In this document: positions 1 through 64,000 of the stretch, piece by piece
Layout of the letters: the number at the start of each line of letters is the position of its first letter
How positions within the stretch are numbered: position 1 is the stretch's first letter
From: Rhodanobacteraceae bacterium
GTDB lineage: Bacteria > Pseudomonadota > Gammaproteobacteria > Xanthomonadales > Rhodanobacteraceae
Length of the DNA stretch: 64,000 nt
Reading direction: 5' to 3'
NCBI GenBank assembly: GCA_004299555.1
Contig: SCQU01000021.1
Location: 1 to 64,000 of the forward strand
Program-made: the position numbers and the translations under genes
The notes under the pieces: model-generated
Seen by the model: only the letters and a program-made list of their open reading frames with translations
Database searches by the model: none
Told to the model about the DNA's origin: nothing

Positions 1-128
1 GCCCTCCGCCTCCTGCTGCGGGCGCTCGCCGGCGCGCGCGGTGCCACCGGCACCGCGCCAGCGCGCCGTCTCGCTCGATCAACGCGTGCGCCGGAGATAC
101 GCTGGCGGGGCCGCCGCCATGCTGCGGC

Positions 129-157
129 TTGGTCTTGGCGCCCGGTGTTGGCACAAT
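129..157 (+). promoter_or_regulatory. Candidate sigma-70 promoter of dnaX-ebfC-recR
   Basis: TTGGTC (129-134) and CACAAT (152-157) are separated by 17 bp and lie just upstream of the dnaX start at 184. The match to consensus is moderate. Seen in sequence; promoter function is inferred. Confidence 0.35.
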
Positions 158-183
158 GGACGCTTGCCTCCAGACTGCACCCC

Positions 184-1845
184 ATGACTTACCAGGTTCT
201 TGCACGCAAATGGCGTCCCAAACAGTTCGAGGAACTGGTTGGCCAGGAGCACGTCGTCCGCGCGCTGACGCACGCGCTCGATTCGGGACGGGTGCATCAC
301 GCCTACCTCTTTACCGGCACCCGGGGCGTTGGCAAGACCACCATCGCGCGCATTTTCGCGAAAGCCCTCAATTGCGAGAAGGGCATGTCGGCGCATCCGT
401 GCGGCGAGTGCGCGATCTGCAAGGCGGTTGACGCTGGCCGGTTCGTGGACCTGATCGAGATCGATGCCGCCAGCAACACCGGCGTCGATGACGTACGCGA
501 GGTGATCGAGAACGCGCAGTACGCACCGGCCCAGGGCCGCTACAAGGTGTATCTGGTCGACGAAGTCCACATGTTGTCCAAGAGCGCCTTCAATGCGCTG
601 CTGAAGACGTTGGAGGAGCCTCCTGAACACGTGAAGTTCCTGCTGGCGACGACCGATCCGCAGAAATTGCCGGTCACGGTGTTGTCGCGCTGCCTCAAGT
701 TTGGCCTGAAGCGCCTGCTACCCGACCAGATCGCGGGGCAGATGCGGATGATCCTTGGCAAGGAGGGCATCGGTTTCGACGAGGGTGCCATCGCCGAGCT
801 GGCGCGCGGCGCCGATGGCTCGCTGCGTGATGGCTTGTCACTGTTGGATCAGGCCATCGCACACGGCGGGGGAGCGCTGCACGTTGATGACGTACGCGCG
901 ATGCTGGGTACGATCTCCGGCAACGACGTCGGCGCGTTGCTGCAGGCGCTCGCCGACGGCGATGGCAAGGCATTGCTGGAAGAGGCCGATCGCATTGCCG
1001 GGCTGTCGCCTGACTTCGCGGTGGTACTGGAAGAGCTTGCGACCGCGCTGCATCGCATCCAGCTGCGACAGCTGGTACCGGGGTTTGCTGGCGATGAAGC
1101 AGAAACCGCGGTGCTGGATGGGCTCGCCGTCAAGGTGGCACCGGCCGACGTGCAGGTGTGGTATCAGTTCGCCGTGAATGGCCGTCGCGACCTGTCCCTG
1201 GCGCCCGACTTGCGTACCGGGTTCGAGATGACATTGCTGCGGATGTTGGCGTTTCGCGACACCACGCCCGGTGAGCCGGCCCCGCCGGAGGGCGCTGCAG
1301 CGAGCGATCCGGTACAGCCTGATCGCCCCGTGCCGGTTGGCGCCCACGCGCAGGCAACGGCGCAGTTTGCGTCGCGGCCGCGACCGGGGTCCACGCCTGC
1401 CGTTGACGCCGCAACGCAGCCGCCGGCGGTGCGTGAGCCCACGGCACCGCACATCGGTGGTCTGGCTGACTGGGAGGCCTGGATCCGGTCCGCGCGTCTG
1501 GGGGGGCCGGTAGCGCTGCTGGCGCAACACGCGATCCCCAAGTCATTGGCTGGCGATGTCCTTACGTTGGCCTTGAAGCCCGAACACGGGGTTTTCTGCA
1601 GCGACGGCGTGTGCAGGCAGCTGCAGGACCAGCTGGGCGCGGTGATTGGCCGCAGCCTGCGCGTGCGCATGGTGCATGAAGCGGTGGCGGAAACGCCGGC
1701 GACACGTGCGGCGAAGGTACGCTCCGATGACCAGGCGCTCGCCGCGCGGGCGCTGGCGGAGGATCCGGTCATCCAGAACCTCGAGCGCCAGCTTGGCGCC
1801 ACCCTCATTCCCGACAGCATTCAACCGGCAGGTAAACAGGCATGA
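184..1845 (+). CDS. dnaX: DNA polymerase III subunit tau (clamp loader)
   Basis: Clamp-loader ATPase of the replicative polymerase, 553 aa. It opens the beta clamp and tethers the polymerase cores. Walker A GTRGVGKT lies at residues 45-52. A zinc site is formed by Cys 64, 73, 76 and 79, and a Walker [11 protein letters not shown] sits near 122-131, followed by the sensor-1/SRC region (LSRC). The C-terminal half is a Pro/Ala-rich linker and a tau-type domain. An upstream in-frame start at 145 exists, but homologues begin [12 protein letters not shown], so I chose ATG 184. I see no A-AAA-AAG slippery heptamer, so a separate gamma product is not evident. The gene overlaps ebfC by 4 bp (ATGA). 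Confidence 0.97.
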
Positions 1846-2165
1846 AAGGGCAACTGGGACAATTGATGGAGCAGGCGCAGCGCATGCAGGAGGACCTCAA
1901 GCGCGCGCAGGAAGAAATCGCCAGGCTCGAGGTCACGGGCAGCGCCGGTGGTGGCATGGTGGAAGTCACCATGACCGGCCGCCACGAGGTGCGCCGGGTG
2001 CGCATCGACCGCAAGCTCATGGCCGATGATCCGGAAATGACCGAAGACATGGTCGCGGCGGCCTTCAACGATGCCGTCAACAAGATCACCGCGGCCAGCC
2101 AGCAAAAGCTCGGCGGGATGAGTGCCGGCATGAACCTGCCGCCCGGGTTCAAGCTGCCGTTTTGA
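1842..2165 (+). CDS. ebfC: YbaB/EbfC family nucleoid-associated protein
   Basis: A 107-aa DNA-binding nucleoid protein, usually encoded between dnaX and recR and thought to act with them in DNA repair or nucleoid structure. The start [19 protein letters not shown] forms the typical amphipathic N-terminal helix. A Gly-rich turn (GSAGGGMV) and the motif [10 protein letters not shown] follow, as in YbaB. The ATG overlaps the dnaX stop codon, which shows translational coupling. Length and context match the family; the detailed role is not visible in sequence. Confidence 0.95.
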
Positions 2166-2169
2166 TCGC

Positions 2170-2775
2170 ATGTCCGACGCTCCCGACCTGCTGACCGCAC
2201 TGATTGACGCGCTGCGCTGTTTGCCTGGCGTTGGCGCCAAGAGCGCGCAACGGATGGCGTTTCACCTGCTCGAACGCGATCGCGACGGCGGCACGCATCT
2301 GGCCGGTGTGTTGCAGCGGGCAATGCAGGGCATCGGGCACTGCAAGTCGTGCCGCAACTTCAGCGAGTCCGATGAGTGCGCGATCTGCGCCAACCCCACG
2401 CGCGATCCGGCGTTGTTGTGCGTAGTTGAAACCCCGGCGGATCTCCTGGCGCTCGAGCAGGCGACGGGTTACCGCGGCCGCTATTTCGTCCTGATGGGGC
2501 GGCTATCACCGCTGGATGGCATGGGGCCGCAGGATCTTGGTGTCGAGTTGCTGAAGCGCAAGCTTGCGGGTGGCGAAGTACGCGAGCTGGTGATTGCGAC
2601 CAACCCCACCGTGGAAGGCGAGGCGACCGCGCATTGGCTGGGGCAGCTTGCGCACGCAGCGGGGGTGCGCCCGACGCGCCTTGCGCACGGCGTTCCGCTG
2701 GGCGGTGAGCTCGAGTACGTCGACCGCGGCACCTTGGCGCACGCCTTTGGCAGCCGGCGCGACCTTGAGGATTGA
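2170..2775 (+). CDS. recR: Recombination mediator RecR
   Basis: A 201-aa protein of the RecFOR pathway that helps load RecA on gapped DNA. It has an N-terminal helix-hairpin-helix ([17 protein letters not shown], about residues 18-34). A four-cysteine zinc finger follows ([19 protein letters not shown], about 58-76). The TOPRIM domain begins near [15 protein letters not shown]. It starts 4 bp after the ebfC stop and is the last gene of the dnaX-ebfC-recR operon. Confidence 0.97.
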
Positions 2776-2888
2776 ACGTGGCGGTAGGTGTGGAGCCGGC
2801 ACAGCGCCTCGACGTGTACACTTTGCCCGTTGCGTGCCGCGTGCTGGAAGCGCTTCGCCGGCACCGGTCATAGCCTTGAGGTGATGCA

Positions 2889-3236
2889 ATGCCCGATACC
2901 ATTTTCGACAAGATCGTGCGCCGCGAGTTGCCGGCCGACATCGTGTACGAGGACGATGAAATCCTTGCATTCCGCGACATCCACCCGCAGACGCCGGTGC
3001 ATGTCCTGTTCGTTCCGAAGCAAAAATCGTTGCCGACCCTGAATGATTGCAGCGCGGCCGACGCTCCGCTCGTGGGCAAGCTGCTGTTGGCCGCGGCCGC
3101 GTATGCCAAGCGCGAAGGTTTCGCCGACGCCGGCTATCGCTGCGTGGTCAATTGCAACCGGGACGGCGGGCAGACCGTGTTTTACCTGCACCTGCACCTG
3201 CTGGCCGGCCGGCAGATGCCCGAAAGGATGTCCTGA
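2889..3236 (+). CDS. HIT family (HinT-like) protein
   Basis: A 115-aa histidine-triad protein of the HINT branch, purine nucleoside phosphoramidate hydrolases. The start DTIFDKIVRRELPADIVYEDD and the middle FRDIHPQTPVHVLFVPK are typical. The triad region reads VFYLHLHLLAGRQM, so the first histidine of HxHxHxx is tyrosine, while the middle (nucleophile) and last histidines are kept. From the codons this is a genuine TAC. Activity is probably retained but this should be tested. The gene stands alone, with a hairpin downstream at 3260-3281. Confidence 0.93.
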   Translation: MPDTIFDKIVRRELPADIVYEDDEILAFRDIHPQTPVHVLFVPKQKSLPTLNDCSAADAPLVGKLLLAAAAYAKREGFADAGYRCVVNCNRDGGQTVFYLHLHLLAGRQMPERMS

Positions 3237-3259
3237 AGCCTTCGTCGTCCGCATGCTTT

Positions 3260-3281
3260 GACGCCCGCTTGCGCGGGCGTC
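3260..3281. terminator. Hairpin between convergent HIT and slp genes
   Basis: A perfect 9-bp stem, GACGCCCGC and GCGGGCGTC, with a TTGC loop, lies between the HIT gene stop and the 3' end of the minus-strand slp gene. There is no strong T run, so terminator function is likely but not certain. Confidence 0.5.
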
Positions 3282-3291
3282 ACGGTTACCT

Positions 3292-3885
3292 TCATTGCTT
3301 GGGTGGTTGTGGCGCCGGTCGCGGCACCACGATGACGCGCGGCGGGTAGTACATGGGACCGCCGTAACCCCACGGGCCCCAGCCACCCCAGAACGGGTCG
3401 CCCCACGGGCCCCATGGCCCCCACATTCCATAGTCGGGTGTTGCAACGTACAGGGGCCGTTTGGGCCACAGGTAGACGTTGCTGGCGATGACGTTGGGAT
3501 AGGTGTAGTTGAACTGGCCGATTTTGTGCTGGACGGTGCCGTCCAGCGTGCCGGTGACCGTCACCTCGCGGCCCCTGGCGAAGACCTCGGGGTCGTAGAA
3601 CCCTTGCTTGCAGGCGACGAAACGGCCGGGGCTGTCAGCACCGCGCTGCGGGCGCGCCTGTGAATCGAGTGGCTCAGCCAGCACGAAGAAGCAGGTTTGT
3701 TGTTCGCGCGGTTCGGTCTGGATGATCTCGCCGCCCCAGCGGACCGGAGTCGTGCTGGCAGTGCCGCTCTGCGCGGCGCTCAGCGCGACCGGTGCATAGT
3801 TGCCCTGCAACGGTTTCGGGATCGTGGCGCAGGCACCCAATGCCAGCGCAGCTGCGACTGGAGCCAACAATAGAAGACGCGTCAC
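3292..3885 (-). CDS. slp: Slp family outer-membrane lipoprotein
   Basis: A 197-aa lipoprotein of the Slp/YeaY family (starvation or carbon-limitation induced outer-membrane lipoprotein; molecular role poorly known). The signal peptide ends in lipobox LGAC, giving an acylated Cys. ATIPKPLQGNYAP follows, like the Slp core. The C-terminus is Gly/Trp/Pro-rich, with short repeats of the GPWGPWGDPFWGG kind, which look exposed or disordered. Start: GTG at 3885 has a GGAGG Shine-Dalgarno 8 nt upstream, so I prefer it to the upstream GTG at 3915. It is convergent with the HIT gene. Confidence 0.85.
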   Translation of the reverse strand: MTRLLLLAPVAAALALGACATIPKPLQGNYAPVALSAAQSGTASTTPVRWGGEIIQTEPREQQTCFFVLAEPLDSQARPQRGADSPGRFVACKQGFYDPEVFARGREVTVTGTLDGTVQHKIGQFNYTYPNVIASNVYLWPKRPLYVATPDYGMWGPWGPWGDPFWGGWGPWGYGGPMYYPPRVIVVPRPAPQPPKQ

Positions 3886-3917
3886 GATGGGCCTCCGGTG
3901 GAAATACCTACACACGG

Positions 3918-5909
3918 CTATTTGACCACACGGCCGGGGTGAAAGCTGCGGACGCGGCGTGCAAACGCACGGGTTCGTTCAGGCGGCGGTTCGGGAAAGG
4001 CGTAGCGCAGGCACGCATACTCCCCCGCCAGGGCGCGCAGGGTCTCCGCTTCCGGCGGCAATGCACGCGCGGCACGGGTGTAGAAATCGCTGGGACCCTC
4101 GGCCGCACCACGTACGATGCCGCAACGCAGCAGTTTGCCTTGCAGGCGCGATTGCGCGGCGGCCAGCGCGTCGCGTGGCCTGGTGCGGGGGCGGAGCGAT
4201 GCGAGCAGCGCCCCCGCGCTGAGCGCAAGAAACACGATCACCGCCAGCGTGATGCCCAGCATCTGCGCCGTCGCGTGTTCGATCCCAAAGGGGCGAAACA
4301 AGCGGCTTTGACGCAGGGCATCGAAGCCAACGACGGTTTGCCCCCACCAGCGGTTGACGATGTCAAAGCGGTTTTGCCATGGCAGCCACCAGCTGATGTC
4401 GCCGCCTCCGAGGGGCAGTCCGGTGTCGCTTCCGGCCTGTGCCATGATGACCTTGCTGACCGCGGCGGTCGGATCGATGCGTACCCAGCCGCGCCCGGCG
4501 AGCCAGACCTCGGTCCACGAGTGGGCGTTGGATTGGCGTACCAGCAGGTAGTGCGCCACCGGGTTCCAGTAACCGCCTTGGTAGCCCACCACGACCCGCG
4601 CTGGGATGCCGGCCGCGCGCATGAGGAAAGTGAAACTGCTGGCGTAGTGTTCGCAAAACCCGATCTTGGTGTCAAACAGGAAGTCATCGATGCTGTTGCG
4701 GCCGAGCGGCGGGGCGTCGAGGTCGTAGACAAAGCCGCCGTTGTGGTACATCTCGAGGGCGTCGCGGATGATGGCAAGGTCGTTGCCGGCGGCCCGCTCG
4801 CGCCAACCGGCCGCCAGTTCGCGCGTGCGGGGGTCGTAGCCGGCTGGCAGTTGCAGCGCGGCCGCCCGCAGACGCGGGTCAAGTGTCGATGCTCCGAGGT
4901 GATAGCGGGCCGCCGATTCGACCCGGTAGTGCAGGGTGTGATCGATCGGCCTGGATGCCTGCAGCGTCCGGTCCGGCAGCAGCGTCGTACCTTCAGGCGC
5001 CGCCACCGGTACGTCCAGCGCGAACAGCCAGTGCCGGTGGCTGGGCTCGAGCGTGACGCTGTAGCGCGTGACCGGTCCGCGGGCCTCTACCGGTGCCGGT
5101 GGCCAGGCACGGCGTGACGCGGGCCCGCGGGTCCATGCGCTGCCATCGAAGTGCCACAGCACCATGCCGCGGAAATAGCGCTGATCCTCGGGCGGCGGCA
5201 GGCCATCGAAGCCGATCCGCATGGCCACCGCACTGTCGGTCAGCAAGGTGTGCAGGTCGCCGGGTGCCATGCGGTCGGAAATGCCGGTGTGGGCGACGCC
5301 GTTGTCTGGCGCGCCCCACAAGGGTGTTGCCAGGCGCGGGATCAGCATGAAACCCAGCAGGGCGGCCGGCAGGCTGGCTGCCAGCAGGACCCCGCCGGTC
5401 TTGAATGCGGGCAGCCAGCGGCCTGGCGGCAAGCCCGATTCCAGCGCGCGCAACGTCGCCAGCGGTGGCAGCAGCAGCAACCCGACCATGATCGTGAACG
5501 CCAGTGACTGGTCAAACAAAAGCGCGCTCATCAGGATGAAGCACGCAAAGCCGACCGCCATGCGCGCGTCGCGCGCGTGTTCACTTTCGAGCAGCTTCAC
5601 CACCAGCAATCCGCACACGATGGCCGCACCGGGGTCGCGCCCGAATGGCGTGCCGTACACCGCCAGCACCACGCCGGGGATCGCAATCAGCAGTGCGATG
5701 CGCAGCCACGCGGACGCACGCCGGTGGTGCCGCCGGCGTTGCCACCAGCGCGCGGCAATGATCGCGGCCAGTACCGCGGTGAACCAGGGCGGCAGGTGCG
5801 GCGCGTGTGCCGCGAGCGTACACAGCACCGTCGCGCACAGGAGGCTGAACGGCAGCGCCGCCAGTGGTACAGCCTCGCGGATGCCGGCCCTGGAACGGCG
5901 CCAGATCAT
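3918..5909 (-). CDS. TgpA-type membrane transglutaminase
   Basis: A 663-aa inner-membrane protein. The N-terminal third is a bundle of hydrophobic helices (DUF3488). A periplasmic transglutaminase core follows, with catalytic Cys in IGFCEHYASSFTFLMRAAGI, His in NAHSWTEVW and Asp in GWVRIDPTAAV. A further helix and a short C-terminal DUF4129-like tail are present. In Pseudomonas, TgpA is essential and lies downstream of MoxR and DUF58 genes, exactly as here. The ATG at 5909 overlaps the DUF58 stop codon (ATGA), so it is the third gene of this operon. The substrate is unknown. Confidence 0.93.
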   Translation of the reverse strand: MIWRRSRAGIREAVPLAALPFSLLCATVLCTLAAHAPHLPPWFTAVLAAIIAARWWQRRRHHRRASAWLRIALLIAIPGVVLAVYGTPFGRDPGAAIVCGLLVVKLLESEHARDARMAVGFACFILMSALLFDQSLAFTIMVGLLLLPPLATLRALESGLPPGRWLPAFKTGGVLLAASLPAALLGFMLIPRLATPLWGAPDNGVAHTGISDRMAPGDLHTLLTDSAVAMRIGFDGLPPPEDQRYFRGMVLWHFDGSAWTRGPASRRAWPPAPVEARGPVTRYSVTLEPSHRHWLFALDVPVAAPEGTTLLPDRTLQASRPIDHTLHYRVESAARYHLGASTLDPRLRAAALQLPAGYDPRTRELAAGWRERAAGNDLAIIRDALEMYHNGGFVYDLDAPPLGRNSIDDFLFDTKIGFCEHYASSFTFLMRAAGIPARVVVGYQGGYWNPVAHYLLVRQSNAHSWTEVWLAGRGWVRIDPTAAVSKVIMAQAGSDTGLPLGGGDISWWLPWQNRFDIVNRWWGQTVVGFDALRQSRLFRPFGIEHATAQMLGITLAVIVFLALSAGALLASLRPRTRPRDALAAAQSRLQGKLLRCGIVRGAAEGPSDFYTRAARALPPEAETLRALAGEYACLRYAFPEPPPERTRAFARRVRSFHPGRVVK

Positions 5910-6868
5910 GGCAACTCGGCCAGCGCTGTCAGGCACCGGTGGTAGTGCGCAGCGTCGTTGGCCGGGCCCAGCGTGCGGCGGTCTTCCAGGATCAGGATCC
6001 ACGGCTGGGCGACGGCGTATGCATCGCTGACCCATGCGGTGAGCCGTGAGATGCGGGTTTCGCGGTCAATGCCGGTCAGCGTATTCCAGTCAAACTGCAG
6101 CGGCTGGCCGGGTGTTGCACGCTCGAATTCGCGCACCATCAGATGGCCGTGGCGGGCGCTGGATTTCCACGCGACGTGGCGGATGGGGTCGCCCGGGTGG
6201 TAGTCACGCAAGCCGGCAAATTCATCGCCACCGGTGATGCGGTGCTGGTGGTCGTCCGCGTACGCGGGGGGCCGGGCGTCGCGCAAGGGCCGCGGATAGA
6301 CCAGGATCTGCTGGTCGGCGGTGATCCAGCTCCAGGCCCGGAACAGCCCGAACGGCAGGGTGGTTGACAGTTGCATCCGCGGCAACGGCATCCAGCCACG
6401 CGTGTCGGTGGCCACGGTGATCGTGGCCCGACTGACGCCGCGCGCCAGCGAACAGGGCTGCGGGACGGCATCCAGCGCAATGCGAAGGCCCGGCCGCGTG
6501 CGGCCATCGTCGGCAAATGCAAGATGGACGGGCAGCCGGGCGCCGCAAAACCCGCGGTCGGAGTGGACCGCGCGCAGGGTCAGGTTGTGCAGGCCGCGCC
6601 AGGTCAGCAACATGCTGGAGGCCAGGGTCGCGCCCAGCATGCAGGTCAGGAGCAGCGCCGAGTTGTTCTGGTAGTTGAGTGCGCCTGCGGCCATGGTGAA
6701 GATCAGCACGCCAAAACCCAATCCGGCACGGGTCGGCACGATGTAAATGCGGCGCCGGTCGAGCGTGATCGGCAGACTTTCAGGCTGGCGCCCGCGCGCC
6801 AGCCCGGGAAGCCAGTGGCGGATGCGCGCGGCGACGGTTGGACGTACGGCTTCCGTGGCGGCGTTCAT
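5906..6868 (-). CDS. DUF58 domain-containing protein
   Basis: A 320-aa protein with a basic N-terminus and two hydrophobic segments near residues 48-90. The DUF58 signature is GDEFAGLRDYHPGDPIRHVAWKSSAR (VWA-like fold), near residues 215-240. DUF58 proteins accompany MoxR AAA ATPases and are thought to be their clients or adaptors in cell-envelope processes. It lies 5 bp downstream of moxR and overlaps tgpA by 4 bp, so co-expression is likely. The precise biochemical role is not known for the family. Confidence 0.9.
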   Translation of the reverse strand: MNAATEAVRPTVAARIRHWLPGLARGRQPESLPITLDRRRIYIVPTRAGLGFGVLIFTMAAGALNYQNNSALLLTCMLGATLASSMLLTWRGLHNLTLRAVHSDRGFCGARLPVHLAFADDGRTRPGLRIALDAVPQPCSLARGVSRATITVATDTRGWMPLPRMQLSTTLPFGLFRAWSWITADQQILVYPRPLRDARPPAYADDHQHRITGGDEFAGLRDYHPGDPIRHVAWKSSARHGHLMVREFERATPGQPLQFDWNTLTGIDRETRISRLTAWVSDAYAVAQPWILILEDRRTLGPANDAAHYHRCLTALAELP

Positions 6869-6873
6869 GGGTA

Positions 6874-7830
<957 letters not shown>

Positions 7831-7888
7831 GCCCGTTCTCGATCAGGTCTACCTGAACCGAGTGTACGACGGCGGGCGTCGCGCGGGT

Positions 7889-8473
7889 TCAGGGCAGCGC
7901 GAATCCGGCGGCGCGCAGCAGACGGGCCAGTGCGATCAAGGGCAAGCCAATCAACGCGGTCGGGTCGCTGCTGTCGATGCGCTCGAAGAGGGCGATGCCG
8001 GCGGCTTCGGCCTTGAAGCTGCCAGCGCAATCGAGCGGCTTTTCTGCTGCGAGGTAGCGATCGATCTCTGCATCCGTGAGCCGGCGGAACACGACGCGGG
8101 TATGGTCAAGGTGCGAGATCGCGTGCCCGGTGCGACCGTCAACCATGCATAACCCGGTGTAAAAATCAACCGTCCTGCCGCTACTTGCGCGCAATTGTTC
8201 ATGTGCGTTCTTGATGGTGCCGGGTTTGTGCAGCACCTGGGCGCCGAGCGCGGCGACCTGATCGGAACCGATCACCAGCGCGGCATCGAGCGTTGGTGCC
8301 ACCGCGCGTGCCTTGGCCTCGGCCAGGCGTACGGCGCGGTCGCGAGGGGCCTCGTTGGGCAGCGTCTCCTCGTCGACTGCCGGGGCGGCCTGGGTGAAAT
8401 CAGCCACGAGGCGCCGCAACAGCCCGGCTCGATAGCGCGAGGTGGACGCGAGTACGATCCGTGGCAGGGTCAT
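7889..8473 (-). CDS. Maf-like nucleotide pyrophosphatase (YceF type)
   Basis: A 194-aa house-cleaning nucleotide pyrophosphatase. The Maf signature appears as [15 protein letters not shown] at the N-terminus, [11 protein letters not shown] near residues 32-42 and [18 protein letters not shown] near 68-85. [35 protein letters not shown] is the YceF-type (m7GTP-preferring) C-terminal signature. YceF commonly neighbours yceD-rpmF, as here. The ATG overlaps the stop of the upstream membrane-protein gene. Confidence 0.93.
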
Positions 8474-8961
8474 GGTTGCTGCGACAGGTCTTCGATCTTT
8501 TCGCGTACCGCGGTTTCCAGCGCGCGCTGGGCAGAGTCAAGTTCGCGCAGTTGCTCGCCGAGCGCGCTGCGTACCTTGCCGATCGCGTGTACTGCGGTGT
8601 CCAGCTCCCGCTGTTGCGCGTCGTCGGCCTTGTCGCGCAGCCACAGGCGGTGTGCCAGCAGTTCACGCAGAGCGGCGTCGATGGCGTGGCGGGCCTCGGC
8701 TTCGCCGGCGGCCGGCTGGTTGGGGTTGACCGACATCGCGGCGTGCGCGCGCTGCAGGCGCGTCCGGCATTCCTTGAGGTCGTGTTCCAGCGCGTCGGCT
8801 TCCAGGTACAGCGTGCGCAAGGCGTGTTGGTGGCGCATCTGCCGCGTCAGCAGATAGACGATGGTGCCGCACGCGAGCAGCGCGACCACGGCGGGCAGGA
8901 TCATGGCAAACAGGGTGGCGGAGCTGACGTTCAAGTGCGAGCCATGTGGAATTGGATGCAT
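8470..8961 (-). CDS. Membrane-anchored coiled-coil protein, unknown function
   Basis: A 163-aa protein I cannot assign to a named family. A single hydrophobic helix (about residues 17-40, AMILPAVVALLACGTIVYLL) is followed by about 120 residues of charged heptad-like helix rich in Leu, Arg, Glu and Ala, so it is predicted to be bitopic with a cytoplasmic coiled coil. It overlaps maf by 4 bp. The start is uncertain: ATG 8961 is used here, but an in-frame TTG near 8937 or an ATG inside the hydrophobic stretch are alternatives. Confidence 0.6.
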   Translation of the reverse strand: MHPIPHGSHLNVSSATLFAMILPAVVALLACGTIVYLLTRQMRHQHALRTLYLEADALEHDLKECRTRLQRAHAAMSVNPNQPAAGEAEARHAIDAALRELLAHRLWLRDKADDAQQRELDTAVHAIGKVRSALGEQLRELDSAQRALETAVREKIEDLSQQP

Positions 8962-9045
8962 TGCCTGGCAAGCATGATACGGGCCAAGCGGGCGCTGTGC
9001 CTTGCGGTTGACTTTGTGCAGTGCAGAATCTAGCATTCCACGCTT

Positions 9046-9588
9046 ATGTCCGCGTCGTTGCCAGATTTCGTGGACGCCGAGCGCATGGTGGCTGGACGGC
9101 GGTCGTTTGCAGGGGTGCTGCCGGTTGCCGCGTTGCCGCGCTTGTTGCCGGCGTTGGCGGAAGACCGTGGTGAAATCGCGTACAATCTCGACTTTGAGCA
9201 AGGCGTGCTCGGCGACCCCGAGCTGCATGTCCGTCTGTCCGGGCGCGTGATTCTTCAGTGCCAGCGTACGCTGCAGCCATTTGCATGGCCGGTCGAAATT
9301 GACACGCGACTCGGGTTGCTGGCTGGCGAGGATGCCGCGGCGGCGTTGCCGGGTGCATGTGAACCGCTGTTGCTGGAAAACGGTTCGCTGCAGCCACGGC
9401 GCGTGATCGAGGATGAATTGCTGCTGGCGCTGCCGCTGGTGCCGGTCAAGCCCGGCAGTGAGATTTTGCAGGGTGGATGGAACACGCCCGGACAATCGCC
9501 GCAGGATGCGGGCAAGGACGCGCTGGTGACGCATCCGTTTGCGGATTTGCGCAAGCTGATGCAAGCCGGCGGCAACAAGCATCGTTGA
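9046..9588 (+). CDS. yceD: YceD/DUF177 family protein
   Basis: A 180-aa protein of the YceD/DUF177 family, encoded almost universally upstream of rpmF and linked to 23S rRNA or ribosome assembly. Visible family features are GRVILQCQRTLQPFAWPVEI, the conserved Cys followed by the RTL stretch, and the acidic EPLLLENGSLQPRRVIEDELLLALPLVP motif near residues 105-135. It is transcribed divergently from the 8470-8961 gene and co-oriented with rpmF. Confidence 0.92.
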   Translation: MSASLPDFVDAERMVAGRRSFAGVLPVAALPRLLPALAEDRGEIAYNLDFEQGVLGDPELHVRLSGRVILQCQRTLQPFAWPVEIDTRLGLLAGEDAAAALPGACEPLLLENGSLQPRRVIEDELLLALPLVPVKPGSEILQGGWNTPGQSPQDAGKDALVTHPFADLRKLMQAGGNKHR

Positions 9589-9750
9589 ATCAGTTGGGGC
9601 GCCAACGCGCCTCACGCGCCGGGACCGGCTGCCGTGCCCGGTGCGCAGTACCAGAATGACGAACGCGCTGCGGCCTGGCCGCGGGCGTTGGTTTGCAAGG
9701 CCGCGGCGGACGCCCGGATTTGCGTTGGAACAACCTTCAGGAGAGCCATC

Positions 9751-9945
9751 ATGGCCGTTGCAAAGAGTCGCAAGTCACCCTCCCGTCGCGGTATGCGCCG
9801 TGCACACGATGCGCTGAAGACGGTCCAGCTTGCCACCGACCCCACTTCCGGCGAGATCCATCAGCGCCACCACATCACCAAGGATGGCTACTACCGTGGC
9901 CGCAAGGTGATCGAGGACAAGCAGGCAGTCGTCGACGAGGATTGA
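9751..9945 (+). CDS. rpmF: 50S ribosomal protein L32
   Basis: A 64-aa ribosomal protein. It starts [20 protein letters not shown], the standard bacterial L32 N-terminus, and ends with the usual [16 protein letters not shown] good Shine-Dalgarno (AGGAGAG) precedes the ATG. The zinc-ligand cysteines found in some L32 proteins are absent, as is usual for gammaproteobacteria. The next gene is fabH; no plsX lies between them. Confidence 0.97.
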
Positions 9946-10039
9946 CCTTGTCGGTGACAATGTGGTCCATTGACGCGCGGCGCTTGCGGGCGCCGCCGTG
10001 GTTTTTTGCATGCGTTGCGCTTGAACGGGGGAATCCATC

Positions 10040-11011
10040 TTGACGACCTATGCCCGCATCGTTGCGACAGGCAGCGCCTTGCCCGCGCGCGTCGTGACCA
10101 ATGCCGACCTGGAAAAGGTCGTGGATACCAGCGATGAATGGATCCGCACGCGCACGGGCATCCGTGAACGTCACGTTGCCGCCGAAGGCGAGACCACGGG
10201 CGACCTGGCTTTTCGTGCCGGCCAGCAGGCACTCAAGGACGCGGGCGTCAAGGCGTCGGACCTTGACATGGTGGTGCTGGGGACGACCACGCCCGACATC
10301 ATCTTTCCCGCCACGGCCTGCCTGATCCAGAATCGCCTCGGGGCGAATGGTTGCATGGCGTTCGACGTCAATGCCGCGTGTTCGGGCTTCATGTATGCGC
10401 TGGGTATCGCGAACAATTTCATTCGCACCGGCCAGGTCAAGCGCGCGCTGGTCATGGGTGCCGAGACCCTGACTCGCATGGTCGACTGGGAGGATCGCCA
10501 GACCTGCGTGCTGTTCGGCGATGGTGCCGGGGCGGTGGTGCTGGAAGCCACTGACGCGCCTGGCATCCTGGCGACCTGTCTGCATGCCGATGGCGGCTAC
10601 AAGGACCTGCTGTACAACCCGGTCGGTGTATCGGTGGGGTTCAAGGACGAGAAGAATCACGGTGTGCGCATCAACATGAAGGGGCGCGAAGTTTTCAAGA
10701 TCGCGGTCAAGACCCTCGACGCGCTGGTTGGCGAGACCCTCACCGCGGCCGGGATGCAGGAAACGGACGTTGACTGGTTGATTCCGCACCAGGCCAACCT
10801 GCGCATCATCGAGGCCACGGCCAAGCGCCTCGGCATTTCGATGGAGCGGGTCATCGTGACGGTGGACAAGCACGCGAACACGTCATCCGGGTCGGTGCCG
10901 CTGGCGCTGGATACCGCGGTGCGCTCGGGCAAGGTCAGGCGCGGCCAGAACCTGCTGCTGGAGGCGTTCGGGGGCGGGTTGACCTGGGCTTCGGCGATGA
11001 TTCGCTACTGA
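10040..11011 (+). CDS. fabH: 3-oxoacyl-ACP synthase III
   Basis: Initiates fatty-acid synthesis by condensing acetyl-CoA (or a branched acyl-CoA) with malonyl-ACP; 323 aa. The catalytic triad is visible: Cys114 in NAACSGFMYAL, His in IPHQANLRII and Asn in HANTSSGSVPLAL. The start is TTG at 10040, supported by GGGGGA 8 nt upstream and by alignment of the N-terminus (ARIVATGSALP). The unusual start may hold expression down. Given the many branched-chain acyl-CoA genes in the window, branched primers are possible, but this is inference. Confidence 0.97.
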   Translation: MTTYARIVATGSALPARVVTNADLEKVVDTSDEWIRTRTGIRERHVAAEGETTGDLAFRAGQQALKDAGVKASDLDMVVLGTTTPDIIFPATACLIQNRLGANGCMAFDVNAACSGFMYALGIANNFIRTGQVKRALVMGAETLTRMVDWEDRQTCVLFGDGAGAVVLEATDAPGILATCLHADGGYKDLLYNPVGVSVGFKDEKNHGVRINMKGREVFKIAVKTLDALVGETLTAAGMQETDVDWLIPHQANLRIIEATAKRLGISMERVIVTVDKHANTSSGSVPLALDTAVRSGKVRRGQNLLLEAFGGGLTWASAMIRY

Positions 11012-11134
11012 TGCCGCTGGCTCCGATCCCGGCCGGCGGGTTCAGGGACCGCAACCGGCCGGACAGCGCGGTTCCGGACCGCGTGCCTGCTGGTTGCTGG
11101 CGGGCGGCGGATCGTAGAGAGGCTTTGGATTTCC

Positions 11135-12103
11135 ATGAATGACAAGACGAACAATCCGGCCACGGCGGCCGACCTGGCTTTCGTGTTTCCAGGCCAGGGT
11201 TCGCAGGCGGTTGGGATGCTGGCGGGGCTTGCGGCCGCGTTCCCGGTGGTGCGCGAGGTGTTCGCCGAGGCGTCGGAAGGCGCGGGGTTTGACCTGTGGG
11301 CGCTCGCGCAGGACGGCCCGGAATCCGAACTTGGCAAAACCGAACACACCCAGCCGGTGCTGCTGGCGGCATGCGTCGCGGTGTGGCGCGTGTGGCTGGC
11401 ACAGGGTGGGCCGCTGCCCGCGCAGGTGGCGGGCCACAGCCTTGGCGAATACTCGGCACTGGTTTGTGCCGGCGCGCTGCCCTTGCGTGCTGCCGCCGCG
11501 CTGGTTGTCGAGCGCGGGCGCCTGATGCAGGCGGCGGTGCCGGCCGGGGTAGGCTCGATGGCCGCGGTGATTGGCGGCGATGAAGACCTCATCCGTGCCG
11601 TGTGCAAGGAAGTATCGGGTGAGGAAGTGGTAGCGCCTGCCAACTACAACAGCCCGGGTCAGCTGGTGATCGCCGGCCACACCGGCGCGGTTGACCGCGC
11701 CGCGCAGCGGCTGACGGAGCTCGGCGTCCGCAAGGTCGTCAAGCTGGCGGTATCGGTGCCGTCGCACACGCCGTTGATGCGTGAAGCGGCCCAGGAGCTT
11801 GCCGCGCGCATGGCGGATTTGCCGTGGCAGGTGCCGGCGATTCCCGTCCTGCAGAATGCCGATGCCAAGGCGCACGTCGGCATCGAGTTCATCCGCGCGG
11901 CGCTCGAGCGCCAGTTGTACATGCCCGTGCTGTGGAGCGACAGCGTGCGTTCGCTGGTGCAGAACGGGGCGACCAAAATATTCGAGTGTGGCCCGGGCAA
12001 GGTATTGACCGGCTTGTGCCGGCGCATCGACAAGTCGATCGATGCGCGCGCGCTCGGGACGCCGGATGAACTGCGTGACGCGCTCGCACAGGTGCGCGCA
12101 TGA
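11135..12103 (+). CDS. fabD: Malonyl-CoA:ACP transacylase
   Basis: Transfers malonyl groups from CoA to ACP; 322 aa. The N-terminal FVFPGQGSQAVGML, the nucleophile motif GHSLGEYSAL, and a catalytic His in VSVPSHTPLM are all present. The C-terminal FECGPGKVLTGLCRRI is typical. The ATG is at 11135, preceded by a weak AGAGAG. The gene overlaps fabG by 4 bp (ATGA). Confidence 0.97.
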   Translation: MNDKTNNPATAADLAFVFPGQGSQAVGMLAGLAAAFPVVREVFAEASEGAGFDLWALAQDGPESELGKTEHTQPVLLAACVAVWRVWLAQGGPLPAQVAGHSLGEYSALVCAGALPLRAAAALVVERGRLMQAAVPAGVGSMAAVIGGDEDLIRAVCKEVSGEEVVAPANYNSPGQLVIAGHTGAVDRAAQRLTELGVRKVVKLAVSVPSHTPLMREAAQELAARMADLPWQVPAIPVLQNADAKAHVGIEFIRAALERQLYMPVLWSDSVRSLVQNGATKIFECGPGKVLTGLCRRIDKSIDARALGTPDELRDALAQVRA

Positions 12104-12843
12104 GCGCCGGCCTGCAAGGCGAAATTGCACTGGTCACCGGTGCTTCGCGCGGGATTGGCGCTGCCATCGCCGACGAGTTGGCGGCCGCCGGCGCCAAGGT
12201 CATCGGCACCGCGACTTCGGCCGCGGGCGCGGCGGCGATTACCGGTCGGTTGGCAGCGCACGGCGGTGAAGGCCAGGTGTTGGATGTCACCGACGGCGCC
12301 GCCGTCACGGCGCTGATCGATGCGATCGTCAAGGATCACGGTGGACTTTCGATCCTGGTCAACAACGCCGGCATCACGCGTGACCAGCTCCTGATGCGGA
12401 TGAAGGACGAGGATTGGCAGGCGATCATCGATACCAACCTGACGTCGGTCTATCGCACGTCCAAGGCGGTGATGCGGACGATGATGAAGGCGCGCAGGGG
12501 CCGCATCGTCAACATCGCCTCGGTGGTCGGCCTGACCGGAAATCCCGGACAGACCAATTACGCGGCGGCCAAGGCCGGCATCATCGCGTTCTCGAAATCA
12601 CTGGCGCGCGAGGTTGGTTCGCGCGGCATTACCGTCAACGTGGTGGCGCCGGGGTTTATTGACACCGACATGACGCGGGGGCTGAACGATGAGCAGCGCA
12701 AGGCTCTGGAAGGCAGCATTGCGCTGGGCCGGCTTGGTGCGCCCGTGGACGTCGCCCACGCGGTGGTGTTTCTGGCCTCGGCCGCGGCCGGTTACATCAC
12801 CGGCGAAACCCTGCACGTGAACGGCGGCATGTACATGGCATGA
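12100..12843 (+). CDS. fabG: 3-oxoacyl-ACP reductase
   Basis: NADPH-dependent ketoreductase of the elongation cycle, 247 aa. It has the cofactor motif TGASRGIGAAIA, the NNAGIT motif, catalytic Ser (IASVVGLTGN) and YxxxK (NYAAAKAGI), and the FabG C-terminus ITGETLHVNGGMYM. Translationally coupled to fabD. It is followed by about 200 bp before acpP that probably contain a separate acpP promoter. Confidence 0.97.
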   Translation: MSAGLQGEIALVTGASRGIGAAIADELAAAGAKVIGTATSAAGAAAITGRLAAHGGEGQVLDVTDGAAVTALIDAIVKDHGGLSILVNNAGITRDQLLMRMKDEDWQAIIDTNLTSVYRTSKAVMRTMMKARRGRIVNIASVVGLTGNPGQTNYAAAKAGIIAFSKSLAREVGSRGITVNVVAPGFIDTDMTRGLNDEQRKALEGSIALGRLGAPVDVAHAVVFLASAAAGYITGETLHVNGGMYMA

Positions 12844-13051
12844 GGCGGCGCCCATGGTTCTATTGCTCCGCGGAACCGGTTACCATTGCGACTTTCGCGC
12901 CGTGGTCGGGGCCCTTTTGGCTGACCATGGAAACACCCGCAGCCTGCGTGGCTGTGCTTGATCATGTACCGTGTGCATCACCAATGTACGCGGGTAGTGG
13001 GGAAGGGTCCGCCCCGACCTCGAATGCATTTGTCCCGGGAGGCACTGTCTC

Positions 13052-13291
13052 ATGAGCAGCATCGAAGAACGCGTCAAGAAGATCGTGGTTGACCAGTTGG
13101 GGGTCAAGGAAGAAGACGTTACGGCGAACGCCTCGTTCGTCGACGATCTGGGCGCGGACTCGCTGGACACCGTGGAGCTGGTGATGGCGCTCGAAGAGGA
13201 GTTTGAAACCGAGATTCCGGATGAGGACGCCGAAAAGATCACCACCGTCCAGCAGGCGGTCGACTACATCAAGGCGCACGTCAAGTCCTGA
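13052..13291 (+). CDS. acpP: Acyl carrier protein
   Basis: A 79-aa acidic carrier protein. The phosphopantetheine attachment Ser37 lies in [10 protein letters not shown]. The start [18 protein letters not shown] is typical. A strong Shine-Dalgarno (GGGAGG) and a long leader suggest high expression. A clear intrinsic hairpin follows at 13346-13374, which would separate this highly expressed gene from fabF. Confidence 0.98.
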
Positions 13292-13345
13292 CTCACGGCC
13301 CCTGGCGGGCCTGCGGGCAGTGGCTTGATGCGTCTGTGGCAACCC

Positions 13346-13385
13346 GAAAGCTGCGCCGTGCGTGCGCAGCTTTCGCTTTGTTGGG
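13346..13385 (+). terminator. Intrinsic terminator after acpP
   Basis: A perfect 11-bp stem GAAAGCTGCGC/GCGCAGCTTTC (13346-13356 and 13364-13374) with a 7-nt loop, followed by a T-rich GCTTTGTT. It lies between acpP and fabF. Confidence 0.75.
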
Positions 13386-13511
13386 CTTCAAACAATGCGG
13401 TGGCGTATGGCGCACCTGGCGCGGTGTTGAGTTCGCCAGGCTGGATGCAATGCAGCACGCGGCTGCCGCGGTGTTGCAATACTGGTTTTCACTTTTGAGC
13501 TTGGAGTCTCC

Positions 13512-14750
13512 ATGAACAAACGGCGTGTGGTGGTGACCGGCCTGGGCCTGGTTTCACCGATTGGCAACGACGTGGCGACGGCGTGGAAGAACGTGGTGGC
13601 TGGCAACAGCGGTATCGGCCCGATCACGCATTTTGACGCCAGCGCGTTCCCCACGCGGATCGCCGGTGAAGTGCGCGGCTTCGACCCGGCGCAGTACATC
13701 GCGCCGAAGGACATCAAGAAGATGGATACCTTCATCCACTACAGCATCGCCGCGGGGACGCAGGCCTTGCGTGACTCGGGGCTTGAAGTGACCGCAGCCA
13801 ATGCGCCGCGGATCGGCGCGGCGGTGGGTGCCGGCATCGGCGGCATTGCCAGTATCGAACGCACCTCGATTGCCTATCACGAGGGCGGCCCGCGCAAGAT
13901 ATCGCCGTTCTTCGTGCCCGGCTCCATCGTCAACATGGTCTCCGGTCACCTGTCGATCATGTATGGCCTGAAGGGGCCGAACATCGCGTGCGTGACCGCC
14001 TGTACCACCGCCACCCACAACATCGGCCTCGCAATGCGGATGATCCAGTACGGTGATGCCGACGCGATGCTCGCCGGGGGCGCCGAGTTTTCGGTTACCG
14101 CAACCGCGGTGGGCGGTTTTTGTTCCGCGCGTGCGATGAGCACCCGCAACGACGATCCGGCGCGTGCCAGCCGGCCGTGGGACAAGGACCGGGACGGCTT
14201 CGTGCTTTCCGATGGCGCGGGCATCGTCGTGCTCGAAGAGTACGAACACGCCAAGGCGCGCGGCGCGAAAATCTACGGCGAGGTGGCAGGCTTCGGCATG
14301 AGTGGCGATGCGTACCACATCACCGCGCCGAGTGAAGGCGGCGAGGGCGCAGCGCGCTGCATGGAGAACGCGCTGCACGACGCCGGCGTCAATCCCGACC
14401 AGGTGCAGTACGTCAACGCCCACGGCACCTCGACGCAGCTGGGGGATCTCGGCGAAGTGCTGGCGGCCAAGCGGGTATTTGGCGACAGTGCGAAAAAACT
14501 TGCGATAAGTTCGACCAAGTCGACGACGGGACACCTGCTGGGCGCCGCCGGTGGCGTCGAGGCCATATTCACCCTGCTGGCGATGCGCGACGGTGTCTTG
14601 CCGCCGACCATCAACCTCGATGCACCCGGGGACGGCTGCGACCTGGACTTCGTGCCCAATACCGCGCGCGACGGCAGGATCGACATCGCGATTTCCAATT
14701 CGTTCGGCTTCGGTGGTACCAACGGCACGCTGCTGTTCAAGCGGGTTTGA
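13512..14750 (+). CDS. fabF: 3-oxoacyl-ACP synthase II
   Basis: Elongating condensing enzyme of fatty-acid synthesis, 412 aa. It begins [18 protein letters not shown]. The Cys-His-His active site is visible: Cys in [13 protein letters not shown], His in [11 protein letters not shown] and His in [13 protein letters not shown]. The end [15 protein letters not shown] is typical. The Shine-Dalgarno is GGAG before ATG 13512. It is followed by pabB after about 16 bp. Confidence 0.98.
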
Positions 14751-14766
14751 CGCACGACCCGGTCCG

Positions 14767-16170
14767 GTGATCGCTGACAAGGCGGCGGGTGCGGGGTGCG
14801 GCCGGTCCACCGATTCGCCGTGCTGTACCGAATTGCCCGGCGTCCGCGACCTGCTGCCGTTGGCTGCCGCGCATCCCGGGCGCTATCCGGCGTTCCTTGA
14901 AAGCGCGAGTACGGGGCCGCAGGCGCGCTGGGATATCCTGTTTGCGTTTCCGCGGGACGCGTTTGCGCTGGGCGCGGACGGCCGGGTGCGCGACGCGCGG
15001 GGTGGTACGCGCGGCGGTGACTTTCTGGCCGCGCTGGATGCGGCGTGGCAGGCGGAACGCACCGCGCCGGCCGCAGGGGATCTCGGCTTGCCGTTTACCG
15101 GCGGCTGGGTCGTGTACCTGGGTTATGCGCTCGCGGGTGCGCTCGAACCGCGCCTGGCGCTGACACCGGCGGCGCCTTCACCGATGCCGGCAGCCATGGC
15201 GCTGCGCTGTCCCGCGGCGATCCTGGTGGACCATCGGGAACGGCGGACCTGGCTGGTGGCCGAAGCCGGTTGCGTGGAACTGCTCGATCGTTTACGTGCG
15301 GATCTTGACGCGGAGGTTGCGCCGGTACCGGTGTTGACGCCGCCGCAGGCGTTTGCAGAGGAACCGGCCGGGGTGTTCCTGCGCGGTGTTGCGCGCATCC
15401 ACGAATACCTGCGGCGCGGTGACACGTTCCAGGTCAACCTTTCGCGCGCATGGCGAGCCCGTTACCGCGAGGCGCCCGCGCCCGTCGCGGTGTACGCGGC
15501 CCTGCGCCGCGCCAATCCGGCGCCATTCGCTGGCCTGCTGCAACGGCCCGGTTGGGCGCTGGCAAGTTCATCGCCCGAACGCCTGCTCGAGATCCGCGGT
15601 GGTGTCGCGCAGACTCGGCCCATCGCGGGCACGCGGCCGCGGGTGGCGGGTGACGATGACGCCGCGCGTATCCGCGAGCTGGTCGCAAGCCCCAAGGAGC
15701 GCGCCGAACACGTGATGCTGGTGGATCTCGAACGCAACGACCTTGGCCGGGTCTGTGTGCCCGGGAGCGTGGTGGTCGACGAGTGGATGGCGGTGGAGAG
15801 CTATGCCCACGTCCACCACATGGTTTCCAATGTGCGCGGTGTTTTGCGTGCGGATGTGAGCCCGGGGCGGGCCCTCGCCGCGGTATTTCCGGGCGGCACG
15901 ATCACGGGCTGCCCCAAGGTGCGCTGCATGGAGATCATCGAAGAGCTGGAGGCCGCGCCGCGCGGGGCGTACACCGGAGCGCTGGGCTACCTCGATCGCA
16001 ATGGCAACGGTGATTTCAGCATCCTGATTCGCACGCTGCAGGTTGAAGGTGCGGTGGTTTCGCTGCGCGCGGGCGCGGGTATCGTCGTGGACTCGGACGC
16101 CCGCGCGGAACTGGCGGAGACGCGGGCCAAGGCGCGGGGCATGTTGCGTGCGCTCGGAATGGCGGGCTGA
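14767..16170 (+). CDS. pabB: Aminodeoxychorismate synthase component I
   Basis: Chorismate-utilising enzyme making 4-amino-4-deoxychorismate for folate, about 467 aa if the GTG at 14767 is the start. No strong Shine-Dalgarno is seen, and the ORF stays open upstream into fabF, so the start is tentative. The chorismate-binding domain is clear: ASSSPERLLEI, HVMLVDLERNDLGRV, VFPGGTITGCPKVR, and YTGALGYLDRNG. The active-site motif is PIAGTRPR, with Ala where E. coli PabB has Lys (PIKGT); this resembles TrpE. The neighbour pabC and the location in the fab cluster still favour PabB. Confidence 0.88.
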   Translation: MIADKAAGAGCGRSTDSPCCTELPGVRDLLPLAAAHPGRYPAFLESASTGPQARWDILFAFPRDAFALGADGRVRDARGGTRGGDFLAALDAAWQAERTAPAAGDLGLPFTGGWVVYLGYALAGALEPRLALTPAAPSPMPAAMALRCPAAILVDHRERRTWLVAEAGCVELLDRLRADLDAEVAPVPVLTPPQAFAEEPAGVFLRGVARIHEYLRRGDTFQVNLSRAWRARYREAPAPVAVYAALRRANPAPFAGLLQRPGWALASSSPERLLEIRGGVAQTRPIAGTRPRVAGDDDAARIRELVASPKERAEHVMLVDLERNDLGRVCVPGSVVVDEWMAVESYAHVHHMVSNVRGVLRADVSPGRALAAVFPGGTITGCPKVRCMEIIEELEAAPRGAYTGALGYLDRNGNGDFSILIRTLQVEGAVVSLRAGAGIVVDSDARAELAETRAKARGMLRALGMAG

Positions 16171-16172
16171 GC

Positions 16173-16991
16173 ATGCGCACCCTGGTCAACGGGCAGGACC
16201 AGCCGTGGGTACCGGCGTCCGATCGCGGGTTGCTGTACGGCGACGGAGTGTTTGAAACCATCCGTTTTGTGCAGGGCGTGGCCCCGTTGTGGCCGCGGCA
16301 CATGCAGCGGTTGCGCGATGGCTGCGCGCGGCTTGGCTTGCCCGCACCGGATGTGGCAGCGCTGGCGCTTGAGGCGCAACGGGTGCGGGCAGGCATGCGG
16401 GACGCGGTGGTGCGGATCACGCTGACGCGCGGCCCGGCTGCGCGCGGCTACGCGCCGCCTGCGCAGGCGCGGGCCACGCGCATCGTCGCGGCGCATCCCG
16501 TACCCGCGATCGACCCGGATTGGTACGCGCGGGGAATCCGGGTACGCTTTTGCGAACTGCGGCTTGCGGTGCAGCCGCGGCTGGCGGGCCTGAAACACCT
16601 CAATCGCCTGCAACAGGTCATGGCGCGCGCGGAGTGGCAGGATCCGGATGTGGTCGAAGGACTGGTATTTGATCAGGATGGTTACTTGATTTCGGCGACG
16701 GCAGCCAACCTATTCGTGGTACAGGACGGCGTGTTGGTGACACCCGCGGTGGATCGCTGTGGCGTGGCTGGGGTGATGCGCGCCGAGCTCCTCGCGGCGC
16801 TGCCGTGCAGCGTGGTGCGCGCGGTCCCAAAGGAAGCCTTGATGCGGATCGACGAGATGTTCCTGTGTTCCAGCGTGCGCGGCGTGCTGCCCGTGCGCGA
16901 GGTCGCCGGCCGGGCGCTGCGCGTGGGTGCCCTGACGCGTACCGCGCAGGCGCGCTGGGCAGCGCTTGGATTTTCCGGAGCCGGGGCATGA
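16173..16991 (+). CDS. pabC: Aminodeoxychorismate lyase
   Basis: A PLP-dependent fold-type IV enzyme that releases p-aminobenzoate and pyruvate; 272 aa. Visible are DRGLLYGDGVFETIRF near residues 16-31, the PLP-lysine context LAGLKHLNRLQQVMAR near 138-153, EGLVFDQDGYLISATAANLFVV, and DEMFLCSSVRGVLPV. It starts 2 bp after pabB and overlaps mltG (ATGATG), so the three genes are coupled. Confidence 0.94.
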   Translation: MRTLVNGQDQPWVPASDRGLLYGDGVFETIRFVQGVAPLWPRHMQRLRDGCARLGLPAPDVAALALEAQRVRAGMRDAVVRITLTRGPAARGYAPPAQARATRIVAAHPVPAIDPDWYARGIRVRFCELRLAVQPRLAGLKHLNRLQQVMARAEWQDPDVVEGLVFDQDGYLISATAANLFVVQDGVLVTPAVDRCGVAGVMRAELLAALPCSVVRAVPKEALMRIDEMFLCSSVRGVLPVREVAGRALRVGALTRTAQARWAALGFSGAGA

Positions 16992-18043
16992 TGCGCGTGG
17001 GCGCGCGCGGTCAGGGTGGGCGCGTGGCGGTCGTCCAGGTGTTGCTGTGGCTGATCGTGCTCGTGGTCGCGGTGGCGGTCGCGTGGGCGGGCATCACCTA
17101 CCGTCACTTCACGCACACGCCGCTGACGGTGACCAGAGCCGGCCAGACGGTGGAAATTGCCAAGGGCACCGGCTTCAACGGCATCGTCGGCCAGTTGCAC
17201 GCCGACGGGGTCACGCGTGCGCCGCGGGTGCTGTGGCAGGTGCTGGCGTGGCGTCTGCGCGTGGTGAGCAAGCTGCACGCGGGCGAGTATGCGCTGGTGC
17301 CGGGCATGCTGCCGGTCACGTTGCTGCAGAACATGGCCGCCGGGCGCGTGTTGCACCGTCGCGTCACACTCGTCGATGGCTGGACGTTCACGCAGGTGCG
17401 GCAGGCGCTGGAACGTGCGCCGAAACTTGCGCACGCGCTGCGTGGGCTCCCCGACGACGCGGTCATGGCCAGGCTCGGGGTCAAGGAACTGGCGCCGGAG
17501 GGCGAATTCATGCCCGATACCTACGACTACGTGCTGGGCATGTCGGACCTTGACGTGCTCCGGCGCGCGCACGCGGCGATGCAGGCATTTCTAGCCACCC
17601 AGTGGGCGCAGCGCGACCCGTCCATTCCGCTGCAGCAGCCGTACCAGGCGCTGATTCTGGCTTCGCTAGTGGAAAAGGAAACCGCGGTGCCCTCCGAGCT
17701 GCCGCGCGTCGCGGGCGTATTCGAGCGGCGTCTGAAGATCGGCATGCGGCTGGATACCGATCCCAGCGTGATCTACGGCATGGGCGGTGCCTACGCCGGT
17801 ACGCTGCACAAGGCGGATCTGGAAACCGACACGCCCTACAACACCTATATGCGCAACGGCCTGCCGCCCACGCCGATCGCGTTGCCGAGCCGCGCCGCGA
17901 TCCGTGCGGTGCTGCATCCGGCCAGCGGCAACGCGCTGTATTTTGTCGCCAAGGGCGATGGTACGCATCAGTTTTCCGCGACCCTGGCCGAACAGAATGC
18001 TGCGGTGAAAAAATACATTCTCGACAAGACGCACAACCGATGA
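16988..18043 (+). CDS. mltG: Endolytic transglycosylase MltG
   Basis: An inner-membrane lytic transglycosylase that cleaves nascent peptidoglycan strands; 351 aa. An N-terminal membrane helix (about residues 14-35) is followed by a LysM-like region and the YceG domain. The catalytic glutamate is in LASLVEKETAVPSELPRVAG. DTDPSVIYGMG and NTYMRNGLPPTPIALPS are typical of the family. The start overlaps the pabC stop; ATG 16988 and ATG 16991 are adjacent, so the difference is one residue. Confidence 0.96.
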   Translation: MMRVGARGQGGRVAVVQVLLWLIVLVVAVAVAWAGITYRHFTHTPLTVTRAGQTVEIAKGTGFNGIVGQLHADGVTRAPRVLWQVLAWRLRVVSKLHAGEYALVPGMLPVTLLQNMAAGRVLHRRVTLVDGWTFTQVRQALERAPKLAHALRGLPDDAVMARLGVKELAPEGEFMPDTYDYVLGMSDLDVLRRAHAAMQAFLATQWAQRDPSIPLQQPYQALILASLVEKETAVPSELPRVAGVFERRLKIGMRLDTDPSVIYGMGGAYAGTLHKADLETDTPYNTYMRNGLPPTPIALPSRAAIRAVLHPASGNALYFVAKGDGTHQFSATLAEQNAAVKKYILDKTHNR

Positions 18044-18077
18044 AGGCTCGCCAGCCACGACACCCCGGACCGCCACG

Positions 18078-18740
18078 ATGACGGCAACGCGCGAACCGGC
18101 ATCGCCACCGCGGGGGCGTTTCATCTCGCTTGAAGGCGGCGAGGGCGCGGGCAAGAGCACCCTGCTGGCGGGCTTGCGCGGGTATTTTGCGCGCCAGGGC
18201 CGCGACGTGCTGTACACGCGCGAGCCGGGTGGCACGCCGGTAGGCGAGGCGATTCGCGTGCTGGTGCTCGACCCCGCGCAGCGCGGCATCGGGGCCGAGA
18301 CCGAACTGCTGTTGATGTTCGCGGCGCGTGCGCAGCTGGTGCGCGACGTGTTGCAGCCGGCGCTGGCGGCAGGGCGTTGGGTGTTGTGTGACCGTTTTGT
18401 GGATGCCAGTTATGCCTATCAGGGTGGCGGCCGGGGCGTCGAGGTTGCACGCATCGCGGAAGTCGAGCGCATTGCAACGGGGGGATTGCTGCCGGACCTG
18501 ACCCTGCTGCTGGATCTGCCGGTCGCGGCCGGTCGCGTGCGCGCCCGCCAGCGTGGTACCGCGGACCGGATCGAGTCCGAGCGCGACGATTTCTTCCAGC
18601 GCGTGCGCGCGGCTTATCACGCGCGGGTGCAGGCGGAACCCGCACGTTTTTGCGTGCTGGATGCGGCACTGCCGGCGGCGGCGGTCTTGCAGGCTGCCGT
18701 TACCGCAATTGCCAGCCTGAGTGTGGAGCACGCACGATGA
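18078..18740 (+). CDS. tmk: Thymidylate kinase
   Basis: Phosphorylates dTMP to dTDP; 220 aa. P-loop EGGEGAGKST at about residues 19-28, DR motif CDRFVDASYAYQGGGRG, and the lid region RARQRGTADRIESERDDFF. It overlaps holB by 4 bp. The N-terminus is about ten residues longer than in E. coli; a downstream start is not obvious. Confidence 0.97.
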   Translation: MTATREPASPPRGRFISLEGGEGAGKSTLLAGLRGYFARQGRDVLYTREPGGTPVGEAIRVLVLDPAQRGIGAETELLLMFAARAQLVRDVLQPALAAGRWVLCDRFVDASYAYQGGGRGVEVARIAEVERIATGGLLPDLTLLLDLPVAAGRVRARQRGTADRIESERDDFFQRVRAAYHARVQAEPARFCVLDAALPAAAVLQAAVTAIASLSVEHAR

Positions 18741-19726
18741 GTGATGCGCCAGATGAACCGGTCGCCATCGCGCCGGGTGACCCGTTGCCACCCTGGTGCG
18801 GCGCCGCGTGGGACCTGTTGGCCGCGCGTGCCGCCAACGCGACGCTGCCGCATGCGTTGCTGCTGTGCGGGCCGGCCGGGCTTGGCAAGCGGGCACTGGC
18901 CGACGCCTTCGTGCGCGCGCGGCTGTGCGAGTCGCCGCATGACGGGCACGCGTGCGGTGTGTGCCGTGGGTGCAGGTTGCTTGCGGCGGGCAGCCATCCG
19001 GATCGGGTGCGGCAGGTCACCCTGGAGCCCAATCCGAAAACCGGTGTGATGCGGAAGGAAATCGTGGTCGATCAGGTGCGTGCCCTGTCGGCGCGGCTGG
19101 CGATGGCGAGCCAGTTTGGCGGTTGGCAGTTGGCCGTCATCGATCCGGCTGACCGCATGAATCCGGCCGCGCAAAATGCGTTGTTGAAAACGCTTGAAGA
19201 GCCCTCGGGCGCCAGCCTGATCGTACTGATTGCCGACCAGCCGTGGCGGTTGACCGCGACGATCCGCAGCCGCTGCCAGCGGCTGGATTTGGCTGTGCCA
19301 GCGCACGCTGACGCGCTGGCGTGGCTGGCTGCGCGTGGCATTGAGTCTGCCGATGCGCTGCTGGCTGCAACCGGCGGCAATCCGGGACAGGCCTGGTTGC
19401 TGGCCGGGCAGGGGGGCATGCAGCGGCGCCAGGAGGTCGCGCGCGACCTCCTGGCGTTGGCTGCAGGCCAGGCGCGTGCGCGCGAGGTCAGCAAGACGTG
19501 GGCGGGCGACGCGCCCGAACAGCGGCTGGAGCAGGCGGTACGGCTGTTGGCAGGTGCGCTGCGCGCACGCGCCGCGGGACGCCGGGCGCGATTTGATCCC
19601 GGTTGGGATGCAGCTACCCTTGCCGCGCGCGCGCGTGCCGCTGGCCGCTTGCGGGCGGGTCTCAACGGGCCGTTGCGCAGCGACCTGGCCCTGTTCGAAT
19701 GGCTGGACGGCATGACGCCCGACTGA
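18737..19726 (+). CDS. holB: DNA polymerase III subunit delta'
   Basis: A clamp-loader subunit that works with dnaX tau; 329 aa. A degenerate P-loop CGPAGLGKRAL, a zinc-binding Cys cluster (HACGVCRGCRLL), VDQVRALSARLAMASQFGGWQ, and [38 protein letters not shown] are typical of delta'. The ATG overlaps the tmk stop. Confidence 0.95.
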   Translation: MSDAPDEPVAIAPGDPLPPWCGAAWDLLAARAANATLPHALLLCGPAGLGKRALADAFVRARLCESPHDGHACGVCRGCRLLAAGSHPDRVRQVTLEPNPKTGVMRKEIVVDQVRALSARLAMASQFGGWQLAVIDPADRMNPAAQNALLKTLEEPSGASLIVLIADQPWRLTATIRSRCQRLDLAVPAHADALAWLAARGIESADALLAATGGNPGQAWLLAGQGGMQRRQEVARDLLALAAGQARAREVSKTWAGDAPEQRLEQAVRLLAGALRARAAGRRARFDPGWDAATLAARARAAGRLRAGLNGPLRSDLALFEWLDGMTPD

Positions 19727-19806
19727 GCATGCGGTGGCCGCAGCGGCCGAGGGCAAGCCGCGACGGGTGGCGCGGGTCAGGGTGTGGTCAACCTCGAGCC
19801 CCCACA

Positions 19807-20838
19807 ATGGCGCCTCGTCCGCATCAACCCGGCCCTACGCGGGTTTCCAGGATCATCCGGTTGCGCAAGGAAAAACCATCCGACCTGCTCGACCCGGACG
19901 CCCTGTTGCGGCGGCCGGGTGCCCGTTTGTTGGTGCTGGCGCCTCACCCGGACGATGAGTCACTCGCGGCGGGCGGATTGATCCAGCGGGCCCTCGGTTA
20001 TGGTGTGCCTGCATGCGTCGTGTTTGTGACCGATGGCGAGAACAATCCGTGGCCGCAACGCGCGCTCGAGCGCCGGGTATGGATTGGCCCGCGCCAGCGC
20101 CGCGCCTGGGGCGCCCGGCGCCGGGATGAAGCCGACGCCGCGTTGCGGGTGCTGGGCGGCGGCGCCGTCGAGGTCATTCGCCTTGGCTGGCCGGATGGTG
20201 GGGTGACCTGGCGCCTGCTGGATGCTACGGTGGCCAGCATTGCGGTGTTCGGGACAGTCATCGAGAACGTGCGGCCGACCGTGCTGGTGTTGCCGGATCT
20301 CGCCGATCGCCACCCCGATCACAGCGCGGTGCATGTGTTGCTGGACATGGCGCTGCGGGCACTACCCGGCGTGGCGAAACCAGTTTGCCTCGGCTACCTG
20401 TTGCACGGGCGTTCGCACGCAGGCTTGCCGTGCCGCGCGGTGCTGGCGTTGAACGCAGGAGAGCAGGCGCGCAAGCGCGGCGCGATCGAGGCGCACGCCA
20501 GCCAGGTGGTGCTGGCCCGCCGCCGGCTGTTGCGCAGTGCGGGGCCGGCGGAAAGCTTCGTGGCGGGATTGACCCCACAGGGTACCGTGGGAGCGCGCTT
20601 GCCGTGGTTGCCGCCCCGGCCGTTGCGGCCGTGCTTGCGGTTGCTGGCCGTCGACGCCACCGGCGGCGAGCGGATCCGGTTGCAGGGGCGCGGCCGTGCC
20701 AACGTGTACTGGCGCGATGGCAGCCCAGCGGCATGCACCGCGCGGGCGCTGCAGGCGCCGTTCTACGCCAAGCTCTACTGCCCGCTGCCATCGCCCTGGG
20801 TATTTGATGGCTGGGGCTGGTGCCGCCTGGACGCTTGA
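19807..20838 (+). CDS. PIG-L/LmbE family deacetylase
   Basis: A 343-aa zinc-dependent de-N-acetylase-like protein. Metal-binding motif APHPDDESLAAGG at about residues 35-47, and a second His in DRHPDHSAVH; the latter supports a real PIG-L fold. About 120 C-terminal residues lie beyond the usual domain and may be an added module. The substrate (an N-acetylated sugar in most relatives) is unknown. It lies between holB and pilZ, which in relatives I know are normally adjacent, so it looks like an insertion. The ATG at 19807 is the most likely start, but the region before the domain is poorly conserved. Confidence 0.8.
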   Translation: MAPRPHQPGPTRVSRIIRLRKEKPSDLLDPDALLRRPGARLLVLAPHPDDESLAAGGLIQRALGYGVPACVVFVTDGENNPWPQRALERRVWIGPRQRRAWGARRRDEADAALRVLGGGAVEVIRLGWPDGGVTWRLLDATVASIAVFGTVIENVRPTVLVLPDLADRHPDHSAVHVLLDMALRALPGVAKPVCLGYLLHGRSHAGLPCRAVLALNAGEQARKRGAIEAHASQVVLARRRLLRSAGPAESFVAGLTPQGTVGARLPWLPPRPLRPCLRLLAVDATGGERIRLQGRGRANVYWRDGSPAACTARALQAPFYAKLYCPLPSPWVFDGWGWCRLDA

Positions 20839-20892
20839 CCCCGGCGGGTTGCAACGGCAATCTGGCGCACGGGTCGCGCAGGAGCACACACG

Positions 20893-21252
20893 ATGGCAAC
20901 GGCGGGCGGTATGGGTCGGCAAGGCATCCTGCCGATCGTCATCAAGGACAAGCACACCCTGTATCAGTCGTACATGTCCTTCGTGAAGGGTGGCGGGCTG
21001 TTTGTGCAGACCAACAAGCGCTACAACCTCGGCGACGAGGTGTTCCTGCTGGTGAGCCTGCCGGAGGCGACCGAGCGCGTCGCGACCACCGGCCGGGTGA
21101 TCTGGATTACGCCGATCGCGGCGCAAGGCAACCGGCCTGCCGGTATTGGCGTGCAGTTTACCGAGAGTGCCGACGGCGACAACGCGCGCACCAAGATCGA
21201 GACCCTGCTTGCGGGCCTGCAGGGCGGCGACAAACCGACGTTCACGATGTAG
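20893..21252 (+). CDS. pilZ: PilZ domain protein (type IV pilus biogenesis)
   Basis: A 119-aa single-domain PilZ protein. MSFVKGGGLFVQTNKRYNLGDEVFLLVSLP and RVIWITPIAAQGNRPAGIGVQF match the PilZ beta-barrel. The RxxxR c-di-GMP-binding motif is absent, as in xanthomonad type IV-pilus PilZ proteins, which do not bind c-di-GMP but interact with the pilus ATPase and FimX. In relatives holB-pilZ is usually followed by tatD; here the next DNA is the att site of the integrated element. Confidence 0.92.
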   Translation: MATAGGMGRQGILPIVIKDKHTLYQSYMSFVKGGGLFVQTNKRYNLGDEVFLLVSLPEATERVATTGRVIWITPIAAQGNRPAGIGVQFTESADGDNARTKIETLLAGLQGGDKPTFTM

Positions 21253-21283
21253 CGCGGCCGGTGCGGCGCCCTGGCCCAGGGAC

Positions 21284-21328
21284 TGGTCGGGGAGACAGGA
21301 TTTGAACCTGCGACTTCCACGTCCCGAA
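21284..21328 (-). repeat. att repeat: duplicated 3' part of tRNA-Pro (distal end of element)
   Basis: These 45 bp are identical to 30343-30387, the 3' part of tRNA-Pro(CGG) from the anticodon to the CCA end. The tRNA 5' half is missing here, so this is a pseudo-tRNA fragment made by site-specific integration. It defines the left boundary of a 9,059-bp element. Confidence 0.95.
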
Positions 21329-21426
21329 TAAAATTTCGGCCTGTTTCCAGTCAAGGGCTTACACGATAAGTGCTTGATTGTGCGTGCCGTTGCGTGCCAT
21401 TCCGTTTCGGTCTATTCTCCGTCCTG

Positions 21427-21480
21427 CACTTACCAGTCACTTACCGGCTGGTAACTACGGTCTCGCGACGGATCACTTAC
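21427..21480 (+). repeat. CACTTAC iterons at left end of element (candidate integrase arm sites)
   Basis: CACTTAC occurs at 21427-21433, 21438-21444 and 21474-21480, plus an inverted CACTTAT copy at 21366-21372. The first pair is spaced 11 bp. The right end carries the same pair at 30260-30277. Arm-type integrase binding is inferred. Confidence 0.5.
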
Positions 21481-21482
21481 GG

Positions 21483-22712
21483 ATGCAGGCGAAGCTCACC
21501 AAGGCGGCGCTGACGCGGTTCAAGCCGGATGCGCGACCTTACGAGGTCAGCGACACGGAACTGACCGGCCTGATCCTGCGTGTGCAGCCATCCGGCCACA
21601 AGAGCTTCATCATGCAGTTCGGCCGCGGTCGCCGGCGCACCATCGGGAACGCGGCGGTGCTGACGATCGAACAGGCGCGTGTGACGGCCCGCCGCTGGCT
21701 GGCCGAACGCGACGAGGGCAGGCTCCCGCCCGCCGCGCGCGGCCCCAGCAAGCCGGTCACGCTCGGGACTTTCATCGAAAAGGAATACGCGCCCTGGTGT
21801 GTCGCCAACCGCAAGGCGGGCGCCGCGTTGGTGTCGGCGCTGCCTGCGCTGTTCGGCGATTGGTACGACGACCGGCTGACCGCGATCACCGCGTGGAAGG
21901 TCGAAAAGCTCCGCGTCGCCAGACTCAAGACCGGCATCAAGCCCGCAACGGCGAACCGCGACATTGACCGCATCAAGGCGATCCTGTCGAAGGCGGTCGA
22001 ATGGGGCCGGCTGGAATCGCACCCGCTGCGCACCGTGAAGCGCCACAAGATCGACAACAGTCGTGTCCGGTACTTGGATGCCGACGAGGAACGCCGATTG
22101 CGTGACGCGCTGGACGCGCGTGAGAAGGCCGCCCGGCAACGCCGACACAACGGCAACGTGTGGATGCTCGCGCGCCATCGTGAGCCGCGCGTGGAGCTGG
22201 GTGCCTACTGCGATCACCTGCAACCTATGGTGCTCCTGGCGCTCAATACCGGCCTGCGCCGGGGCGAGCTATTCGGGCTGGAGTGGCGCGACGTGGATCT
22301 GGTGCACGATGACCTGACCGTGCGGGCCGCGAATGCGAAATCGGCAAGGACGCGACACGTCCCGCTGAATGCCGAGGCGCACGCCGTGCTGGAGCTCTGG
22401 AAGGGTCAAGGCGAAGGGACCGGGCTGGTATTTCCGGGCGTCGGTGGCGCGCGCATGACGAACATCAACAAAGCCTGGGCGGGGCTGTGCACCGATGCAA
22501 AGCTCGAGGGATTCCACTTCCACGATTGCCGGCATCACTTCGCATCGAAGCTGGTCATGGGCGGTGTCGATCTCAACACCGTGCGCGAATTGCTCGGGCA
22601 TGCCGACATCGCAATGACACTGCGTTACGCGCACTTGGCGCCCGCGCACAAGGCGCGCGCGGTCGACGTGTTGAATCCACCAGGCAAACGAATTGGCCGA
22701 AGGGCCAAGTAA
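21483..22712 (+). CDS. Tyrosine-type integrase of the tRNA-Pro element
   Basis: A 409-aa site-specific recombinase. The N-terminal part resembles the arm-binding DUF4102 domain (LTKAALTRFKPDARPYEVSDTELTGLILRVQPSG). A core-binding helical domain follows (residues about 95-180). The catalytic domain carries Arg in LNTGLRRGELFGLEWRDVD, the HxxR-type box HDCRHHFASKLVMGG, a GHADIAMTLRYAHLAP segment with the penultimate His, and the Tyr nucleophile in RYAH. Start ATG 21483 (MQAKLTK) is chosen because the in-frame sequence before it is not protein-like. It is adjacent to the att repeat and should catalyse integration at tRNA-Pro. Confidence 0.95.
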   Translation: MQAKLTKAALTRFKPDARPYEVSDTELTGLILRVQPSGHKSFIMQFGRGRRRTIGNAAVLTIEQARVTARRWLAERDEGRLPPAARGPSKPVTLGTFIEKEYAPWCVANRKAGAALVSALPALFGDWYDDRLTAITAWKVEKLRVARLKTGIKPATANRDIDRIKAILSKAVEWGRLESHPLRTVKRHKIDNSRVRYLDADEERRLRDALDAREKAARQRRHNGNVWMLARHREPRVELGAYCDHLQPMVLLALNTGLRRGELFGLEWRDVDLVHDDLTVRAANAKSARTRHVPLNAEAHAVLELWKGQGEGTGLVFPGVGGARMTNINKAWAGLCTDAKLEGFHFHDCRHHFASKLVMGGVDLNTVRELLGHADIAMTLRYAHLAPAHKARAVDVLNPPGKRIGRRAK

Positions 22713-22777
22713 GCGGCCCGTCGGCGTGATAGCGCACGCCGGCAGGCCTTCCACAACCGACCGTAGGAGGTCGAATC

Positions 22778-23038
22778 ATGGCAACCGAAAGTGTAGCAAC
22801 CCAAAGCAAGTTTGCTCCGTTCTTCCTTCCCTTTGATTGCGTAAATCGCGCTGGGCTACTGGGGGCGCGAGCGCAAGCGCTTGCCAATGTCATCGGATTT
22901 TCGTCAAGCACCGTAGGCGACGGAATTGGCAGAAACGATATTGTGGAACTGTGCTACCTGCTGGCGGAAATGGTGCAGGAGTTGCAATCCATTGCCGAAA
23001 CCCGCAGGCCGATGCCAGCACAGGAAGCGCAAGCATGA
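22778..23038 (+). CDS. Small element protein, unknown function
   Basis: An 86-aa protein not recognised. AGG-AGG Shine-Dalgarno (TAGGAGG) 7 nt before ATG 22778 supports expression. The C-terminal half is an acidic helix (VELCYLLAEMVQELQSIAE). It overlaps the next small gene by 4 bp (ATGA). Confidence 0.7.
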   Translation: MATESVATQSKFAPFFLPFDCVNRAGLLGARAQALANVIGFSSSTVGDGIGRNDIVELCYLLAEMVQELQSIAETRRPMPAQEAQA

Positions 23039-23271
23039 ACGCCAAGACGAATGTTTCGCAGACCAACTACAGCTACACCGAAACAGACCCGTTCGAACGC
23101 GCGACCGCCCGGCTTGACGGGATCAAAGCCATACAGGTGCTTGCGGACTGTGCGATGGAATCCACGGAGCAACCCACGCCGCGCGTGTGGAGCAGTCTCT
23201 GGTTTTTCGTTGCAACAGTCGCGGAAGACATCGAGCGCGACATACACGAAATGCGCCAATCGCAGGCCTGA
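23035..23271 (+). CDS. Small element protein, unknown function
   Basis: A 78-aa protein not recognised, with central helix RATARLDGIKAIQVLADCAMES and a Trp-rich stretch VWSSLWFFVATVAEDIERDI. It resembles in layout the upstream 86-aa protein (two acidic helices). The ATGA overlap shows translational coupling. Perhaps a short regulatory or accessory protein; no assignment is justified. Confidence 0.65.
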   Translation: MNAKTNVSQTNYSYTETDPFERATARLDGIKAIQVLADCAMESTEQPTPRVWSSLWFFVATVAEDIERDIHEMRQSQA

Positions 23272-23360
23272 CGAACACGCCACGGCTAGGCCGGCCAGCC
23301 GAACGCGCGGACTCTCACCGCGTTGCCGTGGCGATCTTTTGAGAGCGTGAGAGAGCACGC

Positions 23361-23837
23361 ATGACCTACCATTTGGACACGAGCACTCCGGCGCTTGTCG
23401 TGAATCTTCGGCGACAGCTATCGCGGGGCTACGGCGCCGCAATAGCGAAACACGTCAAATCGATTGCGCAGGGATGCGATGATGTTGAACGGCTGCGCGC
23501 GCTGGTGGGGCTACTGGCAGACCACATCACGGATCCGCCCAGGCGCAAGCGTGGAGCGCCGCGCAAGAAAAGCAGCCCTGTGCGGACGCGGGAGGTTGAC
23601 GGGAAGATCACGGCCACCATCGACTTGGATGCAATCATTCCGAAAACAAAGGCCGAACAGCGGCAGGAGCTTCATCGGCTCGTGTTGCGATTGCGGGTGC
23701 TAGATGAAGTCGAGCGCGTTCTGAAACGGAAGGATGTGAGCCTGACCGGTGCGTTCATGGAAGCGGCGCGCGCACTCAACATCACCGAAGCGCAGGCACG
23801 GAAAGCGTACTACGGCCACGATTCACGACAATCCTGA
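23361..23837 (+). CDS. Element protein, unknown function (basic linker)
   Basis: A 158-aa protein not recognised. Helical N-terminal region, a basic linker (PPRRKRGAPRKKSSP, about residues 60-74), and a C-terminal helix-turn-helix-like end (LKRKDVSLTGAFMEAARALNITEAQARKAYYG). The end looks like a resolvase- or phage-type DNA-binding helix pair. A DNA-binding role is inferred only. Confidence 0.6.
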   Translation: MTYHLDTSTPALVVNLRRQLSRGYGAAIAKHVKSIAQGCDDVERLRALVGLLADHITDPPRRKRGAPRKKSSPVRTREVDGKITATIDLDAIIPKTKAEQRQELHRLVLRLRVLDEVERVLKRKDVSLTGAFMEAARALNITEAQARKAYYGHDSRQS

Positions 23838-23883
23838 TTTGCCGGGAATGCCTCGCCGGTATTTATAACTATCGTTTCTCGGT

Positions 23884-23905
23884 GTGTGGTCGCGTTTGAT
23901 CACAC
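23884..23905. promoter_or_regulatory. Imperfect 22-bp palindrome upstream of AlpA-like gene
   Basis: GTGTGGTC-GCGTTT-GATCACAC, 7 of 8 half-site positions paired, lies 18 bp before the start at 23923. A possible promoter (TTGCCG at 23839, TATAAC at 23864) is just upstream. Candidate operator, autoregulatory or prophage-repressor controlled; inferred. Confidence 0.4.
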
Positions 23906-23922
23906 GTAGCCGGAGAAACGAA

Positions 23923-24132
23923 GTGTCGAAGCAGATTCCGACGAAGCTCATCTACACCGTCGCCGAGGCGCAAGCGGCGACCGGGTTCCCGCATTCTCGC
24001 CTATACGAGCTGATCCGTGACGGCGCGCTCGTGACGTTCAAGGTTGGCCGGCGCCGGATGATTTCGGCCCGCGCGGTCAATGACCTGATCACCCGCCTGG
24101 AGCGCGCGGCTACGCCAAAGGACGCGGCATGA
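23923..24132 (+). CDS. AlpA/excisionase-family helix-turn-helix protein
   Basis: A 69-aa winged-helix DNA-binding protein. IYTVAEAQAATGFPHSRLYELIRDGALVTFKVGRRRMISARAVNDLI is the MerR-like/excisionase fold (helix_turn_helix_17 type). In satellites and integrative elements such AlpA-type proteins activate excision or replication. GTG start at 23923 with GGAG 8 nt upstream; the ORF could be read from an earlier GTG at 23884 but that falls inside the palindrome. It overlaps the following gene by 4 bp. Confidence 0.85.
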   Translation: MSKQIPTKLIYTVAEAQAATGFPHSRLYELIRDGALVTFKVGRRRMISARAVNDLITRLERAATPKDAA

Positions 24133-24323
24133 GCGCGCCGCTCCTGCAACCGCAACGGCGCAGTCGTGCGGAAACCCTGATTGACGTGCGGGCCGCCTGC
24201 GCCCGCATGGGCGCGCTCGGCAGCGAATCGCAACCGGATTGCAGCGAGATTGCCAGGACTGCTGAAGGGCTACGCCGTCTGCTTGCCGAACCCATCGCGG
24301 ATGAGCGGGAGGTTTCGCAATGA
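24129..24323 (+). CDS. Small element protein, unknown function
   Basis: A 64-aa protein, overlapping its neighbours on both sides by ATGA. It is helical and rich in Ala and Arg (IDVRAACARMGALGSES). Not recognised. The double coupling suggests it belongs to the alpA-primase-repA translational unit. Confidence 0.55.
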   Translation: MSAPLLQPQRRSRAETLIDVRAACARMGALGSESQPDCSEIARTAEGLRRLLAEPIADEREVSQ

Positions 24324-24826
24324 CCAGTCCGGAAAAACGAACCCCGGCTGGCGGGCCGGGGCGAGTTGGAAAAGCATCTTGTGGTTGGGAAGTGTACCAG
24401 AGTTCGCCAGTTGATCGACTGCTGTCGCGGCTGGAAGGCGTGAAGCAAACCGGACCGGGCCGCTGGCTTGCTCGTTGTCCCGCCCACCAAGATTGCAGCC
24501 CGAGCCTATCAATCAAGCAGTGCGACGGTGGCGTGATCTTGTTGCACGACTTCGCCGGCTGCGGTGCGGCGGACATCCTGGCGGCGGTTGGGCTGGAGTT
24601 GCGCGACCTGTTCCCGCGCGACTACGGCCGGCACGGATCGGGGCCGCGGCCGGATTGGCAGCGTGACCGGATCCAGGCTGCACTGGATCACGAAGATCTG
24701 ATCCTGGAAATTGCGCGGGCCGATCTTGCCAAGGGCAAGACTCTATCCGCCGACGATCGTTCACGCGCGTTGCAGGCGCGGGATCGGGCACGCGTGCTGC
24801 GGAGGAAACTCCATGCACGACACTGA
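24320..24826 (+). CDS. CHC2-type zinc-finger primase-like protein
   Basis: A 168-aa protein. VDRLLSRLEGVKQTGPGRWLARCPAHQDCSPSLSI followed by VILLHDFAGCGAADILAAVGL is the CHC2 zinc-binding module found at the N-terminus of DNA primases. The TOPRIM catalytic domain of full-length primases is not present, so it is either a stand-alone template-binding part or a truncated primase. It probably works with the adjacent RepA-like ATPase in element replication. Overlaps the next gene start at 24813. Confidence 0.8.
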   Translation: MTSPEKRTPAGGPGRVGKASCGWEVYQSSPVDRLLSRLEGVKQTGPGRWLARCPAHQDCSPSLSIKQCDGGVILLHDFAGCGAADILAAVGLELRDLFPRDYGRHGSGPRPDWQRDRIQAALDHEDLILEIARADLAKGKTLSADDRSRALQARDRARVLRRKLHARH

Positions 24827-26195
24827 CGAAATACTCGCGGAAGTCGACCGGGAGATCGAGACCACTGGCGTTGCGCCACCAGACGCGAACGCACTGGTGC
24901 CGGTGGACCTGCACGGCGTGATGACGAACGCGGAACCGCCCGTGCGCTATGTGTTCGACCCAATCATTCCCCGCGGCGAGGTGACGCTGCTGAGCGGCCA
25001 TGGCGGCGCGGGCAAAAGCATCCTGGCACTTACCTTGGCTGCGCATGCCGCGTGTGGGCGCCGGTGGGGGCCGTTCGAGGCCGTCCAGGCCAGCGCGGTG
25101 TATGTCAGCCTGGAAGACCCGGCGCGCCGTGTGCGCAGCCGCCTGCGCCGCATCATCGAGAGTTGCGACCTGTCGGCTGACGACGTGATTGCCGGGCTTC
25201 GTGTGTTCGACGGCAGCGCGGCAGATGGCGTGCTGGCGTTCGAGCAAATGGACAACGGCGTGCGGCGGCTGCTGCCGAGTACCGGCATGGGCCGCGTGGC
25301 CGCGGTGGCACAACACGCCGACCTGATCGTGATCGACAACGCCAGTGATGCCTACGGCGGCAACGAAAACGAGCGGCGGCAGGTGCGGGCGTTCATCCGC
25401 ATGCTGGCGGCACTCGCACGCGAGAACGATGCCGGGCTGCTGCTGGCCGCGCATATCGACAAGGCGAGCGCCAAGTACGGCGGCGCCGGCAACAACTACT
25501 CGGGTTCAACCGCCTGGCACAACTCGGTGAGGTCGCGGCTGGCGCTGGTGTCCGATGAATCCGGGATGCTGCTGGCCATCGAGAAAGTGCAGGACACCAT
25601 GCTGCCCGAGCCGGTGCGCGTGGCCTTCAATGATTGGGGGGTGCTGGTGCCGCAGTCGGGGCGCGCCAGCCAAGCCGTTGCGGACACCCTGGCGCACGAT
25701 GATGCCAGCGCGGTGTTGGTGGTTATCCGCCTCGCCCTGGCGGACGGGCAAACCGTATCGGCAGCCAAGAGCGGCAGTGCCACCGCCTGGCACACGTTGT
25801 GCGAATACCCAGAACTGGCAGGCGAGTACAAGACCGCAGCCGGCAGGAAGCGCGTCAATGCCGCGTTGCTGCGGCTGATGCGTGACGGCGCGATCGTCAA
25901 GACCGAGTATCGCAACGACAACCGCAAGCTGAAAACACGCTACGAACTGGCGCAATTTGGGCAGACCGGAATTACTGAACGCACCAGTACAGGTGCGCCG
26001 CTCCAGTCCCCCATACCCCCCAGCGCACTGGCGCACGCGCCTGACGGCGCGCGCCAATGCTCCACCACTACGCCGGAACAGGACTGGCGCACTACTGGCG
26101 CACTGGCGCACAACGATGACTGGTTGGCGAATGCCGACCCCGAGGTCAAAGCAACGTTGGGCGCCTTCAGGGCCAAGGCGGAGGGTGAGCCATGA
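24813..26195 (+). CDS. RepA-like RecA-fold ATPase (helicase)
   Basis: A 460-aa P-loop ATPase of the RepA/AAA_25 type. Walker A HGGAGKSILALTLAAHAA at about residues 67-84, VYVSLEDPARRVRSRLRR, Walker B DLIVIDNASDAYGG, and LLLAAHIDKASAKYGGAGNNYSGSTAWHNSVRSRL. These resemble the hexameric replicative helicases of RSF1010-type plasmids and satellites. The C-terminal 150 residues have a winged-helix-like section (ALLRLMRDGAIVKTEYRN). Shine-Dalgarno GGAGG before ATG 24813. Together with the CHC2 protein it forms a likely replication module. Confidence 0.87.
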   Translation: MHDTDEILAEVDREIETTGVAPPDANALVPVDLHGVMTNAEPPVRYVFDPIIPRGEVTLLSGHGGAGKSILALTLAAHAACGRRWGPFEAVQASAVYVSLEDPARRVRSRLRRIIESCDLSADDVIAGLRVFDGSAADGVLAFEQMDNGVRRLLPSTGMGRVAAVAQHADLIVIDNASDAYGGNENERRQVRAFIRMLAALARENDAGLLLAAHIDKASAKYGGAGNNYSGSTAWHNSVRSRLALVSDESGMLLAIEKVQDTMLPEPVRVAFNDWGVLVPQSGRASQAVADTLAHDDASAVLVVIRLALADGQTVSAAKSGSATAWHTLCEYPELAGEYKTAAGRKRVNAALLRLMRDGAIVKTEYRNDNRKLKTRYELAQFGQTGITERTSTGAPLQSPIPPSALAHAPDGARQCSTTTPEQDWRTTGALAHNDDWLANADPEVKATLGAFRAKAEGEP

Positions 26196-26506
26196 TCGCG
26201 GCTTCCCCTCGCGCGCGTGAATACGACGCGCTGCACGCCCAACTTGCCCACGCGGTGGCCGGCATGAGGGGCTACGAGGAGCGCAAGGCGAAGGAACGGA
26301 TGGCCCTTGGGTCACATGACCCAAGGGTTGATGCAGGTCGTGTCTCCGAGGTTCTCGCCAAAAAGGTTGGTGTGGGTGAAAAGACCGTGCGCCGTGCCAT
26401 CAAGCAAGGCATACCCCATGATCACGATCACGCTCTCCCGAACCCTGCGCGGAAACCTGCGCGCGCTGGTGCGCGCTGGCTATCGGGGGACCGTCTTGGC
26501 GCTTGA
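26192..26506 (+). CDS. Small element protein with possible HTH
   Basis: A 104-aa ORF coupled to the RepA-like gene by an ATGA overlap. Residues about 52-73 (VSEVLAKKVGVGEKTVRRAIKQ) look like a helix-turn-helix. The last 30 residues overlap the next ORF in another frame and are low in complexity, so the real gene may end earlier, or a frameshift may join it to 26418-26741. Function unknown. Confidence 0.5.
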   Translation: MIAASPRAREYDALHAQLAHAVAGMRGYEERKAKERMALGSHDPRVDAGRVSEVLAKKVGVGEKTVRRAIKQGIPHDHDHALPNPARKPARAGARWLSGDRLGA

Positions 26507-26741
26507 CCGCGAGGCGCACCTTGTCGCCGTTCTTGATGTGCAGGCCGAGCGCGAACGTTACCTGGCGATCATCCGCGCCGATGCGATGCCGGCGGAAGCA
26601 TCGGGTCTGCTGACACTGCCGGGCCTGCAATTCGGCGAGGGCCGTCCGGATCCGGAACGCGCGCTCCGTGCCGCGATCGACGCCGCGCGCGACGCCGGAA
26701 TGGAAATCGACCTTGCGGCCGCCATGGTGACGCTCCAATGA
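26418..26741 (+). CDS. Element protein, unknown function
   Basis: A 107-aa protein, MITITLSRTLRGNLRALVRAGY at the start, then a beta-strand-rich stretch (GTVLALDREAHLVAVLDVQAE) and a C-terminal helix. Not recognised. The ATG is inside the 3' end of the preceding ORF in a different frame; no clear Shine-Dalgarno. Followed by the promoter of the capsid gene. Confidence 0.5.
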   Translation: MITITLSRTLRGNLRALVRAGYRGTVLALDREAHLVAVLDVQAERERYLAIIRADAMPAEASGLLTLPGLQFGEGRPDPERALRAAIDAARDAGMEIDLAAAMVTLQ

Positions 26742-26754
26742 CCATCATCGGGCC

Positions 26755-26793
26755 TTGTATGAATCCGATCGCTTCGATAGAATTCGTCTATCG
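26755..26793 (+). promoter_or_regulatory. Capsid-gene promoter with overlapping operator
   Basis: TTGTAT (26755-26760), 17-bp spacer, TAGAAT (26778-26783): a good sigma-70 match. A perfect inverted repeat CGATAGA-ATTCG-TCTATCG (26775-26793) overlaps the -10 element, the classical position of a repressor site. It starts the late module (capsid onward). Sequence is seen; control is inferred. Confidence 0.6.
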
Positions 26794-26936
26794 CCAACGA
26801 ACTGCGCCACGCGCAATTCGCAGAGCGATCAAGTTTGCGGCAAGCCCACGGCGAAGCGCGCGACAAGTCTGGTTTTTCTAACCGGCCTTGCGTGCGCTTT
26901 TTTCATGCGCGCGGGCCACAAACTTGAGGAACAAAC

Positions 26937-28322
26937 ATGAAATTCAGAGAAGCGCTTCGAGCTGTCGCACCCGAGGCAGCGAAAGCAGGATTCCAGTTGG
27001 AATGCCACCGCGCTGACGCATCGAAATCCGAACTGTTGAAAGATCGCGCGAACTTGCGGCGATTGATCAACACCATGCAGGCGCAGGAGGATGAGTCACT
27101 TGATGCCGCGACCATCGAACGCCACAACAAAGTGGCCGATGCGGTTGTCCCGCTGATAAGCGAAATCAATGTGAGGCTCGATTGGCTGGATTCGGACGAT
27201 GCGCCTGGTGCGAACGGTGCTAGCGGAACATGGGGCGGCCGCGCGGTCAAAGACACCTCCGGCCGGCGAATCGGCACGATGCTGGATGCAGCGGCGCTGC
27301 GCGACAGTCGCCAGATCGATGCAGCCTTGCGCGTGGGCAGTCGGGCAATCTCGGGCGCGGGCGATGATCCGATGGTCGCCGCTGGTGACCAGGGCGACCT
27401 CGCGACATTCTTCCGCGGGGTTTCCGGCGGCAGCACGACGCCTACAATCCGGGCAGCTCTGAACGAGGGAACGGACAGCACCGGCGGCTACGCGGTCCCG
27501 AGCTGGGTGCTGGCGCCGATCATCAAGGCGCTTGTGCCCGCATCGACGATGCTCGCCGCAGGCGCAAACATGACGGTGCTGGACCAGCCCGGCGATTCGT
27601 TCGTGATCCCTGCAGTGGACACGATTCCGACGCCCTCCTGGCGTCTCGAACTTGGGACGGTGAACAATGCCGGCCCGACGTTCCGCGCCGTCACGATCGT
27701 TCCGCGAAGCCTGGCCTTCATTTTCCAGGTCTCGCGCGAATTGCTGATGGACGCGCCCGGTATGAATGACGCGCTGAGTCTCGTCATCAGTCAGGCATTC
27801 GCGAAAGAAATCGACCGCGCCGGCCTGATGGGTTCCGGTGCCACGCCGGAAATCACCGGCATCTTGAACAATGCCGGCGTGCAGACCTACAACATGGGCA
27901 CGAACGGCGCAGCGTTGGCCTTCTACACGGACATCGTGAAGGCCAGGCGTGTACTGACCGGCGTCAATGCACCAGCGCCGACCGCGATCATTACAAGCAA
28001 CCGTGAAGCGCAAACCATCGATCTGTTCGCCGACACGCTGGGTCAACCGCTGCGCCGACCACAAGCACTCGCGGATATGCAATTCCTCTCGACAACGCAG
28101 ATCCCGATCACTGGCACGCAAGGGACCGCAACGGATGCGGCGAACATGTTTATGGGTGACTTCACGCAGGCAACGTTCTACCTGCGCGAGCACCTCAGCG
28201 TCATGAAGCTCGATCAGCTCTACGCAGAAAGCGGGGCGATAGGCTTTCTCTGCCATGCACGCGTCGACTTGGCGCTGCGCTACCCGCAAGCGTTCTGCGC
28301 GATCAAGGGAGTGATCCCGTAA
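26937..28322 (+). CDS. HK97-fold phage major capsid protein
   Basis: A 461-aa capsid protein. The first about 110 residues are charged and helical, resembling the delta/scaffold domain. The HK97 core follows: LNEGTDSTGGYAVPSWVLAPII near residues 175-196, FQVSRELLMDAPGMNDALSLVI, KEIDRAGLMGSGATPEITGILN and a C-terminal strand-rich region VMKLDQLYAESGAIGFLCHARVDLALRYPQAFCAIKGV. It has its own promoter 150 bp upstream. There is no adjacent portal or protease gene, unlike in phages, so its scaffold could not be processed by a cis-encoded protease. It may co-assemble with or replace a helper phage capsid. Confidence 0.93.
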   Translation: MKFREALRAVAPEAAKAGFQLECHRADASKSELLKDRANLRRLINTMQAQEDESLDAATIERHNKVADAVVPLISEINVRLDWLDSDDAPGANGASGTWGGRAVKDTSGRRIGTMLDAAALRDSRQIDAALRVGSRAISGAGDDPMVAAGDQGDLATFFRGVSGGSTTPTIRAALNEGTDSTGGYAVPSWVLAPIIKALVPASTMLAAGANMTVLDQPGDSFVIPAVDTIPTPSWRLELGTVNNAGPTFRAVTIVPRSLAFIFQVSRELLMDAPGMNDALSLVISQAFAKEIDRAGLMGSGATPEITGILNNAGVQTYNMGTNGAALAFYTDIVKARRVLTGVNAPAPTAIITSNREAQTIDLFADTLGQPLRRPQALADMQFLSTTQIPITGTQGTATDAANMFMGDFTQATFYLREHLSVMKLDQLYAESGAIGFLCHARVDLALRYPQAFCAIKGVIP

Positions 28323-28581
28323 CCGTAATCGCTCCCTGCAGGAGTGATCGGACCAGCCGGCGGTGTCCGAAACAACACCGGCAGTTGCGGCACCGTGTTC
28401 CGGTTCCTTCGGGTTGAGCGGTGTGACGCGACGACGATGCCGGGCGGCACCCAGCCGCCCGGCTCGCCTCTCAACAAGCCACGATCGCACCGGGTAGGGG
28501 GAGTGTAAATCGCTGGCCGGGCGTGTCTTCTAGACCGGCTGCCCAGTCAAATTTTCGCATCCGCAAAATGGAGAATCAGCC
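28323..28581 (+). other. Non-coding gap between capsid and terS
   Basis: 259 bp without a convincing gene. It holds a perfect 10-bp hairpin at 28439-28463 (GCCGGGCGGC, loop ACCCA, GCCGCCCGGC) without a T run. In tailed phages and their satellites genes for portal, protease or head connectors would sit around here; none is present. Confidence 0.6.
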
Positions 28582-28989
28582 ATGGCACGACCACGCAAGC
28601 CGACTGCCTTACACGCGATCACTGGCGCGCTGGAGCACGACCGGGCGCGTTTCGCCGACCGCGCGAACGAACCGCACGATGAGCGGCCATTGGGACCGCC
28701 ACCGGACACACTCGAAGCGCCCATCCGCGCCGCCTGGCTGGAAATCGAGCGGCTGGCGCCTTGGCTTGTGTTCGCCGATCGCTTGGCAGTCGAGATTGCG
28801 GCCCGCCTGCTGGTGTTCGTTCGCATCGCGGGCGTGGCCATGGCAACACCTGCGCAGCTGTCGCGGTTGCAAGCTGCGCTCGGCGCGCTCGGCCTGACGC
28901 CCGCGGATCGTGCCAAGGTCAGCATGCCGGCACGAAAGCCCAACAACCCGTTCAAACAGTTCGGCAAGCGCATGGGAGAAACGGCATGA
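28582..28989 (+). CDS. Phage terminase small subunit, P27 family
   Basis: A 135-aa protein. RPRKPTALHAITGALEHDR at the N-terminus, a central helical part (AAWLEIERLAPWLVFADRLAVEIAARLL), and the end ALGALGLTPADRAKVSM are typical of P27-family small terminases, which recognise packaging sites. Good Shine-Dalgarno (GGAGAA). No large terminase is encoded in the element, so it would have to recruit one from a helper phage. Overlaps the next gene by 4 bp. Confidence 0.85.
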   Translation: MARPRKPTALHAITGALEHDRARFADRANEPHDERPLGPPPDTLEAPIRAAWLEIERLAPWLVFADRLAVEIAARLLVFVRIAGVAMATPAQLSRLQAALGALGLTPADRAKVSMPARKPNNPFKQFGKRMGETA

Positions 28990-29561
28990 GCAATGAAGCA
29001 GGTGAATCGATCGACACCAGCCTGACGGTCATGGATGAGCGCACCTTCCCGGTTGTTGCCAGCCCGCATCCGCTGCGCAGCGACAAGGTTGTCGCGTACA
29101 TACGCGAGGGTCAGACCCTACGAGAGGTTATTGGCGACCATGCGGCCTATTCGCTGAAGGTCGAAGTTGGCGGCATCGAAGTGCCCGAACATATGTGGAA
29201 CAAGGTGCGTCCGCGCGCTGGCGTTCCGGTTCACGTGCAGGTCTACCCGCAGGGCGGTAATGGCGGGAAGCTGTTGCGCAGCGTGTTGCTTATCGTGGTC
29301 GCGATCGTGGCATGGTATGCCGCGCCATATCTCACAGGGGAATTCGGGTTGCTCGCTGGCGCGAACACAGCGGTGGTTACCGCCGGTCTTGCAATCGTTG
29401 GGCAACTCGCGATCAGTGCGCTAATCCCGCCACCTACGCCCAAGGGTCTCAACGGCGCATCCGGCGATCCATTCAAGCAGCTTGAATCGCTAACCGGCAC
29501 CAGCAACCAAGCCAACCCGTACGGCGTGATCCCGTGTGTCGTCGGCAAGATGCGGTTTTAG
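28986..29561 (+). CDS. Truncated J-like tail-tip protein, N-terminal part
   Basis: A 191-aa protein resembling only the first about 190 residues of long phage tail-tip (host-specificity J-type) proteins. It has a MoaD/ubiquitin-like start (SPHPLRSDKVVAYIREGQTLREVI), then VPEHMWNKVRPRAGVPVHVQVYPQGG. Two hydrophobic segments follow (about residues 95-112 and 125-145). The conserved LTGTSNQANPYGVIPCVVGK closes it. It then stops at TAG 29559-29561, where full-length relatives continue for several hundred residues. No frameshifted continuation is visible downstream, so this is a clean truncation. Coupled to terS. Confidence 0.75.
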   Translation: MSNEAGESIDTSLTVMDERTFPVVASPHPLRSDKVVAYIREGQTLREVIGDHAAYSLKVEVGGIEVPEHMWNKVRPRAGVPVHVQVYPQGGNGGKLLRSVLLIVVAIVAWYAAPYLTGEFGLLAGANTAVVTAGLAIVGQLAISALIPPPTPKGLNGASGDPFKQLESLTGTSNQANPYGVIPCVVGKMRF

Positions 29562-29564
29562 ACA

Positions 29565-30245
29565 GTGACCGTGATAACTCCGCTTCCGATGATGAAGCCT
29601 GGCGAGGCTCGCATGGTCGACGGCCGGAAGTTTTATCGCGTTGTCACGCCGGCGGGACAGGTTCCGCGTGATGCTGCCGTCCATGAAGCGGGGCACACGA
29701 TCGGAGCTTGGTGGACCGGCAAGGGCATCACGCAAGTCGTGTTGTGCCCAGCCGGCGAGTCTGGATTGAGCTTCACCGAATGTGAGCGCTCCTACATCGA
29801 AGGCTCTGACGCGCAGAGCGTCGCGGCATTCTGCAAAAAACTTGCCCGAAAGGAACTCAATGAGCGCGTGACGCGCGAGCTCGTGCAGTGCATGGCCGGA
29901 CCGATGGCCGAGGCCAAGCTGAAGGGCTACGGGTTCGCGTGGCAGGCGATGGCAATGGATCCGGGTTATCGAGAGTGGCGCGAAGGTGATCCGCCCAGCG
30001 ACCTGCACGCATGGACAGCGACATCACACCTGCCGAAGCCGAAGGATCGCGCGCGCGTCGCGAACGCATCGATTGGCGTTTGCGCCAACATGCTCGCGTT
30101 CTATTGGGAGCATGTGGAAACGCTCGCCGCAGCCCTGCAGCAACGCCACACGCTGAGCGGCGCCGACGTGCTCGCGGTGATCGGAGAGGCTCCCCGGGAG
30201 CCGCTGTGCAAGCTCACGATGGGCGGTGCGATGCTGACGCTGTGA
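29565..30245 (+). CDS. HExxH metallopeptidase-like protein of the element
   Basis: A 226-aa protein. The motif AAVHEAGHTIGAWWTGKG, about residues 38-55, is a zincin HExxH signature like that of M41/FtsH peptidases. A later GPMAEAKLKGYGFAWQAM segment matches the M41-type helix that follows the metal site. No AAA+ domain or membrane segment is present, so it is a stand-alone domain. GTG start at 29565, 3 bp after the previous stop. A role as scaffold or prohead protease is conceivable but unsupported; host-factor cleavage is another option. Confidence 0.6.
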   Translation: MTVITPLPMMKPGEARMVDGRKFYRVVTPAGQVPRDAAVHEAGHTIGAWWTGKGITQVVLCPAGESGLSFTECERSYIEGSDAQSVAAFCKKLARKELNERVTRELVQCMAGPMAEAKLKGYGFAWQAMAMDPGYREWREGDPPSDLHAWTATSHLPKPKDRARVANASIGVCANMLAFYWEHVETLAAALQQRHTLSGADVLAVIGEAPREPLCKLTMGGAMLTL

Positions 30246-30259
30246 ATCAAGCCGTTTCG

Positions 30260-30277
30260 CACTTACCCTGCACTTAT
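30260..30277 (+). repeat. CACTTAC/CACTTAT pair at right end of element
   Basis: Copies at 30260-30266 and 30271-30277 spaced 11 bp, the same spacing as the left-end pair at 21427/21438. Candidate integrase arm sites; inferred. Confidence 0.45.
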
Positions 30278-30292
30278 TGAGCGAATACGAAA

Positions 30293-30313
30293 ACGGCCGC
30301 GATTGGCGGCCGT
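30293..30313 (-). terminator. Intrinsic terminator of tRNA-Pro (minus strand)
   Basis: A perfect 8-bp stem ACGGCCGC/GCGGCCGT with a 5-nt loop. On the minus strand it is followed by TTTT. It lies 30 bp downstream of tRNA-Pro, within the element DNA, so the element may supply the terminator. Confidence 0.65.
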
Positions 30314-30342
30314 CTGAAAATGCTTGATTCCATGCGAATTAT

Positions 30343-30419
30343 TGGTCGGGGAGACAGGATTTGAACCTGCGACTTCCACGTCCCGAACGTGGCGCTCTAC
30401 CAGACTGAGCTACACCCCG
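30343..30419 (-). tRNA. tRNA-Pro (CGG)
   Basis: A 77-nt tRNA with genomically encoded CCA. The anticodon loop TTCGGGA sits in stem CCACG/CGTGG, giving anticodon CGG (Pro). The T arm reads GCAGG-TTCAAAT-CCTGT. In the acceptor stem position 6 is U and 67 is U, a mismatch, and the duplicated copy at 21284-21328 has the same base. It is the integration target of the element; its 3' 45 bp form the right att repeat. Confidence 0.95.
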
Positions 30420-30539
30420 ACTTGTCGCCTGGCGAAGTACACCACAGCGAGCCGCAAATGATACTTGGCACCGCTTGGCGTGCGCAAGCCGGTCGCGCGT
30501 GCTGCTAACCTTGCGGTTTTACCGTGAGGTCGCGAAGCC

Positions 30540-31916
30540 ATGGCGCTAACCACGCCGCGTACCATGCCGGGTGTGCTGGAGCTGCTGCCGCGCGAGCAGA
30601 TCGCGTTCCAGTCGATGCTGGATGCCATCCGCCGCGGGTTTGAGGTGTACGGATTTGTGCCGATTGAAACGCCGGCGATCGAATTTGCCGAGGTCCTTCT
30701 GACCAAGAGCGGTGGCGAAACCGAGCGGCAGGTCTATTTTGTGCAGTCGACCGGCGCGCTTGAACAGGCCGGACGCCCAGAGCATGCGCTGCGCTTTGAC
30801 CTGACCGTGCCGCTCGCACGCTACGTTGCCGAGCATGAGCGCGAGTTGGCGTTTCCATTCCGGCGCTACCAGATGCAGCGCGTCTACCGCGGCGAGCGGG
30901 CCCAGCGCGGGCGCTTTCGCGAGTTTTACCAGTGCGACATCGACGTCATCGGCAAGGACACGCTGTCGGTGCGCTACGACGCCGAAATCCCGGCGGTCAT
31001 CCACGCGGTATTCAGCGCGCTCGACATTGGCGGCTTCACCATCCAGCTCAACAATCGAAAGTTGATGCGGGGGTTTTTCGAAGGCCTTGGCATTGGCGAC
31101 AGCGAGCGTCAACTGCTGGTCTTGCGCGAGGTCGATAAGCTGGACAAACGCGGTGCCGAACATGTGCGCGGCGTCCTGACCGGCGAACCGTTCGGGCTGT
31201 CCGCGGATGCGGCAGACCAGATCATGCGCTTTGTCGAGGTGCGGTCACGCTCGCTGGCCGACGGCCACGCCAAGCTCGATGCACTGGGCGCGGGCACCGA
31301 AACCTTCGAGCAGGGCCGCGCGGAACTGCGCGAGGTCCTTGATACCGTTGCGGCGTTTGGCGTGCCGGAAACGGCGGTCGCCTTGAACCTGTCGATTGCG
31401 CGCGGGCTGGATTACTACACCGGTACCGTGTACGAGACCACTTTGAACGATCACCCGGGCATTGGGTCGATCTGCTCCGGCGGCCGCTACGACAACCTCG
31501 CCGGCAACTACACCAAATCAAGGTTGCCGGGCGTCGGCATTTCAATTGGCCTGACGCGCCTGTTCTGGCAATTGCGCGAGGCGGGGCTGGTACACGCGGC
31601 CGACAGCAGTGTGCAGGTGCTGGTGACGCAGATGGAGGCCACACGGCTGCCTGATTGTCTTGCGCTGGCGCAGGCCTTGCGCGCTGCGGGCATCGCGACC
31701 GAAGTGGCGCTTGATGGCGGCAAGCTCGGCAAGCAGCTGAAGTACGCCGACCGGGCGGGCATCCGCTTTGCGATCGTCGCCGGCGAAAGTGAATGGGCGC
31801 GCGATGCGGTCGCGGTCAAGGACTTGCGGCGTGGCGAACAGTTCGAGGTGCCGCGCGCAGAACTGGTACAGGCGTTGAAGACGCACTTGGTGCGCGCACA
31901 GGTAAAACCGGCATGA
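30540..31916 (+). CDS. hisS: Histidyl-tRNA synthetase
   Basis: Class II aminoacyl-tRNA synthetase, 458 aa. Motif 1 region begins [16 protein letters not shown]. Motif 2 is in [31 protein letters not shown]. Histidine-specific motifs include [19 protein letters not shown] and [14 protein letters not shown], with motif 3 [13 protein letters not shown] and a C-terminal anticodon-binding domain. It belongs to the longer, HisS-2-like branch rather than the 420-aa E. coli type. It overlaps the next gene by 4 bp. Confidence 0.95.
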
Positions 31917-33799
31917 AGGCAATTCGTTTGGATGGCACCGCGCTCACGCGTGCGGATGTGGTCGCGGTCGCGCGTCACGGCGCGGCGGTGGAACTGGATA
32001 CCGCACAACTCAAGGCGGTACAGCACGCCGCCGATTTCATCGCGGAAAAGGTGCGTTGTGGCGAGCCGATTTACGGTGTCACCACGGGTTTTGGCAGCAA
32101 TGCGGACAAACTGTTGGGCGCGCAGCGGGCGCGCGACGAGCTGCCGGGCGGCAATCCAAATCCACAAAGCGAATCACTGGCCGAGGAGTTGCAACACAAC
32201 CTCATCATGACCCACGCCGTGTGCGTGGGCGAGCCGTTGCCTGCCGAGGTGGTGCGCGCGATGCTGGTCATCCGCATCAACACGCTGATGCGCGGGCATT
32301 CCGGGATTAGGGTCACGACCCTGCAGGCGCTGGCCGCCATGCTGAACCGCGGCATCGTGCCGGTGGTGCCGGCGAAGGGCTCGGTGGGCGCAAGCGGAGA
32401 CCTTGCACCGCTCTCGCACCTGGCGATCGTACTGATCGGCGGTGGCGAGGCGTTTTTTGAAGGCAAGCGCATGGCTGGCGCCGAAGCCCTGCGGCGTGCC
32501 GGGCTCGCCCCGGTCAAGCTGTCGTTCAAGGAAGGGTTGGCGCTCAACAATGGCACCGCGCAAATGCTCGCGACGTCGGTGCTGGTGCTCGATGAGCTCG
32601 AGTATCTGCTTGGTGTGGCCGACCTTGCCGCGGCCATGACCCTGGATGCGTTCGCGGGCCGCAGCGGCGCGCTGCGCGCCGACGTGCATGCCTTGCGCCC
32701 GCATCCGGGGCAGGTTGCGGTTGCCAGGCACGTGCGGGAGCTGTTGGCGGGGTCGACGCTGATGGACATCCCCTACCACCTGGTACCGCGGTTCCGCACC
32801 TGGAGCGCCAAGGCGTGGACGACGCCGGAAGATCAGGCACTTTCCTTCGACATCCGCTGGGAATGGGTGCCAGCCGACTACCGTCGCGGGCGCGAGGCGT
32901 TCTACCGGAGGGTTCTGCCGTTCCGGGGCGGCAAGAAGCACCAGCCGCAGGACGCGTACTGCCTGCGCTGCATGCCGCAGGTCCATGGCGCCGTGCGCGA
33001 TGCCTGGCTGCAGGCGTGCCGGGTCATCGATGTTGAATTGAACTCGGTGACCGACAACCCGTTGATCTTTCCGGAGAACGCCGGCACCAGGTACGTTGAA
33101 GAGCAGGTCATTTCGGCGGGACACTTCCACGGCATGCCGCTGGCGTTGGTGATGAGCTATGTGAAGGCCGCGATCCCGGTACTGGCATCGATTTCCGAAC
33201 GGCGCCTCAACAAGCTGGTCGATCCGGCCAACAATGATGGCCTGCCGGGGTTCCTCACCGGCAACGAGGATGGGACCGACTCGGGTTTCATGATCGTGCA
33301 GTACACGGCGGCGGCGTTGGTGAACGATCTTGCGACCCGCGCCCATCCGGCCACGGTGTATTCGATCCCAACCAGCGCCAATGCGGAGGATCACGTTTCC
33401 ATGGGGGCCAACGAAGCGCGGCAGGTGCTGGCCATGATGCGCGATCTTGGCGACGTGCTGGCGCTGGAACTTTATACCGCGGCACAGGCCCTCGATTATC
33501 GCCAACGGATGCTGGGCGCGGCGCGGCGGTTGGCGGCGGCGGGAGGTTGGCAGGCGCTGGCAACCAAGATGGACAACCCGCCGCCGGTGGGCGATCCGCA
33601 GCGTCCGCAGTTTGAACGCGAGGTGGCCGAGCTCGCCCGCCAGTTGGCGGAAGCCAAAGCGTTCCAGCCGGGTGCCGCGGTGCGGGCCGCTCGCGAAGTG
33701 CTGCGCGCGGTGGTTGAGTTCATGCACCGCGACCGCGCGCTGCAACACGACATCCAGGAAACCTGCCGCCTGGTACGCGAGCGCGCCTATTCGGTGTAG
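31913..33799 (+). CDS. hutH: Histidine ammonia-lyase family enzyme, enlarged
   Basis: A 628-aa aromatic amino-acid lyase, against about 510 for standard HutH. The MIO prosthetic group would form from Ala-Ser-Gly 160-162 in [55 protein letters not shown] and [12 protein letters not shown] are typical. An extra segment of about 58 residues (about 285-342), rich in Trp, Arg and Pro, separates LMDIPYH from the conserved QDAYCLRC region, and the C-terminus is also extended. The start is ATG 31913, overlapping the hisS stop. No hutU, hutI or hutG is adjacent, so a role in histidine breakdown rests on the family alone; another aromatic amino acid substrate is possible. Confidence 0.85.
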
Positions 33800-33931
33800 C
33801 TTGCGGGCACGAAGTCCGCGCGTCGGCGGGGCGGTTGGCAGCGCCCGAAACGTGGGGTGGTGCCCGCGTGCGGTATGATCGATGGCGATTCGCCCCATGG
33901 GGGTGGCGATCCCCCATCCGTCCCGTTGCGC

Positions 33932-34663
33932 ATGAGCTTTCAGGTGATTCCCGCGATCGACTTGCGCGGTGGCCGTGTGGTGCGGCCGCCGCAGCGCCCG
34001 GGCGCGCGTGAAACCCTATCCCGTGGCGACCCGGTTGAGCTTGCCCAGCGGTACGCCGACGCGGGCGCGGAATGGCTGCAGGTGCTGGATCTGGACGGCG
34101 TACGGTCGGAGCGGTCTGAAAATATCGCAATCATCCAAGCCATCGCGCGCATCGGCAACCTCAGGCTGCAGGCGGGTGGTGGCGTGCGCACGACCGATGA
34201 CCTGCGACGCCTGTATGGCGCCGGCGTGACGCGCGTGGTGGTTGGTCGCCTGGCCGTGGAAAACCCCTACGCCACGGCCATCTGGATCAGCCAGTTTGGA
34301 GCCGGGCGCGTCGTGCTGCTGCTGGATGTGTGCCGGCAGGCTGGCGCCTGGCGCGTGCCGGTGCCCGGCGGCGCCGGCGGCTGTTCGGTGCAGCTCGACC
34401 GCCTGGCGGCGCATTACGCGCGGGCCGGTGCCCAGCATGTGCTGTGTGCCGATCTTGCGCGTGACGGTGCGGCCGAAGGTTTCAACCTGCCGCTGTATCG
34501 CGACCTGCACGGCTTCGCGCCGGACCTTGAGGTACTGGCGGCGGGCGGCGCCTGTTCGCTTGCCGATATCCGCAACGTGCGTGCGACGGGCGTGCGGGGC
34601 GTGGTGCTGGGGCGTGCCCTGCTGGAAAGCCGGTTTACGCTGCGGGACGCGCTAAGGTGCTGA
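33932..34663 (+). CDS. HisA-like (phosphoribosylformimino AICAR-P isomerase family), divergent
   Basis: A 243-aa (beta/alpha)8 barrel. IPAIDLRGGRVVRP, LQAGGGVRTTDDL, VTRVVVGRLAVENP and GVRGVVLGRALLESRFTLRDAL align with HisA. Key positions differ: the RLxQGDY loop is replaced by RPPQRPGARET, and DISRDGT reads DLARDGA, so the conserved Thr is Ala. The middle loop PGGAGG replaces the HGW-type loop. No other his genes are nearby. It may be a second, non-canonical paralogue or a highly diverged HisA; activity cannot be assumed. Confidence 0.75.
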   Translation: MSFQVIPAIDLRGGRVVRPPQRPGARETLSRGDPVELAQRYADAGAEWLQVLDLDGVRSERSENIAIIQAIARIGNLRLQAGGGVRTTDDLRRLYGAGVTRVVVGRLAVENPYATAIWISQFGAGRVVLLLDVCRQAGAWRVPVPGGAGGCSVQLDRLAAHYARAGAQHVLCADLARDGAAEGFNLPLYRDLHGFAPDLEVLAAGGACSLADIRNVRATGVRGVVLGRALLESRFTLRDALRC

Positions 34664-34682
34664 ATCGTTGCGCGGTTGCCGG

Positions 34683-35774
34683 TCAGGCTGGTCCCGGCAC
34701 CCGCGCCTGCAAGGACTCGGCCTGTGCCGTCAATGCCGCCAGCAGCGTGAACTGGTTGCGGGCGCGCTCGAGGTTCTGGCCCGCGTGGGTGACGCGGAAA
34801 TAACGGTCGCCGTCAAGGTGATCGGTGAGGAAGCGCAGCCCGACGACCCCGGTGATGAGGCGCGCCGCAAATGCCAGATGGTCGCGTTCGAGTGGCGTCA
34901 GCAGGGTGCCGCAGCCGTCGCTGTACCCCTGCGCGAGCGCGGCAAAGTATTCCGGCCGCACCGCGATGGCGTCAAGGTCAGTGGCGTCCTCCGGCGCCGG
35001 GCTGAGCATGCTGCGCGCCATGTCGCCAAAATCAAACAGCAGGCTGCCGGGCATCACGGTGTCAAGGTCGACCACGCAGATCGCGCGCTGGGAAGCGTCA
35101 AACAGCAGGTTGTTCAATTTGCAGTCGTTGTGGGTGATCCGCCACGGCAGGCGGGCGTCAAGCAGCGCCTTCCAGCCTGTCAGTACCTCGGCAAACCCCA
35201 GTGCCGCATCACATTCGCGTGCCGCCGCGGCCGCGCGTCCGGCCCGGTCGGCCGCCAGCGCCGTGCGGAAGGCCTCAAAACGCGCGCTCGGATCGTGGAA
35301 GTGCGGGATCACCGCGCCCACTTGCGCGGGGTCAAGGCTGGCCAGTGCACGGGCGAAGGCGCCGAAGCCGCGTCCGGCTTCAAGGGCCAGCGCCGGCGTG
35401 CTGGCGACGTCGTGGGTGCGCGCATCCGGCACCTGGTCGTACATGCGCCACCAGCTGTCGCCGGCCAGTACCGCGGCGGGCTGGCCACCGCGCGTCGGGA
35501 CCAGTTCGAGCACCGAGTAGTGGTAGCGGCCGGCGGCACGTTCGCGGCCAAGGTGCGCCGTGACCACGCGGCAGTTGCGCATCACCAGCGCCGGATCACG
35601 AAAAACGTGGGTGTTCAGGCGTTGGAGTACGCGGCGGTGTGCGCCGTCGGTGACCAGCAAGGTGCGATTGATCAGTCCGTGGCCAAGCGGTGTGAAGGCC
35701 GCGTGCGGACTGAGACCCCAGGCCTCGGCCAGGCCCTTGCGGGTGGCGGGGTCCAGGTACGCGGCGTCCTTCAC
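34683..35774 (-). CDS. NahK/AmgK-like anomeric sugar kinase (APH fold)
   Basis: A 363-aa aminoglycoside-phosphotransferase-fold kinase. The catalytic loop THNDCKLNNLLFD and the metal-binding stretch VVDLDTVMPGSLLFDFGDMARSM resemble N-acetylhexosamine 1-kinase (NahK). The N-terminal GHGLINRTLLV is the glycine-rich loop. The GTG start at 35774 forms a 4-bp overlap with the upstream nucleotidyltransferase stop, which supports this start. Together the pair could make an NDP-sugar from a free sugar (salvage), as AmgK-MurU do; the actual sugar is unknown. Confidence 0.83.
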   Translation of the reverse strand: MKDAAYLDPATRKGLAEAWGLSPHAAFTPLGHGLINRTLLVTDGAHRRVLQRLNTHVFRDPALVMRNCRVVTAHLGRERAAGRYHYSVLELVPTRGGQPAAVLAGDSWWRMYDQVPDARTHDVASTPALALEAGRGFGAFARALASLDPAQVGAVIPHFHDPSARFEAFRTALAADRAGRAAAAARECDAALGFAEVLTGWKALLDARLPWRITHNDCKLNNLLFDASQRAICVVDLDTVMPGSLLFDFGDMARSMLSPAPEDATDLDAIAVRPEYFAALAQGYSDGCGTLLTPLERDHLAFAARLITGVVGLRFLTDHLDGDRYFRVTHAGQNLERARNQFTLLAALTAQAESLQARVPGPA

Positions 35775-36667
35775 CGGGGCGCCCACAAGGGGTCCGGGTA
35801 GATGCCCGTCGCGTGCAACGCGGCAAGGCGCGCGGCGACCCGCGGATGGTCGGCGGGATAGGTAAGCCCCAGCCACTCGCCGTTGCCGCGTAGCACCGCG
35901 AGCTTGCGCCGGCGCCGCGTGAGGTGCTGGTCAATCGCCAGGGGCAGGAAATATTCGTCCGTGGCGCAGGCCTGCGCGAGGAACGCGCGCAGCCCGGTCT
36001 CGAAATCGGGCAGCATGTCCGGCAGCAGGCCCCAGCAGTTGAGGGAAACCGTGCGGTCGGCGGCGAGAGCCTGTTCGACACCCGCCGGCGAGGTGCCGTG
36101 CAACGTACCGCCACGCATTGCGATGTGGGTGTATTCGGCGATGTCGATCAGGTTGGCGTTGGCATCAACCCGGCACAGGCCACGGTTGACCTCGCCGCAG
36201 GGGGACAGCGTGGCGTCCAGCCGGTAGCCGACCATCGCGGGCCCGGCCGCGGTACAAAAATGCCTTGCCAGCAACGCGAACGCGTCGTGGCCGTAGTAGT
36301 CATCGGCATTGATGACCGCGAACGGACCGTGCAGCAACGGCGCGCAGCACCACACCGCGTGGCCGGTGCCCAGCGGCTTGGTGCGGCCAGTGGGCGTCTG
36401 GCAGCCGGCCGGAACGTTGGCAAATGTCTGCCCGACAAATTGCAGGTCCGCGCGGCCTTGCAGCAGGGGCGCGAGGCGCGCGCCAAGCGCCGTGCGTAGT
36501 TCAGGTCGAATCACCAGCACGATGGAACCGAAACCCGCGGCCAGCGCGTCGTGGATGGCGTACTCCAGCAGCCATTCTCCGTTCGGGCCGACGCCGGCGA
36601 TCTGCTTGGCATCGCCGTAGCGGCTGCCAAGCCCGGCCGCGAGGATGACGAGGCTGGGTGCCGTCAT
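35771..36667 (-). CDS. Sugar-1-phosphate nucleotidyltransferase
   Basis: A 298-aa NTP-transferase. Nucleotide-binding motif LVILAAGLGSRYGDAKQ near the N-terminus, KPLGTGHAVWCC, and the metal-binding FAVINADDYYG. Start ATG 36667; an in-frame upstream extension overlaps the neighbouring methyltransferase gene and has no family similarity. Coupled to the NahK-like kinase. Salvage of an N-acetylated or other hexose is likely; product not determinable. Confidence 0.86.
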   Translation of the reverse strand: MTAPSLVILAAGLGSRYGDAKQIAGVGPNGEWLLEYAIHDALAAGFGSIVLVIRPELRTALGARLAPLLQGRADLQFVGQTFANVPAGCQTPTGRTKPLGTGHAVWCCAPLLHGPFAVINADDYYGHDAFALLARHFCTAAGPAMVGYRLDATLSPCGEVNRGLCRVDANANLIDIAEYTHIAMRGGTLHGTSPAGVEQALAADRTVSLNCWGLLPDMLPDFETGLRAFLAQACATDEYFLPLAIDQHLTRRRRKLAVLRGNGEWLGLTYPADHPRVAARLAALHATGIYPDPLWAPR

Positions 36668-36668
36668 G

Positions 36669-37238
36669 TCAGCGCGGCCACTTCCACGGGATGATCGCGG
36701 GCACCCGGGCACGGTAGGCCTGGTAGCGTTCGCCGAAGGTTGCCTGCATGAAGCGCTCTTCGAGTCGCCACTTGCGCCAGAGCGCGAGCCAGATGAGCCC
36801 GAGCGCCAGCCAGCTGCGCCATTGGTTCTGGGCAATCGCGGTGCCGAGGATCGCGCACAGCATGCCGGTGTAGATCGGATGCCGGACCCAGCGGTACGGG
36901 CCCGTGCGAATCAGCTCGTGCGCATTCTTGACGGCGACGGACCCGCTCCAGTTGCCCCCAAGGTGGATGCGCGCCCACACGGCAAACGCGAGGCCCGCGA
37001 CGACCAGTGCCAGGCCGGTGTCATAGCGTGGTTGGAAAGTGAGCGGAAACACCCACCCGCCCAGCCAGCCATGCGGACGCTGGACGATCAGCAGCAGGGC
37101 GCCGACCAGCATGGGCACCCAGTGCGCCAGGCGCGAGGCGGCCGACTCCGTGCGTACGGCGGGTTTCACCCGCAGCGAGGCGGCGGCCCAGTACAGGAAC
37201 CACGCAGCCCACACCAGAGTGATCGGATCGTGGCGCAT
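36669..37238 (-). CDS. Isoprenylcysteine carboxyl methyltransferase-like membrane protein
   Basis: A 189-aa integral membrane protein with about five hydrophobic helices. GPYRWVRHPIYTGMLCAILG and EERFMQATFGERYQAYRARVP match the ICMT/PEMT family SAM-binding C-terminus. The first ATG in the longest frame (37283) overlaps mtnC, so ATG 37238 is chosen. In bacteria such proteins often methylate unknown lipids or isoprenoids. Confidence 0.82.
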   Translation of the reverse strand: MRHDPITLVWAAWFLYWAAASLRVKPAVRTESAASRLAHWVPMLVGALLLIVQRPHGWLGGWVFPLTFQPRYDTGLALVVAGLAFAVWARIHLGGNWSGSVAVKNAHELIRTGPYRWVRHPIYTGMLCAILGTAIAQNQWRSWLALGLIWLALWRKWRLEERFMQATFGERYQAYRARVPAIIPWKWPR

Positions 37239-37246
37239 CGTCGGGG

Positions 37247-37948
37247 TCAGGCAAACGCGATCGAGCCGAAATCGGTGACGCACGCGTGCGTGCCCGACTC
37301 AGGGCAACGTGTGGGTGGGCGGCACAGCTGGACGGTCTGCATGCCGGTACCGCGCGCGGCGTCGAGTTCGGCGCCGATGTCGGACAGGAACACGATGGCC
37401 GGCGGCGTGAGCGCGATGGCTTCGGCAATCCGCAGATAAGACCCGCGTTCCCGTTTGCCGCCGATCTCGGTATCGAACCAGCCGTCGAACAGCAGCGACA
37501 GGTCGCCCGCTTCAGTGTGACCAAAGAGCAGCTTCTGCGCCGCCACTGAACCAGACGAGTACACGTACAGCCTGAGGCCTTGATCCCTCCAGGCGCGCAG
37601 GCGTTCGGGTACTTCCGGGTAAACGTGTGCCTGGTAGTCGCCCGCCGCGTAACCAGCCCGCCAGATCATCCCTTCGATGGCCTTTAGCGGGGTGGCCTTG
37701 CGGTCCTCGTCGATCCAGCGCAGCAAGGTGTCGACGACGCGCCGTGAGGTCGAGTCTTCGATGCCGGCTTCGCGCGCGGTCGCGTCCAGCCAGTGGGCAA
37801 CTTCCGGATCGCCGCCGTGCGCGGCGATGAAGCGGGGCAGGTGCTGGCGTGCGTAAGGGAACAGCACGTCCTTGACGAAGGCAATGGAACTGGTGGTGCC
37901 TTCGATGTCGGTGAGGACTGCGCGAACACCCCTGAGTTCGACGTCCAT
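37247..37948 (-). CDS. mtnC: Enolase-phosphatase E1
   Basis: A 233-aa HAD-superfamily bifunctional enzyme of methionine salvage; it enolises and dephosphorylates 2,3-diketo-5-methylthiopentyl-1-phosphate. AVLTDIEGTTSSIAFVKDVLFPYA is the DxE variant of the HAD nucleophile motif. VYSSGSVAAQKLLFGH carries motif II, and FLSDIGAELDAARGTGM motif III. It is third in the mtnB-mtnD-mtnC operon, 6 bp downstream of mtnD. Confidence 0.95.
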   Translation of the reverse strand: MDVELRGVRAVLTDIEGTTSSIAFVKDVLFPYARQHLPRFIAAHGGDPEVAHWLDATAREAGIEDSTSRRVVDTLLRWIDEDRKATPLKAIEGMIWRAGYAAGDYQAHVYPEVPERLRAWRDQGLRLYVYSSGSVAAQKLLFGHTEAGDLSLLFDGWFDTEIGGKRERGSYLRIAEAIALTPPAIVFLSDIGAELDAARGTGMQTVQLCRPPTRCPESGTHACVTDFGSIAFA

Positions 37949-37954
37949 GCGCGC

Positions 37955-38500
37955 TCAGTTCTCGAGGCGCGGGAAGCGGTCGGCAATGTCTTCGCCGGTG
38001 AGCTTGGCCACCCAGCCTTCGGGGTTGGTGAACAGGCGGATCGCAACGAAGTGCGGGTTGGGGCCCATGTCGAACCAGTGGGGCGTGCCGTCGGGCACGC
38101 CGATCAGGTCGCCCTGCTCGCACAGCACGTCGTAGACGCGCTCGGCGATGTGCAACGAGAACTGGCCTTGGCCGGCGACGAAAAAGCGCACCTCGTCTTC
38201 CGAGTGGACGTGTTCGGACAGGAACTTCCGGCGCAGCGCATCCTTTTGCGGGTGGTTGGCATCGAGCGATATGACGTCCACCGCCTGGTAGCCTTTCTCG
38301 CGCTTGAGGCGTTCGATATCGTCCTTGTAGGCGGCGACCACTTCAGCCTGCGACGCGCCGGGTGTGATGGGTTTGCTCGCATCCCAGCGTTCAAAGCGGA
38401 CCCCGACTGCGCCGAGTGCTTTGGCAATTGCGGCGTGGTCGAGCTGGGTGACCAGCGGGCGCGTCGGTTCGCGCTGGTCGTATACGCGCAGACGGCTCAT
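37955..38500 (-). CDS. mtnD: Acireductone dioxygenase
   Basis: A 181-aa cupin enzyme of methionine salvage, converting acireductone to the keto-acid precursor of methionine (or to methylthiopropionate with another metal). Metal site: HVHSEDEVRFFVAGQGQFSLHI and GTPHWFDMGPNPHFVAIRLF. ATG 38500 overlaps the mtnB stop (ATGA). Length is standard. Confidence 0.95.
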   Translation of the reverse strand: MSRLRVYDQREPTRPLVTQLDHAAIAKALGAVGVRFERWDASKPITPGASQAEVVAAYKDDIERLKREKGYQAVDVISLDANHPQKDALRRKFLSEHVHSEDEVRFFVAGQGQFSLHIAERVYDVLCEQGDLIGVPDGTPHWFDMGPNPHFVAIRLFTNPEGWVAKLTGEDIADRFPRLEN

Positions 38501-39144
38501 GGAGTGCCTCCAAGACGTTTCAAATCAAGTTCACATGCCAGCAGGAAGTCGAGCGCTTCAAGATGGCGCCTTGCCTCGCGCATGCCGCGGCCCCAAGTGT
38601 AAAGGCCGTGGCCCTCGATGAGGTAGGCGTACAGCGGCTTGCCGGCGTCAAGCCACGCGGCGACGCGGGCTTCAATGTCGGGCATGGCCTGGGAATTCGG
38701 GAACACCGGCACGACGAGGTCGGCGGCGTGCGTCCTGTAGCCGGTAATGGCCTTTTGCAGTTCCCAGCCGCGCAGCGTCACGGCACCCTGCGCGGCAAAC
38801 AGGCGTGATGCGACGGTCTGGTTGTGCGAATGCGTATGCAGTACCGCGCCCACATCGGGCTCGCGGCGGTAGACCTGCAGGTGCAGTGCCGTTTCTGCGG
38901 AGGGATGCAGCGTCGGGTCGAGCGGGTCGCCTGCGAGCGTCACGGCCATGACGTCCGCGGGCGTCAGCGCACCCTTGTCGCGGCCGGAGATCGTCACCGC
39001 TACCGTCGCCGCGTCGATGCGCAGCGAAAAATTGCTGCTGGTCGCGGGGGTCCATCCGCGTGCGGCGAGCTCGGCACCGGTACGCGCAATTTCCACGCCG
39101 CAAGCATGCAGGCGCGTGGCCAGTTCGGGTGGAAGTAGCGGCAT
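38497..39144 (-). CDS. mtnB: Methylthioribulose-1-phosphate dehydratase
   Basis: A 215-aa class II aldolase-fold enzyme, zinc-dependent, first of the mtnB-D-C operon. ARGWTPATSSNFSLRI is the substrate site, AVLHTHSHNQTVASRL carries the metal His pair, and LIEGHGLYTWGRGMREARRHLEAL is the third His region. The start at 39144 (MPLLPPELATRL) is preferred; the in-frame upstream sequence overlaps the HiPIP gene in antisense and is not conserved. MtnA and MtnK/MtnP are not in this window. Confidence 0.94.
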   Translation of the reverse strand: MPLLPPELATRLHACGVEIARTGAELAARGWTPATSSNFSLRIDAATVAVTISGRDKGALTPADVMAVTLAGDPLDPTLHPSAETALHLQVYRREPDVGAVLHTHSHNQTVASRLFAAQGAVTLRGWELQKAITGYRTHAADLVVPVFPNSQAMPDIEARVAAWLDAGKPLYAYLIEGHGLYTWGRGMREARRHLEALDFLLACELDLKRLGGTP

Positions 39145-39274
39145 CTGTTGCGGGAGCCTGTTCAGAGGGCTGAATGTAACATGCACGCCGGCAGGGGAAA
39201 CCTGCGCCGCCCGTGCCGTGGAGGTACCATGCGCGCAGTGCACATTGTCCATTTGTCCGTAGAGGAGTGCCGCC

Positions 39275-39601
39275 ATGAAAGAAGAAACCGTTTCTCCGCG
39301 TCGCCGTTTCCTGAAGCTTGCTGGCGGCGTGGCCGCGGCTGCGGTGCTGGTGGGTTCGTTGCCGCGTCGTGCGTGGGCAGCGCTGCCGCATCTCACGCAG
39401 GCCAACAATGCAACCGCGAAGGCACTGCATTATGTCGAAGACAACACCAAGGCGCCGGCGCCGCACAAGCCGGGTCAGGACTGCACAGCCTGCGTGCACT
39501 ACCAGGGCAAGCCAGGTCAGGCCTACGGCGGCTGCGCGATCTTCCCGGGCTTCGATGTGAATGCCAAGGGCTGGTGTGCAGGGTTCCAGGCCAAGAGCTG
39601 A
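39275..39601 (+). CDS. High-potential iron-sulfur protein (HiPIP)
   Basis: A 108-aa periplasmic electron carrier with one [4Fe-4S] cluster. It has a twin-arginine signal (SPRRRFLKLAGG) cleaved at about residue 36 (RAWA). Four cluster cysteines follow: DCTACVHYQ, GGCAIF and WCAGF. It probably donates electrons to a cytochrome oxidase or reaction centre. Shine-Dalgarno AGGAG before ATG 39275. Divergent from the mtn operon. Confidence 0.95.
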   Translation: MKEETVSPRRRFLKLAGGVAAAAVLVGSLPRRAWAALPHLTQANNATAKALHYVEDNTKAPAPHKPGQDCTACVHYQGKPGQAYGGCAIFPGFDVNAKGWCAGFQAKS

Positions 39602-40223
39602 TTGGCACGCTGAATCCCCATTCGCATCCGTTGTGACCGGTGCGAATGGGGATGCTTTCGACAGGGGAAGGGGATCCGGCGCAGAGGGATCGGGTTGCAC
39701 GCGCGCATGACGGGGCTGTCGCCGTCAACCGCAGCTTGCTGGGTGACGGTACCGGCCGCCACTGCAGTCGGGTTCCAGATGGACGCGTGTTGCATGGTCG
39801 CGGCATGGACGCCGCGTTGGTGCGCCGATGACGCCTGACGCCAGTGCCGGTGGCAGGAATTCATGCCACGCGTTTCGCGGTTCTGGGGCTGCGGCGCGGA
39901 GCGCGCTGTCCTGACGCTCATCGAATCGCGCGCTTCCCCTCCGGGGGCGTGCACCGTGCAAGCGTTTCTAGGCGCGTATCGGAAAAGTTGCTGCCCGGAT
40001 ACGACAGGCGGAGGAGCTGACTACGCCTGCCGCACCGGGCAACGGTCCGGGGTCCACTGCCAATGGGAAATCCCTCGGAGCACGCATCATAGCGCGGGCA
40101 CCAGCAGCGGCCAAGGTTGCGGGTTCAAATATTGAGATGAATTTTTTTACCCAGTACAATCATTGATATACAACGTTAATGTTTTGTTGATTCGAGACTT
40201 GTCCACAGTACGCTAGCGTATGG
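39602..40223. other. Intergenic region between HiPIP and permease genes
   Basis: 622 bp without a convincing gene. It starts with a perfect 12-bp hairpin (39615-39652, TCCCCATTCGCA and TGCGAATGGGGA) that may end HiPIP transcription. The middle is GC-rich with no coding signal. The last 90 bp are AT-rich (40130-40210) with a single DnaA-box-like TTGTCCACA. The AT-rich piece is unlike its surroundings and may be remnant foreign DNA. Confidence 0.5.
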
Positions 40224-41732
40224 TTACGGGGTTCTACCCGGCTTTCCACCCGCGCCATGAGCCTGTCCAAGCTGACTGTGGCGTATCCCGTACGCGAAGT
40301 AGATGACGAGTCCAACCAGGGTCCAGATGATCGCGCGCCACCAGGTGTCATGCGGAAGGCTCAGGATCAACACGACGCAACCGAAGGCACCGACGGTGCA
40401 GGTCACCCACGGCCACGGAGTGCGGAATGGGCGCGGCAGGTCGGGGCGCGTGTAGCGCAGTACCAGCACCGCGATGCAGACCACGAGGAACGCGAGCAGC
40501 GTGCCAATGTTGGTCAGCTCCGCCAGGATGTCGATTGGCAGCAGGCCGGCACCGATCGCAGCGGCGACACCGGTGATGACGGTGCTGATGTGGGGGGTCT
40601 GGTACCGTGGATGCACCTTGCCAAAGGCAGGCGGCAACAAGCCGTCCTTGGCCATGGCGTAGAAGATGCGCGGTTGGCCGATCACCATGACCAGGATCAC
40701 GGAGGACAGTCCGGCCAGTGCACCGATGTCGATCAGCGGCACCAGCCACCTCCGGAGCGCCGGGACCTGTTCGATGCCGAAGGACACGGGGTTGGGCACG
40801 TTGAGCCTGGTGTAGGACACGATCCCGGTCAGCACCAGCGACACGACGATGTAGAGCGCCGTCGCGATCAGCAGGCTGGCGATGATGCCGATGGGCATGT
40901 CGCGCTTGGGGTTCTTGGCTTCCTGCGCCGCGGTGGATACCGCGTCGAAGCCGATATAGGCGAAAAAGATGATGGCCGCGCCTTCGAAAACGCCCATCCA
41001 GCCGTACCTGCCGGGGCGGCACATCTCGCCCGTGGCGCCCGCGATTGAACACACGCGATGGGGCACGAACGGGTGCCAGTTTTGCGGCACGATGTAGTGC
41101 AGCCCGAATACGATGAACAGGAAGATCACCGTCAGCTTGACAATCACGATCCAGAAGTTGACGGCCGACGAGTGCTTGATGCCGACGTAGCACAGCACGG
41201 TGATCGCCAGCACGATGAAGATCGCGGGCAGGTTGATGACGTCACCCGTCGCCACGATTGAAAATGCGCCGGTGCCCTTGGCCAGCGGTGCGTTGGCGAA
41301 CGCGGCAGGGATGACCAGCCCCACGTGTTTCAGCAGCGACACCACGTAGCCCGACCAGCCGGCGGCCACCGCTGAAATCGACACCAGGTATTCCAGCACC
41401 AGGTTCCAGCCGATGAACCAGGCAATCAGCTCGCCAAGGGTTGCGTAGGAATACGAGTACGCACTGCCGGCGACCGGAATCATTGCCGCAAACTCGGCGT
41501 AACACAGCGCCGCCATGCCACAGACAAAACCGGCGATCACGAACGAGACGGCCAGGGCGGGCCCCGCGTTGTTCGCGGCAGCCACGCCGGTAAGGACGAA
41601 GATGCCGGTGCCGACGATGGCACCGATACCGAGTGCCGTAAGTGCGAACGGGCCCAAGGTGCGGTTGAGCTCGTTGCCCGCGGTTTCAGTTTCAACCGGC
41701 TTGGTGACCCACAGCTGTTTCCACGGACTCAT
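40224..41732 (-). CDS. APC-family (cationic/basic) amino-acid permease
   Basis: A 502-aa integral membrane transporter with about 12 hydrophobic segments. Early GIGAIVGTGIFVLTG is the APC TM1 unwound helix, and IPVAGSAYSYSYATLGELIAW follows TM2-3. GFDAVSTAAQEAKNPKRDMPIGI (TM6-7 loop) is typical of YfnA/CAT-like transporters. Substrate is likely an amino acid, not more precise. An odd cysteine-containing insert (CSIAGATGEMC) sits in an extracellular loop near residue 230-241. Convergent with HiPIP. Confidence 0.9.
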   Translation of the reverse strand: MSPWKQLWVTKPVETETAGNELNRTLGPFALTALGIGAIVGTGIFVLTGVAAANNAGPALAVSFVIAGFVCGMAALCYAEFAAMIPVAGSAYSYSYATLGELIAWFIGWNLVLEYLVSISAVAAGWSGYVVSLLKHVGLVIPAAFANAPLAKGTGAFSIVATGDVINLPAIFIVLAITVLCYVGIKHSSAVNFWIVIVKLTVIFLFIVFGLHYIVPQNWHPFVPHRVCSIAGATGEMCRPGRYGWMGVFEGAAIIFFAYIGFDAVSTAAQEAKNPKRDMPIGIIASLLIATALYIVVSLVLTGIVSYTRLNVPNPVSFGIEQVPALRRWLVPLIDIGALAGLSSVILVMVIGQPRIFYAMAKDGLLPPAFGKVHPRYQTPHISTVITGVAAAIGAGLLPIDILAELTNIGTLLAFLVVCIAVLVLRYTRPDLPRPFRTPWPWVTCTVGAFGCVVLILSLPHDTWWRAIIWTLVGLVIYFAYGIRHSQLGQAHGAGGKPGRTP

Positions 41733-41911
41733 GCGCGCCGCCTGCCTTGATCATGAGGGCGAAGTAGAGCCGCGCCACTTTCCCCTCAGATTGCGTGCGG
41801 GCCCGCGGAACAACGCGAGCGCGTCGACGATACCGGCGCACGCACGACGCGACAAGCGCCAGAGGTCATGCGCGAGCGCGAAGGGTGCATCACCCTGCCT
41901 GACCCGAAGGG

Positions 41912-42475
41912 TCACGCGCGTCCGGCGAATTCGCCGGTCAGCGTGTTGACCCAGACCTTCTCGCCGGTGGTGATGTATTCGGGCACCTGGATTTCGAGGC
42001 CGGTGTCGAGCCGGGCGGGTTTGGTGCGTTTGGTGGCCGAGGCGCCCTTCAGCTCGGGTGCGGTATCGACGACGGTCAGGGCAACGCTGCTGGGCACCAG
42101 CAGCGCAACCGGCGCGTCCTCGATCAGTTGTATGTAATAGCCTTCGACGCCTTCGATGATGTACGCCGCGTTGTCGCCGACCACATCGGGATCCAGCGCG
42201 TACGGGGTGTAGTCCTCGGCGTCCAGGAACACGAACGCGTCGCCATCCTTGTAGGAAAAGTTGGCGGCGCGCCGTACCAGTTCCATTTCCTTCAGCTCAT
42301 CGTCGGCGCGCAGGCTGAGATCGAACTTGCGTCCACCGGGGATCGAGTAGAGGGTGAACCGGAACGTGACGTTGCCACCGCGTGCGGTCGGCGCGCTGCG
42401 CTCGATGTCGCGCACCTGGTAGACCGTGTCGCCGTGTTCGACGACGTTGCCTTTCTTGACCTCGGAAGCTTTCAT
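41912..42475 (-). CDS. efpL: Elongation factor P-like protein EfpL (YeiP)
   Basis: A 187-aa translation factor related to EF-P, three beta-barrel domains. [24 protein letters not shown] is the EfpL start. The tip of domain [15 protein letters not shown], lacks the modified Lys motif of EF-P, as in Yei[28 protein letters not shown] and the C-terminus ([25 protein letters not shown]) are typical. It overlaps the upstream SDR stop by 4 bp, so they are co-transcribed. Confidence 0.92.
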
Positions 42476-43239
42476 TTGGGCGCCAGCCGGGTGGCGCCGT
42501 CGAGGCGAATGACCTCGCCGTTGACGTAGCGGTTGCCAAGGATGAAGGCGACCGTTGCCGCGAACTCTTCCGGCTTGCCGAGGCGCGAGGGGAAGGGGAT
42601 CGACGCGGCCAATGATTGCTGTACCTGCGGCGGCATGCCATCGACCATCGGCGTCCAGAAGATGCCAGGCGCGATGGTGACCACGCGGATGCCGAAGCGC
42701 GCGAGTTCGCGCGCCATCGGCAGCGTCATGCCGACGATGCCGCCCTTGGATGCCGAATACGCAGCCTGGCCAATCTGGCCTTCATACGCCGCGACGGACG
42801 CGGTGTTGATGATCACCCCGCGCTCGCCGTCCTCGCCGGGCGGGTTGGCCTGCATCAGCGCGGCGCCGGCCTTGGCGACGTTGAAACTGCCGACGAGGTT
42901 CACCATCACCGTCGTCTGGAAGGTCGCGAGTTGCATCGGGCCTTCGCGGCCCAGTACCCGTCCGGCGCCGAGGATGCCGGCGCAGTTCATCACGAAGTTG
43001 AGCCCGCCCAGCGCATCGCGTGCGGCCGCGACGTTGGCCGTGACGCTGTCCTCGCTGGTGACGTCGGTCCGGTAGAAATGCGCGGCTGTGCCAAGCTCGT
43101 TGACAACGGCGCGGCCCTTTTCTTCGTTGACATCGAACAACGCCACTTGGCCACCGTGCGCGACGAGGTGCTGCGCGACTGCGTGACCGAGGCCGGAAGC
43201 GCCGCCGGTGATGACGGCCCTGGAGTGGGCAAGCTGCAT
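42472..43239 (-). CDS. SDR 3-hydroxyacyl-CoA dehydrogenase (type II-like)
   Basis: A 255-aa short-chain dehydrogenase. NAD-binding [20 protein letters not shown], catalytic Ser ([24 protein letters not shown]) with YSASK, and end [11 protein letters not shown]. It resembles type-2 3-hydroxyacyl-CoA/2-methyl-3-hydroxybutyryl-CoA dehydrogenases used in fatty acid and isoleucine degradation. It fits with the branched-chain catabolism genes to its right. Start ATG 43239; an upstream extension is not conserved. Confidence 0.85.
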
Positions 43240-43304
43240 GGATGGGCTCCGCGAAAACGAGCCCGTCATTCTACCCGCTACCCGGCGTGCGCGGCGCGCG
43301 CAGG

Positions 43305-43799
43305 TCACACGGCGCGAATGAACCAGCGATCGCAGCCGTGGTGGCCGGTCTTGCCGAGCGGCGCACACAGAGGCGTGAAGCCGTGCCGGCGGTACAGGTG
43401 CTGGGCCGCGTCCATGCCGGTCAGGGTTTCAAGATAGCAACGCCTGAAGCCGAGGGCGTGCGCGGTCGCAAGGCAGTGCGTGAGCAACGCGTGGCCGGCA
43501 CCGAGTCCGCGCGCCGGGGGCAGGAAATACATTTTGCGCAGTTCGCAGATGTCGGGTTCGCCGTGTTGCAGCGGGGCCACCCCGCAGCCGCCAACCACCT
43601 TGCCGTCGATCTCGACCACGAAGTACGCGCAGCGCGCCTGCGCGTAGGCGGCACTCATCGCGTCAACCTCCGCATCGCTGATCGCAAAACCGGCACCGCC
43701 CGCGCCAAATTCCGGCATCACGGTACGGATGATGGCGGCGACCGCCGCGTCGTCACGCGGCTCGATCGGGCGAATCCGAAAACCCGAAGCCATCCTCAT
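43305..43799 (-). CDS. GNAT family N-acetyltransferase
   Basis: A 164-aa acetyltransferase. RKMYFLPPARGLGAGHALL is the acetyl-CoA-binding motif A (R/Q-x-x-G-x-G/A), and LETLTGMDAAQHLYRRHGFTPL is the C-terminal part. Start ATG 43799 makes an ATGA overlap with the HMG-CoA lyase stop (alternative ATG at 43793). Substrate unknown. Confidence 0.85.
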   Translation of the reverse strand: MRMASGFRIRPIEPRDDAAVAAIIRTVMPEFGAGGAGFAISDAEVDAMSAAYAQARCAYFVVEIDGKVVGGCGVAPLQHGEPDICELRKMYFLPPARGLGAGHALLTHCLATAHALGFRRCYLETLTGMDAAQHLYRRHGFTPLCAPLGKTGHHGCDRWFIRAV

Positions 43800-44692
43800 G
43801 AGCCCATGCGCGCGCGCGTCACCCGGCTGGAGGTCGGCTTGCCCAGTTGCTGCGCCAGCCACCATCCGGTGGCGACCAATTGGTCGAGGTCGACCCCGGT
43901 TTCGATACCCATGCCGTGCAGCATGTAGGCGACGTCCTCGCTGGCGACGTTGCCGGTGGCGCCCTTGGCGAACGGACAGCCGCCGGTGCCCGATACGGCA
44001 CTGTCCACGACGCGTACGCCTTCTTCCAGGCAGGCAAGGATGTTGGCCAGTGCCTGATCGTAGGTGTCATGAAAGTGGACGGCCAACGCCTTCATCGGCA
44101 CTTCCTGCGCCACCGCGTGGAGCATCGCGCGCGCCTTGACCGGCGTGCCGACGCCGATGGTGTCGCCGAGCGAGATTTCGTCGCAGCCAAGTTCGTACAG
44201 GCGCCTGGACACGCGCACCACGTCCGAGACGGGCACGTCGCCCTGGTAGGGGCAGCCGAGTACGGTGGAAACGTACCCGCGCACGCGGACGCCTTCGGCG
44301 CGGGCGCGTTCCAGCACGGGGCGAAAGCGCTCGATCGATTCGTCAATGGAGGCGTTGACGTTTTTCTGGTTGAAGGCTTCGCTGGCGGCGGTGAATACCG
44401 CGATGCTGGTGACACCGGCCGCGCGCGCGCGCTCGTAGCCACGCATGTTGGGCACCAGCGCCGGATAGTCGACACCCGGCCGGCGGGTAATGCCCGCGTA
44501 CACGTCTTCGGCATCCGCGAGCTGCGGTACCCACTGGGGGCTGACAAAGCTGGTCGCTTCGATCGTTTGCAGCCCGCACGCCGTCAGCCGGTCGATCAAT
44601 TCGACCTTGACCGCCGTGGGGACGATGGTTTTCTCGTTTTGCAGACCGTCGCGAGGGCCGACTTCGACGATGCGGACGTGGTTGGGAAGCAT
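43796..44692 (-). CDS. liuE: Hydroxymethylglutaryl-CoA lyase
   Basis: The last step of leucine catabolism: HMG-CoA to acetoacetate plus acetyl-CoA; 298 aa. HVRIVEVGPRDGLQNEKTIVPTAVK is the canonical start, followed by ATSFVSPQWVPQLADAEDV. The catalytic Cys is in SGTGGCPFAKGATGN, and metal His residues are in AVHFHDTYDQALANILACLE. It is separated from the other liu genes by a sulfotransferase gene but faces the same way. Confidence 0.95.
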   Translation of the reverse strand: MLPNHVRIVEVGPRDGLQNEKTIVPTAVKVELIDRLTACGLQTIEATSFVSPQWVPQLADAEDVYAGITRRPGVDYPALVPNMRGYERARAAGVTSIAVFTAASEAFNQKNVNASIDESIERFRPVLERARAEGVRVRGYVSTVLGCPYQGDVPVSDVVRVSRRLYELGCDEISLGDTIGVGTPVKARAMLHAVAQEVPMKALAVHFHDTYDQALANILACLEEGVRVVDSAVSGTGGCPFAKGATGNVASEDVAYMLHGMGIETGVDLDQLVATGWWLAQQLGKPTSSRVTRARMGS

Positions 44693-44820
44693 GCGTGGTC
44701 CAGTTTTTGAAGGTCGGCCGGGCGTTGGCTGGCGGGGTCATGCGCGGTGCGTGGCCGCGGCATCTTGCCAGTACGCCACGATGGCGTCAGGATGCGAACT
44801 TCTGCTGCGTTAATGATGCC

Positions 44821-46416
44821 ATGACCGCACGAATACAAGGGTTGGATGCTGCGGCGCAGGCGCAGTACGCGCGTGCGACTGCTGCACTCGCGGCCGGCAA
44901 GCCGCGTGAAGCAGGCATCGCCGCCGGCCAGTTGCACGGGCGGTTCCCGGAGCATCCGGATGTATTGCATCTGGTGGCCGGCGTGCGTGGCCGGCTGGGC
45001 GATCATGCAGGCGCGCTGGATGCTGCCCAGCGCGCGTTGGCGCTGCGCCCGGACGACGCGCTCCTGTATTGCATGGTGGGCAACCAGCTGGCGGCCACCG
45101 GTCGGCTGGATGCGGCGCTGGCGGCGCTGCAGCGTGCCTGCGTGTTGCAGCCGCAGCTTGCGCTCGGGTGGTATGACCTTGGCGTCCTGCAGGTGCGCGC
45201 GGTGCAGTTTGAGGCGGCGGAAGCGTCCTTGCGGAAGGCCGTCGAACTGGCGCCTGGCAACCTGCGGGCGCGCCTGCAGCTGGCGGACTTGTTGAAGTCC
45301 AGCGGGCGCCTTGAGGATGCGGTGACGGCATATCGCGGCATCCTGGCCGCGTGCGCGGCGTGCGGCGATGCCTGGTGGGGCCTGGCTGGCATCCCGGCGG
45401 CCGGCCCTGGTGCAGGCGACATTCCCGCCATGCAAGCCGTGCTGCACGATCCGGCGGCCAGCGAGCGCGACCGGGTGGCGGTCGGGTTCTCGATCGCGCG
45501 CGTGCTCGATGCGTCTGGCCGCTACCCGGAGGCGATGGGGGTGCTCAAGGAAACGCACGCGCATGCGCAAGCGTTGCAGCCTTGGGACGGCGCCGCGTTT
45601 GGGCGCGGTGTCGATGCGGTGCTCACCGCGTTTGCGCGCGCGCCAGCGCCGCCGCCCGCCGGCGCCGCTGCGCTCGGGCAGGGTGCCATTTTTATCGTCG
45701 GCCTGCCGCGTTCGGCCTCGACCTTGACCGAGCAGGTGCTGGCATCCCATCCGCAGGTCAACGGCTCGGGCGAGTTGCGCGATCTGCCGCAGGTGTTGCG
45801 GGAAGAGTCGCAACGGCGCGGGCGCCACTACCCGGACTGGGCCGGATCAATGACACCGGCAGACTGGCGTCGGCTCGGCGCAAGGTACCTTGAGCGGACC
45901 GCGCGCTGGCGGCGTGAGCGGCCCTGTTTCACCGACAAGCTGCCCGGCAACTGGCTGCATGCCGGCGCGATCCGCGCGATGTTGCCAGCGGCCAGGATCA
46001 TCGTCTGCCAACGGGATCCGGTGGAAACCTGTTTTTCGTGCTACCGCCAGTACATGACCGCAGACGGGCAGGGCTGGACCCACCGGTTTGTGGATCTGGG
46101 CGCCTATTGGGGTGCCTGCGACCGGGCCGTGCGCCAGTGGCTCGCGCTGTTTCCGGAGCATGTCTACACGCAAAGCTACGAAGGCCTGCTGGCTGACCCC
46201 GAGGGCAGCGTACGCGCGTTGCTGGCCTTTTGCGGGCTGCCGTTTCAACCGGGCTGTCTGGACTTTGACACCAACCCGCGCGTGGTGCGCTCGCCCAGCG
46301 CGCTGCAGGTGCGCGAACCGCTTCGGCATGACACCGCGCGCGCACCGCGCTATGGCGCGCTGCTGAATCCGCTGCGGCGTGCGCTGGGGTTTGTGGATAT
46401 CGCAAGCGGACACTGA
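44821..46416 (+). CDS. TPR-sulfotransferase protein
   Basis: A 531-aa protein with TPR repeats (about residues 10-190) and a C-terminal sulfotransferase domain. The PAPS 5'-phosphosulfate loop is IFIVGLPRSASTLTEQVLASHPQV, and the 3'-phosphate site CQRDPVETCFSCYRQYM. Such TPR-sulfotransferases are common in proteobacteria and presumably sulfate a protein or small molecule; the target is unknown. The ORF is open further upstream, but ATG 44821 starts the TPR region; the extension overlaps the HMG-CoA lyase promoter. Confidence 0.85.
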   Translation: MTARIQGLDAAAQAQYARATAALAAGKPREAGIAAGQLHGRFPEHPDVLHLVAGVRGRLGDHAGALDAAQRALALRPDDALLYCMVGNQLAATGRLDAALAALQRACVLQPQLALGWYDLGVLQVRAVQFEAAEASLRKAVELAPGNLRARLQLADLLKSSGRLEDAVTAYRGILAACAACGDAWWGLAGIPAAGPGAGDIPAMQAVLHDPAASERDRVAVGFSIARVLDASGRYPEAMGVLKETHAHAQALQPWDGAAFGRGVDAVLTAFARAPAPPPAGAAALGQGAIFIVGLPRSASTLTEQVLASHPQVNGSGELRDLPQVLREESQRRGRHYPDWAGSMTPADWRRLGARYLERTARWRRERPCFTDKLPGNWLHAGAIRAMLPAARIIVCQRDPVETCFSCYRQYMTADGQGWTHRFVDLGAYWGACDRAVRQWLALFPEHVYTQSYEGLLADPEGSVRALLAFCGLPFQPGCLDFDTNPRVVRSPSALQVREPLRHDTARAPRYGALLNPLRRALGFVDIASGH

Positions 46417-46428
46417 GCCCGCTTGCGG

Positions 46429-48417
46429 CTAGGCGGCAAACCGCACCAGCACCGCGTCCGCTTCGACAAAGTCACCGGGCGCGGCGGAGAGGCTCGCGAT
46501 GACGCCGGCGCGCGGCGCCTTCAGCGACAGTTCCATCTTCATCGCTTCCATCACCAGCAGCTCCTGCCCGGCCTGGACCGTGTCGCCGGGCTTGGCCTTG
46601 ACCAGCACGATGCGGCCGGGCATCGGCGCGGCGATTTCGTTGCCGCCGGCGGCGTCGCTGGCCGCCCATGCGAACGCGGGCGCGCGCTGGAAGCTCCAGC
46701 GGATGCCGTCGGGCGCATGCACCAGCACGCGCGTGGCGTCGGCACGTGCGTGGATGCGCATGGCCTGGCCGTCAAAGCGCGCGTCGAGCACCCGGCCATC
46801 CCAGCGGGCGCCGTCCACGCTGCATGCGGCGTCTTCGTACCGCAGCCGGTAGTGGCCGGCGTGGCCCCAGGCCTCGATTTCGTGCCGGTGGTCGCCGCGT
46901 GCAAGGGCGATCACGCGCTTGCCCGGGTGACCGATGCGCCAGGCGTCCGTGGTCTTCCACGGCGAGTACGGGTCGGCGGCGGTACCGGCGGTATGCCGTT
47001 CGTCGTGCAGCAGTGCCGCGGTGGCGGCCGCCAATACCGTGCGCGCGCCGGCTTCGCTGCCGCCGGCGATGAATTGGTCCAGATGCCGGTCGATGTAGCC
47101 GGTGTCGATCCGGTGTTCGATGATCGCCGGATGCCGTACCAGGCGCTCCAGGAAGGCGACGTTGGATTTTGGGCCCGCGATTTCGGTCTGCGCCAGCGCC
47201 TCGCGCATGCGCTGCAACGCTGCTGGCCGGTCGGTATCCCACACGATCATCTTGGCGATCATCGGGTCGTAGAAGATCGTGACGGTATCGCCCTCGATCA
47301 CCCCGCCGTCGAGCCGCAGGCGTGCGGATGCGGGCGGCAATTGCAGGTGGGTGAGCTTGCCCGAACCGGGCAGGAATCCGTGATCCGGGTCTTCGGCGTA
47401 CAGCCGCACTTCGATGGCGTGGCCGCGCGACACCACCTGCTCTTGCGTGAGCGGCAGCGGCTCACCGTTGGCGACCCGCAGCTGCCACTCGACCAGATCG
47501 ATGCCGTGCGTCATCTCGGTGACCGGGTGTTCCACCTGCAGGCGCGTATTCATCTCCATGAAGTGGAAGTCACCGGCGGGCCCGACCACGAACTCGACCG
47601 TACCGGCACCGACGTACTTCACGGCTCTGGCGGCCGCAACCGCGGCGGCGCCCATGGCCGCGCGCCGGGCGTCATCCAGAAACGGGGATGGCGTTTCCTC
47701 CAGCACCTTCTGGTAGCGCCGTTGCGATGAGCATTCACGCTCACCGATATGGATGACGTGGCCGTGGCGGTCGCCGAAAATCTGGAACTCGATGTGGCGT
47801 GGGTGTTCGATGTAGCGTTCGAGCAGCATCGAGGCATCGCCGAAGGCGGCCTTGGCCACCCGCTGCGCGGTTTCCAGCGCGGCCGGGAATTCGGCGTCCG
47901 AACGTACGATCTGCATCCCTTTGCCGCCGCCGCCGGCTGACGGCTTGATCAGGAGCGGGTAGCCAATGGCATGCGCTTGCCGGGCGAGGAAGGCGCTGTC
48001 CTGATTGTCGCCGTCGTAACCCGGTACCAGCAGCACCGCGTGTTTGGCCATGAGGTGCTTGGCGGCGGCTTTGGAACCCATGGCCTCGATGCTCTCGGGA
48101 TCGGGGCCGATGAAGATGATTCCGGCCTCGATGCAGGCGCGCGAGAAACCGGTGTTTTCCGACAGGAAGCCGTAGCCGGGATGGATCGCCTGGGCGCCGG
48201 ACTTTTTTGCAGCCTCGATGATCCGCGTGCCGACGAGGTATGAGTCGGCGGGTTCCGATCCGCCGATCGGCCATGCCTCGTCGGCCTGGCGAACGTGCTG
48301 TGCATCCCGGTCAGCCTCCGAATACACCGCGATGGTGTGGATGCCGAGCCGGCGGCAGGTGCGAATCACGCGGCAGGCGATCTCACCGCGGTTGGCGATC
48401 AATACCCGTTCGAACAC
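46429..48417 (-). CDS. liuD: Methylcrotonyl-CoA carboxylase, biotin-containing alpha subunit
   Basis: A 662-aa biotin carboxylase/BCCP fusion. FERVLIANRGEIACRVIRTCRRLG starts the biotin carboxylase domain. ATP-grasp KPSAGGGGKGMQIV near residues 157-170 is present. The C-terminal biotinyl motif is VMEAMKMELSLKAPRAG. Together with LiuB it carboxylates 3-methylcrotonyl-CoA. GTG start at 48417, abutting the upstream cupin gene (1 nt overlap). Length agrees with LiuD/MccA. Confidence 0.95.
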   Translation of the reverse strand: MFERVLIANRGEIACRVIRTCRRLGIHTIAVYSEADRDAQHVRQADEAWPIGGSEPADSYLVGTRIIEAAKKSGAQAIHPGYGFLSENTGFSRACIEAGIIFIGPDPESIEAMGSKAAAKHLMAKHAVLLVPGYDGDNQDSAFLARQAHAIGYPLLIKPSAGGGGKGMQIVRSDAEFPAALETAQRVAKAAFGDASMLLERYIEHPRHIEFQIFGDRHGHVIHIGERECSSQRRYQKVLEETPSPFLDDARRAAMGAAAVAAARAVKYVGAGTVEFVVGPAGDFHFMEMNTRLQVEHPVTEMTHGIDLVEWQLRVANGEPLPLTQEQVVSRGHAIEVRLYAEDPDHGFLPGSGKLTHLQLPPASARLRLDGGVIEGDTVTIFYDPMIAKMIVWDTDRPAALQRMREALAQTEIAGPKSNVAFLERLVRHPAIIEHRIDTGYIDRHLDQFIAGGSEAGARTVLAAATAALLHDERHTAGTAADPYSPWKTTDAWRIGHPGKRVIALARGDHRHEIEAWGHAGHYRLRYEDAACSVDGARWDGRVLDARFDGQAMRIHARADATRVLVHAPDGIRWSFQRAPAFAWAASDAAGGNEIAAPMPGRIVLVKAKPGDTVQAGQELLVMEAMKMELSLKAPRAGVIASLSAAPGDFVEADAVLVRFAA

Positions 48418-48950
48418 TATTCACCCTCCCAATAGTCACGCGTGTCCTCGCGCCTCGCGAGGTGCCGCATGGGCTCGCGCCTGACGTCCTCGTCCCATGG
48501 CTGGTCTTCATACACGCCAAACTTGCCGGAGTCGGGGTACTCGCACACCTCGATGGGGGCGAGCGTGCTCAGTGCGAGGTAACGCATCTCGCTGGCACCG
48601 GTGTTGATGATCTGGTGTGCGGTCTCCGGGCCGCCGCTGGGACAGGCGATGATGTCGCCACGCCGCAACGGGTAACGCTTGTCGCCGTAGCGGAGTTCAC
48701 CCGTGCCTTCGAGAATGAAAAACATTTCTTCCTCGGCACGGTGGCTGTGGAACGGGCAGTTGCGTTTGCCGGGCGCTACGACCGTCAGGTTGTAGCCGAG
48801 CTTGCGCGCGCCGATCCGGCTCGCGATAGCCGCCCAACGGGTGTCGTACTGGTCTGCGTGGTCACCGGCTGGCGCACGCTCCGCGCGCGCCGGACGAACG
48901 TCGAGATCGGCAAGGTTGATCACCGGGGACGCGGGTGTGTCAGGCGTCAT
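48417..48950 (-). CDS. Cupin-domain protein
   Basis: A 177-aa single-cupin protein. The cupin motif 1 is CPFHSHRAEEEMFFILEGTGELRYGDKRYPLRRGDIIACPSG, with three metal His/Glu ligands. Motif 2 is ETAHQIINTGASEMRYLALST. It sits between liuC and liuD within the operon; in several proteobacteria a cupin is found beside liu genes, with unknown function. The start is ATG 48950 or the in-frame GTG 48953, both overlapping the liuC stop. Confidence 0.85.
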   Translation of the reverse strand: MTPDTPASPVINLADLDVRPARAERAPAGDHADQYDTRWAAIASRIGARKLGYNLTVVAPGKRNCPFHSHRAEEEMFFILEGTGELRYGDKRYPLRRGDIIACPSGGPETAHQIINTGASEMRYLALSTLAPIEVCEYPDSGKFGVYEDQPWDEDVRREPMRHLARREDTRDYWEGE

Positions 48951-49747
48951 CACGAAGACCTCTGCGCCCAGACGGGCGGGTGCTTGTCGAGAAACGCCCC
49001 CAGGCCGTCCTGGCCTTCGGGCGATACGCGCAGGCGCGCGATCAACCCGGCGTTGGCAGCGTCAACGGCGGCGCACGATTCCAGCGTCATGCCGGCGGTC
49101 CGCAGGGCCAGTTGTTTGGCCTCATGCTGCGCGATCGGACCGCCCTTGGCCAGGAAATGCAGTTGCCGGTCGAGCGCGGCGTCCAGCTCGCCGGGTGCAA
49201 CACACAGGTGCAGCAGGCCGATGCGCGCAGCCTCGGTGGCGTCGAAAATTTCTGCGCTGACGAACAAGCGGCGTGCCTGCCGCGGTCCGATGGCCGCAAC
49301 GACGTAGGGTGCGATCGTCGCCGGCACCAGCCCGAGCTTGACTTCCGACAGCGCGAATTTGGCGCCTTCGATCCCGATGGCGATATCGCAGCATGCGACC
49401 AGGCCAACGCCACCGCCGTACGCCGATCCGTTGACGCGCGCGAGGGTGGGTTTGGGGAAAAATTGCAACGTGCGCAGCAAGTTGGCGAGCCGCAGTGCGT
49501 CATCGCGATTGGCCTCGGCGCTCGCCTGCACCATGCGCCGCATCCAGTTGAGGTCGGCGCCGGCCGAAAACGTCGCGCCGGCACCCGTCACCACCAGCGC
49601 GCGGACGCCGCGGTCGCGCCCAAGCGATTGCAGCGCGGTGGTGGCCTCGGCGATCAGGGCCGCGTCGAAGGCGTTGTGTACCTCGGGCCGGTTCAGGGTC
49701 AGCGTGGCCAGGCCGCCGCTGCGTTCCAGCCGAATGGTTGCTTCCAT
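48950..49747 (-). CDS. liuC: Methylglutaconyl-CoA hydratase (enoyl-CoA hydratase)
   Basis: A 265-aa crotonase-fold enzyme. The oxyanion motifs are GAGATFSAGADLNWMRRM and NGSAYGGGVGLVACCDIAIG; the acid/base Glu region is FALSEVKLGLVPATIAPYVV. Hydrates 3-methylglutaconyl-CoA to HMG-CoA, placed between LiuB/D and the lyase. It starts the liuC-cupin-liuD unit. The Fur-controlled iron gene lies divergently upstream. Confidence 0.93.
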   Translation of the reverse strand: MEATIRLERSGGLATLTLNRPEVHNAFDAALIAEATTALQSLGRDRGVRALVVTGAGATFSAGADLNWMRRMVQASAEANRDDALRLANLLRTLQFFPKPTLARVNGSAYGGGVGLVACCDIAIGIEGAKFALSEVKLGLVPATIAPYVVAAIGPRQARRLFVSAEIFDATEAARIGLLHLCVAPGELDAALDRQLHFLAKGGPIAQHEAKQLALRTAGMTLESCAAVDAANAGLIARLRVSPEGQDGLGAFLDKHPPVWAQRSS

Positions 49748-49839
49748 GTCCAGTGCCAGTCAAAACTGGAAGGATAACCTCGCCGTCGGGAAAACGCTTG
49801 GCCGCGCATCGCCGTTGCGGCCGCCGCCCGCGCGCAGGG

Positions 49840-49869
49840 TTGCATCAACAAATGCGAACGATTAGCATT
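49840..49869 (+). promoter_or_regulatory. Fur-box overlapping promoter of iron uptake genes
   Basis: TTGCAT (49840-49845), 17-bp spacer, TAGCAT (49863-49868). The 19-bp sequence AATGCGAACGATTAGCATT (49851-49869) matches a Fur box of the AATGAGAATCATTCTCATT type at 13 or 14 of 19 positions and contains a perfect CAAATGC/GCATTTG dyad. The box covers spacer and -10, so Fur-Fe would block RNA polymerase. Confidence 0.7.
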
Positions 49870-49904
49870 TGCTACTGAATTGTAGCTGGCCGTGGAGTTC
49901 AGCA

Positions 49905-50240
49905 ATGCGTTGGTCGTGGTTGCCGCTGGTGTTGTTCATGGGCGCGTCCGCGGTGGCTTTCACGGCCCACGCCGCGGCGATGCCCGAGTTTCACCTTGCC
50001 CTGCAGAACCACAAGTTCGAACCGGCGACGCTCAAGGTGCCCGCCAACACCAAGTTCAAGGTACTGGTGACCAATCACAACCCGACCCCGTCCGAGTTTG
50101 AAAGCACCGACTTCAACCGCGAAAAGATCGTGTTGCCCAACTCCACGATCGCGGTGTTCATCGGCCCGCTCGACAAGGGCACCTACAAGTTCTACGACGA
50201 TTTCGACCATGCCACCACGGGTGTCCTGGTCGTGGAGTGA
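49905..50240 (+). CDS. Periplasmic cupredoxin-like iron-uptake protein
   Basis: A 111-aa secreted protein; signal peptide of about 24 residues (end AAA-MPEF). The mature part is a single cupredoxin_1-like domain (HKFEPATLKVPANTKFKVLVTNHNPTPSEFES, then GPLDKGTYKFYDDFDHATTGVLVVE), similar to the N-terminal cupredoxin of EfeO or P19-type proteins. The Met and Cys ligands of a type-1 copper site are not complete. Shine-Dalgarno GGAG 7 nt before ATG 49905. It is co-transcribed with FTR1 (6 bp gap). Confidence 0.85.
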   Translation: MRWSWLPLVLFMGASAVAFTAHAAAMPEFHLALQNHKFEPATLKVPANTKFKVLVTNHNPTPSEFESTDFNREKIVLPNSTIAVFIGPLDKGTYKFYDDFDHATTGVLVVE

Positions 50241-50246
50241 CGCTGC

Positions 50247-51113
50247 ATGCTTGGTATAGCCCTTCTGGTGTTTCGCGAGGTTTTGGAAGCGGCACTGATC
50301 GTGACCGTGGTCGCGGCAGCCACGCGTGGTGTCCCGCGCCGCCGGGTGTTCATCGGGGGCGGCATCGCACTCGGGGTGCTGGGCGCCAGCATCGTGGCCT
50401 TGTGCATGGGCTTCATCGAAGGCTCGCTTGGCGGCATTGGCCAGGAAGTGTTCGAGGCGGTGGTATTGCTGACCGCGGTGGTGATGATCGGCTGGCATGT
50501 CACCTGGATGGCCAGCCACGGCAAGGAGATGGTGCAGCACATGCAGCAGGTCACCGATTCGGTGAAGGCGGGGTCGAGCTCCGTCGTGGTGTTGCTGGTG
50601 GTGGTTGCGCTGGCGGTGATGCGCGAGGGTTCCGAGATCGTGCTGTTCCTGTTCGGCATGGCCGCGGGCGGTGCCAACGAGGCCGGATTCCTGGCGGGTG
50701 TCCCGGTGGGGCTGGCCGGCGGCGTGGGTGTCGGTTTTGCGCTGTACTTTGGCCTGTTGCGTATTCCGATCCGCTATTTCTTCAGCGCCACCAACTGGAT
50801 GCTGGTGATCCTGGCGTCCGGATTGGCGTCTTCGGCGGCGGGCTTCCTGCTGCAGGCCAACCTCTTGCCGGCGTGGGGCAACCAGCTTTGGAATACCTCG
50901 TGGCTGCTCACGGACGGCTCGATCGTCGGCCAGGCGGTGCATATCCTTACCGGGTATGAAGCGCGTCCGGCTGGAATGCAATTGGTGTTCTGGGCCGTGA
51001 CCTTCATCGCCCTTGTCGTCGGCATGCGGATGGTGTCACGCCGGATGGCCACGCAACACCGGCAGCGTGCGGCGCGGCCCAAGGCCTCGGTGCGCACCGT
51101 GCCGGCCGCGTGA
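50247..51113 (+). CDS. FTR1-family high-affinity iron permease
   Basis: A 288-aa membrane permease with seven hydrophobic helices. It has the two iron-binding REXXE motifs: FREVLEAALIVT near residue 10 and MREGSEIVLFLF near 128. It belongs to the EfeU/FTR1 type. Together with the cupredoxin it forms a ferrous/ferric uptake system, likely under Fur control (box at 49851). There is no EfeB or full EfeO in the window. Confidence 0.93.
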   Translation: MLGIALLVFREVLEAALIVTVVAAATRGVPRRRVFIGGGIALGVLGASIVALCMGFIEGSLGGIGQEVFEAVVLLTAVVMIGWHVTWMASHGKEMVQHMQQVTDSVKAGSSSVVVLLVVVALAVMREGSEIVLFLFGMAAGGANEAGFLAGVPVGLAGGVGVGFALYFGLLRIPIRYFFSATNWMLVILASGLASSAAGFLLQANLLPAWGNQLWNTSWLLTDGSIVGQAVHILTGYEARPAGMQLVFWAVTFIALVVGMRMVSRRMATQHRQRAARPKASVRTVPAA

Positions 51114-51127
51114 ATGCGGCGGTCTGG

Positions 51128-52735
51128 TTACATCCGGAACACGCCGTAGGGCTCGGGTTCGATCGGTGCGTTCATGGCCGCCGACAGCGCAAGGCCCAGC
51201 ACGCGGCGGGTATCGGCCGGGTCGATGATGCCGTCATCCCACAGGCGGGCGCTGGAATAGTAGGCGCTGCCCTGGCGTTCGTACTGCTCGCGTATGGGGG
51301 CCTTGAACGCGGCTTCCTCGTCCGCTGACCAGGTGCCGCCGCGCTTCTCGATGCCGTCGCGCTTGACCGTTGCCAGTACCGACGCGGCCTGTTCACCGCC
51401 CATCACGCTGATGTGCGCGTTCGGCCACATCCACAGGAAACGCGCGCCGTAGGCACGGCCACACATCGCGTAGTTGCCCGCACCAAAACTGCCGCCGATC
51501 ACCACGGTGAACTTTGGCACGTGCGAGCACGCGACCGCGGTCACCATCTTGGCGCCGTCCTTGGCGATACCGGCCTGTTCGTACTTCTTGCCCACCATGA
51601 AACCGGTAATGTTCTGCAGGAACACCAGCGGCACATTGCGCTGGTTGCACAGTTCAATGAAATGGGTGCCCTTGAGGGCGCTTTCGGAAAACAGGATGCC
51701 GTTGTTGGCGACGATCCCGACCGGGTAGCCGTGGATGTGCGCAAAGCCCGTGACCAGCGTCTTGCCGTAGCGTGCCTTGAACTCGTGGAATTCGGACGCG
51801 TCGACGATGCGCGCGATCACCTCGTGGATGTCAAATGGCCGGCGCGTGTCCGCCGGGATCACACCGTAAAGTTCCTCCGGCGGATATTTCGGTTCGCAAG
51901 GCTCGGTCAGTGCCAGCGGCATGGTTTTCTTGCGGTTGAGGCTCGCGACAATGTCACGTGCAATGCTGAGCGCGTGGGCATCGTTTTCGGCAAAGTGGTC
52001 AGCGACACCGGAAATGGCCGTGTGCACGTCGGCACCCCCCAGGGTTTCCGCGTCGACAATTTCACCGGTCGCGGCCTTGACCAGCGGCGGCCCGCCCAAA
52101 AAGATGGTGCCCTCGTGCTTGACGATGATGGCTTCGTCACACATCGCCGGCACATACGCCCCGCCCGCGGTACACGAGCCCATCACCACCGCGATTTGCG
52201 GGATGTTCAGCGCACTCATCCGTGCCTGGTTGTAAAAGATGCGGCCGAAGTGTTCCTTGTCCGGGAACACTTCGTCCTGCAGCGGCAGGAACGCGCCGCC
52301 GGAGTCGACCAGATAGATGCAGGGCAGGCGGTTCTCCAGCGCCACCTCCTGTGCCCGCAGGTGCTTCTTCACGGTGATCGGGAAATAGGTGCCGCCTTTG
52401 ACGGTCGCATCGTTGGCGACGACCATGACCTCGATGCCGTGGACGCGGCCAATCCCGGTGATGAGTCCGGCCGCAGGGGCTACGCCGTCGTACATGCCGT
52501 GCGCAGCCAGCGGCGCGAGTTCGAGAAACGGCGAGCCCGGATCGAGCAGGGCGCGGATGCGCTCGCGCGGCAGCAGCTTGCCGCGCGCGACGTGCTTGGC
52601 GCGGGCCTTTTCCCCACCACCCTGCGCGGTGCGCGTCAGCTCGGCATCCAGCTCGTCGGTGAGCTTGCGCAGGTGCGCAGCGCTGTCCCGGAAGGATTCG
52701 CTTCTGGTGTCGAGGTGACTGGTAATGACGGGCAT
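51128..52735 (-). CDS. liuB: Methylcrotonyl-CoA carboxylase, beta subunit (carboxyltransferase)
   Basis: A 535-aa carboxyltransferase. [22 protein letters not shown] is a typical N-terminal MCC beta segment. [21 protein letters not shown] and [38 protein letters not shown] are the two crotonase-like acyl-CoA and biotin sites. It partners with LiuD. Its 3' end is convergent with the FTR1 gene. Confidence 0.96.
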
Positions 52736-52797
52736 GGTGGGTTCCGTGATGCGCCACTGCGCGCGAAACCCTCATTCTATCGGCGGTCCCTCACGAT

Positions 52798-52830
52798 CCA
52801 AAAAAACCGGCCGCGCGAGGCGGCCGGTTT
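52798..52830 (-). terminator. Intrinsic terminator of small lipoprotein gene
   Basis: An 11-bp stem AAACCGGCCGC/GCGGCCGGTTT (52804-52814, 52820-52830) with a 5-nt loop, followed on the minus strand by a run of T's. It lies just beyond the 3' end of 52859-53257. Confidence 0.85.
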
Positions 52831-52858
52831 CGGTTTGCAACACGATGCTGCGTGTCAA

Positions 52859-53257
52859 TCAGTGCGCGGCAACCGCACCCTTGGCCTTGTTGGCCGCGTC
52901 CGCGACCTTGGTGCCGGCCTGCTGCGCCTTGTTGGCGGCGTCCTTGACGGCTGCCACTGCGCCTTCGGCGCTGGAAGCCGGGGCTTCTGCAGAGCCGCTG
53001 GCGGCAGGCGCTTCAGCGTCGGATGCAGCCGGAGCTGCAGCCGAGGCGGCCGGTGCGGCGGTCGAGGCCGAAGTGGCGGCATCCGCTGCCGAACCCACAG
53101 CCTGGGCAGCGCTGCTGGCAGCCGAAGACACCGCGGCGGCGGCATTCTGCGCCTGGTCGGCGGCGGACTGGTCGCTGCCCGAATTGCTGCAAGCGGACAG
53201 GGACAGAACCATCGCGGAGGCGACTGCGACCGCAAGAATGGTACGGTTGAACTTCAT
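52859..53257 (-). CDS. Small Ala-rich lipoprotein
   Basis: A 132-aa lipoprotein. The signal peptide MKFNRTILAVAVASAMVLSL ends in lipobox LSAC. The remainder is nearly all Ala, Ser, Gly, Asp, Lys and Gln (AASSAAQAVGSAADAATSA), without folded-domain signal; long helical or disordered. Function unknown. It is paralogous over its 5' end to the gene at 53488-54240. Confidence 0.85.
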   Translation of the reverse strand: MKFNRTILAVAVASAMVLSLSACSNSGSDQSAADQAQNAAAAVSSAASSAAQAVGSAADAATSASTAAPAASAAAPAASDAEAPAASGSAEAPASSAEGAVAAVKDAANKAQQAGTKVADAANKAKGAVAAH

Positions 53258-53439
53258 TGGAGATCTCCTGGAATAGGCCGTGGTTTGCCACAGACGTGGC
53301 CGCGGTATTAGACAACTTGTTGCTTCCCAAAGCCAGCGTTGTCAGTGGTGGCGTGTGCGGCGCGTTCAGGCCGCGTTCGCCAGCTTGGTGCCATGGGTGT
53401 CAGCCTGGCGTTCAGGGAAAGTTACGCCGGCGTAGATGC

Positions 53440-53470
53440 GCAACGGGCCGGCGAAAGGCCGGCCCGTTGC
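53440..53470. terminator. 13-bp hairpin after lipoprotein gene
   Basis: GCAACGGGCCGGC and GCCGGCCCGTTGC (53440-53452, 53458-53470) with a 5-nt loop GAAAG. It lies just beyond the 3' end of the minus-strand gene 53488-54240; no T run, so factor-independent termination is uncertain. Confidence 0.5.
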
Positions 53471-53487
53471 GTCGCGATGGCAGTCGA

Positions 53488-54240
53488 TCAGTGGAGCGAT
53501 GCGAGCTTCACGTTCTTCTGACCCAGCGCCTGCGCCACGTCATACATGGCCTGGTTCAGGAGCTTGTGGGTGGTTTCGTCAGCCGCGTGGCCGTCCTTGG
53601 CGTCGATATCCGCCATGACCTGGTTGTGCAGCGCGTGCGAGATGGCCTTGTCGAACATGTACCCGGACCAGAAGGTGCCATCCGGTGTCGTGCCTGCCGT
53701 GACCAGTGCCCCGGCGAGCTTGGTACCGCTGACGTCGGCCGGTGCCGGAAGCTTGACGCCTTGCTCGGTCGCACGCTTCAGTGCGTCGTCGACGGCAAAG
53801 GTCATGCCGTTGACGAAGGTGTCAACATCCTGCTTGCCATACTGCTTGGTGAGCTTGGCAACTTCCGCATTGACGGTCTTTTCGCCCAGCATCGACACCA
53901 GCGCCTTGGAGAAGCTGAAGTGGGCGGCGCCGCCGCCGGCCTTGACCAGTGCAGCGGTTGCCGCAAGGTCGGGTGCGCCGGTGTAGACCGGGCCGCCGAA
54001 CCAGTTGGTGGCTGCCGTGGCCGCGGAGGCTGGCGCCGTGCTGGCCGACGCCGGTGCTGCGGCGGTGGCCGCGGAAGCTGCCGGCGCGGTTTCTGCCGGC
54101 GCTGGCGCTGCCGTGGCCGAGGCAGCGGGCGTGCCGCTGGCGGCGGTGGAACCTGAGTTGCCCGAGTTGCTGCAGGCTGACAATGACAAAACCATTGCGG
54201 CCGCGACGGCGGTCGCAAGTACGGTACGGATCGGTTTCAT
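53488..54240 (-). CDS. Lipoprotein with Ala/Pro-rich N-terminus, unknown C-terminal domain
   Basis: A 250-aa lipoprotein. The signal peptide (IRTVLATAVAAAMVLSL, lipobox LSAC) and flanking DNA closely resemble those of the 52859-53257 gene. An Ala/Pro/Thr-rich linker of about 60 residues is followed by a folded, charged domain of about 170 residues (NWFGGPVYTGAPDLAATAALV onward). I do not recognise the C-terminal domain. Start ATG 54240. The orientation and Shine-Dalgarno are the same as the neighbour's. Confidence 0.82.
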   Translation of the reverse strand: MKPIRTVLATAVAAAMVLSLSACSNSGNSGSTAASGTPAASATAAPAPAETAPAASAATAAAPASASTAPASAATAATNWFGGPVYTGAPDLAATAALVKAGGGAAHFSFSKALVSMLGEKTVNAEVAKLTKQYGKQDVDTFVNGMTFAVDDALKRATEQGVKLPAPADVSGTKLAGALVTAGTTPDGTFWSGYMFDKAISHALHNQVMADIDAKDGHAADETTHKLLNQAMYDVAQALGQKNVKLASLH

Positions 54241-54372
54241 TGCAAATCTCCTGGAATTGGCGTTTGACAGCCGCGCAAGCGGCTGCGCTATACAGCGGCA
54301 CACACTCTAACACTCTGGCGCCCGGGTGGCGGCGCGGCTTGTGCAATCGTGTGTGCGCAAGGCCGCGGCGTG

Positions 54373-55548
54373 TCAGAGCAGCTCGAGGGCTACCGCGGTC
54401 GCTTCGCCACCGCCGATGCACAACGATGCGACGCCGCGCTTGGCGTTGGCGTGGAGCATCGCGTACAGCAGCGTCACCACGATGCGCGCGCCGGTGCAGC
54501 CGATCGGGTGGCCCAGCGCGCAGGCGCCACCGTGTACGTTGAGCTTTGCGTGCGGGATGCCAAGGTCGTGCATCGCCGCCATCGCCACCACGGCAAAGGC
54601 CTCGTTTATTTCGAACAAGTCAACGTCACCGACCTTCCAGCCGGTCTTTTCCAGCACGCCCTTGACGGCGCTGATCGGCGCCGTGGTGAACCATTCCGGT
54701 TCCTGCGAGTGGGTGGCGTGGGCCACGATGCGTGCCAGCGGCTTGACGCCGCGCGCCCTGGCATCGTCGGCCGACAGCAACACCACCGCCGCGCCGCCGT
54801 CGGAAATGCTCGATGAACTGGCGGCGGTGACGGTGCCGTTTTCCTTGCGGAAGGCGGGCTTGAGGTTGGGGATCTTGGCCGGGTCGACCTTGCCGGGGGT
54901 TTCATCCACCGACACCCGCACTTCGCCTTTGCGGGTGGGCACGGTGACCGTGGTGATCTCGTCCGCGAACGCACCGTCCTTCACGGCGGCCTGCGCGCGG
55001 CGTACCGATTCGGTCGCGAAGGCGTCCTGGGCGGCGCGCGTGAAGTGGTACTTGTCCGCGCATTGCTCGGCGAACAGGCCCATCGACTTGCCGTCGTAGG
55101 GGTTGGTCAGCCCGTCCCACATCATGTGGTCGATCAGCTTGCCCTCGCCCAGGCGCAGCCCGGTGCGTACCGCGGCCATGTGTGGCGCGTTGGTCATGGA
55201 CTCCATGCCACCGGCGACGACGACGCTGGCAGACCCGGCCTTGATGATGTCGTGCCCCAGCATGATGGCCTTCATTCCCGAACCGCATACCTTGTTCAAG
55301 GTCGTGCAGCCGACCGCTGCCGGCAGGCCGGCGGCCAGTGCGGCCTGGCGTGCCGGCGCCTGGCCCAGGTTGGCCGGCAACACGCAGCCCATCAGGACTT
55401 CACTGACGTCCGCCGGCGCGATCCCTGATTGCTGCAGTGCGGCGGCAATCGCGGCGGCGCCGAGCCTGGGGGTGGGAAAACCGGTGAACTGGCCGAGGAA
55501 CGCACCAATGGGCGTGCGTTTGGCAGCAGCGATGACGATGTCGGACAT
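54373..55548 (-). CDS. Acetyl-CoA acetyltransferase (thiolase)
   Basis: A 391-aa biosynthetic-type thiolase. The nucleophile Cys88 is in LNKVCGSGMKAI, His in NVHGGACALGHPIGCTGARI and a second Cys in SLCIGGGEATAVAL. Cleaves or forms acetoacetyl-CoA, so it can take the acetoacetate made by the leucine pathway (after CoA activation) to acetyl-CoA. It lies between liuB and liuA but separated from both by non-pathway genes. Confidence 0.93.
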   Translation of the reverse strand: MSDIVIAAAKRTPIGAFLGQFTGFPTPRLGAAAIAAALQQSGIAPADVSEVLMGCVLPANLGQAPARQAALAAGLPAAVGCTTLNKVCGSGMKAIMLGHDIIKAGSASVVVAGGMESMTNAPHMAAVRTGLRLGEGKLIDHMMWDGLTNPYDGKSMGLFAEQCADKYHFTRAAQDAFATESVRRAQAAVKDGAFADEITTVTVPTRKGEVRVSVDETPGKVDPAKIPNLKPAFRKENGTVTAASSSSISDGGAAVVLLSADDARARGVKPLARIVAHATHSQEPEWFTTAPISAVKGVLEKTGWKVGDVDLFEINEAFAVVAMAAMHDLGIPHAKLNVHGGACALGHPIGCTGARIVVTLLYAMLHANAKRGVASLCIGGGEATAVALELL

Positions 55549-55679
55549 GGGAGGCTCCAGCGAGGTTTTGACCCCTGATTATGCGTTGCATGCTGCGTCG
55601 CCGCAAACGACCGCTGGCTACGCCAAGGGGTGCTGGTGCAAAATGCGGGCAACTTGCACGACGGATGGGGAACCTGAAC

Positions 55680-58532
55680 ATGGTGGACGCGCGGCGCGTG
55701 GCGTGGTGCAAGGCCCGATGGCTGTTGGTGTGCCTGTTGGCCGGTGGACTGGCAGCCTGCGGCGGCGGCGGTGGCGGGTCGATTCGCCCGGCGCCGGCGA
55801 CGCCCGCGCCACCGGTCGCGCCGCCACCCGCACCGCCGCCCGCGTCCACACCACCGCCCGCGAGCACGGCGCCGCAGCCGCCGCTGGATGCGCAGCTGGC
55901 CATCACCAACACCTACGCGGCGCACACGGCGGGCTATACCGGCCAAGGCGTCACGATTGGCGTGGTCGACAGCGGCATCATGCGCAGCAATCCGACGGTG
56001 GCCGGGCGCGTCAGCAAGGAATACATCGACGTTGATCCGGGCACCAACAACACCAGCATCGATGACGTGGTCGGGCACGGCACCTGGGTCTCCGAGATCG
56101 CTGCGGGGACGTCGTTCCGGCAGTTCCCGGGCGGGATCGCGCCGGGCGCGAGCCTGGTCTCCGCGCGCATCATTGACGACAACGCTCCCGACGACAACGG
56201 CAGCACCCCGCCCAGCACCGTGACGGCGGCCGACGCGACGTTCTTCGGGCAGGTCAACCAGCAGTTGATCGGCTCGGGGGTCAAGGTGATGAACAATTCC
56301 TGGGGCGGCATTACCTGGGATACCGGCGACGTCAGCGTCAATCAGGCGTTCGACGCCGCCTACAGTCCGTTCGTCAATCAGCAGGGCGGACTGGTGGTGT
56401 TTGCGGCGGGCAATGATTCACAAGCCAACCCCAGCACCATTGCCGCGTTGCCAAGCGTTGCGCCCGATCTTGAGAAGGGCTGGCTGACGGTGGTGGCGGT
56501 CGACAGCAACCACCCGACCCAGCTTGCCAGTTATTCCAACCGGTGCGGCGTCGCCATGGACTACTGCCTGGCAGCGCCCGGCGATGTGATCGTGCTGGAC
56601 AAGGACACCACGGCGAGTACGGCCGACCCGACGTACTGGATCGTGTCCGGCACGTCGCTGGCCGCGCCGCAGGTCACCGGTGCGGCGGCTCTGGTATGGC
56701 AGGCGTTTCCGTATTTCACCAACGACCTGGTGCGGCAGACGCTCCTGGGGACCGCCGATCCGCTGGGCGGGTCGCAACCCAATGCCACCTTCGGTTACGG
56801 TGAACTGGATGTCGGCCGGGCCGTGCAGGGGCCCGCGCAGTTCAACTGGGGAAACGTGTCGGTCGCGTTCGACAACCTCACGTCCACCTGGAGCAACGAT
56901 ATTTCCGGTGCGGGCGGGTTGGTCAAGAACGGCACCGGCACGCTGGTGCTGGCGGGCACCGATACCTACGCCGGCGGCACCCAGGTGCTGGGCGGCTCCC
57001 TGCAGGCGGCCCATGCGTTGCCCGGCAATGTCACGGTCGGTGCGGGTGGAACGCTGGACGCGGTGCCCGGCGTGGGGACGTCGCTCACGAATTCCGGTAC
57101 GGTCGTCGTGAAGGGGGGTGATACCAGCATCGGGCTCAACTATACCCAGACCAGCTCCGGAACGCTGGCGGTAAGTCTCGGCTCGGTGCTTGGCGTGCAG
57201 GGCGAGGCGGACATCGCCGGCACCCTCGATATCCTCGGCGCGGACCAGGGCTACGTCGTAACCAGTCACCAGGATGTGCTGACGGCGATGGCTGGCGTAA
57301 ACGGTACTTTTGCACAAATGACCCTCTCGCCGGGGGTGTTTCTCGGCACGTCCGTCCAATATTCACCCACCACGGTGTGGCTGAACACCAGCAGCCTCAA
57401 GATCACCGCGGCCGCGCAGGCCATGGCCATCACCGACCCGGCTTCGACCGTGGCGGCCAAACGGGTGCAAAGTGGTTTCGATGCGATCGATTCGACACTG
57501 GCGATGGGCGGAAGCGTCGCGCCGGCCGAGTTGCAGGGCGCGGGCGCCATCCAGCATGCCCAGACTGCGGCATCGGCGCGCGCCACCCTGCAAAGCCTTT
57601 CCGGTCAATTGCACGCCGCGAGTGCCGCCATGTTGTTTGACAGCATGGATGCGGGTGACAACGCGCTGGCTGAACATTTCGATGGCCTGCTGGCGGGGCG
57701 CACGAAACCCGGTGTCTGGTATGCAAACCTCGGCGCGCAGGGTGACCTGCAGCGGGACGGCTATGCGGGCGCGACCTTCCGCTCGAGCGGCAGCCTTGCC
57801 GGCGCCGACGTGCCGGTGGGCACGCATGCGCTGCTGGGTTACGCGGCAGGGGTAAGCCGGGGTTACGGGCAGCTCGATGCCGCGTGGGATCACAGCCAGA
57901 CCTGGGCCGAACACGCGACCGTCTACGGCGGCATCGTGCAGGGACCTTGGTATGCGTTGGCACAGGTCGGCGGCGGGCAGTTCCACGAAGACATGCAGCG
58001 GCTGTTGCTGCTGGGCAGTTTGGCCGCGCCCGTTGGCAGCCGCGTCAGCGGCAGCTATGTCGCGGGATCGGTGCAAGCCGGCTACCACTTCCGTGCGGCC
58101 GGGTTGCAGCTGACGCCTTTTGCGGACCTGCGCTACCAGCGCCTGCACCAGGGCGCGTTTGCCGAGCAGGGCGGTTATGGATTTGGCCTGATGGCAGATG
58201 CCCGCGCGGTAGGGCGTACGCAAGCCGGGCTCGGCATGCGGGCGCAGCGCAACTGGCGCCTTGGCAACGGCATGTGGATGCAGTTCGATGGCAGTGCGGC
58301 GTGGCGGCACGCCATGCACCAGTACGGCGACGTATTCGATGCCAGCTTTACCGGGTTTGACAACTGGATGCCGGTCAGCGGTGTCGGCTTGTCGCGCAAT
58401 GAGTCGGTCCTGCGCGCGGGCTTGACGCTGTGGCCCACCGGCAGCTTCAACCTGCGTCTGGGCTACATGCGCGAACAGGGCCAGCGCCAGCAAGCGGACA
58501 GCGTGATGCTGCAGGGGGCCGTGGCGTTCTGA
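55680..58532 (+). CDS. Subtilisin-like autotransporter lipoprotein
   Basis: About 950 aa. The signal region LLVCLLAGGLAACGGGGGG has a lipobox (LAAC), so the passenger may be lipidated. A Pro-rich linker (residues about 38-70) leads to an S8 serine protease: Asp in VTIGVVDSGI, His in VVGHGTWVSEIAAG, Ser in VSGTSLAAPQVTGAAAL. One autotransporter-type beta repeat (GTGTLVLAGTDTYAGGTQVLGGSLQ) and a C-terminal 12-strand autotransporter barrel follow, ending in Phe (GAVAF). Type Va secretion is expected. The start could also be ATG 55665. Similar lipidated subtilisin autotransporters process other surface proteins. Confidence 0.92.
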   Translation: MVDARRVAWCKARWLLVCLLAGGLAACGGGGGGSIRPAPATPAPPVAPPPAPPPASTPPPASTAPQPPLDAQLAITNTYAAHTAGYTGQGVTIGVVDSGIMRSNPTVAGRVSKEYIDVDPGTNNTSIDDVVGHGTWVSEIAAGTSFRQFPGGIAPGASLVSARIIDDNAPDDNGSTPPSTVTAADATFFGQVNQQLIGSGVKVMNNSWGGITWDTGDVSVNQAFDAAYSPFVNQQGGLVVFAAGNDSQANPSTIAALPSVAPDLEKGWLTVVAVDSNHPTQLASYSNRCGVAMDYCLAAPGDVIVLDKDTTASTADPTYWIVSGTSLAAPQVTGAAALVWQAFPYFTNDLVRQTLLGTADPLGGSQPNATFGYGELDVGRAVQGPAQFNWGNVSVAFDNLTSTWSNDISGAGGLVKNGTGTLVLAGTDTYAGGTQVLGGSLQAAHALPGNVTVGAGGTLDAVPGVGTSLTNSGTVVVKGGDTSIGLNYTQTSSGTLAVSLGSVLGVQGEADIAGTLDILGADQGYVVTSHQDVLTAMAGVNGTFAQMTLSPGVFLGTSVQYSPTTVWLNTSSLKITAAAQAMAITDPASTVAAKRVQSGFDAIDSTLAMGGSVAPAELQGAGAIQHAQTAASARATLQSLSGQLHAASAAMLFDSMDAGDNALAEHFDGLLAGRTKPGVWYANLGAQGDLQRDGYAGATFRSSGSLAGADVPVGTHALLGYAAGVSRGYGQLDAAWDHSQTWAEHATVYGGIVQGPWYALAQVGGGQFHEDMQRLLLLGSLAAPVGSRVSGSYVAGSVQAGYHFRAAGLQLTPFADLRYQRLHQGAFAEQGGYGFGLMADARAVGRTQAGLGMRAQRNWRLGNGMWMQFDGSAAWRHAMHQYGDVFDASFTGFDNWMPVSGVGLSRNESVLRAGLTLWPTGSFNLRLGYMREQGQRQQADSVMLQGAVAF

Positions 58533-59106
58533 CTGCGGCACCGCCGCTTCGATAGCTTTTCGCAGGAGCCGTTTCGGTCGCTGTATGGTCGATGCGACGA
58601 CGTCCCTGTCTTTTTCCGCGCGCCTCCCGGGCGCGCGGGTGACTTTCTGTTTCGGCAGAAAGTCACCAAAGACCACTGCGCCGGGCATGACGGTCAAGCC
58701 GACGTCGTGTCGGCTTGACTACCCTTGGCGCTCGCCGAACGGCAGCCGCGCCGAACTCGCACATCCGTGTGCTCGAACATGCGGCGCTTGCCCTGCCGTT
58801 CGGCTGTGCGCCGCGGCGCCATGCAACGGCGCGGGGGAGAAACTCCGCTGCGTTGCTGGTCATCCCCGACCTGGGATATCGCAACCCGCGGTGGTGCTTC
58901 GATCGCCGGGAACGGAGCGAAAACGGTGCCGTTGGCGGTACCGCGGTTGCGTAGACGATCGCGCGAGCAAGGCGCGCATGTTCGACTGCAGGGATGCAGG
59001 AGTTCACGCCGGCGCGTGATCGAATCGACAAGCGGCAAGGGCCGTCGAGACAACCGGATGTTGTGGAGATCACCGCCACCGGCGCAATAGGAGATTGCGT
59101 GCCGAA
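58533..59106. other. Intergenic region with palindromic repeat
   Basis: About 570 bp without a convincing gene. It contains an 11-bp perfect palindromic hairpin (58639-58666, GTGACTTTCTG / CAGAAAGTCAC) followed by CAAAGA, and a second hairpin (58694-58718, TCAAGCCGAC / GTCGGCTTGA). The first resembles repeats I recall from xanthomonad intergenic DNA. Confidence 0.55.
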
Positions 59107-59107
59107 A

Positions 59108-59133
59108 TAAAAGTCACCCGCGCGTTAGCGCGG
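59108..59133 (-). terminator. Intrinsic terminator of liuA
   Basis: A 6-bp GC stem CCGCGC/GCGCGG with GTTA loop (59118-59133), followed on the minus strand by a T-rich stretch (GACTTTTATTTC). It lies just beyond the 3' end of liuA. Confidence 0.6.
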
Positions 59134-59144
59134 AAGCCTTGGCA

Positions 59145-60302
59145 TCAGGCGTTGCCGTAGAACAGTTCGCGTCCGATCAACATGCGGCGGATCTCGTTGG
59201 TGCCGGCGCCGATCTCATACAGCTTGGCGTCGCGCAGGATGCGCCCGGTCGGGAATTCGTTGATGTAACCGTTGCCGCCCAGCGCCTGGATGGCCTCCAG
59301 CGCAACCTGTACCGCGTTGGATGACGCGTTGAACAGGCACGAGGCCGGGTCGATGCGCGACTTGACGCCGGCGTCAAATTCCCGCGCGACCATGTATGCG
59401 TACGCGCGCGAGGATTGCAGCGCGGTGTACATGTCGGCCAGCTTGGCCTGCATGATCTCGAAGCTGCCGATCGGCGCGTTGAACTGCTTGCGCTCGCGCA
59501 CATAGGGCAGGGCTTCATCGAGCGCGGCCTGCATCAGGCCGATCGGGCCGCCCGACAGCACCAGCCGCTCGGTGTCGAGGCCGCTCATCAGCACCCGCAC
59601 GCCTTCGTTGACTTCACCGACGCGGTTGGCGTCGGGGATCTCGCAGTCCTCGAACACCAGTTCGCAGGTGTTGGAACCGCGCATCCCCAGCTTGTCGAGC
59701 TTCTGCGCCGCGCTGAATCCGGGCATGCCCTTTTCGACGATGAAGGCCGTGATGCAGTGGCTGCCGGCGCTGCGGTCGGCGGTGCGCATGTACACCAGCA
59801 GCACGTCGGCATCGGGGCCGTTGGTGATCCACATCTTGGTGCCGTTGGCGACCCAGTGGTCACCCTTGCGCACGGCCTTGCATTGCATCGAGCCGACCAC
59901 GTCCGACCCCGCGCCGGGTTCGCTCATCGCGAGGGCACCGACGAATTCGCCCGAGCACAGTTTCGGGATGTACTTCTTGCGTTGCGCCGGGTTGCCGTTA
60001 TGGAAGATGTTGTTGACGCACAGGTTGGAATGCGCGCCGTAGGACAGCCCGACCGAGCCCGAGGCACGCGAGATTTCCTCCATCGCCACCAGGTGCGCGA
60101 GAAACCCCATCCCGCTGCCGCCGTCCTCGGGTGCGACGGTAATGCCGAGCAGGCCGAGGTCGCCGAATTTCCGCCACAGGTCGTGTGGAAACTGGTTGTT
60201 GCGGTCGATCGCGTCGGCGCGCGGCGCTATTTCCTTGTCCGCGAACGCGCGCACGCTGTCGCGCAAAAGGTCAATGTCCTCGCCGAGCTTGAAGGGCTGC
60301 AT
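59145..60302 (-). CDS. liuA: Isovaleryl-CoA dehydrogenase
   Basis: A 385-aa acyl-CoA dehydrogenase, FAD-dependent; first dedicated step of leucine/isovalerate breakdown. Typical motifs: [59 protein letters not shown], and [42 protein letters not shown]. The substrate-specific catalytic Glu position fits isovaleryl-type enzymes ([18 protein letters not shown]). ATG 60302. The open frame continues upstream only as an antisense-frame artefact through the leucine dehydrogenase gene. It lies 5 bp downstream of leucine dehydrogenase. Confidence 0.95.
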
Positions 60303-60307
60303 GGCGG

Positions 60308-61411
60308 TTATTGTCCGCGCATCCGGCCGAGGAAGCGGGCGCTGTCGGTGCCCATCGTTGGCAGCTTGATCTTGCCCACCGCGTTGATGCGTTCTTCGGC
60401 CATGCGGTCGGCGGCCTTGTAGGTCGGGATGCCGTCGCGGTCGGCGATCTGGAAGATGCGGCCGACGTTGTAGTAGATGCTGCGCATCATGCGCATCGCG
60501 CGTTCGCGGTTGTAACCGTCGATTTCGAGCGACACGTTCATCACGCCGCCGGCGTTGACCGCGTAGTCCGGTGCGTACACCACGCCGCGCTGCATCAGCT
60601 CGTCGCCGATGGCGTCGGTCGACAGCTGGTTGTTGGCGATGCCGCAGATGATCGGGGCCTTGATGCGGTTGATCGTCGTCTCGTTGATGGTGCCGCCCAG
60701 CGCGCAGGGGCTGAACACGTCGCAATCGACGTCGTAGATCTCGTCCACGCCGACCGCTTCGCAGCCATGCTCGTCGACACAACGTTGCACGGCGTCCTTG
60801 TTGATGTCGGTGACGAACACCTTGGCGCCCTGTTCGCGCAACAGCTTGATGAATTCGCTGCCGACGTGGCCCGCGCCCTGCACCGCAAAACGGTATTTGC
60901 CGACGTCCTCGTTGCCGTGCTTGTAGTTGAGCGTGGCCATGACGCCCTGCAGCGCGCCAAACGCGGTAAACGGCGAGGGGTCGCCCGAGCCGCCGTGGAC
61001 CTGATGGACGCCGGTGACGTATTCGGTTTCGCGGTAGACGTATTCCATGTCGTTGACGTCGATGCCGACGTCCTCGGCCGTGATGTAGCGCCCGTGCAGC
61101 GAATTGATGAAGCGCCCGAGCGCGCGGAACAGCGCCTCGGACTTGTCGGTGGCCGGATCGCCGATGATCACCGCCTTGCCGCCGCCCAGGTTGAGTCCGG
61201 CCACGGCGTTCTTGTAGGTCATCGCCCGGGACAGCCGCAGCGCGTCGTTCAACGCTTCCTCGTCGGTCTTGTAGGGCCACATGCGCAGGCCGCCGAGCGC
61301 CGGGCCAAGCACCGTATTGTGGATCGCGATGATGGCCTTCAGGCCCGCGTCCTTGCTTTGGCAGAAGACGACCTGCTCGTGGCCGGTAGTGGCGATGGCG
61401 TCAAATATCAT
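60308..61411 (-). CDS. Leucine (Glu/Leu/Phe/Val) dehydrogenase
   Basis: A 367-aa amino-acid dehydrogenase. [47 protein letters not shown] contains the catalytic Lys residues. The NAD-binding site is [17 protein letters not shown]. It deaminates leucine (or other branched-chain amino acids) to the 2-oxo acid, feeding the liu pathway; it is co-transcribed with liuA. Start ATG 61411 has GGAGC upstream. Family length for leucine dehydrogenase (about 360) fits. Confidence 0.93.
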
Positions 61412-61641
61412 CGGAACTTGCTCCAGTTGCGCACGGCATCGGGGCCGAGACGGCGGACGGGCGCCGGCGGACGCCGCCAGCGCGACACGAATCGCGGCCG
61501 GTGCGTGTTCACCGCGCCGCGCCGTTGCAACGCCCAAGTGTACCGGCGACGGCCCTGCCCGGACAGGGCCGGCGCGTCGGCCGCCGGCCGGAATTGCGGC
61601 GCCGCGGGCACACCGCACGCCCCGCGACGGCGCAGATGCAC

Positions 61642-61671
61642 GCAGACCCGGCGCTCCGGCACCGGGTCTGC
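61642..61671. terminator. Hairpin terminator-like after YXWGXW gene
   Basis: A 10-bp stem GCAGACCCGG/CCGGGTCTGC (61642-61651, 61662-61671), just beyond the 3' end of 61702-62142. No clear T run. Confidence 0.45.
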
Positions 61672-61701
61672 ATGTGCAGCGCGTGAAATCAGTCGCGCCG
61701 G

Positions 61702-62142
61702 TCAGTCGTCGTGGTCGTGACCGTGGTGGCCATGATCGTCATCCCCATGACCGTGGTCGCCGTGATCCTTGTACCAGCCGTGGTGGTGGCCATTGTCGTG
61801 ATGCGGACCGCGCCAGTGCGGGTCGCGTCCCCAGTAGGCGCCGCGCATGACCCAGTGATTGCCATCACGCGCCCAGCGCGGGTGATAGTAGACATAGCCC
61901 GGCCGCGCGCGGTGCCAGATGCCGCCAACCCAGACGTAGCGCGCGCCGCTCCAGGTCCAGTAGCCCGGTGCCCAGACGTAGCCCGGGCGGGGCGGCGGCA
62001 CGACCTCGTAACGCACCGGCGGCGGCGGTGTGCCGACAGTGATGCCGATGCTGACCTGGGCGCCGGCGGTTGGCGCGTAAACGCCAAGGCCGCCTGCGGC
62101 GAGCCCGAGTGCTGCGATGAGTGCAAGATGGCGCGTGTGCAT
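61702..62142 (-). CDS. YXWGXW-repeat secreted protein with His-rich tail
   Basis: A 146-aa exported protein. Signal peptide of about 28 residues (ALGLAAGGLGVYAPTAGA). The middle contains YXWGXW-type repeats (YVWAPGYWTWSGARYVWVGGIW, RWARDGNHWVMRGAYW). The last 35 residues are almost all His, Asp and Gly (HGDHGHGDDDHGHHGHDHDD), suitable for metal binding. YXWGXW proteins are of unknown function. Convergent in location with the leucine dehydrogenase upstream region. Confidence 0.85.
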   Translation of the reverse strand: MHTRHLALIAALGLAAGGLGVYAPTAGAQVSIGITVGTPPPPVRYEVVPPPRPGYVWAPGYWTWSGARYVWVGGIWHRARPGYVYYHPRWARDGNHWVMRGAYWGRDPHWRGPHHDNGHHHGWYKDHGDHGHGDDDHGHHGHDHDD

Positions 62143-62277
62143 TGATTGCCTCCCTCATGGCGGCCCGACCTCGGCCTGGCTTGATGGTAGTTGCGCGCTT
62201 CACCGGTTCGCGAGTTTCACCGGCCATTCATTCACATAGCGTCGGGTTTGGCATTCAGTGCGCGTTAGAATAAAGGA

Positions 62278-64000
62278 ATGAACCAGACCGCCATTGAGCT
62301 TACCCCGCACGCTGCCCAGGCTGATGCGACGCCGCTGCGTTTTGTCACCGCCGGCAGCCTGTTCGACGGCCACGATGCCGCCATCAACATCATGCGCCGC
62401 ATCATCCAGTCGCAGGGTGCCGAAGTCATCCACCTCGGCCACAACCGGTCGGTGGAAGACGTGGTGCGCGCCGCGCTGCAGGAGGACGCCGATGCGATCG
62501 CGCTGTCGAGCTACCAGGGCGGCCACATCGAGTACTTCAAGTACATGGTGGACATGCTGAAGGAGCGTGGCGCGGCGCACGTCCGCGTGTTTGGCGGCGG
62601 CGGCGGCACCATTACCCCGGAAGAGATCAAGCAGCTTGAAGCCTACGGCGTCGAGCGCATCTACCACCCGAACGACGGCATGCACATGGGCCTCGTGCCC
62701 ATGATTGAAGACGTGATGCAGCGCGCGCGGCGCGGACGCGCCGGCCATGCGGCCGCCAGTGCCAAGCCGCAACTCGGGCAGCCTGACATCGACGATGAAA
62801 TCAGCGTCGGCCGGATGTTGTCCGCGCTGGAAGACGGTGCGGTTTCAGAGTCCGCGCTGAAGATGCTGCGCAAGCAGTGGGCCGGCGCCAAGGGCGGCCA
62901 GGCGCCCGTCATCGGCGTGACCGGTACCGGCGGCGCGGGCAAGTCATCCGTGGTCGATGAGCTGCTGCTGCGTTTCCTGCACTCGTTTCCCGACATGCGC
63001 ATCGCGGTGCTGGCGGTCGATCCCACCCGCCGCAAGGGCGGCGGCGCGCTGCTGGGAGACCGCATCCGCATGAATGCGCTGCGCAGCCACCGCGTGTTCA
63101 TGCGTTCGATGGCGACGCGGCGCGCGCACGTGGCCACCAATGCGGTGCTGCACGATTGCATCGGGTTTCTGAAATCCATGCCGTTCGACCTGGTGATGGT
63201 CGAGACCGCCGGCATCGGTCAGGCCGACACCGAGATCGTGGACCTGGTCGATTTTCCGGTGTACGTCATGACCAGCGACTACGGTGCGGCCAGCCAGCTC
63301 GAGAAGATCGACATGATCGACTTCGCCGAGCTGATTGTCCTCAACAAGTACGACCGGCGCGGTGCCGAAGACGCGCTGCGCGACGTGCGCAAGCAGTGGA
63401 AGCGCAACCACACCGCGTTCAAGGTGGCCGACGAGGATGTGCCGGTGTACCCGACCATCGCCAGCCAGTTCAACGACCCGGGCGTCACCTGGATGTTTGT
63501 GAACCTGTGCCGGCTGCTGCGCGAGAAGGTTTTGCAACCGGCTTCTGGCGCAGATTCGCTGCGCTCTCCAGTCGACGCCGCTTTGCATCCCTCTCCCGCC
63601 GGGGTGAGCAGCGACGTCGGCGATCTGCCGGTGGCAGATCGCGACGCTGCGAACGCCCGAGCGCAAGAAGCGAGGGCTGGGGGTGGCGCGGCGCAGCCGC
63701 GCGACGGGACCGAGGGTGAGGGTACGGGTCCTGCGCGAGGTTCGTACCCTCACCCCCAACCCCTCTCCCGAGGGGAGAGGGGAGAAGCCACGCATTGCGA
63801 CTTCAACCCGCAGATTGACACCACGCTCAAGGAACCGCGTGCCACGGTGCTGATTCCGGGCAAGCGCGTGCGCTACCTTGCCGAGATTGCCGAGCAGGGG
63901 CGTTCGATCAATGCCGATGCCAAAAGCATGGCCGCGGCCGCGGCCAAGGCGCAGCACTACTACGAGTCGCTGAAGGATCTGGAAGACCGGAAGCTGCCGC
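62278..64000 (+). CDS. icmF: Fused isobutyryl-CoA mutase IcmF, 5' part (runs off window)
   Basis: 574 codons are visible. An N-terminal cobalamin-binding domain comes first (FVTAGSLFDGHDAAINIMRRII, residues about 22-43). The base-off His motif is DGHDAA. A G-domain with P-loop GVTGTGGAGKSSVVDELLLR near residues 217-236 and switch-like VETAGIGQADTEIVDLVDF follows. The mutase substrate domain begins near residue 515 (PRATVLIPGKRVRYLAEIAEQG). Between them, residues about 422-504 are an in-frame insertion with intergenic-repeat character (HPHPQPLSRGERGE). The gene interconverts isobutyryl- and n-butyryl-CoA. A -10-like TAGAAT at 62266-62271 lies only 6 bp before ATG 62278, suggesting a leaderless mRNA. 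Confidence 0.9.
   Translation, partial: MNQTAIELTPHAAQADATPLRFVTAGSLFDGHDAAINIMRRIIQSQGAEVIHLGHNRSVEDVVRAALQEDADAIALSSYQGGHIEYFKYMVDMLKERGAAHVRVFGGGGGTITPEEIKQLEAYGVERIYHPNDGMHMGLVPMIEDVMQRARRGRAGHAAASAKPQLGQPDIDDEISVGRMLSALEDGAVSESALKMLRKQWAGAKGGQAPVIGVTGTGGAGKSSVVDELLLRFLHSFPDMRIAVLAVDPTRRKGGGALLGDRIRMNALRSHRVFMRSMATRRAHVATNAVLHDCIGFLKSMPFDLVMVETAGIGQADTEIVDLVDFPVYVMTSDYGAASQLEKIDMIDFAELIVLNKYDRRGAEDALRDVRKQWKRNHTAFKVADEDVPVYPTIASQFNDPGVTWMFVNLCRLLREKVLQPASGADSLRSPVDAALHPSPAGVSSDVGDLPVADRDAANARAQEARAGGGAAQPRDGTEGEGTGPARGSYPHPQPLSRGERGEATHCDFNPQIDTTLKEPRATVLIPGKRVRYLAEIAEQGRSINADAKSMAAAAAKAQHYYESLKDLEDRKLP
63541..63792. repeat. Palindromic intergenic-type repeat inserted in icmF
   Basis: About 250 bp containing several nested hairpins: GGGTGAGGGTACG (63714-63726) with CGTACCCTCACCC (63743-63755), and CCCCTCTCCC/GGGAGAGGGG (63760-63769, 63773-63782). 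The repeat type (CCTCTCCC...GGGGTGAG) is common between genes in related bacteria. It has no stop codon in the icmF frame, so it is translated. Confidence 0.75.

What the first reader, a model, noticed from the sequence alone, without database searches (positions are those of the whole stretch)
21284..30387. tRNA-Pro element that encodes a major capsid protein and small terminase but no portal, large terminase or tail
A 9-kb element with clear att repeats, integrase, AlpA, CHC2 zinc-finger protein and RepA-like helicase, then a capsid gene with its own promoter and a P27 small terminase. This is the layout of a phage satellite that would redirect a helper's packaging and supply its own shell. 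The capsid without protease or portal differs from known capsid-forming islands, which usually carry a full head set. It could be a new minimal type, or a decayed prophage; compactness, ATGA overlaps and intact integrase argue for selection.
Basis: partly seen in the sequence, partly recalled or inferred. Interest (0 to 1): 0.85.

Follow-up and report, generated by a model that had tools for sequence, protein, structure and literature searches.

The report
Phage satellite with lone capsid gene
This 9-kb insert in a tRNA gene looks like a phage satellite, a parasite of bacterial viruses, that brings its own shell protein and DNA-packaging selector but must take the rest of its particle from a helper virus; it is a variant of a known type rather than a dead virus.

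Summary
The island is real: 9,104 bp between perfect 45-bp repeats at tRNA-Pro, with intact int, AlpA, CHC2 primase-type protein, AAA helicase, HK97-fold capsid protein (MCP) and P27-type TerS. Portal and TerL are absent. It is not a decayed prophage: an IMG/VR contig keeps the same mcp-terS-J-peptidase block at another tRNA (76-89% identity; dN/dS 0.13-0.20 outside the MCP N-terminal domain), and 12 of 15 congeners show the empty site. Its MCP lies in a 44-member clade (support 100/100) from Beta/Gammaproteobacteria; among 17 att-bounded members (7.8-10.3 kb) none has a portal or a full TerL. Lone MCP genes are already known in Gram-negative PICIs, so this is a PICI-type satellite, not a new class. 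New here: 16 of 44 clade MCPs carry a delta (scaffold) domain like that of Burkholderia phage Bcep176-type MCPs, mostly 21-28 residues shorter, on a core hardly similar to Bcep176's, and two elements sit inside terL of Bcep176-like prophages. The window's own helper is unknown. Packaging is inferred, not shown.

The parts
21284..21328 (.). left attachment repeat, 45 bp
   Evidence: identical to 30343-30387
21483..22712 (+). tyrosine integrase (ATG start; upstream TTG starts possible)
   Evidence: PF00589 3.7e-30; phrog_1 4e-61
22778..23038 (+). orf86, unknown
   Evidence: ORF; no Pfam hit
23035..23271 (+). orf78, unknown, start uncertain
   Evidence: ORF; no Pfam hit
23279..23346 (+). int-alpA RNA (RF02996), between int and alpA
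   Evidence: 44.8 bits, gathering 35.8
23361..23837 (+). orf158, unknown
   Evidence: ORF; no significant family
23923..24132 (+). AlpA-like excisionase/regulator
   Evidence: HTH_17 4.7e-8; phrog_66 weak, 0.0057
24129..24323 (+). orf64, unknown, ATGA-coupled
   Evidence: ORF; no Pfam hit
24320..24826 (+). CHC2 zinc-finger primase-type protein
   Evidence: phrog_6088 DNA primase 4.5e-12; Pfam below cut-off
24813..26195 (+). RepA-like AAA ATPase/helicase
   Evidence: AAA_25 2.5e-33
26192..26506 (+). orf104, unknown
   Evidence: ORF; weak HTH_36 0.015
26418..26741 (+). orf107, unknown
   Evidence: 77% identical over residues 69-107 in L020
26742..26936 (+). conserved structured leader of the capsid gene
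   Evidence: about 95% identical to L020 (alignment); fold z = -4.5 for 26790-26936
26937..28322 (+). HK97-fold major capsid protein; delta domain about residues 1-150, core about 151-461
   Evidence: PF05065 8.1e-31; AlphaFold2 mean pLDDT 81; Foldseek matches to D3 and HK97 capsids about 5e-14
28582..28989 (+). P27-type small terminase
   Evidence: phrog_83 1.4e-12; 83% in L020
28986..29561 (+). N-terminal fragment (191 aa) of tail-tip protein J
   Evidence: phrog_31 1.7e-14; 84% in L020, which ends at the same codon
29589..30245 (+). putative zinc metallopeptidase (HEAGH), function unknown
   Evidence: 89% in L020; PF13398 0.0046, below cut-off
30343..30387 (.). right attachment repeat inside tRNA-Pro
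30343..30419 (-). tRNA-Pro(cgg), target site

Best explanation
A Gram-negative PICI-type phage satellite. Shown: an integrated, intact element at tRNA-Pro with integration, AlpA and replication genes, a selected MCP, TerS and J fragment, and no portal or TerL. Inferred: after helper infection it excises and replicates; its TerS directs the helper's large terminase to satellite DNA; its MCP enters head assembly on the helper's portal, using the helper's protease and connectors, to make satellite-sized heads (mixed with helper MCP as for Ccm, or mainly its own); helper tails are attached. The delta (scaffold) domain is inferred to be the adapter to the helper's assembly pathway while the shell core stays the satellite's own. 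The J fragment most likely acts on helper tail-tip assembly (interference or redirection); this is the least certain step.
For: Insertion and intact genes. Same mcp-terS-J-peptidase block at tRNA-Ser in L020; dN/dS: MCP core 0.20, terS 0.18, J 0.13, peptidase-like 0.19. MCP clade of 44 with support 100/100, none labelled with a portal; 0 of 17 att-bounded clade members has a portal or full TerL by profile search, size 9,216 +/- 711 bp. TerS in at least 7 of 17 and one tail-protein piece in at least 6 of 17. Two clade members lie inside terL of Bcep176-like prophages. Delta domains of 16 of 44 match Bcep176 or the L078 prophage MCP at E<1e-3, cores 2 of 44; 0 in 100 shuffle rounds; 0 of 37 other phage delta domains. 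Of 54 satellite-type deltas the best match to the L078 prophage's delta is that of the satellite embedded in it. Between shared motifs 55-61 residues in eight satellites and 68 in L027 against 82-83 in the two phages.
Against: No excision, packaging or particle data. No HK97-type helper prophage found in this genome. The window's own delta domain has no phage match, so the delta argument does not apply directly to the window; 28 of 44 clade deltas do not match Bcep176 or the L078 prophage. In 35 satellite-bearing genomes or records only L078's holds a Bcep176-type MCP at 70% identity or more (76%). Relatives were found through the MCP, so its constancy among them is by construction. In EcCICFT073 packaged DNA was phage-sized (PMC6092414, passages), and PICI capsid genes are said not to be required for transfer (PMC10111431). 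One clade member, L026, has an ORF with a weak N-terminal match to a terminase-large family (5.5e-6 over 84 residues).
Confidence: 0.67

Rival explanations
1. Satellite whose MCP is not needed for transfer: DNA travels as concatemers in full-size helper heads, and the MCP and J fragment mainly hamper the helper or are captured late genes.
For: EcCICFT073 DNA was phage-sized and deleting its capsid or decoration gene did not lift the interference (PMC6092414, passages); PICI capsid genes said not required for transfer, and late-gene capture described (PMC10111431, passages).
Against: MCP core under purifying selection; a 44-member clade of such MCPs; bounded elements have a narrow size range, although this does not exclude concatemers. 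That every relative has the MCP is by construction of the search and counts for nothing.
Confidence: 0.23
2. Decayed prophage that kept a few genes by chance.
For: Single late genes and a truncated J look like remnants at first sight; a broken second MCP copy exists in one relative (L027).
Against: L020 keeps the same block and the same J stop codon at dN/dS 0.13-0.20; 17 bounded clade members share the layout without portal or full TerL; one clade, not scattered losses.
Confidence: 0.04
3. cfPICI that has lost its other head genes only here.
For: An element with portal, TerL and MCP occupies tRNA-Pro in a related genome, L029.
Against: L029's MCP is only 28% identical and lies outside the clade; the 17 bounded clade members lack portal and full TerL.
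Confidence: 0.03
4. Island kept mainly as host anti-phage defence, using virion-part decoys.
For: Tail-assembly interference is known in PICIs and prophages (abstracts of PMC11364771 and PMC10884400); late zones of relatives hold CBASS-like genes.
Against: Intact integrase, AlpA and replication genes, and a different tRNA site in L020, point to continuing mobility.
Confidence: 0.03

Closest known systems
Gram-negative PICIs (EcCICFT073, PmCI172; PMC6092414)
   Same: int, AlpA, replication module, late genes with a lone MCP and sometimes TerS; PmCI172 has an MCP homologue and makes small heads
   Different: slightly smaller (9.1 kb); MCP only distantly like those in 50,697 phage records (114 match, all under 60%; in the 60 listed, 22-28% over half or more of the MCP, 32% over 30% in one); J N-terminal fragment; helper not known
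SaPIbov5 Ccm (PMC8569155, PMC5052747)
   Same: lone HK97-fold capsid homologue with a delta domain in a satellite; Ccm's delta is given as 44 residues shorter than the helper's, and shorter deltas are also seen in clade relatives here
   Different: Firmicute cos-type SaPI; for this window neither small capsids nor co-assembly has been shown; no helper MCP known to compare with
cfPICIs
   Same: satellites carrying capsid genes (family recalled; the defining paper was not held)
   Different: no portal, TerL or full head set here
HE-PICIs (PMC10111431)
   Same: two clade relatives, L077 and L078, sit in terL of a prophage, a kind of site reported there (A:Terminase_1)
   Different: the window element is in tRNA-Pro; no integrase comparison with HE-PICIs was made
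CpmB/Rcm scaffold mimics (PMC12409344, passages)
   Same: idea that a satellite switch resembles the helper's scaffold
   Different: here the scaffold-like part is the delta domain of a satellite MCP

Membership tests
Gram-negative PICI | integrase and AlpA at one end | tested here: met
Gram-negative PICI | replication module (primase/rep) | tested here: met
   phrog_6088 4.5e-12 and AAA_25 2.5e-33; separate genes
Gram-negative PICI | co-directed genes, specific att site, no full virion gene set | tested here: met
Gram-negative PICI | genome 10-20 kb | tested here: inconclusive
   9,104 bp, just below the range given in PMC10111431
Gram-negative PICI | helper-induced excision and packaging | not testable with these tools
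   needs culture
cfPICI | own complete head set (portal, TerL, protease, connectors) | tested here: not met
   portal and TerL; connectors not searched for one by one; definition recalled, paper not held
Ccm-type capsid size switch | HK97-fold MCP homologue with delta domain, no other head-shell genes | tested here: met
Ccm-type capsid size switch | incorporated in small helper capsids | not testable with these tools
   needs particles
HE-PICI | integrated in a prophage late gene | tested here: not met
   window is in tRNA-Pro; met by relatives L077 and L078
PICMI | no genes for capsid remodelling | tested here: not met
   MCP present; definition from the abstract start in listings
P4-like satellite | sid, psu, delta, alpha genes (recalled) | not tested
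   no specific search made; none appeared
decayed prophage | broken genes, relatives with the full set | tested here: not met

The most novel reading that the evidence does not exclude
An old, dedicated lineage of satellite capsid proteins that keeps its own shell core and pairs it with a shortened copy of the helper's delta (scaffold) domain, exchanged when the helper changes, so that the helper's portal and protease build satellite-sized heads; single truncated tail proteins (J or tape-measure N-termini) are carried as matching tail-stage controls.
Probability: 0.3. Interest if true: 0.78.

Novelty: new variant of a known kind. Interest (0 to 1): 0.6.

Why it matters
Why many Gram-negative satellites keep one capsid gene without the rest of a head set is unresolved (PmCI172 suggests size redirection, EcCICFT073 looks dispensable). 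This clade gives a testable answer: the delta domain as adapter to a nameable helper type (Bcep176-like), with two satellites physically inside such prophages.

Tried and rejected
Decayed prophage and cfPICI-loss readings were rejected. The first genome-contig scan with the window MCP alone found no relative; an alignment query found 38 loci. Search for the window's helper by its delta domain failed: no match in 50,697 phage records; in 233 family genomes only the window at high score plus four weak hits, E 5e-4 to 0.006, of which one is the L021 satellite; not pursued. The MCP leader was not found whole elsewhere in 230 family genomes, only three short matches. The J-fragment model was too poor to use (mean pLDDT 44.7). 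No promoter consensus upstream of the MCP. Literature searches for int-alpA and Proteo-phage-1 RNA gave nothing usable. The delta-length comparison cannot say whether satellites lost or phages gained the segment. My terL profile did not detect the short 5' terL pieces of L077 and L078, and blastp to three reference TerLs gave no hit at all; L077's pieces were identified by tblastn instead, L078's 5' piece by eye from its likeness to L077's.

Limits of counts. Gene calls in relatives are rough. The joint family scans of late-zone ORFs covered 71 of 85 called: comparators L029 and L056 and one MCP piece were left out, one window ORF was replaced by terS and two window starts were changed. Not all 71 were then looked at one by one; one of three phrog_641 TerS matches was not traced, so TerS and tail counts are minima. 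82 of 92 MCP records were long enough for the tree. Portal absence outside the 17 bounded clade members rests on contigs that are partly truncated. Of 25 bounded elements 14 have att repeats of 30 bp or more, the rest 15-20 bp. The label 'no portal' for L078 was set by me because the portal there belongs to the surrounding prophage. On rechecking, the point that the MCP is constant among relatives was struck as evidence, because the relatives were found through it; the best explanation was lowered from 0.70 to 0.67 and the first rival raised from 0.20 to 0.23.
Full report
Observation. The island spans 21284-30387 (9,104 bp) between two identical 45-bp repeats, the right copy lying in the 3' part of tRNA-Pro(cgg). 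The main genes all point the same way: int, three small ORFs, AlpA-like HTH, CHC2 primase-type protein, AAA_25 helicase, HK97 capsid protein, P27-type TerS. ATGA overlaps are real. In phage SOVA965 the matching J stretch is residues about 24-175 of an 838-residue tip protein, so the satellite carries only its N-terminal part.

Insertion. In 12 of 15 congeners pilZ, an intact tRNA-Pro and the right flank lie together without an island; for the other 3 only the left flank was seen. The window's genome has one PF05065 match, this MCP, no PF04860 portal or PF03354 TerL match and no Bcep176-type MCP, so no HK97-type helper prophage is evident in the assembly. The host family is inferred to be Rhodanobacteraceae because same-family genome G097 has a contig of the same length as a Frateuria terrea record; the family name itself is recalled.

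Not a remnant. IMG/VR contig L020 (4,086 bp) holds mcp, terS, the J fragment and the peptidase-like gene in the same order at 76, 83, 84 and 89% identity and ends at tRNA-Ser(cga), a different site. The J fragment ends at the same codon. Nei-Gojobori dN/dS is 0.18 for terS, 0.13 for J, 0.19 for the peptidase-like gene, 0.20 for the MCP core and 0.39 for the whole MCP. The MCP's N-terminal 150 residues differ: 50% identity against 89% for the core, dN/dS 0.58, pS 0.49 against 0.24, which suggests a separate history, although poor alignment there may inflate the values. The non-coding 195 bp before the MCP are about 95% identical and most of them fold far better than shuffles (z -4.5).

Relatives. 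Of 50,697 phage records 114 match the MCP, all under 60% identity; the 60 listed show 22-28% over half or more of the MCP, and 32% over 30% of it in Burkholderia phage BgVeeders33 (54 were not listed). An alignment-based search found 38 loci in genome contigs and 54 in viral contigs; 15 of 233 same-family genomes, the window's included, match. Of 61 loci scanned, 24 different ones have tRNA-overlapping direct repeats that enclose the MCP; with the window that makes 25. In a tree of 82 MCP cores, 44 rows form a clade with support 100/100 that holds the window and L020 and members from the window's family, Lysobacteraceae, Comamonadaceae, Burkholderiaceae, Sphaerotilaceae, Oxalobacteraceae and Nitrosomonadaceae; none is labelled as having a portal in the DNA held (the L078 label was set by hand). 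Near outgroups L056 and L080 do have one. Seventeen clade members are att-bounded: 7,788-10,281 bp, mean 9,216, SD 711. By iterative profile search portals lie inside 2 of all 25 bounded elements (L029, L056) and TerL inside 1 (L029), none of them in the clade; the whole-genome Pfam searches show no match inside any of the 17. One qualification: a 234-aa ORF in L026 matches the first 66 positions of a 218-position family labelled terminase large subunit (phrog_13702, 5.5e-6).

Late zone. The MCP is present in all by construction, since it was the query. TerS was found in at least 7 of the 17 (window, L022, L023, L026; L032, L038; L050), and outside the clade in L058 and L059. A single tail-protein family was found in at least 6: J fragments in the window, L026 and L046 (353 aa, followed by a further tail gene); tape measure in L022 and L030 and a 161-aa N-terminal tape-measure fragment in L053. 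L060 has a ClpP/SDH-type serine protease of uncertain role. One S78 head protease was seen among 71 late-zone ORFs; it lies in L059, outside the clade.

Helper link. Two clade members, L077 and L078, interrupt terL of a prophage: TerS and a 5' terL piece lie before the satellite integrase, the rest of terL after its last genes. L077's two pieces are 91% and 95% identical to neighbouring stretches, 18 bp apart, of TerL of Burkholderia phage Bcep176, and the L078 prophage's own MCP is 76% identical to Bcep176's. Comparing MCP halves, the delta domain of 16 of 44 clade members matches Bcep176 or the L078 prophage at E<1e-3 (best 2e-15), the core only in 2 of 44 (23-26% identity); composition shuffles gave 0 in 100 rounds, and 0 of 37 other phage delta domains matched. 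One clade delta, L053's, matched another phage's (L087, 5.6e-4). The satellite cores do match other phage-type MCP cores, best L066 at up to 43% (a contig end whose portal status is unknown) and L087 at 33%. Against the prophage's delta the best of 54 satellite-type queries was the satellite embedded in that prophage. Between shared motifs the delta is 82-83 residues in the two phages, 55-61 in eight satellites and 68 in L027; a pattern hit in L052 (26) stopped early and is not counted, and six of the 16 gave no pattern hit, though the alignment shows the same gap (L050 with a small insertion nearby). In SaPIbov5 the Ccm delta is 44 residues shorter than the helper's and delta length has been linked to head size (PMC5052747, passages). 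The window's own delta has no phage match; its TerS and J fragment both find phages RHph_Y3_1 and SOVA965 (30-37% identity), a weak hint at helper type. Only 1 of 35 satellite-bearing genomes or records has a Bcep176-type MCP at 70% or more, so resident helpers of this type are not the rule.

Mechanism. Shown: an intact, selected, inserted element that lacks portal and TerL. Inferred: packaging of its DNA by helper TerL guided by its TerS; entry of its MCP into helper-nucleated heads, with the delta domain as adapter; helper tails. The J fragment may disturb or redirect tail-tip assembly; tail-assembly interference exists in PICIs and prophages (abstracts of PMC11364771 and PMC10884400; passages of the latter), but no homology to those proteins was tested. 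The AlphaFold2 model of the MCP has the HK97 fold with long N-terminal helices (mean pLDDT 81; the best PDB matches are D3 and HK97 capsids).

Known or new. Gram-negative PICIs often carry an MCP (21 of 29 reference PICIs, PMC10111431, passage); PmCI172 makes small heads and has an MCP homologue, EcCICFT073's DNA is phage-sized (PMC6092414, passages). So the window element is a PICI-type satellite. One search on satellites and delta domains listed three papers; I read passages of PMC5052747 and PMC6893505 and parts of PMC8569155 and saw no statement of a delta domain shared between a satellite MCP and a helper MCP. The cfPICI paper and the 2023 satellite survey were not held, and the library lacks most subscription papers, so this is weak evidence of novelty.

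Noticed in passing
window 26742-26936: Non-coding leader of the MCP gene, more conserved than the coding sequence (about 95% to L020) and strongly folded; possible attenuator or regulatory RNA.
   Followed up: partly
window 23279-23346; L022, L025, L032: int-alpA RNA (RF02996) in the window and in 3 of 7 related loci scanned.
   Followed up: partly
L026 10202-10283; window 28317-28386: Proteo-phage-1 RNA directly after the MCP gene in L026 (52.6 bits) and below threshold at the same place in the window (23 bits, E 0.99).
   Followed up: no
L077 about 4200-13900; L078 about 4080-13800: Lone-MCP satellites integrated inside terL of Bcep176-like prophages.
   Followed up: yes
window 29589-30245: Putative zinc metallopeptidase with HEAGH motif, 89% conserved in L020; role unknown.
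   Followed up: no
late-zone ORFs of the bounded elements (alignment A2): PADLOC matches to a CBASS-type cyclase, a 2TM effector and a type IV restriction enzyme among 71 ORFs; which elements hold them was not traced.
   Followed up: no
L025 13987-14180: C4 antisense RNA with its targets and isrK, an immunity-type RNA module.
   Followed up: no
L027 5757-5977: Pieces of a second, broken MCP copy beside an intact one.
   Followed up: no
L029 4140-13999: Element with portal, TerL and a distant MCP at tRNA-Pro in a related genome.
   Followed up: partly
L026 11017-11718: 234-aa ORF with a weak N-terminal match to a family labelled terminase large subunit (phrog_13702, 5.5e-6).
   Followed up: no
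window 22711-22784 (-): PtaRNA1-like antisense RNA, 35.5 bits, below the gathering score of 47.
   Followed up: no
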